From NCBI GenBank assembly GCA_030998015.1, contig JARWMV010000236.1, positions 1 through 64,000 of the forward strand: 64,000 nt of DNA, in the 5' to 3' direction. The notes below the pieces were generated by a model that searched no databases, had not been told where the DNA came from, and saw only the letters and a list, made by a program, of their open reading frames with translations. Made by a program: the position numbers and the translations under genes. This document shows positions 1-64,000 of this stretch, in pieces (positions within the stretch are counted from its first letter, which is position 1; each line of letters starts with the position of its first letter). This DNA is from Ceratorhiza oryzae-sativae. Taxonomy: Eukaryota > Basidiomycota > Agaricomycetes > Cantharellales > Ceratobasidiaceae.

Positions 1-32
1 CCAAGGCTCAAGACTCATCCCAATCATCTACA
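1..32 (+). repeat. 3' end of Gypsy-3 copy A 5' LTR
   Basis: The first 32 bases match the last bases of the Gypsy-3 LTR seen at 26108-26472 and, inverted, at 24999-25413, ending in CTACA. The sequence that follows (GTTTGTTGTGACAT) matches the post-LTR leader at 26473 onward. The window therefore opens just inside the 5' LTR of a Gypsy-3 element; the rest lies outside the window. Confidence 0.6.
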
Positions 33-585
33 ACTTGTTTGTTGTGACATTGTGAAGCATTCTTACCAGGCTGTTGGCTCAGCACTCTGGATCTCATCCC
101 ACACCATCCATTTTAATGACATTTTGTACAAGCACATCAGCAGCTTGCACCCAGCTAACATACATGTCAACATGTCTACATCAGATGCACCCACTTCTAA
201 AGGCTTTGCTCTTGCATCAGCAGTGCCATGTCCAAACAACATTCCACATCAGCCACTTCATTGGCCAGGAACTCTCCCCTCCTCCCATCTGCATCTCTTG
301 CTGTAGTTGGCAACACACCAGGCATCAGCACACCTTCAAACAGTGCACAGGCCTTTCTGTATGGTCCAGAAGACCTTCAATAACTAGGTCGTCTCTCCAA
401 CTATCTGATTGGCACCAGGAGCAACAATTCCTAAGCCACTGGACTCCATGGCAGGCTGGAGGTGCTACAAAACAATCTCAGCAACAAGATTTGGGCAACA
501 GAGGCCAGGATCATGTCTGCCCTCTCCAGAATGCTTCAAGATAAAACCAGGCTTGCCAGAGAGCAAGAGCAACACACCCCAATGC
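33..585 (+). pseudogene. gag: Gypsy-3 copy A leader and gag N-terminus (broken)
   Basis: This stretch aligns with the leader and gag start of Gypsy-3 copy B (26473-27030). The recognisable gag part starts near 330 and includes the shared AQAFLYGPED motif and a GTRSNNS-like motif. It is interrupted by stop codons and small indels, so it is not a working gene. At 585 it is cut by Gypsy-1 copy 1 and resumes at 24670, the bases AATGC being repeated on both sides. Bases 33-300 hold only the untranslated leader; I see no other gene in them. Confidence 0.65.
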
Positions 586-1290
586 TGTTATGGATCACTA
601 ACATTTTTCTATTATTTTAGTCTGCTCTGCCAACCTCAAGCAATGCCTCTGTAATTAATTTGTGAAATACTTGAATTTGTATGCACTACAAATTGTACTA
701 TTTTCTGCTCCATTAAATAGTACAAATTTCCCGCTTTCCAACGCATATTTTATTAAGTTTTTACAATAAGATCTCAGAGAGATACAGAGTTTGCGATATT
801 TCCTCTTATCAGGGAAGATTGATTACAACACTGCGCCGCTCATATCTCGGCAACCGCTTATGCTATCAAAGCGATCTTATGCTTTATCGATAGCTAATCT
901 TCGGCGGTATCTGCTGCCCGAAGATCCTCGCGATCCACCAGATCCTTGCGCCGGAATGTCCTGAAGATCATTAGAATCTTACTGGACCATCAATCAAGAT
1001 CTAATGACTCCAGTGAGTCAGGAGAGCCTTCCAAATTGATCCAGAAGCTTCTCTGACTCACTTTATGACTCACTGAGATGTAACCTCCATGCATTACATG
1101 TATATACTATGATAATATGATCTACAAGCCAATAGCGGGTCTCAGATGCATCAATGCCTTCAATCCACACCCTGTCTTTACTCTATTATCCTATACTGGG
1201 CTAAGCTGTACCCCAAGTATAGCAGTACCCTCTTTTGATGATCACACTGGCATGCATGCATCTATTTGGCTCTGGAATGCCCTCCTCAGG

Positions 1291-1299
1291 GTATAAAAT
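1291..1299 (+). promoter_or_regulatory. TATA box in Gypsy-1 LTR
   Basis: GTATAAAAT lies about 130 bp upstream of the AATAAA signal and is conserved as TATAAAAG in the other Gypsy-1 LTRs (for example the complement of CTTTTATACC near 44943). Position and conservation suggest the core promoter that starts the genomic RNA; the start site is inferred, not seen. Confidence 0.6.
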
Positions 1300-1422
1300 G
1301 ACCTCCTCTGAAGCCCTCCCAGACCACCCTCCTCCTCTTACTCAACCCAGACTGGTTATTGGTTTCCTTTCTCTTTCTATTTCTCTTTCTGTGTGTGATT
1401 TCTTATATAACTAGTACTGAGG

Positions 1423-1428
1423 AATAAA
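1423..1428 (+). terminator. Polyadenylation signal in Gypsy-1 LTR
   Basis: A canonical AATAAA follows the conserved CTAGTACTGAGG segment and is kept in every Gypsy-1 LTR in the window. With the upstream TATA box it defines a probable U3-R-U5 layout in which this signal ends the retroviral-type transcript. Confidence 0.55.
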
Positions 1429-1893
1429 GTACCATATTAGTTATACATTGTCTGATTGATTGTATCTTATATACAGAGATATATAAGGATACAATATTGC
1501 CTGATTGAGTGTGACATTAAGTACCAGCTATTAGAGGAAATCTAAGTACCTGTAGCTGAGGAAGTATACACATTAGGCAGCCCACCATCTATCCTATAAG
1601 CTATTGCTTAAGCCTAGTATTAAGATTAGTATCAGTTAGTCCAAGTGACTGGGGCTGAACTACATTTAAGATATCTAAGGGAACCTGACCATAGCAGTCT
1701 TGCTCTTTATACCTATAAATTACTCAGTTTACACTGTGAAAGGTTAAGACTACCTTGAGTGTTACTTGATTGCATTTCAACTACTTTGAGCCTTCTTACT
1801 CTAGTCTAAGAAGTATTGAGTACAATTAGTGAATACTAACATATCTACATTTGCTTAAGCTCTAGATATTCAAGTGTTCCTGGACCCATAACA

Positions 1894-1914
1894 TTGGTGA
1901 AGTGACCCAGGTCC
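1894..1914 (+). other. Gypsy-1 primer-binding region
   Basis: Directly after the LTR the sequence reads TTGGTGAAGTGACCCAGG, with a TGG start two bases from the LTR end as expected for a tRNA-primed minus-strand start. Copy 2 has the same sequence with CGACCC in place of TGACCC (complement of 44330-44350). I cannot name the tRNA from sequence alone. Confidence 0.55.
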
Positions 1915-2027
1915 TTACATCAAGTAACTATCAACTAACATTGCCATTTTTGGTCAATCTATTGCCCAAAACAGAATTTCTTAATTTTGATCACTCTGTG
2001 TATAGAAATACCTTTCTTACCACACAG

Positions 2028-2470
2028 AATACGACAACATATCTTGGGCTCTTGAGATAGATCCTGTCTGGATTCAAGCCCCAAACCCTACAATTACTGT
2101 TTTAGGTTATAGTTGTATTGGTGGTCCACCCCCACATATTACTCTGACATTTACCTTTAGGGGTTATAGGCCATATATTCCAATAAATTCAGTATCAAGT
2201 ACTCTAAGTGCTGGAGTTGAATTTGAAGTCTATATTCAACATCTTCCTAATCAACCACAACCAATAAAAGTTCAACACACATTTATTAGTTCTTTCTGGT
2301 CTCCTCATACCAGCTACTGGGATACAGTTTATCAAGCCATTTATCAATTTGTAACTGAAACATATTTTGAAAATTATTCTGAAGTAAAAATTAATCTTGG
2401 ATTGGAGAAGAACTGTTATGGCCAATACTTCAAATATGTCTGTACATGTCCCTGGAAGTTTTTGGGATAG
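2028..2470 (+). pseudogene. Possible pre-gag exon, unknown protein
   Basis: A frame without an ATG stays open from just after TAG at 2003-2005 to TAG at 2468, overlapping the start of gag in another frame. Copy 2 keeps the same open frame (about 44219 to 43864, - strand), including motifs such as ISWALEIDPVWIQAPNP and TSYWDTVYQAIYQF. In both copies the frame begins after a pyrimidine-rich tract ending in CACAG, a good 3' splice site, so it may be the second exon of a spliced message starting in the leader or LTR. I do not recognise the protein. Both copies conserve reading frame and amino acids over about 120 codons, which is more than chance for a leader. In copy 2 the frame ends right at the gag start. 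Confidence 0.45.
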
Positions 2471-5400
2471 TACACACCACCCACTACCACCTGAAGATCC
2501 TTATGCATCAGATTCCATGGTAGGAAGTGATGCAGGAGGCAGGCATGTACAATCAGACTATAGTTTTCATTACCATGATACTGTAGATTATGAACATTAT
2601 TTGCCCATCCCTCCTAGTGGATCTAGTTCATATATTGTTCTTACTCCTAGAGAGCAAAGGCATCTGACTTACCAACCTGCTGCTACTAGAATGACAAACC
2701 TAACAAGGATGCATCCAGAGATAGCAGAGAGGAGAAGTTTAGTTAGAGCTGTGGGGAGGAAGATTTATGAACATCCTCATCCCCATGTAATGCACATTAA
2801 ATACCCATCTATTGGGTGTAGAGAATTCTTTAAGGATCTCTTACAAGAATTGGATTATTTATGTACATTTAGGCCAGCATGGACTTGGTCTGCATCTGGA
2901 GAACCTGTCATGTTCATTGACTTGAGCAGGCATAGGAGTTTTAGGACTAAGCTCTCTGCTTTTAAGTCCCAACTGCTCCCTGTTAGGAGCAGGCATCCTA
3001 TACCTCACCCAGATGTTCCTGCGTTCCCTGAAACTAGGAAGCATTTTGCTTTCATTAAGAAACCGCATGAAGTTGCTTGTGTATTATTTAGGGATGAAGT
3101 TGAGCACTTCTTGGCTTACCTCTTTATTGAACACCAAGCTATGCAAGACCTTGGTCAAGGAAAGCAAAGGGAGCTCAATGAAATAATGTGGGAAAATTCT
3201 GAGAGTAGATCCAAGATTCCAGAATATGCTCCAGCCCCTCATCCTATGCATACTATTGACTCAATTAGATCTCCTACTGGTTGACTAGAATTCAAACCTC
3301 TAGAAGTTCAGGAGGATCCAGATGAGCCAGTGAGTGGTGGAGAGGAGCAAGTTCAACAAGAAGAGCAGGAAGTGGAAGATATCACAAGGATAGCAGATGA
3401 TTCTGCTGAGGATACTACCATGACTGCAATTCAACCTTCTGGATTTGCATCTACTTCAGCTATGGCTCAAGGAAGATGCTTCATTGGACCTGTAACTAGT
3501 TCTCCAGCTAGACCAGAAGCCTTGGGTGCAATTACTCCTATAAGGACTCCAAGTGAGAGGAGACTACAAGCTCTATTTACTCCAGAATCAGTTTCTCAAA
3601 TAGAAGCTACTTGCATTTTGGGAGTTAGAGGACCGGCTACTTACCTAGAGAGTTACTTAGGAAATTCATTTACTCCTGTAGATAAAGACTGTCAAGAACT
3701 GACATGCATATATCCACTTTATAATATTTTCTTGATTTATTACAATTTTTGAGATCATTTTCAAAACATACTTGCCTTTTATGGTATATCTGTGTCATGT
3801 GATTCAGGGGATGTTCCAGACTGATAACTGAGATGTATTTCAACTCTGATGTGAAATTCCACAGTTCCGCAGTCGCTTCTATCGCTTCTATCTCTTATTG
3901 GTCATGACTCACTGTACAGATGTGTTTGTTATGATGTGGCTTGTACCATGTATAAAAACCAGGTCAAGTTCACAGAGGACTCCTCAAGAACTTGACCTCT
4001 TGTCAAATACAAGTTCTTTCCTTTCTTACTATTTTCCTCATCACCTGACTTGTCATCATTGACAAAGACTATCCTAGATGCATAGGAGTAGGTCCTAGGC
4101 AATCAGGAAGAGTGCTAGAACCTCTATTACCTCCTGCTCAAGTGACTGAAGCTGGTCCTTCAACTTTGCCCACTATTGGAGAAGTAAATGAGGATGATAC
4201 TGATCAGGACCAGGACTCTCCCTTGGTAAATAAACCTGCTAGACCTTGTCAATCCTTTGACAATGCTATTAGGAAGGAACCTTTTAGGGGTTGACTTAGC
4301 AAAGGTCATGCAGTTACTATTGAGGAAGAGTCTCCACCTCATAAACAGTATGCACCACCTTCACCTCCTGTTCCAGGAATGGGTCCAATATTCCCTGAAC
4401 AGTATACTAGAAGACAAGCATCTCCTTATACACCTAGGGTGCCAATAACCCCCTCTAGGCCAGTAAGGGATGACTCTGGGATTGTCCCTCAAGGAGCTGT
4501 TCCCCTTATTGTTACTTGTAGTGAAGAAGACTCTTCTGAGGAAAAAGCTAGGAGACCAAGGCATAGGAGTTCCAATAGAACTTCAGATGCTGAAGCAGGC
4601 AGGCCTACAGAAGATCATAGGGCTGAAGATTTTAGAGAGCCTACTGGACCTTCTGTAACTATGACTGGAGATCCTTCAAAGATGCCAGTTTATAGTCCTG
4701 AAGGGAATACCTTATTAGGTTTCCAGCCATTAGTAACTCAGTCTCATTTACCTGCTGATGCTAGCATACATATGCCACAAGTCTCTAGACCTACTGAAGC
4801 TGAAACATTTAGAACTCAGAGGTTTGATCCCTATCAACCCTTTGTGATAAATCTAGGACCAGGATTCTCTGGTCTGGCTTCTACTCCACCTAGGAGGCCA
4901 CCAGGACCTCCTCCCACTGGACCTCCTGCCTCTAGTGGTAGGAATTTCTCAGGAGGAAGTGCAGGTCCACCCAATCCTTCAGGAGGAGGACAGGGGCCAC
5001 CTAACCCTCCAGTAGGTCAAAGTTACCCTCAGCAAGGAGGAGGACATATTCCTCATGTTCCTCCTATTCCACCTATTCCACCCAACACTCCTAGGCCACA
5101 AGGACCACCAGGACCACCTGGACCACCTGGACCTCCAGGGCCCTCAGGAAACCCTCCAAATGGTCCTTATCCTTGGATTCAAGGCCCTCCAGGACGTCCA
5201 GGAGACCAAGGTCCCCCTGGAAGGGATGGCAGGGATGGAAGAGATGGTCCACCAGGTCCACCAGGCCCACCAGGCCCAGAAGGCCCTAGAGGAGCTGGAG
5301 GAAATGGTAACAATAACAACCAAAATAATTGGCCCCATCTAGACATGAAATTGAAGCCTGAAGTGATACCAGAGTATGATGGTGATCCAGATGAACTATA

Positions 5401-6331
5401 TGAATGGATAGATCAAATCAATCAATATATAGCCATGGGTTTAAATGAGAACAACAGACTCACCCTGACTATCCCATTCAGGTTTACTGGAGATGCTAAA
5501 CAATGGTGGTATCAGTTCAATGAGGAACAAAGGCTTAGAATGTCTACAGATTGGAATCAGATGAGAGCTTGCTTAATTAGTTTCTTTTGGACTCCTACTT
5601 GGATTACCAAGGCTAGGAACAAAGCTTTGGCAGCCAGGTTCAAGGATTCAGGCAACAATAAAGAAACTCCAGTTCAGTATGCACTTTGCAAAAAGAAACT
5701 GCTTGACATGGTTGAAGATTGGGATGACCTCACTATCATTGCTGAAGTGGCTAGGTCAGCTCCTACACAATGGAGAACTATAGTCAACCATGAGGATATT
5801 GCAGACTGGTCCACCTATGTGACTAGAATTAAGGAACAAGAAGATTTATTGCAAGATTGGCCTTGCCATATGAACAACCAAGCTACCTATGACACAGTCA
5901 AGGAGGTGATCAAAGCTTTGAAGGCTGAAAAGCATCAGAAAAAGCATGGTCACAAAGCTAGTGCTCATGCAGTAAATTCTTCTAACTCTAAGTTCAAGTC
6001 AAAGCAGCCTGATAAATTCAAAGGCTATAAGAGGCCCTTCCCTCCAGACAATTCTAATGTTTCCAAACATAAGAAAGGGACTCCTAAAGCTAGAGGAATG
6101 AGAGGCTGTATTCATTGTGGAAGTCTTATGCACTATGACAAGGAGTGCAAGCATAATAAATCTAATGCTAACAATGTCCAAGTTTATTTTGCTGAAACTA
6201 CTGAAGCTGAACTGCTTATGCTGAATATGAAGCTGCCTGCAATGATTCCTGAATCATCTGAAACTGAGCCATCTGAAGACCAAGAGGAAGAATCTGATTC
6301 TTCTAGCTCTTCTTCTGACTTGGATTTTTAA
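2418..6331 (+). pseudogene. gag: Gypsy-1 copy 1 Gag (collagen-like, zinc knuckle), broken
   Basis: The Gag frame starts at ATG 2418 (MANTSNMS) and, once the solo LTR at 3690-4064 is removed, spans about 1,180 codons, long for Gag. The first third is a conserved globular region (HPHPHVMHIKYPS, TFRPAWTWSASGEP). The middle is Pro/Gly rich, with true collagen-type Gly-X-Y triplets at about 5101-5320. Next comes the retrotransposon capsid region ([28 protein letters not shown]), then a CCHC zinc knuckle ([14 protein letters not shown], near 6108-6150) and an acidic Ser-rich tail. Breaks include TGA at 3282, where copy 2 has CGT (Arg), and TGA at 4292. The frame is uninterrupted through 4379-6331. 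It ends TTT TAA at 6326-6331, overlapping pol in the -1 frame. Confidence 0.88.
3690..4064 (+). mobile_element. Solo LTR 'a' (375 bp) inside Gypsy-1 gag
   Basis: The insertion interrupts gag between TAAAGAC and AAGACTATCC. The 5-bp target AAGAC occurs on both sides (3685-3689, 4065-4069), and copy 2 has the uninterrupted sequence. It begins TGTCAAGAAC and ends TCATTGACA, typical TG...CA ends, with a TATA box (TATAAAAACC near 3951). It has no coding sequence, so it is a solo LTR left by recombination of another LTR element that is not otherwise in this window. Confidence 0.88.
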
Positions 6332-8856
6332 TTAATTCCCAGCCTTCTGAATCTAATGAGACAGAGGACTTGGGAGTAAATGCAGATGACCAGGATATAC
6401 AGGCAGTACACAATTATAATGCATTAGCAAATCAAACAATGGCTACCAAATCATTTTCTATTCAATTATCTACCAGGAATGAGCCTCTTGACCTTAAATC
6501 AATCCCTGAGGATAAAACTATTACTCTTAAAAAGGTGATGGAACGTCCTTCAGGAACTCATTTCTTGGGAACTAGACCTACAGTAGCTATGGCTAGGGTA
6601 GGGAATGAAGAAGGCTTAACAGAAATTACTGTTGACTCAGGCTCTGATATTACCCTGATTAGCTATAATTTTCTGACTAGCTTGAAACAACCTCCTAAAG
6701 AGAAATCTGGCCAAAAGATAAATCTTATTCAAGTGACTGGTAAAACTAGTATTACAGGATATGTAGTATTAGACTTAACCTTCCCTACTAAGGATGGACC
6801 TGTAAAGATGCAGGTAGAAGCCTATGTAGTGAAAGGAATGAAAGTACCTTTCATTCTGGGTAATGACTTTTCTAACCAATATAGAATCTCTTTAGATTGT
6901 CTTTCCTCTCCTAGCAGAATACTCTTTGGCAACTCTGGTAGGTCTGCTGAAGTAATTGAATTAGAAACTGAACCAAGATTGGATGAAGCTGGAAATGTAT
7001 TTCAAGTTTACACTAGACCAGACTTCAAGACAAACCTAGAAAGAAGAGCCTTTCACAGGAAAAAATCTTCTAAGAAGAAAGCCTTAAAGAAAGGGCCTGA
7101 AGGTACTACCCCAGTTAAATTAGCTAGGGATTTATTTTTAAAGGCTGAATTCATTACACAAGTGCCTATTCTAGTAGAATTTCAGGAAGGAGAGCAAGAA
7201 GGTTTTATTGAAGGCAGTCTAGAAAGTAATAATGGAACTTTAGACATCCATGGAACTACAGATGGCATCATCACTCCTGCTACTAAGACTATTCAGATAA
7301 TTAATTTTTCTCAGAGGCCAGTGCATTTACCCAAAGGACATATCATAGGATATATGCATGACCCCAAGATTGCATTGGATAAAGAAAAGGATTTGCCTGA
7401 GGAAATTAGGAGGGCAGGAGAAGCCAAGGCACATCTAATAAATACTCTCGTGAAGGAAGTCAAAGTAACTTCTCCTACTGCTGAAGAGATTGAACTCTCA
7501 AAGCAGCCAGAGGGGGGCCCCAAAACTGCTGAACTGCCTGACCCAGAGTAAATCCCTAGGGAAAGACTCTTGGCAGAAGTACACTGGGGAGATAATTGGA
7601 CTGCAGATCAGAAGAAAAGCTTGCAAAAGGTTTTGAAGAACTTTGAAGCTTTTGGATTAGATTGCAGACTTGGCAATTACCCTGCCAAAGTAGAGATTAA
7701 TCTCAGACCAGGTACAAAAGAAATTGCCTTAACTCCTTATAGGCCAAGTGGAGAAGCTAAAGCCACTATAGACAAGCAAATAGATGATTGGTTGCACTTA
7801 GGTGTAATTGAGGAATCTAAGAGCCTTGGGGCTTCCCAGTGCTTGTAGTATGGCAGAATAATAAGCCTTGCTTGTGCATTGATTACAGGAAGCTTAATGC
7901 AGTAGCTATACCAGATGAATACCCTCTACCTAGGCAACAAGACATCCTTCATTCACTTGAAGGAGCCCAATATCTCAGTACTCTAGATGCATTAGTAGGC
8001 TTTACTCAACTCCAGATAAAGGATGAGGATAGGCCTAAGACAGCATTTAGATGTCACAGAGGACACTTTCAATTCAGAAGAATGCCTTTTGGATGGAGAA
8101 ATGGACCTCCAGTATTCCAAAGGGTTATGACTGATGTTTTGGCCCCATTCTTATGGATATTTGCTCTAGTATATATAGATGACATTGTGATATACAGCAA
8201 GTCATTTGAAGACCACTGTGAGCATTTAGACAAAGTATTAAAGGCCATTGCAGACTCTGGATTGACTCTTTCTCCTGGTAAATGCCACCTTGGATATCAA
8301 TCTTTGCTCCTTTTAGGACAAAAGGTGTCCAGACTTGGCATGTCTACCCATAAGGAGAAAGTGGAAGGCATTCTACAATTAGAGGAACCTAAGGATATAC
8401 CTACATTACAAACATTCTTAGGAATGATGACCTACTTTTCAAGTTATATTCCATATTATACTTGGATAGTAGCTCCATTATTTAATCTCTTAAAGAAGAG
8501 TGTCAAGTGGAAATGGGATAAATTGGAATCCCATGCTTTCAAACTAGCTAAGCTAGTCCTAGCCAATGCACCAGTTCTCTCTTACCCAATACCAGGGATG
8601 CCCTATAGGCTTTATACTGATGCATGTGACTTTGGAATAGCTGCTATTTTACAGCAAATTCAAACCATGAAACTTAAGGACCTGAAAGGAACTAGAGTTT
8701 ATGATCAATGTAAGAAAGCTCACCAAGAAGGGTTACCTGTCCCCAGGTTTATTACACCTGACTCCAAAGGAAAGGTCATCCTGACTGGGGGGGCTGATGG
8801 TACTGAAACTTTTGACTATGAAGATACTTGGAATGAAGATTTTGAAGAAACTGAAG
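6325..8856 (+). pseudogene. pol: Gypsy-1 copy 1 Pol: protease and reverse transcriptase, broken
   Basis: Pol is in the -1 frame relative to gag and overlaps its stop. The protease core VDSGSDITLI lies near 6632. The RT includes the LDALVGFTQLQ region, the RRMPFGW motif and the active site YIDD at 8172-8183. The RNase H start follows (LYTDACDFG). After that aspartate comes a long extra segment (KGTRVYDQCKKAH to FDYEDTWNEDFEETEV), seen in other basidiomycete chromoviruses, before the solo LTR at 8857 cuts the gene. Breaks: TAA at 7549-7551, where copy 2 reads through, and a frameshift near 7840. RT motifs themselves look normal. Confidence 0.9.
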
Positions 8857-9378
8857 TGTCATGGCTTAGACCATGACGCAGATTTTATTATAATTTTCCT
8901 ATATTTTATACATCTCTCTTTCTCATATTTTTGGACAAGTCCCATTTAATCAGATATATGCATAGAATTACTTACATGATCACATGACCTTGTTGTTGTT
9001 TATGTTCTGTTTGTACCTTCTGGAATATTCTGTTACGTGGCACCATTCTTACATTGTACAATAGTTGTCTCACACGATATGTGTATTTGATATAGCTCAA
9101 CATATGAATATATAAGGGAGAGTCTGAGAGCCTTAAGCCTCAGAACTCAACCTCCTGTTGTTCATCCTACTACCTGAGTGACTTATAGTCCATAGTCTCT
9201 GCCCAGGTCTGTTGAGACCAAGTGCACATAGTTCTATATCTGCATCTTATCACGCCCTTGCTTCTTGTCGCATGTCTACCCTTTGACATTGTGACTTAGA
9301 CATCTGGCACTGCCACCCATAGGTCTCCCATCGTCCCTTTAGACATTTGGGTCATCCCTCCTGGTTGTAGCTCTGACA
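8857..9378 (+). mobile_element. Solo LTR 'b' (522 bp) inside Gypsy-1 RNase H
   Basis: The insertion splits the pol sequence ACTGAAG / TGAAGTACACATAG, duplicating TGAAG (8852-8856 and 9379-9383); copy 2 is uninterrupted at 37808. It starts TGTCATGGC and ends GCTCTGACA. A TATA-like TATATAAGG is near 9110. No coding sequence is present. It does not resemble the other LTRs here and represents a further, otherwise absent family. Confidence 0.87.
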
Positions 9379-10779
9379 TGAAGTACACATAGAGTGGGTC
9401 ATTGCCTACTAGTCAAGACTTCTCAAATTGGCTGAGACAAGGTATTCAGCCACTGAGAGAGAAGCTCTAGGTGTAAGAGATGGTCTAATGAAATTCCACA
9501 TGTATCTTGAAGGTGCTAAAGTTGTAGTAGTGTCAGATCATGCTGCCCTTAAATGGAGTAAGACTTACCAATCTGTGAACAGAAGACTATCTGGCTATGC
9601 CATAGTAATAGCTGCCTTTCCAGACTTAGTAATAGTTCATAGAGCAGGCAAATTCCATACTAATATTGACCCTATCTCTAGACTAAGAAGAAGGATCCCT
9701 AGACAAGATGGACCTTTAGCAGACTTATCAACCCCTCTTACTTTTAACAATGACACTGAAGATGCCCTGAAGAATCTGTACCAAGAAATAGGTGTAGACG
9801 TTGAGAAGGACTTGCTAGTCCAGTCGACGATGCATGCTTTGGCCAATGAAGAAAAGCCTTCCAAAGGTTTTAGGACAAAGTTTAAGGTAAGAAACAAAGT
9901 ATATAAAGCTAATGTCTCTCTTGCTACATCAGGTTTGAATGAGCCACACATCAGCATTAATGAATCAGAAGTTAATCACTTTTATGAAGCATACACTCAT
10001 GATCCCCATTTTGCTGATGTACTCAAGAAGCTTCAAGGTGAGTATGATCATCTAAATCCACCCTACAAACAATATAGGATTGGAGAAAATGGTCTGATTT
10101 ACTTTTGCAGAGATGACAATTACAAGCTGTGCATCCCTAAAGACTTACAGAAGGAAGTAGTAGCTGAAATACATGACTCTCTTCAAGAAGGAGCTCATGC
10201 TGGCTACCATAGGACCTACAATAAAGTAGCTTCCACCTACTACTGGCCTAAGATGGTACAAGTCATTAAGGAATATGTGTGCACTTGTGATATTTGTCAA
10301 AAGGCTAAGCCTAAAAGACATGGACAAAGAGGTTTTCTTCAATCTATTCCAATTCCTAGTCAGCCTTTTGAAGTAGTAACCATGGATTTTATTATGGATC
10401 TTCCTCCTAGCAATGGATTTAATGCCATACTAACTATAGTTGATAAATTAACTAGGTATGCACACTTTATCCCTTGCAATACTTCTATCAATGAGGAAGA
10501 GACTGCCAAACTATTCCATGCACATATATGGACTAAGTATGGTCTTCCAAGATAAGCTATTACTGACAGAGACTCTAGATGGACAGGAGCCTTTTGGGAA
10601 CACTTAACCTCTTTGGTTGGCATTCAGAGATTGCTTACTACAGCTTACCACCCACAAGCTGATGGACAGAGTGAGATTATGAACCAAACCTTAGAGATTG
10701 CCCTAAGAGCTTTTGTCTTTCCTACAATGGACAATTGGAGTGACCTCCAAAATAATTTTAGCTTCACTTACAACACCAT
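9379..10779 (+). pseudogene. pol: Gypsy-1 copy 1 Pol: RNase H end and integrase core, broken
   Basis: This continues pol after solo LTR 'b'. It has the RNase H motifs YSATEREALGV and VSDHAALKW, then the integrase zinc-binding region (AHAGYHRTYNKV ... CDICQKAKPK), then the catalytic core with first Asp in TMDFIMDLP, second Asp in ITDRDSRWTG and Glu in ADGQSEIMNQTLE. TAA at 10553-10555 replaces the glutamine codon present in copy 2. The gene is cut at 10779 by Gypsy-2 copy 1 within the segment reading FTYNT and resumes at 18749. Confidence 0.9.
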
Positions 10780-11447
10780 TGTTATGACCCACCAAACAGA
10801 TATAACAGAATAACCTAATCTTTTTACAGATTTATGGCATTTTTCCTAAGCAGAACAAGCCATAAACAAGGTCACATGACCTTGGCGCTTAACTGGCGCT
10901 TACAGTGGCTACCCTGAACTTGCTTCAGCATTTCTCTCCCTTGTTACTTGGAGCAAGGAGCAAGTTGTCATGTGATCTCAGCGCTTATGGCAGGATCAGG
11001 TGATCTCAGCGCCTACAGTGGTTACCCTGAACTCGCTCCAGCATTTCTCTCCATTGTTACTTGGAGCAAGGAGCAAGTTGTCACATGATCTTGGCACTTA
11101 CGGCAGGATCACGTGACCTCAGCGCCTACCCCTTGGACCTTGTGCAGCTCTATAAGATTTGGAGCTGCACAAACTTAAGACAAACAATTACCTAACCCAT
11201 AGTACTGTACATGACCTGCACCTACTGCAGATTGTGCTTAGATAATACATCCGCAGCCACCAGCCACAGGCATATATAAGGAGGATAAAGCAAGACTGGA
11301 CGCCTCAGCTTGCTTTATCTTGTCAACCACCATAGACCATAGCAAACACTGTAACTAGAACACTCAATATACATACTGCATAGCACCAAACTGTCAATGC
11401 AGCCACTACTTAAGTGCTCCACAGGGAGCCTCCAGAGGGTCACAACA
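10780..11447 (+). repeat. Gypsy-2 copy 1 5' LTR (668 bp)
   Basis: TGTTATGACC to GGGTCACAACA. It holds two units of a ~113-bp tandem repeat starting at 10902 and 11015 (ACAGTGG...), each with a CACGTG-like site and a TTACTTGGAG motif. A TATA box (GCATATATAAGG) is near 11270. The 3' LTR has three units instead of two. No TGG-type primer site directly follows the LTR; the nearest candidate, TGGCGAACATA, lies about 28 bp downstream. Confidence 0.92.
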
Positions 11448-11567
11448 TTATAAAGCAAGCTCTTAACTTAACTAGTGGCGAACATAAGTATACTACACAG
11501 ATACTAAGGGCTGAGTACACAGAAAACCAGCTAACTCCTGTGATACATAAGAGAACACAAAGAAACT

Positions 11568-13390
11568 ATGTCACAGAGACCACAAACTCGATCTCAAAGC
11601 AGAGTGGCAAATAGTAGGCCACAATCACCCAAACCCATTGCTTCCCCCAGAGGCTGAAGGTAACCCAGATGAGACCCTCCAAGGAATGCCAGGGGGGTTG
11701 CCACAAAACCCACACCAGTGGCTCAACCCAACCCCACTCGGGCCCCCATCCTGGGAGGGGAAATAGGGGGAATACCACTCCGCAGCCCTCAACCCCAATT
11801 CACCTGATAAATCCAGACCCAGAAGATATCTCAAATCCAGAGAGGGATGAGGTAGAAGATATGACCCGAACCATATACGAACAAGGCACGGCCTTGGCGG
11901 AAGAGGCAAGGACACAACCCCAGCCAGGTCCCGAACCATAGCCACTGCCAACCCTATTCACACCATTGCCACGCCATCAGGGCGGGGCTCAAGGAACTTA
12001 GAGACAATAATCATAGGGAACTAGAAAAGGCAATCACAGGTATAAATCAGTGTCAAATATCACTAACCCACAAGAAGGAAACGTGGACTGGATGGTAAGG
12101 TCAATGGAAACATCCAACAAAAATGTCCTCTATGTGGCAAAGAACCAGGACGACCTAAAAGCAGAAATGGGGAACCTGATAAAAGAATTAAAGGACATCT
12201 CCATGGAAATAAACCGGTACTGGGAATGCAAGAGCGAAAGCTTGAAAGCTTAGAGAAGAAAACTGAAAACACAGGGGAGATCCTAATCGCACTAGAACAA
12301 CGGGTAACCGATCTAGGAAATGAGCTCCAAAAACAACTGAAGCAGGAAGGCCAAGGGAAAGGACAGAAAGACCAGGGGAAGAACTAGGGTGGTCATAGGA
12401 AGCCCCTCACGATCCCCCTCAGCCTCCCCAGTACGAACACCCTTTCTGGGAAGAACCTTCCAGGCTGAGTCCACAATAAGACCCCGAACAGAACCTCCAT
12501 CCCAAGCAAACCAACCTACCCTTGCTGCAAACCACACTCCTAAGGAGGCGAACTAGGGAGACCCAGCAAATTTAATGGGAAAAAGGGAAGGAAGCAGAGA
12601 ACTTCATAATCAGCATGGAACTTTTCTTTGCTGACTATGACGAATCAGCCTTTGATGACCGAAAAAAGATATCTGCTGTGCTAATGAACATGGAGGATGG
12701 GGAAGCAGCAAACTGGGCACAACCTTACCCGGAAACTACTAGCAGGCGAACACACAGGTATTCTTGCATCCTGGAAGGATTTCAGGAAGGGATTCCTGGA
12801 TGCTTTTAATGACCCAGTCATAAAGGAAAAGACCATCCGGAAACTAAGGAAATTAACACAGACCAAGAGTGCATTGGATTATGCTACCCAATTCCGGATC
12901 CTGATCCAAGAGGTAGACTGGAACCAGGAAGCCCTCAAGGACCAATTCAGGGAAGGGTTAAAACCCAAGTACACAAGAGATCTTAAGGATTGAAGTACTG
13001 GCAAATGAGGCTGAAGGTCCATCATATACCTTAGATCAATTAATTGACTTTGCCTGCAAAATGGATGACATGCAGTTTGCAAACCAGAAAATGAATACAA
13101 GGACCAGCAACTCATCAAATTCAACCTGGGCACCAGCAAATACAAACAAGGGGGGAACAAGCCTTTAGGGACCAGCAGCAAACAGGGAATACCCAAACCA
13201 ACAACATGGTAAGGATACCAAACAGTGAAAAGGACAGGCAAGGAAAGAAGGACTCTGTATCAAATGCGGTAAATCAGGGCATGTCCTGAAGGACTGCCAG
13301 GCCAGTGGACCTACAACAAAGCTAAGATACAAGGGAAGGCCAGCAGACAAGTTGAGGAAGAAAGCAGCTCTGAGTCGGAAAACTAATTGG
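11568..13390 (+). pseudogene. gag: Gypsy-2 copy 1 Gag, broken
   Basis: Gag starts at ATG 11568 (MSQRPQTRSQSRVANSRP). It has a Pro-rich N-terminal part and the IHLINPDPEDISNPERDEVED motif. A helical coiled-coil-like segment follows (KNQDDLKAEMGNLIKELKD), then the gag capsid region (ELFFADYDESAFDD, GFLDAFNDPVIKEK, KSALDYATQFRIL) and a CCHC zinc knuckle (CIKCGKSGHVLKDC in copy 2). Single-base indels shift the frame near 11660, 11960, 12700 and 13250, so only fragments remain open. Copy 2 (30064-31220 and 45653-46365) shows the better-preserved protein. Confidence 0.82.
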
Positions 13391-13399
13391 TCCTACCAC

Positions 13400-16270
13400 T
13401 TCCATGTTGGAGGACCCCAATATAACCCCTACCACAGATGTATGTTACCTCAAGAAGTCTAGTAATCAATCAATAATATACACTACGTAGAGGGAATCAT
13501 GGAACCAGCTAAAGCTGATTGACTCAGGATCTTCAACCAACTTCATCGATAAGGCCTATTCAAGGGAAAAGGGATTCCAACCACTCCCCTCAAACACAAG
13601 AAATCAATTGTGGCCATTGATGGAAATGAAATCAAGGATGCCATAGAAGAAAGGGCAGAACTAAACATCGAAGTGGAAGGGAAGACACTAAAATGCTCCC
13701 TTTATGTAATGACCCTAGGTGACACAGACATAGTCCTAGGGAAAGAATGGCTTGAAGAAGCAGAACCTATCATAGATTGGAAAGACCTTACCATCTCATA
13801 CCCAGACAAATCAAGGCAAGGGCAGCAAGTGAAAGCCTACAAATCCCAGAAGAATTTAGGGATTTTGAAGACCTATTTGGGGAAGAAGGTTTCCGAGAAC
13901 TTCCACCCCACCAGGTAACCTAGACTTCAAAATGGACCTGATCGAGGGAGCGAGCTGCCAAAGCCTGCAAAGAGGTACAGTATGTGCCAGCAGAAACAAA
14001 GGCGCTCAGGGAGTACCTAGAGGAGGAACTAAGAAACGGAAAATAAGGCCCAGTCAGTCAGTTGTAGCTGCACCCTGTTTCTATGTGAACAAAGCAGATG
14101 GAGGGCTTAGGTTGGTAGTCGACTACTGTAAGATGAATGACATCACCAAGCCAGACAGGTTTCCACTTCCAATCCAAATAGAATTGATTGAGAGACTGAA
14201 GGACAACCATCTATTCAAAAATGGATGTTCGATGGGGGTTCAACAACATCAGGGTAAAAGAGGGAGACGAATGGAAAACAGCTTTCAGGACAGGAGAAGG
14301 CCAGTTTGAATGCTTGGTCATGCCATTTGGAGTAAAAGAAGGACCAAGAACCTTTACCAGGTTCATGATGGAAAAGTTCCGTGACATAATAGATGATTAT
14401 GTGGTAATCTACATGGACGATGTACTAGTGTTTTCCAGAAACAGGGAAGAACACGTACAACATGTCAGGGAAGTGTTAAGAAGAATGAGGGAAAACCACC
14501 TCTTCCTCAAACCACACAAGTGTCAGTTCTTTGTGAAGGAGGTAAGCTTCATTGGAATTGTCATATCCCCAGGAGGGATATCAATGGAAAAGGAAAAGGT
14601 AAAGGCAGTTCTAGAATGGCCAGAACCTAACACAGTAAAAGAAGTCCAAGCCTTCCTAGGCTTCGTGGGGTTCTATAGAAGGTGGATAGAGAAGTTTAGC
14701 ACCTTAGCCAAACCCCTCACAGATCTCACCAAAAAGATGTCAAATTCCTGTGGGAAAGAAAACAACAGGAAGCATTTGAAGCTATCAAAGAAGCAGTAGC
14801 AAGAGAACCGGTCCTGATCCACCCAAACCCAAACAGGCCATACATACTGGAAACAGATGCCTCAGGAGTGGCCATGGGGGCGTACTAAGCCAAAAGGGTG
14901 ATGACAACCGATTGCATCCAATTGCCTTCCTATCAAGAGCTTCACCCCACCAGAGAAAAATTATGACACCTACACAAGGAGTTGCTTGCAATTGTTAGGT
15001 CCTTAGAGCACTGGAGGTTATACTTAGAAGGGACAGAGGAACCTTGTGATATACACTGACCATAGGAACCTCCAGTACTGGCAAAATGCCCAGATGTGGA
15101 ATAGAAGGCATGCCAGATGGTATCTCACTCTGGCACCCTTCAATTTTCAGATTGTGTATAGACCAGGGAAACTCTCACAGAAGCCAGATGCCCTTTCCAG
15201 AAGGAGCGACCATGGGGATACCCCTATGGAACCACAGATCATGATTCCAGAAGAAAGGTTCATAGGTTTCATGGCAGAAGTACAGGGGAATTTCTGGGAA
15301 GAGCTTAAAGAAGCTCAGGAAGAAGACGAAATCTATCAGATCCTTAAGGCTGAGCATGGCAAATAAAGAACAACTACCGCCCTCAGTACAGAAGGAATTT
15401 AGACGTATGAAATGAAGGAGGGCCTATTAAGGTATGACAATAGGCTCTACATCCCAGATGACAAGGACTTGAGGTTGAGTCTCCTTGAGGAGTGCCATGA
15501 CGCCCCAGTGGCAGGTCATCAGGGACAAGCCCAACACTAGAATTACTATCAAGGGATTACTATTGGCCAGGAATGAAGGCCCAAGTAAACCGATATGTGG
15601 AATCTTGTGAAACATGTGTCAAAGAAGCAAAGGACACAAACAAGGCTCCCCTGAAGTCCTTACCAATCCCATGGAAACCATGGGCAGATGTCGCATATGA
15701 TTTCATCATCAAATTACCTGTCTCAAAGGGGTACACAGTATCTTGACAGTTGTAGATCGCTTCTCCCGCAGGCCCATTTTGTACCATGTCTGGAGAGCAC
15801 CAATGCAGAAGAACTGGCAGAAATATTCATAAGGGAGTATGGAGACATCACGGACCCCAGAAACCACTGTCTCAGACTGAGGGCCAACCTTTAACAGCCA
15901 ATTCCTAAAAGCCCTATACAAAGGAATTGGGACAAAGCCCAGATTCTCCACTGCTTTCCATCCAGAAACAGATGGTCTGTCGGAAAGGACAAATCAATGG
16001 GTAGAAGGGTTCTTAAGAACCTTCTGCAATTATAGACAAGATGATTGGGTAAAATGGTTACCCATTGCTGAATTCTGCCATAACAACCATGTAAATGCTA
16101 CAACAGGACAAACCCCATTTGAAACTGTATATGGAAAAAACCCAAGATGGGTTGTCCGAGAGGGAGAAGAACTGTCTGAGGCACCTGCTGCAGACAACAT
16201 GCATACTCAAATGGAAAAAGTATGGGATGAGGCAAGAGCCTCAATGGAATTACACCAACAAATGGAAAAG
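13400..16270 (+). pseudogene. pol: Gypsy-2 copy 1 Pol (protease, RT, RNase H, integrase), broken and 3'-truncated
   Basis: The protease Asp motif (LIDSGSSTNFIDK) is near 13520. RT follows with VMPFGVKEGP and the active site YMDD at 14410-14421. RNase H has ETDASGVAMG and TDHRNLQYW, and the integrase has the YYWPGMK zinc region and core. Several frameshifts break the frame, for example near 13930, 14200, 14880 and 15540. The protein ends at about 16270, where a deletion joins integrase sequence directly to the leader of the Rep gene; the chromodomain is missing in this copy. Confidence 0.87.
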
Positions 16271-16336
16271 AAAGGGTATATCTAGGGGACACCTTTGGGG
16301 GTAAAAGGGGCTATCATTTCATGCCCTCCCCACAAG

Positions 16337-17650
16337 ATGCATCTACCTCAAAAAGCACCAATAATGCTAAGCAAAGATGGCTCGAATGTGGGAACACCCC
16401 AGCCAAACAAATCAAGCGCAGGGTGGAGGTCAGCATCACCATTGCTGGCACCCTCAGAATCAAGCCAAGCCCCCTCACCCACTTCTACACAGCTTACACT
16501 GACAGATTGCAGGTCTGAAGAGCCGACTGAAACCGCACAGGCCCCCTGATTCTGTGTCCAGACCAGGGCAGTGCTGCTGACCTGGTCAAAGCTATGCGAT
16601 CAGCCCTCAAGTGGGCTTGCCGCCTGATATGAGGTGTTCTGCCGCCACCAGCCCAATCACTGGGCAACCTTAGCTGTGGTCGAACAGCACAACCTGGAGG
16701 AGCCAAACTACAACCCAACCTGGCCCCTGCACATCCACACCCTCTCCATCAGTCAGGAATGGAAGGGCAGGTGGAACACCCAGAACACAGGGTTCTGGGA
16801 CTTCAAGGGGCAACACCCCAACATACAGCCCAAAGACCTCAAGGATGGGCCTGGAGGCAACCCAGCAAGGGATGCCTTCAACTATCTCTGGAAGGATGTT
16901 GGAGCTAATGGCAAGGAGATAGAGGATATGATGGCAGGAGACCTGACCTTGGAAAGGTTGGAGGAGATCCTGGTGAAGGGAAAGGGTGGAAAATGGTCAA
17001 GGATGGAGGCAGACTTGGAGGATGGGATGGAGATTGTCACCTTGGTGACGAAACAGGAGTACTACCAGGTGTTCAAGCGCCTTTGCCCCCTCCAGATGGT
17101 GACAACATGGAACTTGGTACAAGCATATGCTGAGTACACATACAAGGAAGACTGGGGTGGCATGCCTGCAATCCCTGTGGAGTTAGAGGTCCTGGAAGAC
17201 TGGGAGCACAGCAACTGAGCAGACATATGGTTTGCCAAGGAGGTTGAGAAGAGGGGAAGAGGGGTGCACCATTGCATCCTGGTGATAGAAGGAGAAACTG
17301 GAACAGGGAAAATGGCATATGCACAATCCAAGGGCTGCCACAGCCGGATGTGCAATGTGTGGAATGTGGGCAACTTGTCGGAAGATGCTGACATTTGGAT
17401 CCTGGATGACATGGTCCAGTCAAACAGGAAGTACTTGCTCAAGGCCCTGAGCCAGTACAAGGCAGACTTCATGGGCAGGTACACGCATGTGAAATCGATG
17501 AAGGTACAGCTGACAGTTATTCTGGGAAATAGCCAGTCAGCAATCATGAAGTGTTGGTTGGACATAGAGGGGGAAGAAGGGGACTTATGGGTATCAAGAA
17601 ATGTAGAATGGGTGTACGCAGGAGGAAAACCATTCTTTGTATTCCCTTAG
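16337..17650 (+). pseudogene. rep: CRESS-DNA-type replication initiator (Rep), broken
   Basis: A Rep-like gene in one frame from ATG 16337 to TAG 17648, about 437 codons, on the same strand as the retrotransposon. Known Reps of circular ssDNA viruses pair an HUH endonuclease with a superfamily 3 helicase. Visible here: motif I (VLLTW), motif II (HIH), motif III (Tyr-Leu-Trp-Lys), an HPNI block, then Walker A, Walker B (DIWILDDM) and motif C (VILGNS). The layout resembles geminivirus-type Rep, and endogenous Rep copies are known from fungal genomes. Damage: in-frame TGA at 16547, 16625 and 17216, and the Walker A threonine position reads methionine. The gene sits between pol and the polypurine tract, as in copy 2. 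It cannot encode a working protein. Confidence 0.85.
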
Positions 17651-17784
17651 AATAATTTACTGTATTGTACAACTTCTGCTATGCCCATCCAAACAGTCAG
17701 GGCATTCTGAGAAGAAGCAGACAACTCCTCACCCCTAAATAACCTCCACAACAAAGAAAAGAAAAAACAATTTCATGTAATGAA

Positions 17785-17879
17785 GAGGTTAAGGGGTCTA
17801 GCCTGACTCAGCCTGACCTCATCGAACGATACTGAATCAGCTGAAAGGTTGTTGGTTCAAGTCCAGTGCCCTTAACCTC
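17785..17879 (+). other. tRNA-like hairpin after Rep, Gypsy-2 copy 1
   Basis: An 11-bp perfect inverted repeat, GAGGTTAAGGG and CCCTTAACCTC, encloses 73 bases. The 3' part has GGTTCAAGTCC, a match to the pol III B-box consensus GWTCRANNC, inside a 5-bp stem as in a tRNA T-arm. The A-box (TAGCCTGACTC) is imperfect and I cannot draw a convincing anticodon arm, so I do not assign an amino acid. Copy 2 has the same 95-nt unit. It could be a degraded class II tRNA, a SINE-like piece or an RNA element of the transposon. Confidence 0.4.
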
Positions 17880-17946
17880 CTTGGTGCATGAGATTCCTTT
17901 TGCATAAGGATCTAAACCATGTCTTGAGGTCCCCCAAGACATGTCC

Positions 17947-17960
17947 AAAGGGGGGGATAA
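17947..17960 (+). other. Polypurine tract, Gypsy-2 copy 1
   Basis: AAAGGGGGGGATAA lies immediately before the 3' LTR and is identical in copy 2 (53229-53242). This is where plus-strand priming is expected in LTR retrotransposons. Confidence 0.75.
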
Positions 17961-18743
17961 TGTTATGACCTGTCAAATGGACATAACAGAATAACCGAAT
18001 CTTTTTATGGATTTATGGCATTTTTCCTAAGCAGAACAAGCCATAAACAAGGTCACATGACCTTGGCACTTAACCGGCGCTTACAGTGGTTACCCTGAAC
18101 TTGCTCCAGCATTTCTCTCCCTTGTTACTTGGAGTGAGGAGCAAGTTGTCATGTGATCTTGGTGCTTATGGCAGGATCACATGATCTCAGTGCCTACAGT
18201 GGTTACCCTGAACTTGCTCCAGCATTTCTCTCCCTTGTTACTTGGAGTGAGGTGCAAGTTGTCATGTGATCTTGGCACTTATGGCAGGATCACATGATCT
18301 CAGTGCCTACAGTGGTTACCCTGAACTTGCTCCAGCATTTCTCTCCATTGTTACTTGGAGTGAGGAGCGAGTTGTCATGTGATCTTGGTGCTTACAGCAG
18401 GATCACATGACCTCAGTGCCTACCCCTCAGACCTCATGCAGCTCTATAAGATTTGGAGCTGCACAAACTTAAGACAAACAATTATCTAACCCATAGTACT
18501 GTACATAACCTGCACCTACTGTGGATTGTGTTTAGATAATAGATCCACAGCCACCACAGCCACAGGCATATATAAGAAGGATAAAGCAAGACTGGACGCC
18601 TCAGCTTGCTTTATCTTGTCAACCACCATAGACCATAGCAAACACTGTAACTAGAACACTCAAATACATACTGCATAGCACCAAACTGTCAATGCAGCCA
18701 CTACTTAAGTGCTTTGCAAGGAAGCATCCAGAGGGTCACGACA
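17961..18743 (+). repeat. Gypsy-2 copy 1 3' LTR (783 bp)
   Basis: TGTTATGACC to GGGTCACGACA, followed by the target duplication ACCAT. It is 115 bp longer than its partner because it has three rather than two ~113-bp internal repeats (starting at 18082, 18196 and 18309). A TATA box (GCATATATAAG) is near 18567. Most CACGTG-type sites have decayed to CATGTG or CACATG. Confidence 0.92.
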
Positions 18744-18748
18744 ACCAT

Positions 18749-19408
18749 GGAGCATACATCTACAGGATTTACACCTTCTTATCTTCTTTTAGGATTTGAA
18801 CCACTTTGACCCTCAGATTTACTTACTTCTACTGGTAAAGCTTTAGCCAGACCCTCTGTAGAAGATCCTAAGACTGTTGACTTCAATGAGATGATGAATG
18901 CAATTTGCTCTCAAGCTCAGGATGCCTTGAAATTGGCTCAGGCCCACATGGAGGATCAATACAACAAGAACCATAGTTATCTTGATCTACAGGAAGGAGA
19001 TTTGGTCATGCTGAATCCACATTCCCTGAACCCTTTGAAGTTCTAGAGAAGCTTTCAGATGTAACTTATTGCATCATGATTCCAGCCAGCTACAAGATTC
19101 ACCCTGTGATTAATATAGCTCATCTGGAACCTTATTATAGAGATAAAGATGGTACAGACCATCCCAAGAAACATCTGAATAGATCTGACTTTGACAAGGA
19201 ACCTGAATGGGAAGTGGAAGAGATTCTGGGATTCTGGATGAAAAGATAGTCAAGAAAGGACAGAGAAAACAGTGTCAATATCTCACAAGATTCGTGGGTT
19301 ATCCACCTGAATGAGATGAATGGTTATCCAGGCAGCAGTTGAGAAATGCTCCCAGGATCCTCAAGGAATGGGAGCTTAAGCAACGCCTCAAGACATCTAA
19401 GAAGTCTT
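18749..19408 (+). pseudogene. pol: Gypsy-1 copy 1 integrase C-terminus and chromodomain, broken
   Basis: This continues the integrase cut at 10779. Recognisable parts are the GFTPSYLLLGFEP-like segment, the HMEDQYNKNHSYLDLQEGD segment, HPVINIAHLEP and a C-terminal chromodomain (PEWEVEEIL ... RFVGYPPE). Chromodomains steer chromovirus integration toward marked chromatin. Relative to copy 2 there is a deletion of about 60 bases near 19030, a duplicated GGATTC near 19232 and a TGA at about 19312, so the frame is lost. Confidence 0.85.
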
Positions 19409-19529
19409 AACCCTTTCCTGAAAATCATTCCAAGAACAACATGTGATTTCTCTGTTGTTTGTTTACTGACAAAGTCATTTTATAGATATAAGTCAACTAG
19501 CATTTACCACTGGAAACACCACACCAACC

Positions 19530-19985
19530 ATGGCCAACCTCATTCTCATCATTGCTGTAACTCTCCCAATTGCCCTCATGGTAATTGCCACTCTTTACTA
19601 CCTCTACAGTCTTGGGGAAGACTTTATATGGGTCGCACATGGACAAAAGGTGGTAATTGAGTACTCCAACCTGGAGTGCACCATCACTGTCACTGGCAGA
19701 GTGGTGATCTCTCTGCCATACAAGCTGGTGTACTTCAGCAGGCAGAGAACCCTCTGGACTGTCAAGCCAGCCAACATCCTCTCCATAGCATTGGTGAGGA
19801 ATTGAAGGCAGTACAGCCCTTACAGGGGTCCAGGCAACAGAGGCATGCCCTCTGAGCTATTTATCCTGCCAGATCATCCATGCTGTAAGTCCAAAATCTA
19901 TTTACTGGGTTTAATGCTTAAGGTACTGGACAGATCAAATGCAAGGGATGGAGTGACAGCAATACCTTGGATCTTTTCTACAACT
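19530..19985 (+). pseudogene. Gypsy-1 accessory ORF 1: small membrane protein, broken
   Basis: Starts MANLILIIAVTLPIALMVIA, a strong N-terminal hydrophobic helix, followed by a basic/polar domain (VVISLPYKLVYFSRQRTLW, NILSIALVRN). TGA at 19803 truncates it where copy 2 encodes His, and a stretch of about 50 bp at 19885-19934 is absent from copy 2. It lies 120 bp after the integrase, in the position where some gypsy elements carry envelope-like genes, but at about 136 residues it is too small for a typical envelope and I see no fusion or protease site. Function unknown. Confidence 0.65.
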
Positions 19986-20448
19986 GTAGATAAGATAACC
20001 CAAGCTTGGTAAGTCAGATCTCTCCCAATCATCTTATCAAGTCTACTGATCTATTTGGATTGATCAAATCTAGTCCCCATCCAGAAACTTTTCCCCTTAT
20101 CCTCCCTTTAAGTCTTGTACCAGAACTTTCTGTATATAGATTTAAAGTATAAGGTTGTCTGATCCCCTAAGCAATCATCAGAATGAGTCACTGCAAAGTA
20201 ATCTCAGTTGACTGCTTGGACCAATCACCAGCTGCAAGGTTTAAGGACTAGATAAGAAAGATCTGAAAGGATCAACATGTGATAACTGTACAGATAACAG
20301 CAGAGCGCACTCTATTTGGCCAGTTACAAGCTTCTTTTACTTGGAGTAGGCTTCCTATTGGCAACTGGATGTGAAATACATGCAGTTTAAGATTTTTGTG
20401 TTGTCTCCAAGGTACAACAGCTGTATACTGCACAGTTTACCCTCTAAA
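19986..20448 (+). other. Spacer between accessory ORFs 1 and 2
   Basis: About 460 bp with no open frame in either copy (copy 2: 34728-35188) but well conserved between them. It contains a GTAAGT at 20011 that could be a 5' splice site and a TATATAGA at about 20134. It may be a promoter and 5' leader for accessory ORF 2; nothing else is evident. Confidence 0.35.
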
Positions 20449-21285
20449 CATGTCTGACTACTTGATTGAATGTCCCCAGACTCCCAGCACTCATCTGGAC
20501 ATTCTGGAGCATTGCTTTATGGGCCTCAGATGGGAATGCACCAGGGTGTGATCTCAAAACAGGCAGAATAGGTGACAATCTAAAAGGAAGGGCATTGAGC
20601 CTGCCCCAGATGTGCCTCTTCCTGTGTATCCCAATCCAGCACCCTCTCCCCTCTATCCTCCACTTCCAACTTGTCCAGTGGAAGCTCCCAGTCAAGGCCC
20701 TCATTTTGAGATTGGATGGCTAACTCCCCCCTCTCCAGGGTTGGAGCCAACCCCATTTGATCTGGTTTTGATGCATGGATGGGGCAGGAGGGATGAAAGG
20801 CCTGTGCCTCCCCCAAGGAGCATAAGCCCTGTTGACTATGAGGAATTCCTGGAGAGGATGGACTGGTAAGTTCTTGACTTTGATTGAGTCAAGATCTAAA
20901 GCTGATCTGTTTAGGGATTATGCATATTTGCCCCATGAGGCTTCCAGAGGGCCTTCCATACTCTCTGAAGAGCCTAGTGATGGGGAATATGACTCAGGAG
21001 AAGAGCTTCCTGAATATCAGTGAGTTTGCTTCTTTTGAGTCATGATCTAAAATTGACTTGTTTAGACTTGCTTACCCTCCTTCCCCTTCTCCTGAATATC
21101 AGCCAGAATCACCCTCTGACTCAATTTCTGATGGAACTGAGTCATCTGGTGACCTTCTGGTGACAGAGTTGGCCTTAGAAAGTAGGGTACAGGAGCTGAA
21201 TAGGGAACTGGTGGAAGAAGTAGGAAACCTCAGAGCTGCTCAAAGATGTCTGAGGGATATCTTGGAGACCAATGACATGTACTAG
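20449..21285 (+). pseudogene. Gypsy-1 accessory ORF 2: three-exon acidic/Pro-rich protein, broken
   Basis: Same gene as 34727-33892 in copy 2. Exon 1 is 20449-20865 (start MSDYLIECPQTPSTHLDILE), intron 1 20866-20914, exon 2 20915-21019, intron 2 21020-21065, exon 3 21066-21285, ending at TAG. Both introns have GT and AG ends and keep the frame. Exon 3 ends in a charged helix (ELNRELVEEVGNLRAAQ). Stops in exon 1, for example TGA at about 20548 where copy 2 has CGA, break this copy. Function unknown; the charged helix could mediate dimerisation. Confidence 0.7.
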
Positions 21286-21387
21286 TTTGGTTTGCTTGGA
21301 ATTCATGTGATTGTCCCCCACTTCCACCTGTGTGAACTTCAGGGACAACCCTGTAATTTCAAGGAGAAAACTAAGATGTCTCTTAGC

Positions 21388-21395
21388 TATAAAGG
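21388..21395 (+). promoter_or_regulatory. TATA box before accessory ORF 3
   Basis: TATAAAGG lies about 100 bp upstream of the accessory ORF 3 start. Copy 2 has TATAAAAA at the matching place (complement of 33782-33789). An internal promoter would allow this gene to be made apart from the genomic RNA. Confidence 0.45.
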
Positions 21396-21491
21396 CAGCC
21401 CTTGAGAGCCCTCTCTCCTCAGTGGTTCAACACCCTCCAGTTCTACAGTTCTATTACTCTTTCATCTTCATATTCTCATCTTCTTTCCACC

Positions 21492-22544
21492 ATGTAGACT
21501 CCTCCCTCCATGTTGAATGAGGTCCCGATTTTGGCCAGCATCAACTTGATCCTGTCCTGCAAGCACTTCCATGTGTTTGCTAGTGTCATGCATAAGGGGG
21601 AGAGTAATTTCTTCAGTGGCCCATCCATCCTTGAGTGCAAGTTCAGGGAGGGCATTGAAGTACAGCACAGTGTAGGTCAGAGCTGGTATAAGGATGGCTG
21701 GTACCTGAGTGACCAAACTATTCATGCTCTTACTGATGCTCTATTTCAATTGCATGACTGTGTTGCCACTTTCTGCAATAATCGATGCCTTAAGAAGGCT
21801 GAGGCTTTGAACAGCTTTGGAGTGGACTCACCTCTGTATGTGCAATTTAGGGTGGCAAATATTGCTTACCCTCTAGAGCCAGAAAAGGGTTTTCATATCC
21901 AGGACTGGCATGAGCCTTTTGATTCCTTCCCCAACCTGATCTACACAGTAGTTTGTCTCCAAATCTGGGGCAATCACATGCTGAGTGCCTTGAACCATCT
22001 GGCTCTCTCTAGAGGGCTTATTCCAGATGAAGGACACTTGCTGGAGCTTCCTCCTGTGCCCTGTGGGGTTCTGGCATTTGCCCAGTGCACCTGGGATAAA
22101 AATTTGCTGGGGCACCCTTATGGGAACTTGGAGTTGCCTACAGATGATGGAGTCCCTGCTGTTTGGGGAAACAATGTAGTAGGTGCTGCTAAGCTCATGC
22201 TCTCTTCATTGCTGACTCTTAATAAGTGCTATCCAGTGGCCCTATCAGAATAATATTCTCATAGGGCAGCTAAGGCTAAATATGAAGAATGGTGGGCAGG
22301 GCAGAAAGATGAGGAGCTTAATGCTTGTCTTAGAGCTTTCTTTGGGGAGAAAGCCTCTGAGACTGCAGAACCTTCTTTGAGCCCTGAGCCATCTCTTTGA
22401 GATGAAGGGTCAGATTCTGAGACTCTCAGTGGCTCCTGCCCTCCTTCACCTCCCAGTACTCCTGAACCTTGTCCTAACAACAAAGGAAAGGAAAGGGAGC
22501 ACATTTACATCAGCTCTGATGATGAGGGATATGATTCTCTCTAA
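21492..22544 (+). pseudogene. Gypsy-1 accessory ORF 3: variable protein with SUMO-interaction-like tail, broken
   Basis: One frame runs from ATG 21492 to TAA 22542 (351 codons). Codon 2 is TAG (CAG in copy 2), and further stops lie at 22251 and about 22398. It is homologous to copy 2 (33694-32556): shared signatures are FREGIEV/FRDGIEV, DGWY, VDSPLY, and a Trp-rich C-terminal half. Amino-acid identity is only about 40% by eye, whereas flanking DNA is over 90% identical. The C-terminus IYISSDDEGYDSL is conserved in both and looks like a SUMO-interacting motif (hydrophobic core followed by Ser and acidic residues). No family recognised. Confidence 0.65.
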
Positions 22545-22563
22545 CATGAGTTGACATGCCAGA

Positions 22564-22575
22564 CTGGGGGGGCTA
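22564..22575 (+). other. Polypurine tract, Gypsy-1 copy 1
   Basis: CTGGGGGGGCTA directly precedes the 3' LTR; copy 2 has the equivalent (complement of 32526-32537). This is the expected plus-strand primer site. Confidence 0.65.
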
Positions 22576-22918
22576 TTTTATGGATCACTAACATTTTTCT
22601 ATTATTTTAGTCTGCTCTGCCAACCTCAAGCAATTCCTCTGTAATTAATTTGTGAAATACTTGAATTTGGATGCACTCCAAATTGTACTATTTCGAGTTC
22701 CATTATATACTACAAATTTCCTGCTTTCCAACGCTTATTTTATTAAGTTTTTACACTAAGATTTCAGAGAGATACAGAGGTTGCAATATTTCCTCTTATC
22801 AGGGAAGATTGATTACAACATTGCACTGCTCATATCTTGGTGACTGCTTATGCTATCAAAGCGATCTTATGCTCTATCAATAGCCAATCTTCAGCAGTAT
22901 CTGCTGCCTGAAGATCCT

Positions 22919-23062
22919 TGCGATCCACCAGATCCTCGCAATCCACCAGATCCTCGCAATCCACCAGATCCTCGCAATCCACCAGATCCTCGCAATCCAC
23001 CAGATCCTCGCAATCCACCAGATCCTCGCAATCCACCAGATCCTCGCAATCCACCAGATCCT
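22919..23062 (+). repeat. 18-bp minisatellite (8 units) in LTR
   Basis: Eight near-perfect copies of CAATCCACCAGATCCTCG head to tail. The matching site in the other Gypsy-1 LTRs has one unit (GATCCACCAGATCCTT or GATCCACCGGATCCTCG). The open frames through it on both strands are by-products of the 18-bp, frame-preserving period and not genes. Confidence 0.9.
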
Positions 23063-23910
23063 TGTGCTGGAGTGGCCTGCAGATCATGAGAATCTTACTG
23101 GACCATCAATCAAGATCTAATGACTCCAGTGAGTCAGGAGAGCCTTCCAAATTGATCCAGAAGCTTCTCTGACTCACTTTATGACTCACTGAGATGTAGA
23201 CTCCATTCATTACATGTATATACTATGATAATATGATCTACAAGCCAATAACATGTCTCAGATGCATCAATGCCTTTGATCCACACCCTGTCTTTACTCT
23301 CTTATCCTATACTGGGCTAGGGTGTACCACAAGTATAGCAGTACCCTCTTTTGATGATTGCACTGGCATGCATGCATCTATTTGGCTCTGGAATGCCCTC
23401 CTCAGGGTATAAAAGGACCTCCTCTGAGGCCCTTCCAGACCACCCACTCTTACTCAACCCAGACTGGTTATTGGTTTCCTTTCTCTTTCTATCTCTCTTC
23501 TCTGTGTGTGATTTCTTATATAACTAGTACTGAGGAATAAAGTACCATATTAGTTATATACTGTCTGATTCATTGTATCTTATATACAGATATATATAAG
23601 GATACAATATTGCCTGATTGAGCATGACATTAAGTACCAGCTATTAGAGGAAATCTAAGTCCCTGTAGCTGAGGAAGTACATGCATTAGGCAGCCCTCCA
23701 TCTATCCTATAAGCTATTGCTTAAGTCTAGTATCAAGATTAGTATCAGTTAGTCCAAGTAACTTGGGCTGAACTACATTTAAGATATCTAAGGGAACCTG
23801 ACCATAGTAGTCTTGCTCTTTATACCTATAAATTAGTCAGTTTACACTGTGAAAGATTAAGACTACCTTGAGTGTTACTTGATTGCATTGCAACTACTTT
23901 GAGCCTTCTT

Positions 23911-24563
23911 TGTTATGACCCACACTAATAGTCATAACATAACAAGGAGTCTAGCCTGTAGTGTATAGCATTTTCCCCATGGTCAAACAAGCCAGAAACA
24001 GGTCACATGACTCTGGCGCTTACCATGGTTACCCAACTCACTCCTGCAATTCTCTCCTTTGTAACTTGGAGCAAGGAGCAAGTTGTCACATGACTTCAGT
24101 GCTTATGTGTGAGCTTACTGTGGTTACCCAACTCACTCCTGCAATTCTCTCCTTTGTAACTTGGAGTGAGGAGCAAGTTGTCACATGACTTCAGCACTTA
24201 AACCACATGACCCATGGACCCTGTGTAGCTCTATAATATTTGGAGCCACAACAACCCTAAGAGCAACTTACATAACTCTTCATGCTATCATGTGACCCCC
24301 AATCAACAATCACCCAGTTGCCCTTCACGTCACATGACCAGTAAACATTGTTGACTGCAGAACTGTCTGACTCGCCTCACACAAGGATATATAAGAAAAC
24401 CAAAGCAAGGCTGATGGCCCCAGCTTGCTTTATCTTGTCAACCACAGGGGCCACTCATACATAACACTAGATACATCAATATATACTATAGGAAAACACA
24501 TAAGAACATAGCCACTACTTAAGGGATCAACAAGATGGCAGAAGAGGCAGAGGGGTCTTGACA
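23911..24563 (+). mobile_element. Gypsy-2-related solo LTR (653 bp)
   Basis: TGTTATGACCC to GGGTCTTGACA, flanked by TTCTT on both sides (23906-23910, 24564-24568). It is related to the Gypsy-2 LTR: it shares the GGTTACCC repeats, TTGGAGCAAGGAGCAAG motifs and a TATATAAG box near 24388. Its 5' 100 bp differ (ATAGTCATAACATAACAAGG), so it is a sister subfamily. No internal region remains. Confidence 0.88.
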
Positions 24564-24669
24564 TTCTTACTCTAGTCTAAGAAGTATTGAGTACAATTAG
24601 TGTATACTAACATATCTACATTTGCTTAAGCTCTAGATATTCAAGTATACCTGGACCTGTAACAAATGC

Positions 24670-26107
24670 ACTCCAGTACTCCAGCAGGAGAGAATACACC
24701 AAACTATTGCTAGTCACTGGGTCTGCATACAGAGACCATGCCATCCCTGGCAGATTCAGGTCAGGAGATCCCTCTGGATTGCTCAGGCATCCAAAGCCAG
24801 AGCCCAGCAATTGGGTGGACAATAAAAGACACTTAGCAGGAACCAGAAGCCCAGCAGAGCAGAGCATCATCAGGTTTGACCCCATAGCAGCCTCCACCTC
24901 AGCCCAGCCAAGCAGAGTAGCCTTCCACACCACCCCTGTAGTCACAGAGACCTCTGGCAACCCCACTGCTTCAGTAAGGCATGTCACAACCAACAACTTG
25001 TAGACAGTTGGGGGAGGTCCTAGGAGCAAAAAGGAGCTGCAAGGGGTCCCCTGGGATGGGGAGAAGATGTTGCAGAATGCTAGAGTGGGTAAAATGATGA
25101 GGTGAAGCATTCTGGAGACCAGAGACACTTCACAGACTTACTTAAATAGTATTTGGAGAATATATAAAAAGCAGCATGTAGCTACAAGCAAGGGTTAGCT
25201 TACTAAAAGTGAAATAAGTGATGGCTAGTGCAGTATGCATGACAGGAATGAAGATAAGTGAGAATAAGCAAGAACTAGCAAGGACAGAAGCACAAGCACA
25301 AGCACAAGCACAAGCACAAGCACTACTTTGCGATGAGCAGGCAAAATTGAGTGATTGAGAGAACAGTATCACTAATGAAATCAATGAGCATGCCAGGAGC
25401 AAGCCTTGTGACAAGTCAGACAGCAGAGCATCCAGCATCCATGCCCCCTCCTTTGCACACCAGTGCACCCCTGCAATCCAAGCCCCTTGGCACTGATGGC
25501 ATCTGCTGTACCCCTGCACCTGAGCAAGAGCCAAAGAGCAGGAGGAAGTGTGCATCATGAACAATATTGCCAATGTTCTCACCCACATGCTTACATGTCT
25601 TCTGGAGCAAGCTGTATGTGCTTCAACACAGACTACAGCTCCTCTGCAGCCAAAGTCCAAAATCCCAGCTTTGGAGAAGTATAGTGGCAAGAAGAGGAAC
25701 ACAGCAAATTCATTCATCCTTGATTGCAAAACCTATTTGGTTGCCAACCTCTCCAGCTTTCCCACCAACAATTCCAGTATCATGTATGTGTTGATGAACC
25801 AGAAGGAGGAAATCCCCAAACAGTGGTGACAATACTACTGCAACATATTACTTGAGGGAGACCAACATTGAATGCTGAATAGTTGGGAAGCATTTGAGAC
25901 AGGATTCCTTGCCTATTGTTCTGATCCTGCAGCCCTGCAGGTCAATGAGCAACAGATTAACAAGCTGAAACAAACAGGCTCTGCAAGTGACTATGCCACA
26001 GGATTGAGGGTCATTGCATGTGAGCTGGAATGGTCTGACAGTGCTGTGATGGCCACATTCTGTTGAGGTTTCAGGCCCTTTGTCTCCAATATGCTCATTG
26101 AGCATTC
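24670..26107 (+). pseudogene. gag: Gypsy-3 copy A gag continued, broken
   Basis: Continues the gag interrupted at 585 and aligns with copy B at 27015-28020. Motifs include SAYRDHAIPGRFRSGDPSG, LHTSAP, EQAV, the capsid-like SFILDCKTYLVANLSSFP and the LKQTGSASDYATGLRV segment. TAG and TGA codons (for example 25827-25829) break it, and a reversed Gypsy-3 LTR occupies 24999-25413. At about 26108 it runs into the 5' LTR of copy B, so the remainder of this gene is not in the window. Confidence 0.75.
24999..25413 (-). mobile_element. Reversed Gypsy-3-family LTR inside copy A gag
   Basis: The complement of this stretch aligns with the forward LTR at 26108-26472 (shared TTGATTTCATT, AATTTTGCCTGCT, ACTATTTAAG, GTGTCTCTGGTCTCCAGA). 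Ends are TGTAGACAG and CTTGTGACA. No clear 5-bp target duplication is visible, so boundaries are good to a few bases only. It contains a hexamer microsatellite (ACAAGC, about 25286-25321) not present in the other LTR. Confidence 0.7.
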
Positions 26108-26472
26108 TCTCACAAGGCTTGCTCCTGATGTGTTATTGATTTCATTTGTGATATATCTCTTGTGTTTCCTTAATTTTGCCTGCTTTTTGCAACATGTCCC
26201 TGTGCATGTGCTTCCATATTTGCCTGCTCTTGCTTGTCTTGCTTGCCCTTGCCTGTTCTGGCCTATACATGCTTATACTTGCTTCCTGTTGCTTGTACTG
26301 TGTTAGCTGTTGCTTGTACTTACAGGTTACTTGCCATTTTTGCACCAAACACTATTTAAGCAAATCTGTGCAGTGTCTCTGGTCTCCAGAGCACTTTACC
26401 ATTTCTATTCACACTTTCCACTGCTCTTAGACTCAGTATTTCCCTCTAGGGGTTCCGTGAGCTGTCTTCACA
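26108..26472 (+). repeat. Gypsy-3 copy B 5' LTR (about 365 bp)
   Basis: Starts TCTCACAAGG (TGTCACAAGG in the reversed copy) and ends GTCTTCACA. It carries a TATTTAAG core-promoter-like box near 26352. Downstream is a 290-bp leader (26473-26764) starting TCATTGGTTGTGACATC, with the possible primer site TTGGTTGTGACATC; I see no gene in the leader. Confidence 0.7.
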
Positions 26473-26764
26473 TCATTGGTTGTGACATCAAAAAGCACTC
26501 TTATCAGGCTGTTGCCTCATATCACTCTGGACTTGATTCCCCACCATCCATTCCAACATCACTTTGTACAAGCATATAAACAGCTTGCAATGCACATCTC
26601 ATATATCTCAGCAAATTGATATCACCTACAACCACAACTCAAGGCACTAATCCTGCACCTGCAATGCCTTGTCTGAACAACACTCTGCATTGGCCACTTC
26701 ACTTGCCAAGAACTCCCCATGACTCCCAGCTGCATCTCTTGCACCAGTAGGGGGTGCACCAGGT

Positions 26765-28357
26765 ATGACAACATCCTCAGACAGTGCACAGGCCTTTCTT
26801 TATGGGCCAGAAGACCATCAAAAACTAGGTTGTCTCTTCAACTATATCATTGGCACCAGGAGCAACAGCTCTGAAGACCCAGTGCTCCATGGGATGCTAG
26901 AAACACTACAAAACAATCTTAACAGTGAGATTCATGTGTTGGAGGCAAGGATCATGTCTTCTTTCACAGAAATGCATCAAGGCATCAGCAGGCTTGTGAA
27001 GGAGCCAGAACAATGCACTCCAGTTCACTCAAGCACCCCAGCAGGAGAGAGCGCCCCCAAACCATCACTGGTCACTGGATCAGCATACAGAGACCACACC
27101 ATTCCAACCAGATTTCAGTCAGAAGATCCCTCAGGCTCACTCAGGCAGCCCAAGACAGAACCCAGCACAGAGGAGGATGACAAACAACATCTACATGTGC
27201 CTAGGAGTCCAGCAGAGCAAAGTGTGCTGGAGTTTGACCCCTTAGGAACATCCACACCCTCCCAGCCAAGCAAAGTGACCTTCTGCACCACCCTGGTGAT
27301 CACAGAAATCCCTTGCAACACCACAGCACCAGAAATGCAACCAGCAGTGCAGCCAGCAGTTTCTCCTCCTCCCTTGCACACCAGTGCACCCCCACAACCC
27401 ATCCCACTCAGTGCTGATGGTCTCTGTGGGACTCCCACCCCTGAGCAAGAGACAAAAGAGCAGGAGGAAGTGCACACCATGAATAACATCACCAATGTCC
27501 TTACCATGCCCTCACACCCTCTGGAGCAAGCTGTGCATGCAGCAACACAAACCCCAGCTCCCCTTCAGCCAAAGTCAAAGATTCCTGCCCCAGATAAGTA
27601 CAGTATCAAGAAGGGGAACACAGCAATGTCATTCATCCTTTACTGCAAAACCTATTTTGTTGCCAACCTCTCCAGCTTTCCTGCAGACAATTCCAGGATC
27701 ATGTATGTGCTGATGAACCTGAAGGAGTGCATCCCCAAACAATGGGGCCAATACTATCTCAATAAACTGCTTGGGGGAGACCAGGATCCACTTATCAACA
27801 GTTGGGAAGCATTTGAAACAAGATTCCTTGCCAATTGGTCTGATCCTGCAGCCCTGCAGGTTGCTGAACACTGAATCAACAAGCTGAAACAAACAGGCTC
27901 TGCCAGCAACTTTGCCACAGAGTTTAGAGTCACTGCAGGAGAGCTGGAATGGTCTGACAGTACTCTGATGGCTGCTTTCCACTGAGGTCTCAACCCCTTT
28001 GTCTGCAGCAAGCTGATTGAGCACACCATTGGCTGGAGCATCACCAGTTTGGATGAGCTGATCAGCAGTGCCTGCCTTATTGACAACACACTCTTTGAGG
28101 TGTGCAAAGAAATGCAGTCAACCTCCAACTCCTTGTTGCCAGGCACCTCCAAACCAACAAGTGCAAGATCAAGCAGCTGTGTGACAGTGGAGATCCAGGA
28201 GAAGTGCAGGAAGGCAGGACAATGCCCCAAATGCAGCAATTCTAGTCACAAGTTTGAAAGCTGCCCCAATGGCTGGAAAATGAAAGCTGAAGAATGTCCT
28301 AAGCCAGTCTCAGGGAAGGTTGGAAGCTTGATTGATCAGAATCAGGAAAAAGCCTAA
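26765..28357 (+). pseudogene. gag: Gypsy-3 copy B Gag, nearly intact
   Basis: Starts at ATG 26765 (MTTSSDSAQAFLYGPEDHQK) and runs about 530 codons to TAA at 28355-28357. It has an N-terminal helical region, a long Pro/Thr/Ser linker, the capsid-type domain (SFILYCKTYFVANLSSFP, EAFETRFLANWSDP, TGSASNFATEFRV) and a CCHC zinc knuckle (CPKCSNSSHKFESC). TGA codons at 27872-27874 and about 27984 break an otherwise good frame. The stop TAA overlaps the next ATG (TAATG), so Pol may be made by reinitiation. Confidence 0.83.
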
Positions 28358-29386
28358 TGCAGCCCATTTTACCTGTGTCTGGTGCTGCAATACCTCCCAC
28401 AATGTCATCAAAACTGCTTATCAGTTGTGCAATTCAATCCAAATCCTCTCTCCTAATAACTCTTGACATTGAGGGAATCACAGGCTCCCATTCAGCTCTT
28501 ATTCACTCTGTATCCTCAGCAAATTTTAATGACCCTCAACATGCATGTCATCTATCTATTCCTCTCACAGAACCCAGTTCCCCACAACAGGTTGTTGGGA
28601 TTAATGGCAAAGATGTCAGGGACTTGGTCTGCTTCAAATGCACCCTCAAATTCACTTTACAAGCATATTCCTTCACTGAAACATTCATTTGTCTCCCTCT
28701 TGGTGACAGGGACATCATCTTGGGACTTCCCTGGTTGCAGCAGGCCAACCCTGATGTGGACTGGACAAACATGACCATCAAACCTGCAGAAACAATCTCT
28801 GGGAAGAATGCAGACATTAGAAAAACTCTGGAAATCCCTCCTGAGTTCCAAGAGTTCCAGAAAATGTTTGGGGAAGTGTTCTTTACTTCTTTACCCCCTC
28901 ACTGGCCCTATGATTGTGCAATTCCTCTGGAAGACAGCAAGGATGTGCCTTGGGGTCCTATCTACCCTATGACACCAGCTGAGACAGCTGCGCTCAGGGA
29001 GCACATTAATATGGAGCTTGCAAGTGGCAAGATCTGGCCCAGCACCTCCCCTGCAGATGCTATGGTAATGTTTGTCAAGAAGGCTGATGGCTGCCTGCAA
29101 CTGGTGGTTGACTATTGGTGCCTGAACAGTATCACCATCCAGGACCACTATGCACTGCTGCATCAGGATGAGCTGATTGCAAGCTCCAACATGCAAAGAT
29201 TGTTACCAAGCTGGATTTGCACTCAGGATACATCAATGTGCACATCAAGGAAGGGGACAAGTGGAAAACAGGATTCTGCACCAAATATGGGCTGTTTGAA
29301 TATCTGGTCATGCCATTTGGCCTCACAAATGCACCTGCTGTGTTCCAGCATTTCATGAATGACATCTTCAGGGACATCTTGGATAT
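28357..29386 (+). pseudogene. pol: Gypsy-3 copy B Pol: protease and start of RT, broken and truncated
   Basis: Starts at ATG 28357, overlapping the gag stop. The protease-like domain includes GDRDIILGLPWLQQANPDVDW. RT follows with LPPHWPYDCAIPLE, ELASGKIWPSTSPAD, FVKKADGCLQLVVDYWCLN and, after a frameshift near 29200, [20 protein letters not shown]. The active site YxDD would come next, but the gene is cut at 29386 by the Gypsy-2 LTR. The protease Asp-Ser/Thr-Gly motif looks lost (the segment reads HSVSSANF where DSG is expected). Confidence 0.82.
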
Positions 29387-29943
29387 TGTTATGACCTGTC
29401 AAATGGACATAACAGAGTAACTGAATATTTTTACAGATTTATGGCATTTTTCCTAAGTGGAACAAGCCATAAACAAGGTCACATGATCTCAGCACTTAAA
29501 CTGGTGCTTACAGTGGTTACCCTGAACTTGCTCCAGCATTTCTCTCCATTGTTACTTGGAGCAAGGAGCAAGTTGTCATGTGATCTTGGCACTTATGGCA
29601 GGATCATGTGACCTCAGCGCTTACCCCTTGGACCTTGCATGGCTCTATAAGATTTGGAGCTGCACAAACTTAAGATAAACAGTTACCTAAACCATAGTAC
29701 TGTATATAACCTGCACCTACTGCAGATTGTGCTTAGATAATACATCCACAGCCACCACAGCCACAGGCATATATAAGAAGGATAAAGCAAGACTGGACGC
29801 CTCAGCTTGCTTTATCTCATCAACCACCATAGACCATAGCAAACACTGTAACTAGAACACTCAATACATACCACATAGCACCAAACTGTCAACGCAGCCA
29901 CTACTTAAGTGCTTCACAAGAAAGCATCCAGAGGGTCACAACA
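29387..29943 (+). repeat. Gypsy-2 copy 2 5' LTR (557 bp)
   Basis: TGTTATGACC to GGGTCACAACA. It has one unit of the ~113-bp internal repeat, against two and three in copy 1, and a TATA box (GCATATATAAG) near 29768. The bases after it (TTATAAAGCAAGCTC) are identical to copy 1. Confidence 0.92.
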
Positions 29944-30063
29944 TTATAAAGCAAGCTCTTAACTTAACTAGTGGCGAACATAAGTATACTACACAGATAC
30001 TAAGGGCTGAGTACACAAGAAACCAGCTAACTCCTGTGATACATAAGAGAACACAAAGAAACT

Positions 30064-31220
30064 ATGTCACAGAGACCACAAACTTGATCTCAAAGCAGGG
30101 TGGCAAATAGTAGACCACAATCACCCAAACCCGTTACTCCCCCAGAGGCTGAAGGTAACCCAAACAAGACCCTCCAAGGAATGCCAGGGGGGTTGCCACA
30201 AAACCCACGACCAGTGGCTCAACCTAACCCCACTTGGGCCACCATCCTGGGAGGGCAAATAGGGGGAATACCACTCTGCAGCCCTCAACTGCCAATTCAC
30301 CTGATAAATCCAGACCCAGAAGATATCTCAAATCCAGAGAGGGATGAGGTAGAGGATATGACCCAAACCATATACAAACAAGGCACAGCCTTGGCAGAAG
30401 AGGCAAGGACACAACCCCAGCCAGGTCCCAGAACCATAACCACTGCCAACCCTATTCACACCATTGCCACTGCCATCAGGGTGGGGCTCAAGGAACTTAG
30501 AGACAATAACCATAGGGAACTAGAAAAGGCAATCACAGGTATAAATCAGTGTCAAATATCACTAACCCGGCAAGAAGGAAATGTGGACTGGATGGTAAGG
30601 TCAATGGAAACATCCAACAAAAATGTCCTCTATGTGGCAAAGAACCAGGACGACCTAAAAGCAGAAATGGGGAACCTGATAAAAGAATTAAAGGACATCT
30701 CCATGGAAATAAACCAGGTACTGGGAATGCAAGAGCGAAAGCTCAAAAGCTTAGAGAAGAAAACTGAAAACACAGGGGAGATCCTGACCACACTAGAACA
30801 ACAGGTAACCAATCTAGGAAATGAGCTCCAGAAAACAACTGAAGCAGGAAGGCCAAGAGAAAGGACAGAAGAGACCAGGGGAAGAACTAGGGTGGTCATA
30901 GGAAGCCCTCACAATCCCCCTCAGCCTCCCTGGTACAAACACCCTTTCTGGGAAGAACCTTCCAGGCTGAGTCCACAATAAGACCCTGAACAGAACCTCC
31001 ATCCCAAGCAAACCAACCTACCCTTGCCACAAACCACACTCCTAAGGAGGCGCAACTAGGGAGACCCAGCAAATTTAATGGGAAAAAAGGGAAGGAAGCA
31101 GAGAACTTCATAATCAGCATGGAACTTTTCTTTGCTGACTATGACAAATCAGCCTTTGATGACCAAAAAAAGATATCTGCTGTGTTAATGAACATGGAGG
31201 ACAGGGAAGCAGCAAACTGG
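30064..31220 (+). pseudogene. gag: Gypsy-2 copy 2 Gag, first part
   Basis: ATG at 30064 (MSQRPQT) followed by TGA at 30085, where copy 1 has CGA. The frame then stays open from 30100 to 30981. Pro-rich N-terminus, the motif INPDPEDISNPERDEVED, then about 100 residues of heptad-like charged helix (KNQDDLKAEMGNLIKELKD ... LKSLEKKTENTGEIL), a likely coiled coil for particle assembly. After a stop at 30979 the capsid-type segment (ELFFADYDKSAFDD) continues in another frame until it is cut at 31220 by Gypsy-1 copy 2; it resumes at 45653. Confidence 0.82.
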
Positions 31221-32525
31221 TGTTACAGGTCAGGGTACACTTGAATATCTAGAGCTTAAGCAAAAGTAGATATGTTAGTATACACTAATCGTACTCAATA
31301 CTTCTTAGACTAGAGTAAGAAGGCTCAAAATAGTTGCAATGCGATCAAGTAACACTCAAGGTAGTCTTAATCTTTCACAGTGTAAACTGACTAATTTATA
31401 GGTATAAAGAGCAAGACTACTATGGTCAGGTTCCCTTAGATATCTTAAATGTAGTTCAGCCCTAGTCGCTTGGACTAACTGATACTAATCTTAATACTAG
31501 GCTTAAGCGATAGCTTATAGGATAGATGGTGGGCTGCCTAATGCGTGTACTTCCTCAGCTACAGGTACTTAGATTTCCTCTAATAGCTGGTACTTAATGT
31601 CACGCTCAATCAGGCAATATTGTATCCTTATATATCTCTGTATATAAGATACAATGTCTCAGACAGTATATAACTAATATGGTACTTTATTCCTCAGTAC
31701 TAGTTATATAAGAAATCACACACAGACAAGAGAAATAGAAAGAGAAAAAGAAACCAATAACCGGTCTGGGTTGAGTAGTGAAGGGAGGTGGTCTGGAAGG
31801 GCCTCAGAGGAGGTCCTTTTATACCCTGAGGAGGGCATTCCAGAGCCAAATAGATACATGCATGCCAGTGCGATCATCAAAAGAGGGTACTGCTATACTT
31901 GGGGTACACCCTAGCCCAGTATAGGATAAAAGAGTAAAGACAGGGTGTGGATCGAAGGCATTGATGCATCTGAGACCTGCTATTGGCTTGTAGATCATAT
32001 TATCATAGTATATACATGTAATGAATGGAGGCTACATCTCAGTGAGTCATAAAGTGAGTCAGAGAAGCTTCTGGATCAATTTGGGAAGCTCTCCTGACTC
32101 ACTGGAGTCATTAGATCTTGATTGATGGTCCAGTAAGATTCTAATGATCTTCAGGCCATTCCGGCGCGAGGATCCGGTGGATCGCGACGATCTTCGGGCA
32201 GCAGATACCGCCGAAGATTAGCTATCGATAGAGCACAAGATCGCTTTGATAGCGTAAGCGGTTGCCGAGATATGAGCGGTGCGATGTTGTAATCAATATC
32301 TCCTGATAAGAGGAAATATCGCAACCTCTGTATCTCTCTGAGATCTTATCGTAAAAACTTAATAATATATGCGTTGGAGAGCGGGAATTTTGTACTATTT
32401 AATGAAACAGAAAATAGTACAATTCAGAGCGCATACAAATTTGAGTATTTCACAATTTAATTACAGAGGCATCGCTTGTTGGCAGAGCAGACTAAAATAA
32501 TAGAAAATGTTAGTGATCCATAACA
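31221..32525 (-). repeat. Gypsy-1 copy 2 3' LTR (1305 bp)
   Basis: On the - strand it starts TGTTATGGATC at 32525 and ends CCTGTAACA at 31221. It is nearly identical to 44351-45652. It contains the TATA box, AATAAA signal and CpG-rich hairpin described for copy 1, here with its CpGs intact. The polypurine tract CTGGGGGGCTA lies just inside at 32526-32536. Confidence 0.93.
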
Positions 32526-32555
32526 TAGCCCCCCAGTCTGGTATGTCAACTCACA

Positions 32556-33694
32556 TTAAAGAGAATCATATCCCTCATCATCAGAGCTGATGTAAATGTA
32601 CTCCCTTTCTTCCAACTGGCTTGGTTCAGCTGGTTCAGAAGGAGTGGAGGCACCAGACACAGTGAAGGACTCCTCATCTGACTCTTTAGCCTCAGGATCA
32701 GCTTCAGAGAGAGAGACAGATTGGGATGGTCCAGCTTCATTTTCAAAATGAACCCTAGGGCGACCATCTGTCACCCCTGTATCCTTGGGGTTGGAAGACC
32801 TGTAACCCATTTGGTTAGCTGGATATGCTACTTCCATTTACTAGGATTTTAAGCATACCAAGGGACAGTTTTGGGCCCTGCAGCAGCAGCCAATTGTTCC
32901 ATCTTGCTTGTCAGGAACTGGTAAAACTTCTTGGCAGACAATTGCTGCCTCAGAGTGAAGTAGACATGCTGTTCCTTGGTTGTCAGCTTCTAACCCAAGG
33001 ATAGTAGGATTGGGCTTACCATATCATCTCCCCAAGTCTTGGGAACTCCAGACTTATTGGGCTCCAGCCATCCCTTCTTGCAGAATATAGAGCGATATAG
33101 ATGGAAACAATCCTTTCCTGCAGCTATCATGGCACAAGGGAAAGGAGGGAGGACAGATGTCTTGTCCCTACCATCATACATAGCCAGACAGCGCAGGCTG
33201 CAAACCATCTGTAAGGCCCAAATCTGCAATCGAACCACTTCAGAAATAAGGGCAGGAAGAGATTCAAAAGGATTCTGCCAGTCCCAAGCAGTGAAGCCTG
33301 TTATTGGCTCTATAGGGAAAGCAATTCCTGCTTCCCTGAAGCGTGCATATAGAGGTGAATCCACTGAAAAGTTATGAGACCTATAGGCCTCTTCCAAAGT
33401 CCCATTCTGCAAGTAAGTTCCCACTGCATCTCGCACTTGAAGAAGCGCATCTACCAAGGCATGGGCTACTTGATCATGCACATACCATCCATCAGTGCCC
33501 CAGTCCTCATTGAAACTATAGTAGACTTCAATGCCATCCCTGAACTTTCGTTCCAGGATGGAAGTACTGGAGGCATACAGCCCTTCCCCCATGCGCATAG
33601 AGGCTGCCAGGCAAGCAAAGTATTTGGACAGCAGAATTGAATCTGCTACTGCCTTGGCTTGCTCCTCATTTAGCATCATAGGAGGGGACTGCAT
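32556..33694 (-). pseudogene. Gypsy-1 copy 2 accessory ORF 3 (variable protein)
   Basis: Starts MQSPPMMLNEEQAK at 33694 and is open for 234 codons to TAG at 32990. The same frame continues past the stop with KLTTKEQHVYFTL, and a second frame (32837-32556) supplies a Ser/acidic linker and the C-terminus IYISSDDEGYDSL. Shared with copy 1: FRDGIEV, DGWYVHDQ, VDSPLYARF, VVRLQIW, and a conserved Trp-Gly near the end (KTWGDD vs AVWGNN). The rest differs strongly. The frame change near 32850 could be an indel or an unrecognised intron. Function unknown; the SUMO-interaction-like tail suggests a nuclear role, which is inference. Confidence 0.65.
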
Positions 33695-33781
33695 TGTGTA
33701 AGAATAGGAGAATAGTAGGTGGAAGTGCTTAAGAGCTAGGAGGGTGTTGAACCGCTGAGGAGAGAGGGCTCTCCAAGACTG

Positions 33782-33789
33782 TTTTTATA
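33782..33789 (-). promoter_or_regulatory. TATA box before accessory ORF 3, copy 2
   Basis: TATAAAAA on the - strand about 90 bp upstream of the ATG at 33694, at the same place as TATAAAGG in copy 1. Confidence 0.45.
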
Positions 33790-33891
33790 ACCCAGAGACG
33801 TCCTGCCTTGATCTTTGGAATTATAAGATTGTTCCTTAAGTTCACACCAGAGGAATTGGGGGACAATAGTATAAATTCCAAGCAGACCAAA

Positions 33892-34727
33892 CTAATACAT
33901 GTCATGGGTGTCCAAGATATCCCTAAGACGTCTTTGCGCAGCTCTGAGGTTCCCTACTTCTTCCACTAGTTCCCTATTCAACTCCTGTACCCTACTTTCT
34001 AAGGCCAACTCCGTCACCAGAAGGTCACCAGATGACTCAGTTCCATCAGAAAGAGAGTCAGATGGTGATTCTGGCTGGTACTCAGGAGAAGGGGAAGGAG
34101 GGTAAGCAAGTCTAAACAAGTCAACTTTAGATCTTGACTCAAGAGAAGCAAACTCACTGATATTCAGGAAGCTCTCCTCCTGACTCATATTCCCCATCAG
34201 TAGGTGCTTCAGAGAGTATGGAAGGCTCTCTGGAAGCCTCATGGGGCCGATGTGCATAATCCCTAGACAGATCAGCTTTAGATCTTGACTCAATCGAAGT
34301 CAAGAACTTACCAGTCCATCCTCTCCAGGAACTCTTCATAGTCCACAGGGCTTGCACTCCTTGGGGGAGGCACAGGCCTTTCATCCCTTCTGCCCCATCC
34401 ATGCATCAAAACCAGATCAAATGGGGTTGGCTCCAACCCTGGAGAGGGAGGAGTCGGCCATCCAATCTCGAAATGAGGGCCTTGACTGGGAGCTTCCAAT
34501 GGGTAAGTTGGAAGTGGAGGGTAAAGTGCAGAGGGTGCTGGATTGGGATACACTGGAAGGGGAACATCTGGGGCAGGCTCGATGCCCTCCCTTCTAGATT
34601 GTCGCCTATTCTGCCTGTTTTGAGATCGCACCCTAGTGCGTTCCCATCTGAGGCCCATAAAGCGACGCTCCAGAATGTCCAGATGAGTGCTGGGAGTCTG
34701 GGGACGTTCGATTGAGTAGTCAGACAT
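33892..34727 (-). CDS. Gypsy-1 accessory ORF 2: three-exon acidic/Pro-rich protein
   Basis: Intact in this copy. Exon 1 34727-34312, intron 34311-34263 (49 nt), exon 2 34262-34158, intron 34157-34112 (46 nt), exon 3 34111-33892; 246 codons plus stop. Both introns are GT-AG and restore frame: TG|G gives Trp and CA|A gives Gln. The N-terminus (MSDYSIERPQTPSTHLDIL) is followed by an Arg-rich patch (RSQNRQNRRQSRR) that could act as a nuclear localisation or RNA-binding signal, then a Pro-rich middle and Ser/acidic blocks. It ends in a charged helix (ELNRELVEEVGNLRAAQRRL). The introns share GAGTCAAGATCTAAAG and a similar 3' end, so exon 2 with its intron probably arose by duplication. No family recognised. 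Confidence 0.72.
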
Positions 34728-35188
34728 GTTTAGAGGGTAAAACTGTGCAGTATACAGCTGTAGTACCTTAGAGACGACACAAAAATCTTATACTGCATGT
34801 ATTTCACATCCAGTTGCCAATAGGAAGCTTACTCCAAGCAAAAGAAGCTTGTAACTGGCCAAATAGAGTGCGCTCTGCTGTTATCTGTACAGTTATCACA
34901 TGCTGATCCTTCCAGATCTTTCTTATCTAGTCCTTAAACCTTACAGTTGGTGATCGGTCCAAGCAGTCAACTGAGATTACTTTGCAGTGACTCATTCTGA
35001 TGATCGCTTAGGGGATCAGACAACTTTATACTTTAAATCTATATACAGAAAGATCTGGTACAAGACTTAAAGAGGAGATAAGGGGAAAGGTTTCTTGATG
35101 GGGACTAGATGTGATCGATCCAAATAGATCAGTGGACTTGATAAGATGATCAGGAAAGATCTGACTTACCAAGCTTGGTTAATCTTAT

Positions 35189-35599
35189 CTACAGCTGTAG
35201 AAAAGATCCTAAGTATTGCTGTCGCTCCATCCCTTGCATTTGATAGTATGGGTGGTCTGGCAGAATGAATAGCTCAGAGGGCATGCCTCTGTTGCCTGGA
35301 CCCCTGTAAGGGCTATACTGCCTGTGATTCCTCACCAGGGCGATGGAGAGGATGTTAGCAGGCTTTACAGTCCAGAGGGTCCTTTGCCTGCTGAGGTATA
35401 CTAGCTTGTAGGGCAGGGAAATCACCACCCTGCCAGTGACAGTTATGGTGCGCTCCAAGTTGGAGTACTCCATTACTATCTGTTGTCCAGGTGCGACCCA
35501 TATAAAGTCTTCCCCAAGACTGTAGAGGTAGTATAGGGTGGCAAAGATCATGAGGATGATGGGGAGAGAGACAGCAATGATGATAATGAGGTTGGCCAT
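35189..35599 (-). CDS. Gypsy-1 accessory ORF 1: small membrane protein
   Basis: Open for 136 codons from ATG 35599. Residues 3-27 are almost purely hydrophobic (LIIIIAVSLPIILMIFATLY), a membrane anchor or signal anchor. The rest is mixed, with VVISLPYKLVYLSRQRTLW and a Pro/Gly/Tyr-rich tail (YSPYRGPGNRG). It begins 120 bp after the integrase stop, on the same strand. It is conserved in copy 1 apart from decay. I cannot assign a function; its place matches that of envelope-like genes, but size and features do not prove this. Confidence 0.7.
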   Translation of the reverse strand: MANLIIIIAVSLPIILMIFATLYYLYSLGEDFIWVAPGQQIVMEYSNLERTITVTGRVVISLPYKLVYLSRQRTLWTVKPANILSIALVRNHRQYSPYRGPGNRGMPSELFILPDHPYYQMQGMERQQYLGSFLQL

Positions 35600-35718
35600 G
35601 GTTGGTGTGGTGTTTCCAGTGGTAAATGCTAGCCGATTTATATCTACAAAATGATTTTGTCAGTAAACAAACAACAGAGAAATCACGTGTTGTTCTTGGA
35701 ATGATTTTCAGGAAAGGG

Positions 35719-37266
35719 TTAAGACTTCTTAGATGTCTTGAGGCGTTGCTTAAGTTCCCATTCCTTGAGTATCCTGGGAGCATTTGTCAACTGCTGCCTG
35801 GATAACCATTCATCCCATTCAGGTGGATAACCCACAAATCTTGTAAGATATCGACGCTGTTTTCTCTGTCCTTTCTTGATCATCTTTTCATCCAGAATCT
35901 CTTCCACTTCCCATTCAGGTTCCTTGTCAAAGTCAGATCTATTCAGATGTTTCTTGGGACGGTCTGTACCATCTTTATCTCTATGATAAGGTTCTAGATG
36001 AGCTATATTAATCACAGGGTGAATTTTGTAGCTGGCTGGAATCTTGATGCGATAAGTTACATCTGAAAGCTTCTCTAGAACCTCAAAGGGACCATCATAC
36101 TTCATCTGGAGTTTCCTTCCTTTTCCCTTCTGATTTCTCAGCAGGTTCAGGGAATGTGGATTCAGCATGACCAAATCTCCTTCCTGTAGATCAAGATAAC
36201 TATGATTCTTGTTGTATTGATCCTCCATGTGAACCTGAGCCAATTTCAAGGCATCCTGAGCTTGAGAGCGAATAGCTTTCATCATCTCATTGAAGTTCAC
36301 AGCTTTAGGATCTTCTACAGAGGGTCTGGCTAAAGCTTTACTAGTAGAAGTGAGTAGATCTGAGGGTCGAAGTGGTTCAAATCCTAAAAGAAGATAAGAA
36401 GGTGTAAATCCTGTAGATGTATGCTCCATGGTGTTGTAAGCAAAGCTAAAATCATTTAGGAGGTCACTCCAATTGTCCATTGAAGGAAAGACAAAAGCTC
36501 TTAAGGCAATCTCTAAGGTTTGGTTCATAATTTCACTCTGTCCATCAGCTTGTGGGTGATAAGCTGTAGTAAGCGATCTCTGAATGCCAACCAAAGAGGT
36601 TAAGTGTTCCCAAAAGGCTCCTGTCCATCTAGAGTCTCTGTCAGTAATAACCTGTCTTGGAAGACCATACTTGGTCCATATATGCTCATGAAATAGTTTG
36701 GCAGTCTCTTCCTCATTGATAGAAGTATTGCAAGGGATAAAGTGTGCATACTTAGTCAATTTATCAACTATAGTTAGTATGGCATTAAATCCATTGCTAG
36801 GAGGAAGATCCATTATAAAATCCATGGTTACTACTTCAAAAGGCTGACTAGGAATTGGAATAGATTGAAGAAAACCTCTTTGCCCATGTCTTTTAGGCTT
36901 AGCCTTTTGACAAATATCACAAGTGCGCACATATTCCTTAATGACTTGTACCATCTTAGGCCAGTAGTAGGTGGAAGCTACTTTGTTGTAGGTCCTATGG
37001 TAGCCAGCATGAGCTCCTTCTTGAAGAGAGTCATGTATTTCAGCTACTACTTCCTTCTGTAAGTCTTTAGGGACACACAGCTTGTAATTGTCATCTCTGC
37101 AAAAGTAAATAAGACCATTTTCTCCAATCCTGTATTGTTTGTAGGGTGGATTTAGATGATCATTCACCTTGCAGCTTCTTGAGTACATCAGCAAAATGGG
37201 GATCATTAGTGTATGCTTCATAAAAGCGATTAACTTCAGATTCATTAATACTGATGTGTAGCTCAT
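35719..37266 (-). pseudogene. pol: Gypsy-1 copy 2 integrase with chromodomain (frame separate from RT)
   Basis: A 515-codon open frame. It contains the zinc-binding region (AHAGYHRTYNKV with Cys pair CDICQK), the integrase core with Asp in TMDFIMDLP, Asp in ITDRDSRWTG and Glu in ADGQSEIMNQTLE, a C-terminal SH3-like region (LQEGDLVMLNPHSL ... MKYDGPFEVLEKL) and a chromodomain (EPEWEVEEILDEK ... RYLTRFVGYPPEWDEW). All catalytic residues are present. Small deletions near 37170 and 37465 relative to copy 1 separate it from the RT frame, so as written the polyprotein is broken. Confidence 0.9.
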
Positions 37267-37454
37267 TCAAACCTGATGTAGCAAAGAGACATTAGCTTTA
37301 TATACTTTGTTTCTTACCTTAAACCTTGTCCTAAAACCTTTGGAAGGCTTTTCTTCATTGGCTAAAGCATGCATAGTCGATTGGACTAGCAAATCCTTCT
37401 CAAAGTCTACACCTATTTCTTGGTAGATTCTTCAAGGCATCTTCAGTGTCATTG

Positions 37455-40345
37455 TTAAAAGTAAGGGGTTGATAAGTCTGCTAAAGGTCCATCTTGTCTA
37501 GGGATCCTTCTTCTTAATCTAGAGATTGGGTCAACATTAGTATGGACTTTGCCTGCTCTATGAACTATTACTAGGTCTGGAAAGGCAGCTATTACTATGC
37601 CATAACCAGATAGTCTTCTGTTCACAGTTTGGTAAGTCTTACTCCATTTAAGGGCAGCATGATCTGACACTACTACAACTTTAGCACCTTCAAGATACAT
37701 GTGGAATTTCACTAGACCATCTCTTACACCTAGAGCTTCTCTTTCAGTGGCTGAGTACCTTGTCTCAGCTGATTTGAGGAGTCTTGACCAGTAGGCAATG
37801 ACTCGCTCTATGTGTACTTCAGTTTCTTCAAAGTCTTCATTCCAAGTATCTTCATAGTCAAAAGTTTCAGTACCATCAGCCCCCCCAGTCAGGATGACCT
37901 TTCCTTTGGAGTCAGGTGTAATAAACCTGGGGACAGGTAACCCTTCTTGGTGAGCTTTTTTACATTGATCATAAACTCTAGTTCCTTTCAGGTCCTTAAG
38001 TTTCATGGTTTGAATTTGCTGTAAAATAGCAGCTATTCCAAAGTCACATGCATCAGTATAAAGCCTATAGGGCATCCCTGGTATTGGGTAAGAGAGAACT
38101 GGTGCATTGGCTAGGACTAGCTTAGCTAGTTTGAAAGCATGGGATTCCAATTTATCCCATTTCCACTTGACACTCTTCTTTAAGAGATTAAATAATGGAG
38201 CTACTATCCAAGTATAATATGGAATATAACTTGAAAAGTAGGTCATCATTCCTAAGAATGTTTGTAATGTAGGTATATCCTTAGGTTCCTCTAATTGTAG
38301 AATGCCTTCCACTTTCTCCTTATGGGTAGACATGCCAAGTCTGGACACCTTTTGTCCTAAAAGGAGTAAAGATTGATATCCAAGGTGGCATTTACCAGGA
38401 GAAAGAGTCAATCCAGAGTCTGCAATGGCCTTTAATACTTTGTCTAAATGCTCACAGTGGTCTTCAAATGACTTGCTGTATATCACAATGTCATCTATAT
38501 ATACTAGAGCAAATATCCATAAGAATGGGGCCAAAACATCAGTCATAACCCTTTGGAATACTGGAGGTCCATTTCTCCATCCAAAAGGCATTCTTCTGAA
38601 TTGAAAGTGTCCTCTGTGACATCTAAATGCTGTCTTAGGCCTATCCTCATCCTTTATCTGGAGTTGGGTAAAGCCTGCTAATGCATCTAGAGTACTGAGA
38701 TATTGGGCTCCTTCAAGTGAATGAAGGATATCTTGTTGCCTAGGTAAAGGATATTCATCTGGTATGGCTACTGCATTAAGCTTCCTGTAATCAATGCACA
38801 AGCGAGGCTTATTATTCCGCCATACTACAAGCACTGGGAAGCCCCAAGGGCTCTTAGATTCCTCAATTACACCTAAGCGCAACCAATCATCTATTTGCTT
38901 GTCTATAGCAGCTTTAGCTTCTTCACTTGGCCTGTAAGGAGTTAAAGCAATTTCCTTTGTACCTGGTCTGAGATTAATCTCTACCCTGGCTGGGTAATTA
39001 CCAAGTCTGCCATCTAATCCAAAAGCTTCAAAGTTCTTTTTCACCACTTTTTGCAAGCTTTTCTTCTGATCTGGAGTCAAATTGTCTCCCCAATGTACTT
39101 CTGCCAAGAGTCTTTCCCTAGGGACTGGCTCTGGGTCAGGCAGTTCAGCAGTTTTAGGGCCTCCTTCTGGCTGCTTTGAGAGTTCAATCTCTTCAGCAGT
39201 AGGAGAAGGTACTTTGACTTCCTTCATAAGAGTATTTATTAGATGTGCCTTGGCTTCTCCTGCTTTCCTAAGTCCTTCAGGCAAATCCTTTTCTTTATCC
39301 AATGCAATCTTGGGGTCATGCATATATCCTATGACATGTCCTTTGGGTAAATGCACTGGCCTCTGAGAAAAGTTGGTCATCTGAATAGTCTTAGTATCAG
39401 GAGTGATGATGCTGTCTGTAGTTCCATGGACATCCAGAGTTCCATTATTACTTTCTAGACTACCTTCAATAAAACCTTCTTGCTGTCCTTCCTGGAATTC
39501 AACTAGAATAGGCACTTGTGTAATGAATTCAGCCTTTAAAAATACATCCCTAGCTAATTTAACTGGGGTAGCACCTTCAGGCCCTTTCTTTAAGGCTTTC
39601 TTCTTAGAAGATTTTTTCCTGTGAAAGGCTCTTCTTTCTAGGTTTGTCTTGAAGTCTGGTCTAGTGTAAACTTGAAATACATTTCCAGCTTCATCCAATC
39701 TTGGTTCAGTTTCTAATTCAATTACTTCAGCAGACCTACCAGAGTTGCCAAAGAGTATTCTGCTAGGAGAGGAAAGACGATCTAAAGAGATTCTATATTG
39801 GTTAGAAAAGTCATTACCCAGAATGAAAGGTACTTTCATTCCTTTCACTACATAGGCTTCTACCTGCATCTTTACAGGTCCATCCTTAGTAGGGAAGGTT
39901 AAGTCTAATACTACATATCCTGTAATACTAGTTTTACCAGTCACTTGAATAAGATTTATCTTTTGGCCAGATTTCTCTTTAGGAGGTTGTTTCAAGCTAG
40001 TCAGAAAATTATAGCTAATCAGGGTAATATCAGAGCCTGAGTCAACAGTAATTTCTGTTAAGCCTTCTTCATTCCCTACCCTAGCCATAGCTACTGTAGG
40101 TCTAGTTCCCAAGAAATGAGTTCCTGAAGGACGTTCCATCACCTTTTTAAGAGTAATAGTTTTATCCTCAGGGATTGATTTAAGGTCAAGAGGCTCATTC
40201 CTGGTAGATAATTGAATAGAAAATGATTTGGTAGCCATTGTTTGATTTGCTAATGCATTATAATTGTGTACTGCCTGTATATCCTGGTCATCTGCATTTA
40301 CTCCCAAGTCCTCTGTCTCATTAGATTCAGAAGGCTGGGAATTAA
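37455..40345 (-). pseudogene. pol: Gypsy-1 copy 2 Pol: protease, RT, RNase H
   Basis: Open over 950 codons (40307-37455) and a little further upstream to the gag overlap. Protease VDSGSDITLIS at about residue 88, RT with RRMPFGWRNGPPVF and active site YIDD at 38501-38490, RNase H with LYTDACDFG, YSATEREALGV and VSDHAALKW. Between the first RNase H Asp and the Glu motif are about 50 extra residues (ending FEETEVHIERVIAYWSRLL), a feature I know from related basidiomycete chromoviruses. The frame ends early at DGPLADLSTPYF because one base is missing compared with copy 1. Expression probably needs a -1 shift at the gag stop. Confidence 0.92.
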
Positions 40346-43300
40346 TTAAAAATCCGAGTCAGAAGAAGAGCTAGAAGAATCAGATTCTTCCTCTTGGTCT
40401 TCAGATGGCTCAGTTTCAGATGATTCAGGATAATCATTGCAGGCAGCTTCATATTCAGCATAAGCAGTTTGTTCAGCTTCAATAGTTTCAGCAAAATAAA
40501 CTTGGACATTGTTAGCATTAGATTTATTATGCTTGCACTCCTTGTCATAGTGCATAAGACTTCCACAATGGATACAGCCTCTCATTCCTCTAGCTTTAGG
40601 AGTCCCTTTCTTATGTTTGGAAACATTAGAATTGTCTGGAGGGAAGGGCCTCTTATAGCCTTTGAATTTATCAGGCTGCTTTGACTTGAACTTAGAGTTA
40701 GAAGAATTTACTGCATGAGCACTAGCTTTGTGACCATGCTTTTTCTGATGCTTTTCAGCCTTCAAAGCTTTGATCACTTCCTTGACTGTGTCATAGGTAG
40801 CTTGGTTGTTCATATGGCGAGGCCAATCTTGCAATAAGTCTTCTTGTTCCTTAATTCTAGTCACATAGGTGGACCAGTCTGCAATATCCTCATGGTTGAC
40901 TATAGTTCTCCATTGTGTAGGAGCTGACCTAGCCACTTCAGCAATGATAGTGAGGTCATCCCAATCTTCAACCATGTCAAGCAGTTTCTTTTTGCGAAGT
41001 GCATACTGAACTGGTGTTTCTTTATTGTTGCCTGAATCCTTGAACCTGGCTGCCAAAGCTTTGTTCCTAGCCTTGGTAATCCAAGTAGGAGTCCAAAAGA
41101 AACTAATTAAGCGAGCTCTCATCTGATTCCAATCTGTAGACATTCTAAGCCTTTGTTCCTCATTGAACTGATACCACCATTGTTTAGCATCTCCAGTAAA
41201 CCTGAATGGGATAGTCAGGGTGAGTCTGTTGTTCTCATTTAAACCCATGGCTATATAACGACTGATTTGGTCTATCCATTCATATAGTTCATCTGGATCA
41301 CCATCATACTCTGGTATCACTTCAGGCTTTAATTTCATGTCTAGATGAGGTCGATTATTTTGGTTGTTATTGTTACCATTTCCTCCAGCTCCTCTAGGGC
41401 CTTCTGGGCCTGGTGGACCTGGTGGACCTTGTGGACCATCTCTTCCATCCCTGCCATCCCTTCCAGGGGGACCTTGGTCTCCTGGACGTCCTGGAGGGCC
41501 TTGAATCCAAGGATAAGGACCATTAGGAGGATTTCCAGGGGGCCCTGGAGGTCCAGGTGGTCCTGGTGGTCCTGGTAGTCCTTGTGGCCTAGGAGTGTTG
41601 GGTGGAATAGGTGGAATGGGAGGAATATGAGGAATATGTCCTCCTCCTTGCTGAGGGTAACTTTGACCTACTGGAGGGTTAGGTGGCCCCTGTCCTCCTC
41701 CTGGAGGATTAGGTGGACCTGCACTTCCTCCTGAGAAATTCCTACCACTAGAGGCAGGAGGTCCAGTGGGAGGAGGTCCTGGTGGCCTCCTAGGTGGAGT
41801 AGAAGCCAGACCAGAGAATCCTGGTCCTAGATTTATCACAAAGGGTTGATAAGGATCAAACCTCTGAGTTCTAAATGTTTCAGCTTCAGTAGGTCTAGAG
41901 GCTTGTGGCATGTATGCTAGCATCAGCAGGTAATTGTGACTGAGGTACTAATGGCTGGAAACCTAATAAGGTATTCCCTTCAGGACTATAAACTGGCATC
42001 TTTGAAGGATCTCCAGTCATAGTTACAGAAGGTCCAGTAGGCTCTCTAAAACCTTCAGCCCTATGATCTTCTGTAGGCCTACCTGCTTCAGCATCTGAAG
42101 TTCTATTAGAACTCCTATGCCTAGGTCTCCTAGCTTCTTCCTCAGAAGAGTCTTCTTCACTAGTAGTAACAATAAGGGGAACAGCCCCTTGAGGAACAGT
42201 CCCAGAGTCATCCCTTACTGGCCTAGAAGGGGTTATTGGCTCCCTAGGTGGGTAAGGAGATGCTGGTCTTCCAGTATACTGTTCATGAGGTGGAAACTCT
42301 TCCTCAATAGTGACTGCATGACCTTTGCTAAGTCGACCCCTGAAAGGTTCCTTTCTAATAGCATTGTCAAAGGATTGACGTGGTCTAGCAGGTTTATTTA
42401 CCAAGGGAGAGTCCTGGTCCTGATCAGTATCATCCTCATTTACTTCTCCAATAGTGGGTAAAGCTGAAGTACCAGCTTCAGTCACTTGAGCAGGAGGTAA
42501 TAGAGGTTCTAGCACTCTTCCTGATTGCCTAGGACCTACTCCTATGCGTCTAGGATAGTCTTTCTCTACAGGAGTAAATGAAGTTCCTAGATAACTTTCC
42601 AAGTAAGTAGAAGGACCTCTAACTCCCAGAATGCGAGTAGCTTCTATTTGAGAAACTGATTCTGGAGTAAATAGAGCTTGTAGTCTCTTCTCACTTGGAG
42701 TCCTTATAGGAGTAATTGCACCTAAAGCTTCAGGTCTAGCTGGAGAACTAGTTACAGGGCCAAGGAAGCTCCTTCCCTGAGCCATAGCTGAAGTAGATGC
42801 AACTCCAGAAGGTTGAATTGCAGTCATGGTAGTATCCTCAGCAGAATCATCTGCTATCCTTGTGATATCTTCCACTTCCTGCTCTTCTATTTGAACTAGC
42901 TCCTCTCCACCACTCACTGGCTCATCTGGATCCTCCTGAACTTCTAGAGGTTTGAATTCTAGACGACCAGTAGGAGATCTAATTGAGTCAATAGTATGCT
43001 TAGGATGAGGGGCTGGAGCATATTCTGGAGTCTTGGATCTACTCTCAGAATTTTCCCACATTATTTCATTGAGCTCCCTTTGCTTCCCTTTACCAAGGTC
43101 TTGCATAGCTTGGTGTTCAATAAAGAGGTAAGCCAAAAAGCGCTCAACTTCATCCCTGAATAATACACAAGCAACTTCATGCTGTTTCTTACTGAAAGCA
43201 AAATGCTTCCTAGTTTCAGGGAATGCAGGAACATCTGGGTGAGGTATAGGATGCCTGCTCCTAACAGGGAGTAGTTGGGACTTGAAAGCAGAGAGCTTAG

Positions 43301-43829
43301 TCCTAAAACTCCTATGCCTGTTCAAGTCAATGAACATGACAGGTTCTCCAGATGCAGACCAAGACCATTCTGGCCTAAATGTACATAAATAATCCAATTC
43401 TTGTAAGAGATCCTTGAAGAATTCTCTACACCCAATAGATGGATATTTAATGTGCATTACATGGGGATGAGGACGTTCATATATCTTCCTACCTACTGCT
43501 CTAACTAACCTTCTCCTATCTGCTATCTCTGGATGCATCCTTGTTAGGTTTGTCATCCTAGTAGCAGCAGGTTGGTAAGTCAGATGCCTTTGCTCTCTAG
43601 GAGTAAGAGCAATATATGAACTAGATCCATTAGGAGGGATAGGCAAGTATTGTTCATAATCTACAGTATCCTGGTGATGATAACTATAGTCTGATTGTAC
43701 ATGCCTACCTCCTGCATCACTTCCTACCATGGAATCTGATACATAAGGATCTTCAGGTGGTAATGGGTGGTGTGTACTGTCCCAAAAACTTCCAGGGACA
43801 TGCACAGACATATTTGAAGTACTGGCCAT
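40346..43829 (-). pseudogene. gag: Gypsy-1 copy 2 Gag, one frameshift
   Basis: From ATG 43829 (MASTSNMSVHVPGSFWDS) it is open to 41895. A 2-nt loss near 41900 (CATACATGCC versus CATACATATGCC in copy 1) shifts the frame, and 41923-40346 supplies the rest. In total about 1,160 codons. Domains: N-terminal globular part, acidic Ser/Pro linker, collagen-like Gly-X-Y block (about 41600-41380), capsid-type domain ([14 protein letters not shown]), CCHC knuckle ([14 protein letters not shown]) and acidic tail. Otherwise free of stops, so it gives the best view of this unusual Gag. Confidence 0.9.
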
Positions 43830-43863
43830 TACAGTTCTTCTCCAATTCAAGATGAATTTGTAC

Positions 43864-44219
43864 TTAGGAATAATTTTCAAAATATGTTTCAGTTACAAAT
43901 TGATAAATGGCTTGATAAACTGTATCCCAGTAGCTGGTATGGGGTGACCAGAAAGACCTAATAAATGTGTGTTGAACTTTTATTGGTTGTGGTTGATCAG
44001 GAAGATGTTGAATATAGACTTCAAATTCAAGTCCAGCACTTAGAGCACTTGATACTGAATTTATTGGAATATATGGCCTATAATTCCTAAAGGTAAATGT
44101 CAGAGTAATATGTGGGGGTGGACCACCAGTACTACTATAACCTAAAACAGTAATTGTAGGGTTTGGGGCTTGAATCCAGACAGGATCTATCTCAAGAGCC
44201 CAAGATATGTTGTTGTATT
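43864..44219 (-). pseudogene. Gypsy-1 copy 2 possible pre-gag exon
   Basis: The counterpart of 2028-2470. After a CACAG splice-acceptor-like sequence the frame is open for about 118 codons to TAA at 43866-43864. It includes ISWALEIDPVWIQ and TSYWDTVYQAIYQFV, nearly identical to copy 1. It stops some 35 bases before the gag ATG. The conserved frame between copies supports coding, but no start codon is visible and the protein is not recognised. Confidence 0.45.
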
Positions 44220-44329
44220 CTGTGGTAAGAAAGTATTTCTATACACAGAGTGGTCAAAATTGAGAAATTCCGTTTTGGGCAATAGATTGACCAAAAATGG
44301 CAATGTTAGTTGATAGTTACTTGATGTAA

Positions 44330-44350
44330 GGACCTGGGTCGCTTCACCAA
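44330..44350 (-). other. Primer-binding region, Gypsy-1 copy 2
   Basis: On the - strand TTGGTGAAGCGACCCAGG directly follows the LTR, the less decayed version of the copy 1 site (CGACCC where copy 1 has TGACCC). Confidence 0.55.
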
Positions 44351-45652
44351 TGTTACGGGTCAGGGTACACTTGAATATCTAGAGCTTAAGCAAATGTAGA
44401 TATGTTAGTATACACTAATCGTACTCAATACTTCTTAGACTAGAGTAAGAAGGCTCAAATAGTTGCAATGCGATCAAGTAACACTCAAGGTAGTCTTAAT
44501 CTTTCACAGTGTAAACTGACTAATTTATAGGTATAAAGAGCAAGACTACTATGGTCAGGTTCCCTTAGATATCTTAAATGTAGTTCAGCCCTAGTCGCTT
44601 GGACTAACTGATACTAATCTTAATACTAGGCTTAAGCGATAGCTTATAGGATAGATGGTGGGCTGCCTAATGCGTGTACTTCCTCAGCTACAGGTACTTA
44701 GATTTCCTCTAATAGCTGGTACTTAATGTCACGCTCAATCAGGCAATATTGTATCCTTATATATCTCTGTATATAAGATACAATCTCAGACAGTATATAA
44801 CTAATATGGTACTTTATTCCTCAGTACTAGTTATATAAGAAATCACACACAGACAAGAGAAATAGAAAGAGAAAAAGAAACCAATAACCGGTCTGGGTTG
44901 AGTAGTGAAGGGAGGTGGTCTGGAAGGGCCTCAGAGGAGGTCCTTTTATACCCTGAGGAGGGCATTCCAGAGCCAAATAGATACATGCATGCCAGTGCGA
45001 TCATCAAAAGAGGGTACTGCTATACTTGGGGTACACCCTAGCCCAGTATAGGATAAAAGAGTAAAGACAGGGTGTGGATCGAAGGCATTGATGCATCTGA
45101 GACCTGCTATTGGCTTGTAGATCATATTATCATAGTATATACATGTAATGAATGGAGGCTACATCTCAGTGAGTCATAAAGTGAGTCAGAGAAGCTTCTG
45201 GATCAATTTGGGAAGCTCTCCTGACTCACTGGAGTCATTAGATCTTGATTGATGGTCCAGTAAGATTCTAATGATCTTCGGGCCATTCCGGCGCGAGGAT
45301 CCGGTGGATCGCGACGATCTTCGGGCAGTAGATACCGCCGAAGATTAGCTATCGATAGAGCACAAGATCGCTTTGATAGCGTAAGCGGTTGCTGAGATAT
45401 GAGCGGTGCGATGTTGTAATCAATATCTCCTGATAAGAGGAAATATCGCAACCTCTGTATCTCTCTGAGATCTTATCGTAAAAACTTAATAATATATGCG
45501 TTGGAGAGCGGGAATTTTGTACTATTTAATGAAACAGAAAATAGTACAATTCAGAGCGCATACAAATTTGAGTATTTCACAATTTAATTACAGAGGCATC
45601 GCTTGTTGGCAGAGCAGACTAAAATAATAGAAAATGTTAGTGATCCATAACA
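44351..45652 (-). repeat. Gypsy-1 copy 2 5' LTR (1302 bp)
   Basis: It starts TGTTATGGATC at 45652 and ends ACCCGTAACA at 44351 (- strand), next to the primer-binding region. Nearly identical to 31221-32525. It has a single 18-bp minisatellite unit. Confidence 0.93.
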
Positions 45653-46365
45653 ACTGGGCACAACCTTACCACTGGAAACTACTAGCAGGTGAACGCACAG
45701 GTATCCTTGCATCCTGGAAGGATTTCAGGAAGGGATTCCTGCATGCTTTTAACAACCCAGTCATAAAGGAAAAGACCATCTGGAAACTAAGGAAATTAAC
45801 GCAAACCAAGAGTGCATTGGATTATGCTACCCAATTCCAGATCCTGATCCAAGAGGTAGACTGGAACCAGGAAGCCCTCAAGGACCAATTCAGGGAAGGG
45901 TTAAAACCCAAAGTACAACAAGAGATCTGAAGGATTGAAGTACTGGCAAATGAAGCTGAAGGTCCATCATATACCTTAGATCAATTAATTGACTTTGCCT
46001 GCAAAATGGATGACATGCAGTTTGCAAACCAGAAAATGAATGCAAGGACCAGCAACTCATCAAATTCAACCTGGGCACCAGCAAAATACAAACAAGGGGG
46101 GAACAAGCCTTCAGGGACCAGCAGCAAACAGGGGAATACCCAAACTAACAACATGGTAAGGATACCAAACAGTGAAAAAGACAGGCAAAGGAAAGAAGGA
46201 CTCTGTATCAAATGTGGTAAATCAGGGCATGTCCTGAAGGACTGCCAAGGCCAGTGGACCTACAACAAAGCTAAGATACAAGGGAAGGCCAGCAGACAAG
46301 TTGAGAAGAAAGCAGCTCTGAGTTGGAAAACTAATTGGTCCTACCACTTCCATGTTGGAGGACCC
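45653..46365 (+). pseudogene. gag: Gypsy-2 copy 2 Gag, second part with zinc knuckle
   Basis: This resumes the gag cut at 31220. Capsid-type sequence (GILASWKDFRKGFLHAF, KSALDYATQFQILIQE) ends at TGA 45928-45930, and another frame holds the nucleocapsid part with CCHC knuckle CIKCGKSGHVLKDC near 46204 and a basic region (KIQGKASRQVEKK). It runs straight into the protease region. Confidence 0.82.
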
Positions 46366-48275
46366 TGATATAACCCCTACCACAGATGTATGTTACCTCA
46401 AGAAGTCTAGTAATCAATCAATAATATACACTATGGTAGAGGGAATCATGGAACCAGCAAAGACACTGATTGACTCAGGATCTTCAACCAACTTCATTGA
46501 TAAGGCCTATTCAAGGGAAAAGGGGATTCTGACCACCCCCCTCAAACACAAGAAATCAATTGTGGCCATTGATGGAAATGAAATCAAGGATGCCATAGAA
46601 GAAAGGGCAGAACTAAATATTGAAGTGGAAGGGAAGACACTGAAATGCTCCCTTTATGTGATGACCCTAGGTGACACAGACATAGTCCTAGGGAAAGAAT
46701 GGCTTGAGGAAGCAGAACCTATCATAGATTGGAAAGACCTTACCATCTCATACCCAGACAAAATCAAGGCAAGGGCAGCAAGTGAAAGCCTACAAATCCC
46801 AGAAGAATTTAGGGATTTTGAAGACCTGTTTGGGGAAGAAGGTTTCCAAGAACTTCCACCCCACTGAGGAAACCTGGACTTCAAAATGGACCTGATCAAG
46901 GGAGCAGAGCTGCCAAAGCCTGCAAAGAGGTACAGTATGTCACCAGCAGAAACAAAGGTGCTCAGGGAGTACCTAGAGGAGGAACTAAGAAATGGAAAAA
47001 TAAGGCCCAGCCAGTCAGTTGTAGCTGCACCCTGTTTCTACATGAACAAAGCAGATGGAGGGCTTAGGTTGGTAGTTGACTACCATAAGTTGAATGACAT
47101 CACCAAGCCAGACAGGTTCCCACTTCCAATTCAAATAGAATTGATTGAGAGGCTGAAGGACACAACCATCTATTCAAAAATGGACATTCAATGGGGGTTC
47201 AACAATATCAGGGTAAAAGAGGGAGACAAATGGAAAACAGCTTTCAGCACAGGAGAAGGCCAGTTTGAATGCTTGGTCATGCCATTTGGAGTAAAAGAAG
47301 GACCAGGAACCTTTACAAGGTTCATGATGGAAAAGTTCTGCAACATAATAGATGATTATGTGGTAATCTACATGGACGATGTACTAGTGTTTTCCAGAAA
47401 CATGGAAGAACATGTACAACATGTCAGGGAAGTGTTAAGAAGAATGAGGGAAAACCACCTCTTCCTCAAACCACACAAATGACAGTTCTTTGTGAAGGAG
47501 GTAAGCTTCATCGGAATTGTCATATCCCCAGAACGGATATTGATGGAAAAGGAAAAAGTAAAGGCAGTACTAGAATGGCCAGAACCTAACACAGTTAAAG
47601 AAGTCCAAGCATTCCTAGGCTTAGTGGGGTTCTATAGAAGGTGGATAGAGAAGTTTAGCACCTTAGCCAAACCCCTCACAGATCTCACTCAAAAAGATGT
47701 CAAATTCCTGTGGGAAAGAAAACAACAAGAAGCATTTGAAGCTATTAAAGAAGCAGTAGCAAGAGAACCAGTCCTAATCCACCCAAACCCAAACAAGCCA
47801 TACATACTGGAAACAGACGCCTCAGGAGTGGCCATGGGGGCGGTACTAAGCCAAAAGGGTGATGACAACCAATTGCATCCAATTGCCTTCCTATTGAAGA
47901 GCTTCACCCCACCAGAGAAAAATTATGACACCTACAACAAGGAGTTGCTTGCAATTGTTAGATCCTTAGAGCACTGGAGGTTATACCTAGAAGGGACAGA
48001 AGAACCTATTGTGATATACACTGACCATAGGAACCTCCAGTACTGGCAAAATGCCCAGATGTGGAATAGAAGGCATGCCAGATGGTATCTCACTCTGGCA
48101 CCCTTCAATTTTCAGATTGTGTATAGGCCAGGGAAACTCTCACAGAAGCCAGACACCCTTTCCAGGAGGAGTGACCATGGGGACACCCCTATGGAACCAC
48201 AGATCATGATTCCAGAAGAAAGGTTCATAGGTTTCAAGGCAGAGGTACAGGGAAACTCCTGGGAGGGAGCTTAAA
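46366..48275 (+). pseudogene. pol: Gypsy-2 copy 2 Pol: protease, RT, RNase H, broken
   Basis: Protease LIDSGSSTNFIDKAYS near 46470. RT from about 46880: VVAAPCFYMNKADGGLRLVV, SKMDIQWGFNNIRV, VMPFGVKEGPGTF and active site YMDD at 47369-47380. Tether and RNase H: LETDASGVAMGAVLSQKGDD, PIVIYTDHRNLQYW, RPGKLSQKPDTLSRR. Breaks are few: TGA at 46865, TGA at 47480 (Cys in copy 1) and a frameshift near 48265. All catalytic residues are retained, so this copy shows the enzyme set of the element well. Confidence 0.9.
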
Positions 48276-48320
48276 GAAGCTCAGGAGGAAGATGAATCTA
48301 TCAGATCCTTAAGGCTGAGC

Positions 48321-49746
48321 ATGGCAAATAAAGAACAACTACCGCCCTCAGTACAGAAGGAATTTAGACAGTATGAAATGAAGGAGGGCCTATTAAGGTA
48401 TGATGATAGGCTCTACATCCCAGATGACAAGGACTTGAGGTTGAGTCTCCTTGAGGAGTGCCATGATGCCCCTGTGGGGGGTCATCAGGGACAAGCCCAA
48501 ACACTAGAATTACTATCAAGGGATTACTACTGGCCAGGAATGAAGGCCCAAGGAAACCGATACGTGGAATCTTGTGAAATGTGTCAAAGAAGCAAAGGAC
48601 ACAAACAAGGCACTCCCCTGAAGCCCTTACCAATCCCATGGAAACCATGGGCAGATGTCGCATATGATTTCATTGTCAAATTACCTGTCTCAAAGGGGTA
48701 CGACAGCATCTTGACAGTTGTAGATTGCTTCTCCTGGCAGGCCCATTTTGTACCATGTCTGGAGAGCACCAATGCAGAAGAACTGGCAGAAATATTCATA
48801 AGGGAGATATGGAGACATCAGGACCCCAGAAACCACTGTCTCAGACTGAGGGCCAACCTTTAACAGCCAATTCCTAAAGGCCCTATACAAGGGAATTGGG
48901 ACAAAGCCCAGATTCTCCACCACCTTCCATCCAGAAACAGATGGACTGTCAGAAAGAACAAATCAATGGGTAGAAGGGTTCTTAAGAACCTTCTGCAATT
49001 ATAGACAAGATGATTGGGTAAAATGGTTACCCATTGCTGAATTCTGCCATAACAACCATGTAAATGCTACCACAGGACAAACCCCATTTGAAATGGTATA
49101 TGGAAAAAACCCAAGATGGGTTGTCTGAGAGGGAGAAGAACTGTCCAAGGCACCTGCTGCAGACAACATGCATAATCAAATGGAAAAGGTATGGGATGAG
49201 GCAAGAGCCTCAATGGAATTACACCAAGAAATGGAAAAGACAGGGAAGGAATTCAAGGTAGGGGACAAGGTTTGGCTGCTCCTAACAAACCTCTCGTCCA
49301 AGAGACCTTCCAAGAAATTGGACAACTGAAAAGGAGGCCCTTTTGAAATCACAGATAAGATCTTGTCCCATGCGTATCACCTGGACCTACCTAAAACCAT
49401 ACACATACACAACATATTCCATGTAAATCTCCTCTTGCCATTCACAGAAGATAAAGACTTCCAAAGAAGGCAGGCCAAACCACCACCAATCATAACAGAA
49501 AAAGGAGAGGAGGAGTATGAGGTGGACCACATTGCAAATTATGAATGGTGGAATGGCAAGCTGTTTTACCAAATCAGATGGAAGGGCTACGACCCAATAG
49601 AAGACACAATGGAACATGCCAGCAAGTTTGCTGACATGAAAGAGGTTCTAAATGACTTGCAAAGGCACTTACCAGATGCACCAATGCCAGTCAAGATGAG
49701 TCAGCACTCAGGTGACTTGAAAGGCAGGCCAAAGAGAACCAAATGA
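48321..49746 (+). pseudogene. pol: Gypsy-2 copy 2 integrase with chromodomain, broken
   Basis: The zinc-binding part has LEECHDAPVGGHQGQ, SRDYYWPGMK and CEMCQRSKG. The core has Asp in VAYDFIVKLP, and the region around the second Asp is degraded (the segment ends IREIWRHQDPRNHC). The Glu region follows after a frameshift near 48850 (ETDGLSERTNQW in another frame). C-terminal part: HAYHLDLPKTIHIHNIFHV, then a chromodomain EEYEVDHIANYEWWNGKLFYQIRWKGYDP (positions about 49510-49600), giving the chromovirus assignment. Ends TGA at 49744. Confidence 0.87.
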
Positions 49747-49817
49747 GGACCTGGAAAGCTTTAAAAAGAGCCATCCAGGATACCTAAGAAAGGCCAGAGC
49801 CCACTCTACCACCTCAC

Positions 49818-50650
49818 TTGCACCACAATACACCTGCAAAACCCCAAAACATGCCTTTCATCACTCACCCAGTTGCACATCCCAACCGTTACATACCACT
49901 TGCTGAAAATCAGGTGGCCCCACTTCAGCAGCCACCCACCACTAGGTGGCCAGCACCCTACCCTGGCAGGGAAAATCATCCCAAACTAGGGATGTACTGC
50001 TCCAGCGTGGAAGATGCCCAGAGGTATGCTGAGTGACTGTTGCCAGGGGCTAACCTAGTGTACATCCCAAAGAAGTTAAGGGATGAAAGGAACTGGATCC
50101 CAGGTTAGGGGTCCTGATATGGCATGGAAGCCGGAAGCCAACAACAAGAAACGCCTTGCTAAGAACACCAATGTATGTCATTGATGATATTTTGGGTCCA
50201 ACAGTCGACATGGTGGCCAAGGCAGCAAGACAACAGAGGAGGGCCACAGGCCAAATGGCAGACAGGGGGGACTGGGAGGTGGAGTGCCAGGCCAAGGCAT
50301 TGTTGGAAGAGTGGAAGTTGACACCAGCCGCACCGTATGTGGGACTGCTCGAAGCAACTACCACTGATGAGATGTTTACTGCTATCAGGACAAAGCAGGC
50401 AAACATGAGCTACTTCTGAAATTGGGTGAAGGTGCACCCAAACAAAAACACCAATTACAACACTGATATGATGAGCCTTATGTCAAGCCTAGAATCACTG
50501 GTCATGGCTGCAGAAGAAGCAAAGCCAGTGATAAAGGAACCCACCCCAGACCCAGCTATGGAGGAAGCCAAACAGGACTGGGACCAGTGGGAAAACAAGC
50601 TTGTTGAAGCTCTGGAGGAGGTGCCACTGTTGGAACCAGCCCCCATATGA
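49818..50650 (+). pseudogene. Gypsy-2 accessory + strand ORF, unknown, broken
   Basis: After the chromodomain a Pro-rich frame (49818-50036, MHHNTPAKPQNMPFITHPV) ends at TGA 50034. A second frame (50156-50650) contains VIDDILGPTVDMVAKAARQQ, a stop TGA at 50417 and an acidic end (DPAMEEAKQDWDQWENK, EALEEVPLLEPAPI). They may be one gene split by a frameshift near 50100. Copy 1 lost this region by deletion, so I cannot check conservation. No recognised domain; the C-terminal half looks helical and acidic. It converges on the - strand gene, the two 3' ends being 81 bp apart. Confidence 0.45.
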
Positions 50651-50731
50651 CCACTTTGCCTCCCATGGATTTTTTCTCAAAATGTATAAGAGTTTTATTT
50701 TACATATCAAACCTAATACATTTTTTACTCT

Positions 50732-51264
50732 CTATTTACATTTGCCCTTGAGGGGCCAGGTATAGGGCTTCTTGCCTTTTTTATCCTTCTTATTGGTCTG
50801 AACAACTGACCAGGTAGTGGGCTGCAGCCAAGGGGCCTCCCTGCCTGGGAAGTCGGCCATGTAGTTCTGGAAACACCCAGAACCAGATGCTGCAAAGGGC
50901 AAAGCCTCATCAAACAAGGGAGCAGAGCCCTCCTCAAAGAATTCAGCAAGAGTGGCCTGGTGAGACTGCTCCTCAAAGGACTTGTAGTCCTGATCAACAA
51001 GCACCCAGACACGCTCAAGGGTGGCCTCATGGGCCTGACCATCAAGGAGGATGCACTCTTCTACAGAACAAGTTAGCAATGTGAGAACAATGAAGAATGA
51101 GCACACGTACCTGGCACCCCACAGAAGAACCAATCCCCAACACCTCCATAGAAGTCTTCAAGGGAGGCATTGCACACGGCATTGCAGTAGGCACAGTACT
51201 CCCCCTCAGGGAGAGACCAGCAGGTGCAGTCAAGGGGATTGTAGTTAAGGGAAACAACACGCAT
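50732..51264 (-). CDS. Antisense intron-containing gene between pol and Rep in Gypsy-2
   Basis: Exon 1 51264-51111, intron 51110-51061 (50 nt, GTACGT...TGCTAAC...CTGTAG with a textbook branch site), exon 2 51060-50732. The splice keeps frame and gives 160 residues without any stop, unusual in this decayed nest. The N-terminal 50 residues are Cys-rich (LDCTCWSLPEGEYCAYCNAV), possibly metal-binding. The middle is acidic (TLAEFFEEGSAPLFDEA), and the C-terminus basic (NKKDKKGKKPYTWPLKGK). It is transcribed away from Rep, sharing a 380-bp intergenic region, an ambisense layout like that of many CRESS-DNA genomes. I do not recognise the protein and do not claim it is a capsid. Confidence 0.6.
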
Positions 51265-51645
51265 AGTAAATCAAAGTCTGGTCAGGTGACACCAACAGAC
51301 ATGTGACCATCTGCCAGAAAACAAACAACAAAGCACAGGAATCACATGACCTAGCCTAGTCACATGAATATATGCTATCCCCTAACTACTGGAGGGGTTG
51401 GAGAGGGGGGACCAACCAAAGTGGAGGAGCAGAGGCCCTGAGCATAGCAAGGAATAAGGCCGATGTGGGGGAACACAGGAAGGGCACCCCTTGGAGATGT
51501 GTCATAACCAGCACAAGCCTGCATCAGGAAACCACGTGATCACAACAACCAGAAAGGGTATATCTAGGGGACGCCTTTGGGGGTAAAAGGGGCTATCATT
51601 TCATGCCCTCCCCACAAGACACATCTACCTCAAAAAACACCAACA
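51265..51645. other. Divergent intergenic region upstream of Rep
   Basis: About 380 bp between the start of the antisense gene and Rep. It holds several CACATG/CACGTG-type sites, a small hairpin (51379-51397) and, near 51552-51600, a segment (GAAAGGGTATATCTAGGGG) retained in copy 1 directly upstream of Rep. It could hold promoters for both genes. No standard CRESS origin nonanucleotide (such as TAATATTAC) is visible. Confidence 0.4.
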
Positions 51646-52932
51646 ATGCTAAGCGAAGATGGCTTGAATGCAGGAACACCCCAGCCAAACAAATCAAGTG
51701 CAGGGCGGAGGTCAGCATTGCCATTGCTGGTGCCCTCAGAATCAAGCTGAGCCCCCTCACCCGCTTCTATGCAGCTTATGCTGATGGATTGCAGGTCCGA
51801 AGAGCTGACTGAAACTGCACAGGCCCCCTGATTCTGTGTCCAGACCAGGGCAGTGCTGCTGACCTGGTCAAAGCTATGTGATCAGCCCTCAAGTGGGCTT
51901 GCCACCTGATATGAGGCATTCTGCCACCACCAGCCCAATCACTGGGCAACCTTAGCTGTGGTTGAACAGCACAACCTGGAGGAGCCAAACTACAACCCGA
52001 CCTGGCCCCTGCACGTCCACACACTCTCCATCAGTCAGGAACAGAAGGGCAGGTGGAACACCCAGAATGTGGGGTTCTGGGACTTCGAGGGGCAACACCC
52101 CAACATATGGCCCAAAGACCTCAAGGATGGGCCAGGAGGCAACCCAGCAAGGGATGCCTTCAACTATCTCTGGAAGGACATCAGAGCTAATGGCAAGGAG
52201 ATAGAGGATTTGATGGTGGGGGACCTCACCTTGGAAAGGTTGGAGGAGATCTTGGTGAAGGGAAAGGGCAGAAAACAGTCAAGGATGGAGGCAGACTTGG
52301 AGGATGGGATGGAGATTGTCACCTTGGCAATGAAACAGGAGTACTACCAGGTGTTCAAGCGCCTCTGCCCCCTCCAGATGGTGATGATGTGGAACTTGGT
52401 ACAAGCATATGCCAAGTACACATACAAGGAAGACTGGGGTTGCATGCCTGCAATCCCTGTGGAGTTAGAGGTCCTGGAAGACCAGGAGCACATCAACCAA
52501 GCAGACAGATGGTTTGCCAACGAGGTCGAGAAGAGGGGAAGAGGGGTGCACCATCGCATCCTGGTGATAGAAGGAGAAACTGGAACAGGGAAAACAGCAT
52601 ATGCACAATCCAAGGGCTGCCACAGCTGGATGTGCAATGTGTGGAATGTGGGCAACTTGTCAGAAGATGCTGACATTTGGATCCTGGATGACATGGTCCA
52701 GTCAAATGGGAAGTACTTGCTCAAGGGCCTGAGCCAGTACAAGGTGGACTTCACAGGCAGGTACATGCACATGAAATCGATGAAGGTATGGCTGACAGTT
52801 ATTCTGGGAAATAGCTGGTCAGCAATCATGAAGTGTTGGTCGGACATAGAGGGGGAAGAAGGAGACTTATGGGTATCAAGAAATGTAGGATGGGTGTATG
52901 CAGGAGGAAAACCATTCTTTGTATTCCCTTAG
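51646..52932 (+). pseudogene. rep: CRESS-DNA-type replication initiator (Rep), better preserved copy
   Basis: One frame of 429 codons from ATG 51646 to TAG 52930. Endonuclease motifs: motif I VLLTWS (51853-51870), motif II HVH (52012-52020), an HPNI block, motif III with catalytic Tyr at 52165-52167 followed two residues later by Lys. Helicase motifs: Walker A GETGTGKT (52573-52596), Walker B DIWILDDM (52672-52695), motif C with Asn in VILGNS (52792-52815). Size and order fit geminivirus-like Rep. In-frame TGA codons at 51748, 51829 and 51907 break the endonuclease half, while everything from 51910 to the end is open, so the helicase half is intact. It lies between the antisense gene and the polypurine tract of Gypsy-2 on the element's coding strand. 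Confidence 0.87.
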
Positions 52933-53066
52933 AATAATTTACTGTATTGTACAACTTCTGCTATGCCCATCCAAACAGTCAGGGCATTCTGAGAAGAAGC
53001 AGACAACTCCTCACCCCTAAATAACCTCCACAACAAAGAAAAGAAAAAACAATCTCATGTAACAAA

Positions 53067-53161
53067 GAGGTTAAGGGGTCTAGCCTGACTCAGCCTGACC
53101 TCATCGAACAATACTGAATCAGCCAAAAGGTCATTGGTTCAAGTCCAGTGCCCTTAACCTC
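53067..53161 (+). other. tRNA-like hairpin after Rep, Gypsy-2 copy 2
   Basis: Same 95-nt unit as 17785-17879, with the 11-bp terminal stem fully conserved. The T-arm-like stem CATTGG/CCAGTG around TTCAAGT pairs over six positions (one G-T). Differences from copy 1 are few and of transition type. Some constraint or recent common origin is implied; an actual tRNA identity is not shown. Confidence 0.4.
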
Positions 53162-53228
53162 CTTGGTGCATGAGATTCCTTTTGCATGAGGATCTAAACC
53201 ATGTCTCAAGGTCCCCCAAGATATGTCC

Positions 53229-53242
53229 AAAGGGGGGGATAA
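53229..53242 (+). other. Polypurine tract, Gypsy-2 copy 2
   Basis: AAAGGGGGGGATAA directly before the 3' LTR, identical to copy 1. Confidence 0.75.
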
Positions 53243-53630
53243 TGTTATGACCCATCAAACGGACATAACAGAGTAACTGAATATTTTTATGGATTTATGG
53301 CATTTTTCCTAAGCAGAACAAGCCATAAACAAGGTCATGTGATCTCAGTGCTTAAACCAGTGCTTATGGTGGTTACCCTGAACTTGCTCCAGCATTTCTC
53401 TCCATTGTTACTTGGAGTGAGGAGCTAGGGCTCTGTGACAAATGCAAATTTGAAAACATGTTTGACACAAACAATTATAAACACTGTTTTCAAACAGTAA
53501 CTCACCATTTGAAACTGGTCACCCTTGAAAGCTGCATGTGACATACTGCCATTAGTTGGCGTAATGCCATTGTGGCAGAGACAACCACATTCATACTTAC
53601 ATTTCACCACCACCTATTCCCCAGCTTCTA

Positions 53631-55249
53631 TTGACAGCAATGCCAGTACCTAGCAGTCAGGGCTCACCAAGCCAAGTGCCAATTGACCCCTGTCTCCTTG
53701 AACTTTTGCGTCACCTTCATACTTTGCCAGTGTCCCTCACAGATCACCTGAGCATTTACCCATTTATTGGCTTTAAACTTGAGAAGCATGATATAGAGCA
53801 CTATGGGTCAGCACAGAGTGCTCTAGACCATAAGCTTAAGCTTATCTTTGGTTCTTGAGTTGAAGGCCATTCAATTGAATTCCAGGGTTGTGGGCAGTCG
53901 CTTGAAGCAATTGTACATACATTTTCAAAATACATAGATGGGGAGGAGGGTGAGAACAGGAATCTATGGTTGTGGGTGAAAGAACTGACAGTTGCAGCAG
54001 CTGAAGCATCGAACCCTGTGAGCATATTTTTGGTGACCAACTGCTAGCACTCTTAGTGCTAATGAAAGAAATAAAATAAAAAATAAAAAAACACTTCAGA
54101 AAGCACAAAATTCACCATTGCCAGACAAGCACAAGTCGCACACTCCACGTCGTAGCCAGAAGTCAAGTTGATTAGTCAAACCCAAGCTTACTGAGTCAAG
54201 CATTCAGGAGGCAAAGGTGAGGAGCGCTATCTGGGTGAGTACAGTATATACATCTGGATGAGATTATGCTCACCCTCCATTTTCCTCAGCCAGTATCCTC
54301 ACAATCCAGCTGACTTGGAGGACAATATGCCTGCTTCAGAATTGGGGCCAGGCCATCAATGCAATGAGCTCCTAGACAAGCTTGTTATTCCTTGTCATTC
54401 AATTATTAATCCATTGCACCTACAAGTTTGTTGTCGAGGCTCTGGCTGTTGTTGGTCTTAGGCTGAACCCAGACAATTGATAAGGGTTCTGCCACATGCA
54501 GCCAGGTGCTCTGGGTTTGATGAGGAGCTGCGCTCAGAAGCAAAGCATCAAGTGGCTTCCCTGTCACTGGCAGCAAAGCTGCAAGACGCTGATGAAAGTG
54601 CAGGCAAGCCAGGAGCTCTAGACAAAACACAAGTGCAGAAAAATAATAAGGTTAATCATGCGTTGCTCAAATGGTTGTGTGATTGCATGATACCGCTGTC
54701 GTCAGTTGACTGCTTCAGGTGGAAGGAGTTCATGAGTGTAATTGATCCTGACACAAGTACTGCATCTGGGACAATGATTGCTGAAAATTTTGTGATGACT
54801 GAAGCAGCATATATACATGAACAGTCCATCAAAACACTATTGCAACAAGAGTGGCTGACACTTTCATTCAATGGCAGAACTACAAGGAAACACGATTCCA
54901 TATATACTGTACATGTTACAACACCTATCTTATGAGAACCATATCTGATGGAAGGAAACAAGTTTTCTGGGGTGTCCCACACTGCAGAGCAGGTATGCGT
55001 TATCCTGCAAAGGGTATGTATGTGCATATTAACCTGCCAGATATATTTCTGACATGTTGGAGACCCTATGCGATATTGGGCCAGAGCATTTTGCATCTGT
55101 TGTCTCTGATAATGTAGGAAACACACAAGCTGCCTGTGCATTAATTGAGACCCAATACCCATGGATTATAGCTCTACAGGATGCCTGTCATCTCCTCAAT
55201 AACACTGCCAAGAACATTGGCAAGCTCAAATATTTTCTCCCTTGCATTT
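53631..55249 (+). pseudogene. hAT-1 transposase, N-terminal and DUF659-like part, broken
   Basis: Fragments in several frames, partly separate exons: 53631-53858, 54258-54461, 54477-54935 and 55054-55249. Recognisable are LKWLCDCMIPLSSVDCFRWKEF, TLSFNGRTTRKHDSIYTVHV and FASVVSDNVGNTQAACALIE, then the conserved QDACHLLNNTAKNIGKLKYF, as in DUF659/hAT transposases of basidiomycetes. One acidic catalytic residue is likely in VVSDN; the usual D in the GWT-type motif reads N. It is cut at 55249 by the solo LTR. Confidence 0.75.
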
Positions 55250-56560
55250 TGTTACGGGTCAGGGTACACTTAAATATCTAGAGCTTAAGCAAATGTAGAT
55301 ATGTTAGTATACACTAATCATACTCAATACTTCTTAGACTAGATTAAGAAGGCTCAAAGTAGTTGCAATGCAATCAAGTAACACTCAAGGTAGTCTTAAT
55401 CTTTCACAGTGTAAACTGACTAATTTATAGGTATAAAGAGCAAGACTACTATGGTCAGGTTCCCTTAGATATCTTAAATGTAGTTCAGCCCTAGTTGCTT
55501 GGACTAACTGATACTGATCTTAATACTAGACTTAAGCAATAGCTTATAGGATAGATGGTGGGCTGCCTAATGTGTGTACTTCCTCAGCTACAGGTACTTA
55601 GATTTCCTCTAATAGCTGGTACTTAATGTCATGCTCAATCAGGCAATATTGTATCCTTATATAACTCTGTATATAAGATACAATGAATCAGACAATATAT
55701 AACTAATATGGTACTTTATTCCTCAGTACTAGTTATATAAGAAATCACACACAGACAAGAGAAATAGAAAGAGAAAAAGGAAACCAATAACCAGTCTGGG
55801 TTGAGTAGAGGAGGAGAGGTGGTCTGGAAGGGCCTCAGAGGAGGTCCTTTTATACCCTGAGGAGGGCATTCCAGAGCCAAATAGATGCATGCATGCCAGT
55901 GCGATCATCAAAAGAGGGTACTGCTATACTTGGGGTACAACCTAGCCCAGTATAGGATATAAGAGTAAAGACAGGGTGTGGATTGAAGGCATTGATGCAT
56001 CTGAGACCTGCTATTGGCTTGTAGATCATATTATCATAGTATATACATGTAATGAAAGGAGGCTACATTTCACTGAGTCATAAAGTGAGTCAGAGAAGCT
56101 TCTGGATCAATTTAGAAAGCTCTCCTGACTCACTGGAGTCATTAGATCTTGATTGATGGTCCAGTAAGACTCTAATGATCTTTGGACCGTTCCGGGGCAA
56201 GGATCTGGTGGATCGCGACGATCTTCGGGCAGCAGATACCGCCGAAGATCAGCTATCGATAGAGCATAAGATCGCTTTGATAGCGTAAGCGGTTGCTGAG
56301 ATATGAGCGGTGCGATGTTGTAATCAATATCTCCTGATAAGAGGAAATATCGCAACCTCAGTATCTCTCTGAGATCTTATCGTAAAATCTTAATAAAATA
56401 TGCGTTGGAGAGCGGGAAATTTGTACTATCTAATGGAACAGAAAATAGTACAATTTGGAGCACATACAAATTCAAGTATTTCACAAATTAATTACAGAGG
56501 CATCGCTTGAGGTTGGCAGAGCAGACTAAATTAATAGAAAAATGTTAGTGATCCATAACA
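55250..56560 (-). mobile_element. Gypsy-1 solo LTR (1311 bp) inside hAT-1
   Basis: A complete Gypsy-1 LTR on the - strand (TGTTATGGATC at 56560, ACCCGTAACA at 55250) flanked by CATTT (55245-55249 and 56561-56565). It keeps the TATA box, AATAAA and hairpin. Many CpGs remain. This insertion post-dates the hAT, which post-dates Gypsy-2 copy 2. Confidence 0.92.
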
Positions 56561-57804
56561 CATTTCGAAATTCAAATCCATAATTACATATTTCCATTCA
56601 TTGTCCTATGCTGCTCAACACCTCACTGCACTTCAAGTCCTCTACCACATTGCTAGAGGTCTAGCTGAGGTAGCGGTAACCTGCTTCACAACACATTACT
56701 ATGTGTCGCTTTCCACCTTGCTTTGCTTGCCACTAATCCAAGAGTTGATCTCTTCAGGGGTACTTGATCTGAAACCAGTGAGCATACCTCATAGTCGCAT
56801 ATTGGAGTGTCATTTAATGCACCAGCACCCAGGACTCCCTTATATACTGGATGCTTGACCACACTGAAGTCCAGAGATTTGAGGAGGAGCTCAAACAGTT
56901 GGTTGCTGTGCTTGAGCCTTTTGCATGAGCTATAAAGTGTCTGGAATCCAGCCATTCGATGCTCTCTGATGTCTATCTATTTTGGTTGGCCATACTGTCT
57001 CGATTTCAAGACATTTTCAAGACCAACAATCAGATCTCGGGTCCACGTCTACCTAATGTGCTCATAGGCAAGATAATGAGCATACTGAATGGCAGGCATG
57101 CAGAAATGTTTCAGGGCCAAAACGGCTTGGTTTACCTTGCTGCATTCTTCCTTGACATCCATAAGTTTATTGTTATCTTGCTATAGTTTTGGTACTGATT
57201 TTTATTTCACAATCCAGGCTACTGGGGGTTGGATGTATTCCTGTGTCACCCAGCATGCATCCACACTGAGAGTTGGAGTGGCCCACATATCCCAATTACA
57301 GGTGCCGATCTACTTCCTGACCAAGATCTGCAACGCTTGCTCCCTGCCTATATATTAACTGGCCATGTTTTAATCAACATACTTGGGTGCATATACAACA
57401 AAGACCCTAATGCACCTCTCTTTGTGTGCTATGCAAGTTGGGCTGAGGTTGAAACCACCTTTTGTAACCAATTAATACTCTATACCCATGGACTGAGTCC
57501 ATTCCACCTGATACCAAAGCCAACATTCGAGCACACATACTGGGACTCCCTTTGCACTGTCCCCTCAGCAGATCTTCTTGTGCATTTAGGCTTGCTCCTC
57601 ACCTGCGTTGTTCCAAATTCAATGGTGGAAGAGCAATCAATGTCAACAATTACAAAACTTAACTCTCCCAAGCAAGCTGCACAGAAGGTTTCAACATTAA
57701 TTGATATGACAACAATCCAACAGCACTATAAGTGCAAAGAAAATTGCAATTTTGAGGTATGTATACTTCAATTAGCTGTGGGTGCAAATTTGATTCAATT
57801 GTAA
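56561..57804 (+). pseudogene. hAT-1 transposase, C-terminal part with dimerisation domain, broken
   Basis: Continues the transposase. HIARGLAEVAVTCFTTHYY is the conserved lead-in, then fragments in several frames, and a 191-codon frame (57229-57804) carrying the hATC dimerisation domain: HTYWDSLCTVPSADLLVHLGL, PNSMVEEQSMSTITKLNSPKQ, TTIQQHYKCKE. These are the classic C-terminal hAT signatures. Stops and frame changes before it make the gene non-functional, although some breaks may be introns. Confidence 0.75.
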
Positions 57805-58921
57805 TACAGATTTCCTGTCTCTTGTGCCCAGCAGTTTGTTTTGCAGAGCTTCCCCAGCCCACTGAAATGGCCCAAAGCAAGGAAATGGTGACAGAGGGCC
57901 AAATTCTAGCCAGCTCTGAGGTGTATATGTGTGATGTACTTGCTCTGGGGGTGTGCACATGCGAGAGTGATAGTTCACTAGCCCAGGAAGGCAGTGCGTG
58001 ACATTTCGAAGTTGAAGCCACAGATGGGATATTCCTTGCATCTAATGTGCTTGTTGATATGCTCTCCAACCACATTTCTAGTCCTACTAAGCGCAGTAAT
58101 ATCCCTGAACCATCAGTCCCTGAAATCACCCCTCCACAAAAGCATCAGAAAATCGATCTCTCAACACTATCTTACTGATCACAAAATAAGGCTGACTGCC
58201 CTCCTGACTACCCCTCCTCCTTTTCCTTTTTCTTCTCCTCTCCCCTCTTTTCTCTTCTCATTTTTCGGCCAGTTCAATCTCACACTCATGTGATTCTTTA
58301 AAGATTTATCAAACAAATTACTGGTCATGGGTTATCATCATTGAAAACAGTTTCAAACTGTTTTTATGTGTTTTTCACAATGTGAGTTTTCAGTTTGAAA
58401 CATGAAAACCATTTGTCACAGAGCCCTACAAGGAGCAAGTTGTTGTGTGATCTTGGCACTTACTGCAGGATCATGTGACCTCAGTGCTTATGGTGGTTAC
58501 CCTGAACTTGCTCCAGCATTTCTCTCCATTGTTACTTGGAGCAAGGAGCAAGTTGTCACGTGATCTTGGCACTTACCACAGGATCATGTGACCTCAGTGC
58601 TTAAACCTTGGACCTCATGTGGCTCTATAAGATTTGGAGCTGCACAAACTTAAGATAAACAATTACCTAAACCATAGTACTGTATATAACCTGCACCTAC
58701 TGCAGATTGTGCTTAGATAATACATCCACAGCCACTGCAGCCACAGGCGTATATAAGAAGGATAAAGCAAGAATGGACACCTCAGCTTGCTTTATCTTGT
58801 CAACCACCATAGACCATAGCAAACACTGTAACTAGAACACTCAATACATACCACATAGCACCAAACTGTCAACACAGCCACTACTTAAGTGCTTTGCAAG
58901 GAAGCATCCAGAGGGTCACAA

Positions 58922-60436
58922 CACTGTGACAGGTTGTGTAGGCTGATTTGCACTTAGAGTGAATAGTAAGAATTGTTCAAAATAAATGCTAGATTACTCC
59001 TACAAATTTTTGTAGTGCAGATTGAAGCTGATAACAACCTTCTTAAGAGACAACACTTTTGTGTGTCCCATTTGATTTGATGCTGACAAAGCAAAAATGC
59101 ATGCATCCCTGAACTCTCGAGCAGAACAGAACATTGTATTATAGGAATATTAACATAAACTAATAACAAGTATTTCCTCCATTCACATCAATCAGTTCTT
59201 GCACCCAACACTCCATAGAATCATAGAATTTATCAATGTAAGGCTGAGGAATACAAACACACTCCTCCTGGAGAAATTCCCACAGCTCATTTGCATTCCA
59301 CAGCAAATTCAGGCATATGTGAACCAACAGTCCAAGCAATCCCATACATTCTCAATTGGGTTCATATCAGGGCTGCTGGCTGGCCAGGGAAGGATCATGA
59401 GGTGGCAGTTGGCAATCCAATCACATGTTTGGATTGCTGTGTGCTTTGGATCATTGTTGTGCTGGAAGATAACATGGCAAGGTGGGATCAAGTGGTCACA
59501 CAGGGTCCCCATGAGCTTGTTGCCCAGGATTTGGTGTATTGCACAGCTGAGAAACACCTGTCAATAGAATACAGTCAGCCCCACCCTGTCAGACATAATA
59601 ATGCACCCCCAAACCATGGCGCTCCCACCACTGTGTTTCACCATTTTTCAAGTGTAGCATGGATCAATAGCAAGCCCTGGACATCCCCAGACATGAAGGG
59701 GGCCATCACTACCAAAAATGTCAAACTGTCCAGGTTGCATTGGTCTCAAACCCAATCACAACAAGCCTTGAGGTGCTGCTTGGTAAGCAAGGGGGCATGG
59801 TGACAGGTGTAGTTATAGATGCCAAGCTCCTAAAGACCACACCAAACAGTTGTCATCAATACATGGGGGAAATAGTTGCAGCAGAGCTTGGCTGCCATGG
59901 CCAATTGGTTTCAAGACAGCAAAAGGGCAGCAAATTTCACATCAGTGAGGTGTAACTTGTGGGGGCAGCCAGAGCAAGCACTAATAGAGTACTAGCTATG
60001 TGTCTTCTAGGAGTTTGAGCATGTGCAGTAGACAGTAGAGCAAGGAACACCAGGTTTGGTGGCAATGAGGCAAATAGTCAAGCCTGTCTTACACAAATCT
60101 TGGCAGAACATTGAGGGTGATGAGAAGGCATGTCTGAAGGAGTTTGGGTAGAGTATAACCATCTAATTGACCTTTATATGCATGGTTGAGGTTGCAGAAA
60201 ATAGGAGAGCAGAAAATATATGCACACCCACATATCAAATGGGACAATATCAATGCTGATTCCCCCTATTTCTTCTCAAAATCATCTTCTATGAGCAGGA
60301 AAAATGGTGATGCAAGAGGCATCAGGTATACACATAACTTTTATTATTCTATGTCACTGTAAATCTGCCTTCACAGCCTGTTGTAGCAGCTTAAAGTTGA
60401 AATGGTCATGTGTCCTGTTTGATTTGTCACCCAGTG
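58922..60436 (-). mobile_element. Tc1/mariner-like element (decayed)
   Basis: A relic of about 1.5 kb. The right end reads CCCAGTG followed by TA (complement CACTGGGTGACA), and the left starts CACTGTGACA, overlapping the last CA of the Gypsy-2 LTR; these ends are similar but not identical, and TA is not present on the left. The size and the encoded transposase fit Tc1/mariner. It begins exactly where the target duplication of Gypsy-2 copy 2 should be. Confidence 0.65.
59160..60000 (-). pseudogene. Tc1-like transposase, broken
   Basis: On the - strand: GSDGPLHVWG, VKHSGGSAMVWGC, then HNNDPKHTAIQ with the second catalytic Asp and SPDMNPIENVWDCL with the Glu of the DD34E triad, and a C-terminal segment (FYDSMECWVQELIDVNGGN) ending at 59160. 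Stops interrupt it (for example between GLTVFY and QVFLSC). The first Asp region is blurred. The N-terminal DNA-binding part, expected at 60000-60250, is too decayed to read. Confidence 0.8.
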
Positions 60437-62054
60437 TATGTAGTATGCACAGATGATCCCTGTGGTTGACAAAATACAGCAAGCTGGGGTCCACAGGATT
60501 GCTTTTGATGAGTTATATACCCTCAACAGTATGATTCAGACAGTTCTGTAGTCTGCATTATGTTGTGGGTCATGTGTGGTGTAAACAAGTATTAAGTAAG
60601 TTGCTCTTATGGTTGTTGTGGCTTCAAATCTTATAGAGCTGTGCAAGGTACAAGGGTCATGTGATTTAAGTGCCTAGGTCATGTGACAACTTGCTCCTTG
60701 CTCCAAGTTACAATGGAGAGAATTGCAGGAGTGAGTTGGATAACCACAGCAAGCGCCAAGATAAGTGCCCAGGTCATGTGACAACTCACTCCTTGCTCAA
60801 GTTACAACAGAGAGAATTGTAGAAGCAAGTTAGATAACTGCTGTAAGTGACAGGGTCACATGACCTTGTTCATAGCTTGTTCAACTTTGGAGAAAATGCT
60901 ATACACTATAAATTAATTCCCTTGTGACATTATGGCCATCTGTGCAGGTCATAACAAGGGGTGTGAGCAGACAGATCCACCAAGGCTGCACAGCATCAGG
61001 CATGATGTTCAAACATGCTGCTATTTGACTAAGCTTATGCTCAAAGATATTGATTGCACTTGAGCAGTTCTGCACATAGACATTGGATGTTCTGTCACTT
61101 CCACATGTTTGCTAACCCTCTTAAAATACTCAGTACCAGAAGAACACCAAATACCCCCCTTGCAATGAACAATTCCTGCTTGAAGACCATGCTGCAATTC
61201 AAGGCTTGCTTATGGTTCTTTGTGTAAGTGTTTCAATCTCTTACATGCACTATTACTTGCTAACAAATTGTAGCCACTACAAGTGGTGACCAAAGCATTG
61301 TTGAAGGCCTCTGTCCCCCTCCTTGCCAATTTTATCATGCTGTATCAAGTCCTCAACAAGGAGTATGGATAGATCAGCAATGACAAGTCACTCCCCCTCT
61401 ACCTACACCATGCCACCAATTGTGTACAACAGGTTTTGAACAAGTATTATCAGAAAACTGACAAGTCATTGCTCTACCAACTTGCAATTTGTGAGTTGCT
61501 GATGAATTCATGTATATATTGAATGCTGACTCTTGCTAAACATTGTTCCACCTGTCACCACATGTGCTGAACATGAAGGTGGCAAAATGGGAGCAGGAGT
61601 GGATTGAGACTGCCATTGCGCTGGCCAAGGAAATTTGGAACTTACACTATAAGTCCAGTCAGCATCTGGGAAGTGTGCTGACCCAGTAAACCTTGAGTGG
61701 ATGCTCCTTTCTTGGTTTCAAGGTAAGTGTAATCTCTTGTGAGGTAGTTTGAGAATGACAAATATTTTGGCAGTCTTACATGAACTGTGTTTTGTCAACA
61801 GTCAATGACACAGCTAACTTGTTGGACTTCCCAATCAACACCTTTGTATATGGTAAGTACTAGACTAACTAAGTGTAACACTCTTCCAACACACTCCATC
61901 TCAGCCACCTGTGTCTTTAACACAGTTACCATCAATTCTGTACCAACTGATGTACCTGTTGACCTACTAGTGTGGTGGTATGGGCAGTGTGCAGTTGGAA
62001 ACAAATCAAATGGCCTGATGCAGTTGACCCTCAATGTGCTGTCTGTTCTAGGTA
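60437..62054 (+). pseudogene. hAT transposon 2 transposase relic, main part
   Basis: Degraded + strand coding. Clear parts are LLANFIMLYQVLNKEYG, LPLYLHHATNCVQQVLNKYY and QKTDKSLLYQLAICELL, then a stretch like WEQEWIETAIALAKE (61590-61630) and VDLLVWWYGQCAVGNKSNGL, which is the start of the hATC domain. Two GTAAGT donor sites (61723, 61853) and an acceptor at 61801 suggest introns. It is interrupted at 62054 by a pogo element and resumes at 63842. An LTR fragment occupies 60561-60956. The first 120 bp are assigned by continuity only. Confidence 0.6.
60561..60956 (-). repeat. Truncated Gypsy-2-related LTR, reversed
   Basis: On the - strand it starts TGTTATGACC at 60956 and follows the subfamily of the solo LTR at 23911 (shared TATAGCATTTTC, GGTCACATGACC, TTGGAGCAAGGAGCAAG), but it stops near the sequence CATGTGACCC, lacking the TATA box and 3' third. 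No target duplication is visible, in line with truncation. Confidence 0.75.
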
Positions 62055-63839
62055 CAGTAGACTTCTGCTTGATGCTTGTTGATGGGCCCCAAGTGAGCCT
62101 TGGCTTCACAACGGACCCTAAGAGATTCTAGGTCTGTCAGCGCTTTGTCAGCATTTTTGCTTTTCGCTTTTTTAATGTATTTAATGAGAATATAACAAGG
62201 TAAACATTCCAGATGCTACAGATGAGCACAGCTTGTATTTAGGGGCACATAAGAAGAGTCTTGAGGAGAGAAACCAATAAAGGAATGAACATATAACACA
62301 AAATTCTTAAGCTTTGGGACAAATGCCAGTATGGCACCAGCAGTTCTCAATGGTCTTTGGGTCTAACTTGTCCCAAGCCTGCTGCACTAGGTGCATACCT
62401 CTGAGTTGATCAACATGGTACAGGTCCTGAGCACCCTGTGCATCAAGTTCAAGTGTTTTTAGGCCCTGCAGGTGCTGGTAGTTTGCTTTGAACATTCAAA
62501 TAATCCCTGCATCCATTGGCTGGAGCCAGGATGTAAGGTTTGGGGGCAAATGAGCCACTTCAATGTGCAAGTACAACACCCCATTGAGGTTGTGTGAGCT
62601 AGTGTTGTCACAGAGTAACAAGACATGTCAGTCTTGCTGCTGCATCTCAGTATTGAGAATAGAAACATACCTAGATATGTGATTAATTAGATTGATTTTC
62701 ATCTTTGCTTTTGTACACATGAATGTACTTACTCTTGCCAAATTGTTGAAGTCATCCAGGCCTTGGTGTTATACCAGTAATAGAACCCATAGTCCTCAGG
62801 GCCACTGTGTTTGAAGCATCACAGACACTTAGCATGGCTGATAAACATCGGCTTGAGTTTTTCACCTGTCTGGCTTGTACCAACAACATATGTAAGCCAA
62901 GTTTTGTCAACCTTTAGCCCAGATAAAGCATGTGAGGCTAGCCCACCAGTGAGACTGTTCTGATACAGAAGCGCTGTCTCATCAACATTGATGCGATGGG
63001 TGGGAGGATAGCAGGCAAGGAGCTGGCAGAGGGTTTGTTGATGACTGTCAATTGTGTGAACCAGGGCAGATGCTGCCTCACCATGAAAGACATAGTGCTT
63101 TAAGCTGTATCTCTGCTTAAATCGAGTAAGCCACCCATCAGAAAAGTTAATCATCTGGTCGGGAGGGATGCCAAGCTCCTTAGCAATCTGCTTGGCCTTC
63201 AATTGAATTAGCATCCCATTCAACTGTAGATTCCGCCCCTTGGCATCCATAATCCAATTGCATAGTTGCTCCTCTACCTCTGGGTGAGCAACAGAGGACT
63301 TTCAGCAAGCATCTGCATTGGATGTGTTGTCAGTGATGTGCCAATGAATCAATTTCTCATTCCAAGTGTATTGATGAATTGTTTGCTCACAGATTGTAGT
63401 AAAACCCTTGCAGCAGAGCAAGGGTAAGAGCTGATCCATGGACATTTTACCATGATGTTGCTTGTAAAGCTCAACAACCTCAAGCTTTTGGCCATATGTG
63501 AGTTGATCTTGGCTGCCAGACATGGTCTACATCAAGAATGTGAGCATATAGGTTGTCAGACAGGGTTGTATGTGTTAAGAACTTACAATTTGAGAGGGGG
63601 GGGGAATTGCAAAAAAGAGTGTGTTGAAGGAGAGTTTGTATTTAGTTCAATAAAATAAAATCTAATCCATTTTATAAGTACATCTGGAGTGCAAAACAAA
63701 AACAATGCAGCTTGTGCAGTATCCAGTGCTTACTGTGCCCATGCACAGGATGACATACACTCCAGTTATGTGCTGGTCCAAGAAACTTCATCAATTGAAG
63801 CAAGCATGTAGTGAGAGAGCAGTAACTGGAAGTCTACTG
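62055..63839 (-). mobile_element. Pogo/Tigger-type element (decayed) inside hAT-2
   Basis: Inverted ends CAGTAGACTTC (62055-62065) and GAAGTCTACTG (63829-63839), each flanked by TA (62053-62054, 63840-63841), the target site of pogo elements. Length 1,785 bp. The encoded transposase is on the - strand. Bases 63540-63828 contain the 5' leader with a G-run (about 63595-63603); I see no other gene there. Confidence 0.85.
62307..63523 (-). pseudogene. Pogo/Tigger transposase (CENP-B-like HTH plus DDE), broken
   Basis: Starts MSGSQDQLTYGQKLEVVEL (CENP-B N-terminal HTH) at 63523. After a stop near 63302 a second HTH domain follows (KAKQIAKELGIPPDQMINFSDGWLTRFKQRY). The DDE domain has its first Asp in RINVDETALLYQ, the second in LLCDNTSSHN and the usual LPPNLTSWLQPMDAGII, then FKANYQHLQ. 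The order fits pogo/Tigger transposases. Stops and frame changes, for example near 62820, 62700 and 62500, make it non-functional. Confidence 0.85.
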
Positions 63840-63841
63840 TA

Positions 63842-64000
63842 TTTGCATATGAATTTATTTATGCTCAAAACTGACTCCTTGTATCAGCATATAGCACAGA
63901 TGTAGAACATGCATTCACATTCAATGGCTTGATTGTGAGCAAGCAATGCCATAACCTTGCAACACACACAATCCATGCAACTGCAACCTTGGGATTCTAC
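63842..64000 (+). pseudogene. hAT-2 transposase, end of hATC domain
   Basis: After the pogo element the hATC domain continues with YSTDVEHAFTFNGLIVSKQC, the counterpart of the usual S-x-DVERAFS-GR motif. The sequence runs off the window. The 47 bases directly after the pogo end do not fit and may be an intron remnant or decay. Confidence 0.6.

What the first reader, a model, noticed from the sequence alone, without database searches (positions are those of the whole stretch)
49747..53242. An LTR retrotransposon that carries a geminivirus-like Rep gene
Seen: two Gypsy-2 copies at different target sites both have, between pol and the polypurine tract, a long frame with HUH motifs I-III and the SF3 helicase Walker A, Walker B and motif C. 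Known: Rep of this kind starts rolling-circle replication of circular ssDNA and is found as isolated fossils in fungal genomes. Inference: the gene was captured once by a chromovirus and then spread with it. In both copies the frame is intact apart from a few TGA codons, some at CpG-decay positions. It was therefore probably coding while the element was active. A retroelement encoding its own nicking enzyme/helicase would be unusual; it could act on circular retro-DNA or replication forks.
Basis: partly seen in the sequence, partly recalled or inferred. Interest (0 to 1): 0.88.

Follow-up and report, generated by a model that had tools for sequence, protein, structure and literature searches.

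The report
Retrotransposon family carrying a Rep-like gene
A family of jumping genes in what appears to be a fungus carries, in over a hundred copies, a gene resembling the DNA-copying starter protein of small circular viruses, and that gene shows signs of having been kept working by natural selection while the family was spreading.

Summary
A Rep-like gene lies between the chromodomain end of pol and the polypurine tract of a Ty3/gypsy chromovirus family. The window's own genome (48.8 Mb) holds at least 123 Rep loci; 99 of the 123 have the same upstream gene, ORF-A, within 5 kb on the same strand, 0 on the opposite strand. Four elements with Rep inside are flanked by 5-bp target duplications. 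Between subfamilies A and B, Rep is under strong purifying selection (omega 0.06-0.10 outside CpG; wrong frames 1.4-3). New: Rep is one of three cassette genes; ORF-A (sense) and ORF-B (antisense, with an intron) are also constrained. Not shown: that the protein is geminiviral (best Pfam match is below cut-off, no usable model, no nonanucleotide origin), or what it does. My mechanism, Rep amplifying the element's own DNA, is a guess (about 0.3). The literature library failed throughout, so novelty in print is unchecked.

The parts
10780..18743 (+). Element copy 1: 5' LTR 10780-11447, 3' LTR 17961-18743, target duplication ACCAT; internally deleted
16321..17650 (+). Rep of copy 1: exon 1 16321-16512, predicted intron 16513-16561, exon 2 16562-17650; stops at 16625 and 17216
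29387..58923 (+). Element copy 2, split by two nested insertions; 5' LTR 29387-29943, 3' LTR 53243-53427 continued at 58427-58923; no target duplication seen
45634..49746 (+). gag (rest), protease, RT, RNase H, integrase and chromodomain frames of copy 2
49851..50650 (+). ORF-A of copy 2, broken; genome match at 50078-50647 with 2 TGA; the start at 49851 is inferred from intact copies
50732..51264 (-). ORF-B, antisense: exon 1 51264-51111, 50-nt intron 51110-51061 (GTACGT..GCTAAC..TAG), exon 2 51060-50732
51265..51602 (.). Region between the divergent ORF-B and Rep; in other copies it holds repeats with TCAYRTGA palindromes, which also occur in the LTR
51603..52932 (+). Rep-like gene of copy 2: exon 1 51603-51794, predicted 49-nt intron 51795-51843, exon 2 51844-52932; one stop at 51907
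53229..53242 (+). Polypurine tract directly before the 3' LTR

Best explanation
A Ty3/gypsy chromovirus lineage acquired, between the chromodomain end of pol and the polypurine tract, a three-gene cassette: ORF-A (sense), ORF-B (antisense, with an intron) and a Rep-like gene (sense, divergent from ORF-B). SHOWN: the cassette moves with the element, and all three genes were constrained as proteins between subfamilies. INFERRED: the Rep-like protein is a HUH endonuclease joined to an SF3 helicase, made from two exons. INFERRED, about 0.3: Rep nicks and unwinds the element's own extrachromosomal DNA, such as circles formed after reverse transcription, so that host polymerases make more copies before integration. 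The confidence below is for everything except this last step.
For: At least 123 Rep loci; 61 of 123 without a stop over the matched part. 29 of 30 nearest loci run from Rep into the LTR. ORF-A within 5 kb upstream on the same strand in 99 of 123, RT within 7 kb in 70 of 123; opposite strand 0 and 2. Four elements with Rep inside and 5-bp duplications: window copy 1, L056/L031, L057/L033, L060/L061. Of 4 RT copies fetched from the 39 without a Rep row, 3 hold a broken Rep in place. Rep omega A x B, 130 pairs: CpG 0.27, other transitions 0.06, transversions 0.10; wrong-frame controls on 36 of those pairs 1.44 or more. ORF-A halves 0.10-0.36; ORF-B 0.15-0.42. Catalytic residues invariant or nearly so in 23 aligned sequences.
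Against: Homology to known Reps is weak: Gemini_AL1_M E 0.027 for one full-length protein, 0.0038 at best for a piece, cut-off not reached; 7 of 23 members match it at E up to 1, fewer than nSTAND3 (16) and PRMT5_TIM (11). The HUH piece matches no Pfam family. The structure model failed (mean pLDDT 40.7). No NANTATTAC origin motif in the stretches scanned. The predicted Rep intron has a weak donor (GTCCGA). 22 of 123 Rep loci have neither ORF-A nor RT in the lists. Inside subfamilies non-CpG transitions also look constrained (A x A 0.23, B x B 0.14, few events), so a clean split into selection before and neutrality after insertion is not shown. Nothing bears directly on function.
Confidence: 0.75

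Rival explanations
1. Rep and its companions act on the host rather than on the element's DNA: they counter silencing or push the cell into DNA synthesis, as geminivirus Rep is reported to do in plants (recalled).
For: The family shows heavy CpG decay: 33 of 36 exon-2 stops in 45 copies are TGA. No canonical origin motif was found. The cassette brings two further genes without Pfam relatives.
Against: No LxCxE motif in Rep of L031 or L033 or in ORF-A of L031. The constrained residues include those of nicking and ATP hydrolysis.
Confidence: 0.25
2. Rep is a separate mobile element or endogenous virus that inserted into some gypsy copies.
For: Rep has its own upstream region and a divergent neighbour gene, like an independent replicon. 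22 of 123 Rep loci have no ORF-A or RT row nearby.
Against: Whole elements are flanked by 5-bp duplications; ORF-A to Rep spacing is 1245-1594 bp in 71 of 123; LTR follows Rep in 29 of 30. At least one of the 22, window copy 1, does lie in an element.
Confidence: 0.03
3. Passenger DNA: Rep rides along without function and is open only because the copies are young.
For: LTR pairs of some copies differ by about 2%, and RT is as often open as Rep (54 of 104 against 61 of 123).
Against: Omega between subfamilies is 0.06-0.30 outside CpG with wrong-frame controls above 1.4, and constraint follows a frame switch.
Confidence: 0.05
4. Not a Rep: a P-loop ATPase of another kind, with HUH-like motifs by chance.
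For: No significant family match; other Pfam families score as well.
Against: The motifs lie in order, at 70, 123, 144, 174, 310, 344 and 385 of L031 Rep; 0 of 200000 shuffles fit. The Gemini_AL1_M match covers 11-106 of 107 profile positions at the expected place; nSTAND3 covers 20 residues around Walker A.
Confidence: 0.1

Closest known systems
Ty3/gypsy chromoviruses
   Same: gag, protease, RT, RNase H, integrase and chromodomain in order, LTRs with TG..CA ends, polypurine tract, 5-bp target duplication
   Different: Three further genes between the chromodomain and the 3' LTR, one antisense and one Rep-like
Rep of geminiviruses, genomoviruses and related circular ssDNA replicons (motifs recalled)
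   Same: Order and approximate spacing of HUH motifs I-III and SF3 Walker A, Walker B and motif C; weak match to Gemini_AL1_M
   Different: Encoded by a retrotransposon; below family cut-offs; no nonanucleotide origin found; different N-terminal exon
Endogenous Rep relics in fungi, for example Laccaria (recalled, not read)
   Same: Rep-like gene in a genome inferred to be fungal
   Different: Part of a high-copy retrotransposon and protein-constrained; whether earlier relics were of this kind could not be checked
LTR elements with extra or antisense genes (plant gypsy elements, HTLV antisense gene; recalled)
   Same: Additional frames between pol and the 3' LTR, antisense coding
   Different: The extra genes include a Rep-like protein; the antisense gene has an intron

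Membership tests
Ty3/gypsy chromovirus | RT, RNase H, integrase, then chromodomain | tested here: met
   Pfam over cut-off for RT, RNase H and integrase zinc domain; Chromo 26.2 bits over cut-off 25.1 in L031, 24.3 just below it in window copy 2
Ty3/gypsy chromovirus | LTRs and short target duplication | tested here: met
   4 elements with 5-bp duplications; window copy 2 without one
HUH-SF3 Rep of circular ssDNA replicons | HUH motifs I-III and SF3 Walker A, B and motif C in order | tested here: met
   motif definitions recalled
HUH-SF3 Rep of circular ssDNA replicons | Significant match to a family profile or solved Rep | tested here: inconclusive
   Gemini_AL1_M 15.0-17.7 bits, cut-off 24; HUH piece 0 families in 3 tested; no Rep among PDB matches
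HUH-SF3 Rep of circular ssDNA replicons | HUH and SF3 folds | tested here: inconclusive
   single-sequence model, mean pLDDT 40.7, not searched further
HUH-SF3 Rep of circular ssDNA replicons | Stem-loop origin with NANTATTAC | tested here: not met
   none in L031, L033, L056, L057 or window 49001-53436; origins of other sequence are not excluded
HUH-SF3 Rep of circular ssDNA replicons | Site-specific nicking and joining | not testable with these tools
   needs biochemistry
Helitron | Rep joined to an SF1-type helicase, no LTRs, no target duplication (features recalled) | tested here: not met
   LTRs and 5-bp duplications; SF3-type motif layout

The most novel reading that the evidence does not exclude
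A retrotransposon with a hybrid life cycle: reverse transcription makes DNA circles, and the element's own Rep then amplifies them by rolling-circle replication before integration, joining two replication strategies in one selfish element.
Probability: 0.2. Interest if true: 0.95.

Novelty: new variant of a known kind. Interest (0 to 1): 0.8.

Why it matters
Rep-like genes in fungal genomes are usually read as relics of viruses (recalled). Here one is part of a high-copy retrotransposon, constrained as a protein between subfamilies, with two companion genes that are constrained too. That makes the question of what a DNA-replication initiator does for an RNA-copied element directly testable, because natural open copies exist and the transcripts and extrachromosomal DNA of the organism can be sequenced.

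Tried and rejected
Nested insertion and passenger DNA: rejected (see rivals). Canonical origin: none found. A 9-bp stem with a 9-nt loop (CGGCGCTTA..TAAGCGCCG) occurs twice in the LTR of L031 but not in L033 or the scanned window part, so I do not claim it as an origin. Relatives of Rep elsewhere: none in 4 protein-based scans of viral contigs or one motif scan, in plasmids or in prokaryote contigs. A second, divergent Rep in the genome: the Gemini_AL1_M profile found only two weak hits (E 0.51 and 0.77). Exon 1 of Rep and exon 2 of ORF-B have no Pfam match. The 3' segment that looks tRNA-like to me: no ARAGORN call in 6 sources, no Rfam match in L033:7700-8300, fold weakly or not better than shuffles (12 and 84 of 200 as good). 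Host: not named; a fungus is inferred from short introns and element type.

Rows dropped and limits. 53 Rep stretches were extracted; 6 of other length were left out, leaving 47; L002 and L028 were then dropped as misaligned at their 5' end, leaving 45 (13 A, 10 B, 22 C). The Rep copies fetched were chosen for long open frames, so the share of open copies among the 45 is not a sample; selection counts skip stop codons and codons with more than one change. One search used 36 of 130 A x B pairs for frame controls, one search used 56, 40 and 35 pairs of the three contrasts. ORF-A copies were chosen as long matches mostly without stops; in its N-half contrast 47.6 of 160 codons per pair had more than one change and were set aside. 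ORF-B: 28 of 83 loci fitted my splice pattern, many of the 83 not covering the region; 19 of the 28 give 160 or 163 aa; 7 and 10, grouped by their C-terminal residues, were used for omega. A first version of that pattern matched nothing because I had set the intron too long. Of 126 RT rows 7 distant ones were kept apart.
Full report
WHAT WAS CHECKED. The finding places a Rep gene between pol and the polypurine tract in two gypsy copies. Self-comparison of the window shows both: gag-pol 95.2% and the Rep region 92.9% identical. The frame 51958-52932 is open. Pfam recognises gag, protease, RT, RNase H, integrase and, just below its cut-off, the chromodomain in copy 2.

GENOME-WIDE. The window lies in a held genome of 48.8 Mb in 253 contigs. 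The 324-aa frame has 124 matches there, which I treat as 123 loci; 61 have no stop over the matched part. A full-length query gives 99 matches, 29 of them 428 aa long without a stop. The tool calls such counts lower bounds. In 29 of the 30 nearest loci (two are the window's own) the match runs from Rep into the LTR; in the other it stops short. Three 10-kb stretches of other subfamilies, L031, L032 and L033, show the order pol, ORF-A, ORF-B, Rep, LTR, with further insertions in L032. Of 123 Rep loci 99 have ORF-A within 5 kb upstream on the same strand and 70 have RT within 7 kb; the opposite strand gives 0 and 2. 101 have at least one of the two (limits 5 and 8 kb); 22 have neither, among them window copy 1, which does lie in an element. 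Of 119 RT copies 80 have a Rep row within 12 kb and 39 have none. I fetched 4 of the 39: three carry Rep in place, cut by another insertion (L084) or frameshifted (L085, L087); in L086 the element is interrupted inside ORF-B, before Rep would be reached. The other 35 were not looked at. None of 7 RT copies at 57-67% identity has a Rep row within 15 kb.

INSERTION UNITS. Window copy 1 is flanked by ACCAT, the element of L056/L031 by TATGC, that of L057/L033 by CCAGT and that of L060/L061 by TGCTA (read by eye from the printed flanks). Copy 2 shows no duplication. For two further pairs the fetched pieces did not reach the 5' end, and one pair gave no alignment. LTR pairs differ at 12 of 579 bases (10 at CpG) in L056/L031, 13 of 555 and 12 of 587 in single alignments of L057/L033 and L060/L061, and 41 of 553 in window copy 1; repeats inside the LTR give several alignments per pair. 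So window copy 1 is old and some other copies are young.

SELECTION. 45 equal-length Rep stretches fall into groups A (13), B (10) and C (22). I counted single-change codons by class against all possible changes of that class. A x B, 130 pairs: omega 0.27 at CpG, 0.06 for other transitions, 0.10 for transversions. A x C, 286 pairs: 0.36, 0.15, 0.11. B x C, 220 pairs: 0.54, 0.30, 0.19. Inside groups: A x A 0.51, 0.23, 0.85; B x B 0.79, 0.14, 0.60; C x C 0.56, 0.41, 0.38. CpG and transversion values rise inside A and B, as expected of decay after insertion, but non-CpG transitions do not; their numbers are small. 36 of the A x B pairs in the two shifted frames and antisense give 1.44 to 3.05, apart from antisense transversions (28.1 on almost no silent changes). 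Pairs share branches, so these are three contrasts, not hundreds of independent ones. Of 36 stops in exon 2 of the 45 copies 33 are TGA, as CpG decay of CGA would give.

A CORRECTION TO THE GENE. In 30-codon segments the long Rep frame has omega 0.86 to 1.22 over codons 1-60 in A x C and B x C, while the frame starting at an ATG 43 nt upstream (51603 in copy 2) has 0.15 to 0.18. From codon 61 the Rep frame has 0.04 to 0.18 and the other frame 0.87 or more. A x B agrees but has few changes there. A GT..AG pair enclosing 49 nt joins exactly these two frames and is present in 45 of 45 copies. The donor GTCCGA is weak, and inside the 49 nt the Rep frame still shows a third-position excess (2.91 against 0.77 and 1.0 differences per pair, from few events), so a +1 frameshift or a short overlap is not excluded. 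Under the two-exon reading copy 2 has one stop in Rep and copy 1 two. Group C then has no fully open copy among 22, group B 8 of 10, group A 13 of 13; the B and A copies were largely chosen for open frames.

THE OTHER CASSETTE GENES. ORF-A, 272-273 aa in the copies read, has 142 matches in the genome. Contrasts between its types give omega 0.10-0.36 for its halves; two groups compared over the full length give 0.70 at CpG, 0.35 and 0.06. It is a mosaic: some copies share one half and differ in the other. ORF-B runs antisense between ORF-A and Rep: exon 1 of 154 nt, a 48-50-nt intron with GT, a CTAAC-like branch site and AG (my search pattern required these), and exon 2, giving 160 or 163 aa in 19 of 28 loci. 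Its exon 2 has 150 matches in the genome, 138 without a stop. Omega for 70 pairs: 0.42 at CpG, 0.15, 0.25. Neither gene has a convincing Pfam relative. An intron on the antisense strand would survive reverse transcription because the sense genomic RNA does not present it (inference). The predicted sense-strand Rep intron would need an unspliced genomic RNA (inference).

MOSAICISM. L031 and L033 are 96.7-99.0% identical from gag to the first part of ORF-A, fall to 62% near the end of ORF-A, return to 97-98% in the ORF-B and intergenic part, then 85% in the Rep helicase part, 73% after Rep and 86% in the first part of the LTR (300-base steps). Subfamilies therefore seem to exchange modules, perhaps by template switching.

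IS IT A REP? In L031: VLLTW at 70, HxH at 123, FWDFEGQHPNI at 144, YLWKD at 174, GETGTGKT at 310, IWILDD at 344, VILGN at 385. A pattern for the whole order fits 0 of 200000 shuffles and, of 55 frames of 300 aa or more in the window and loci, 22 frames, all in Rep loci. HxH, the Tyr, the following Lys, the Walker Lys and the sensor Asn are invariant in alignment A1 (23 sequences), the Walker B Asp residues nearly so. Motif names and the comparison with viral Reps are recalled. Gemini_AL1_M is the best placed profile match: E 0.027 for L033, 0.0038 for its C-terminal piece, seen in 3 of 4 pieces, always below cut-off; 7 of 23 members match at E up to 1, against 16 for nSTAND3 and 11 for PRMT5_TIM. 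Searches of PDB sequences, plasmids, prokaryote contigs and viral contigs gave no Rep. The fold model is unusable. I therefore call it Rep-like and do not file it under geminivirus Rep.

MECHANISM. What a nickase-helicase would do for a retrotransposon is not shown. The palindrome TCAYRTGA occurs 6 and 8 times between ORF-B and Rep, and 3 and 4 times in the LTR, of L031 and L033, with one and zero sites elsewhere in these 10-kb loci. It may be a host factor site (E-box type, recalled) or a Rep-binding repeat. No NANTATTAC motif was found in L031, L033, L056, L057 or window 49001-53436. My preferred reading is action on the element's own extrachromosomal DNA (about 0.3); action on the host is the main rival (0.25).

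NOVELTY. All literature calls failed for technical reasons, so I saw no paper and make no claim about what is in print. From recall, geminivirus-like Rep relics are known in fungi such as Laccaria; whether any was recognised as part of a retrotransposon I could not check. If so, the novelty falls.

Noticed in passing
31221-45652: Another LTR element with about 1.3-kb LTRs (99.4% identical) is inserted in gag of copy 2, flanked by ACTGG.
   Followed up: partly
53428-58426: An insertion with terminal inverted repeats (GGGCTCTGTGACAAATG) flanked by TA splits the 3' LTR of copy 2; it holds a solo-LTR-like piece 55250-56560 flanked by CATTT.
   Followed up: partly
53067-53161 and 17786-17879: Between Rep and the polypurine tract lies a segment with an 11-bp inverted repeat and a GGTTCAAGTCC stretch that looks tRNA-like; no tool confirmed a tRNA.
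   Followed up: partly
L031:8174 and 8275: The LTR of L031 holds two hairpins with 9-bp stems and 9-nt loops, absent from L033 in the same scan.
   Followed up: no
L031, L033: The element looks like a mosaic: recently shared gag-pol with divergent ORF-A end, Rep helicase and LTR start.
   Followed up: partly
51061-51110 (-): An antisense gene with a 50-nt intron is kept in a retrotransposon family.
   Followed up: yes
L031:9061-9666: An open frame beside the element looks, by eye, like a Tc1/mariner-type transposase.
   Followed up: no
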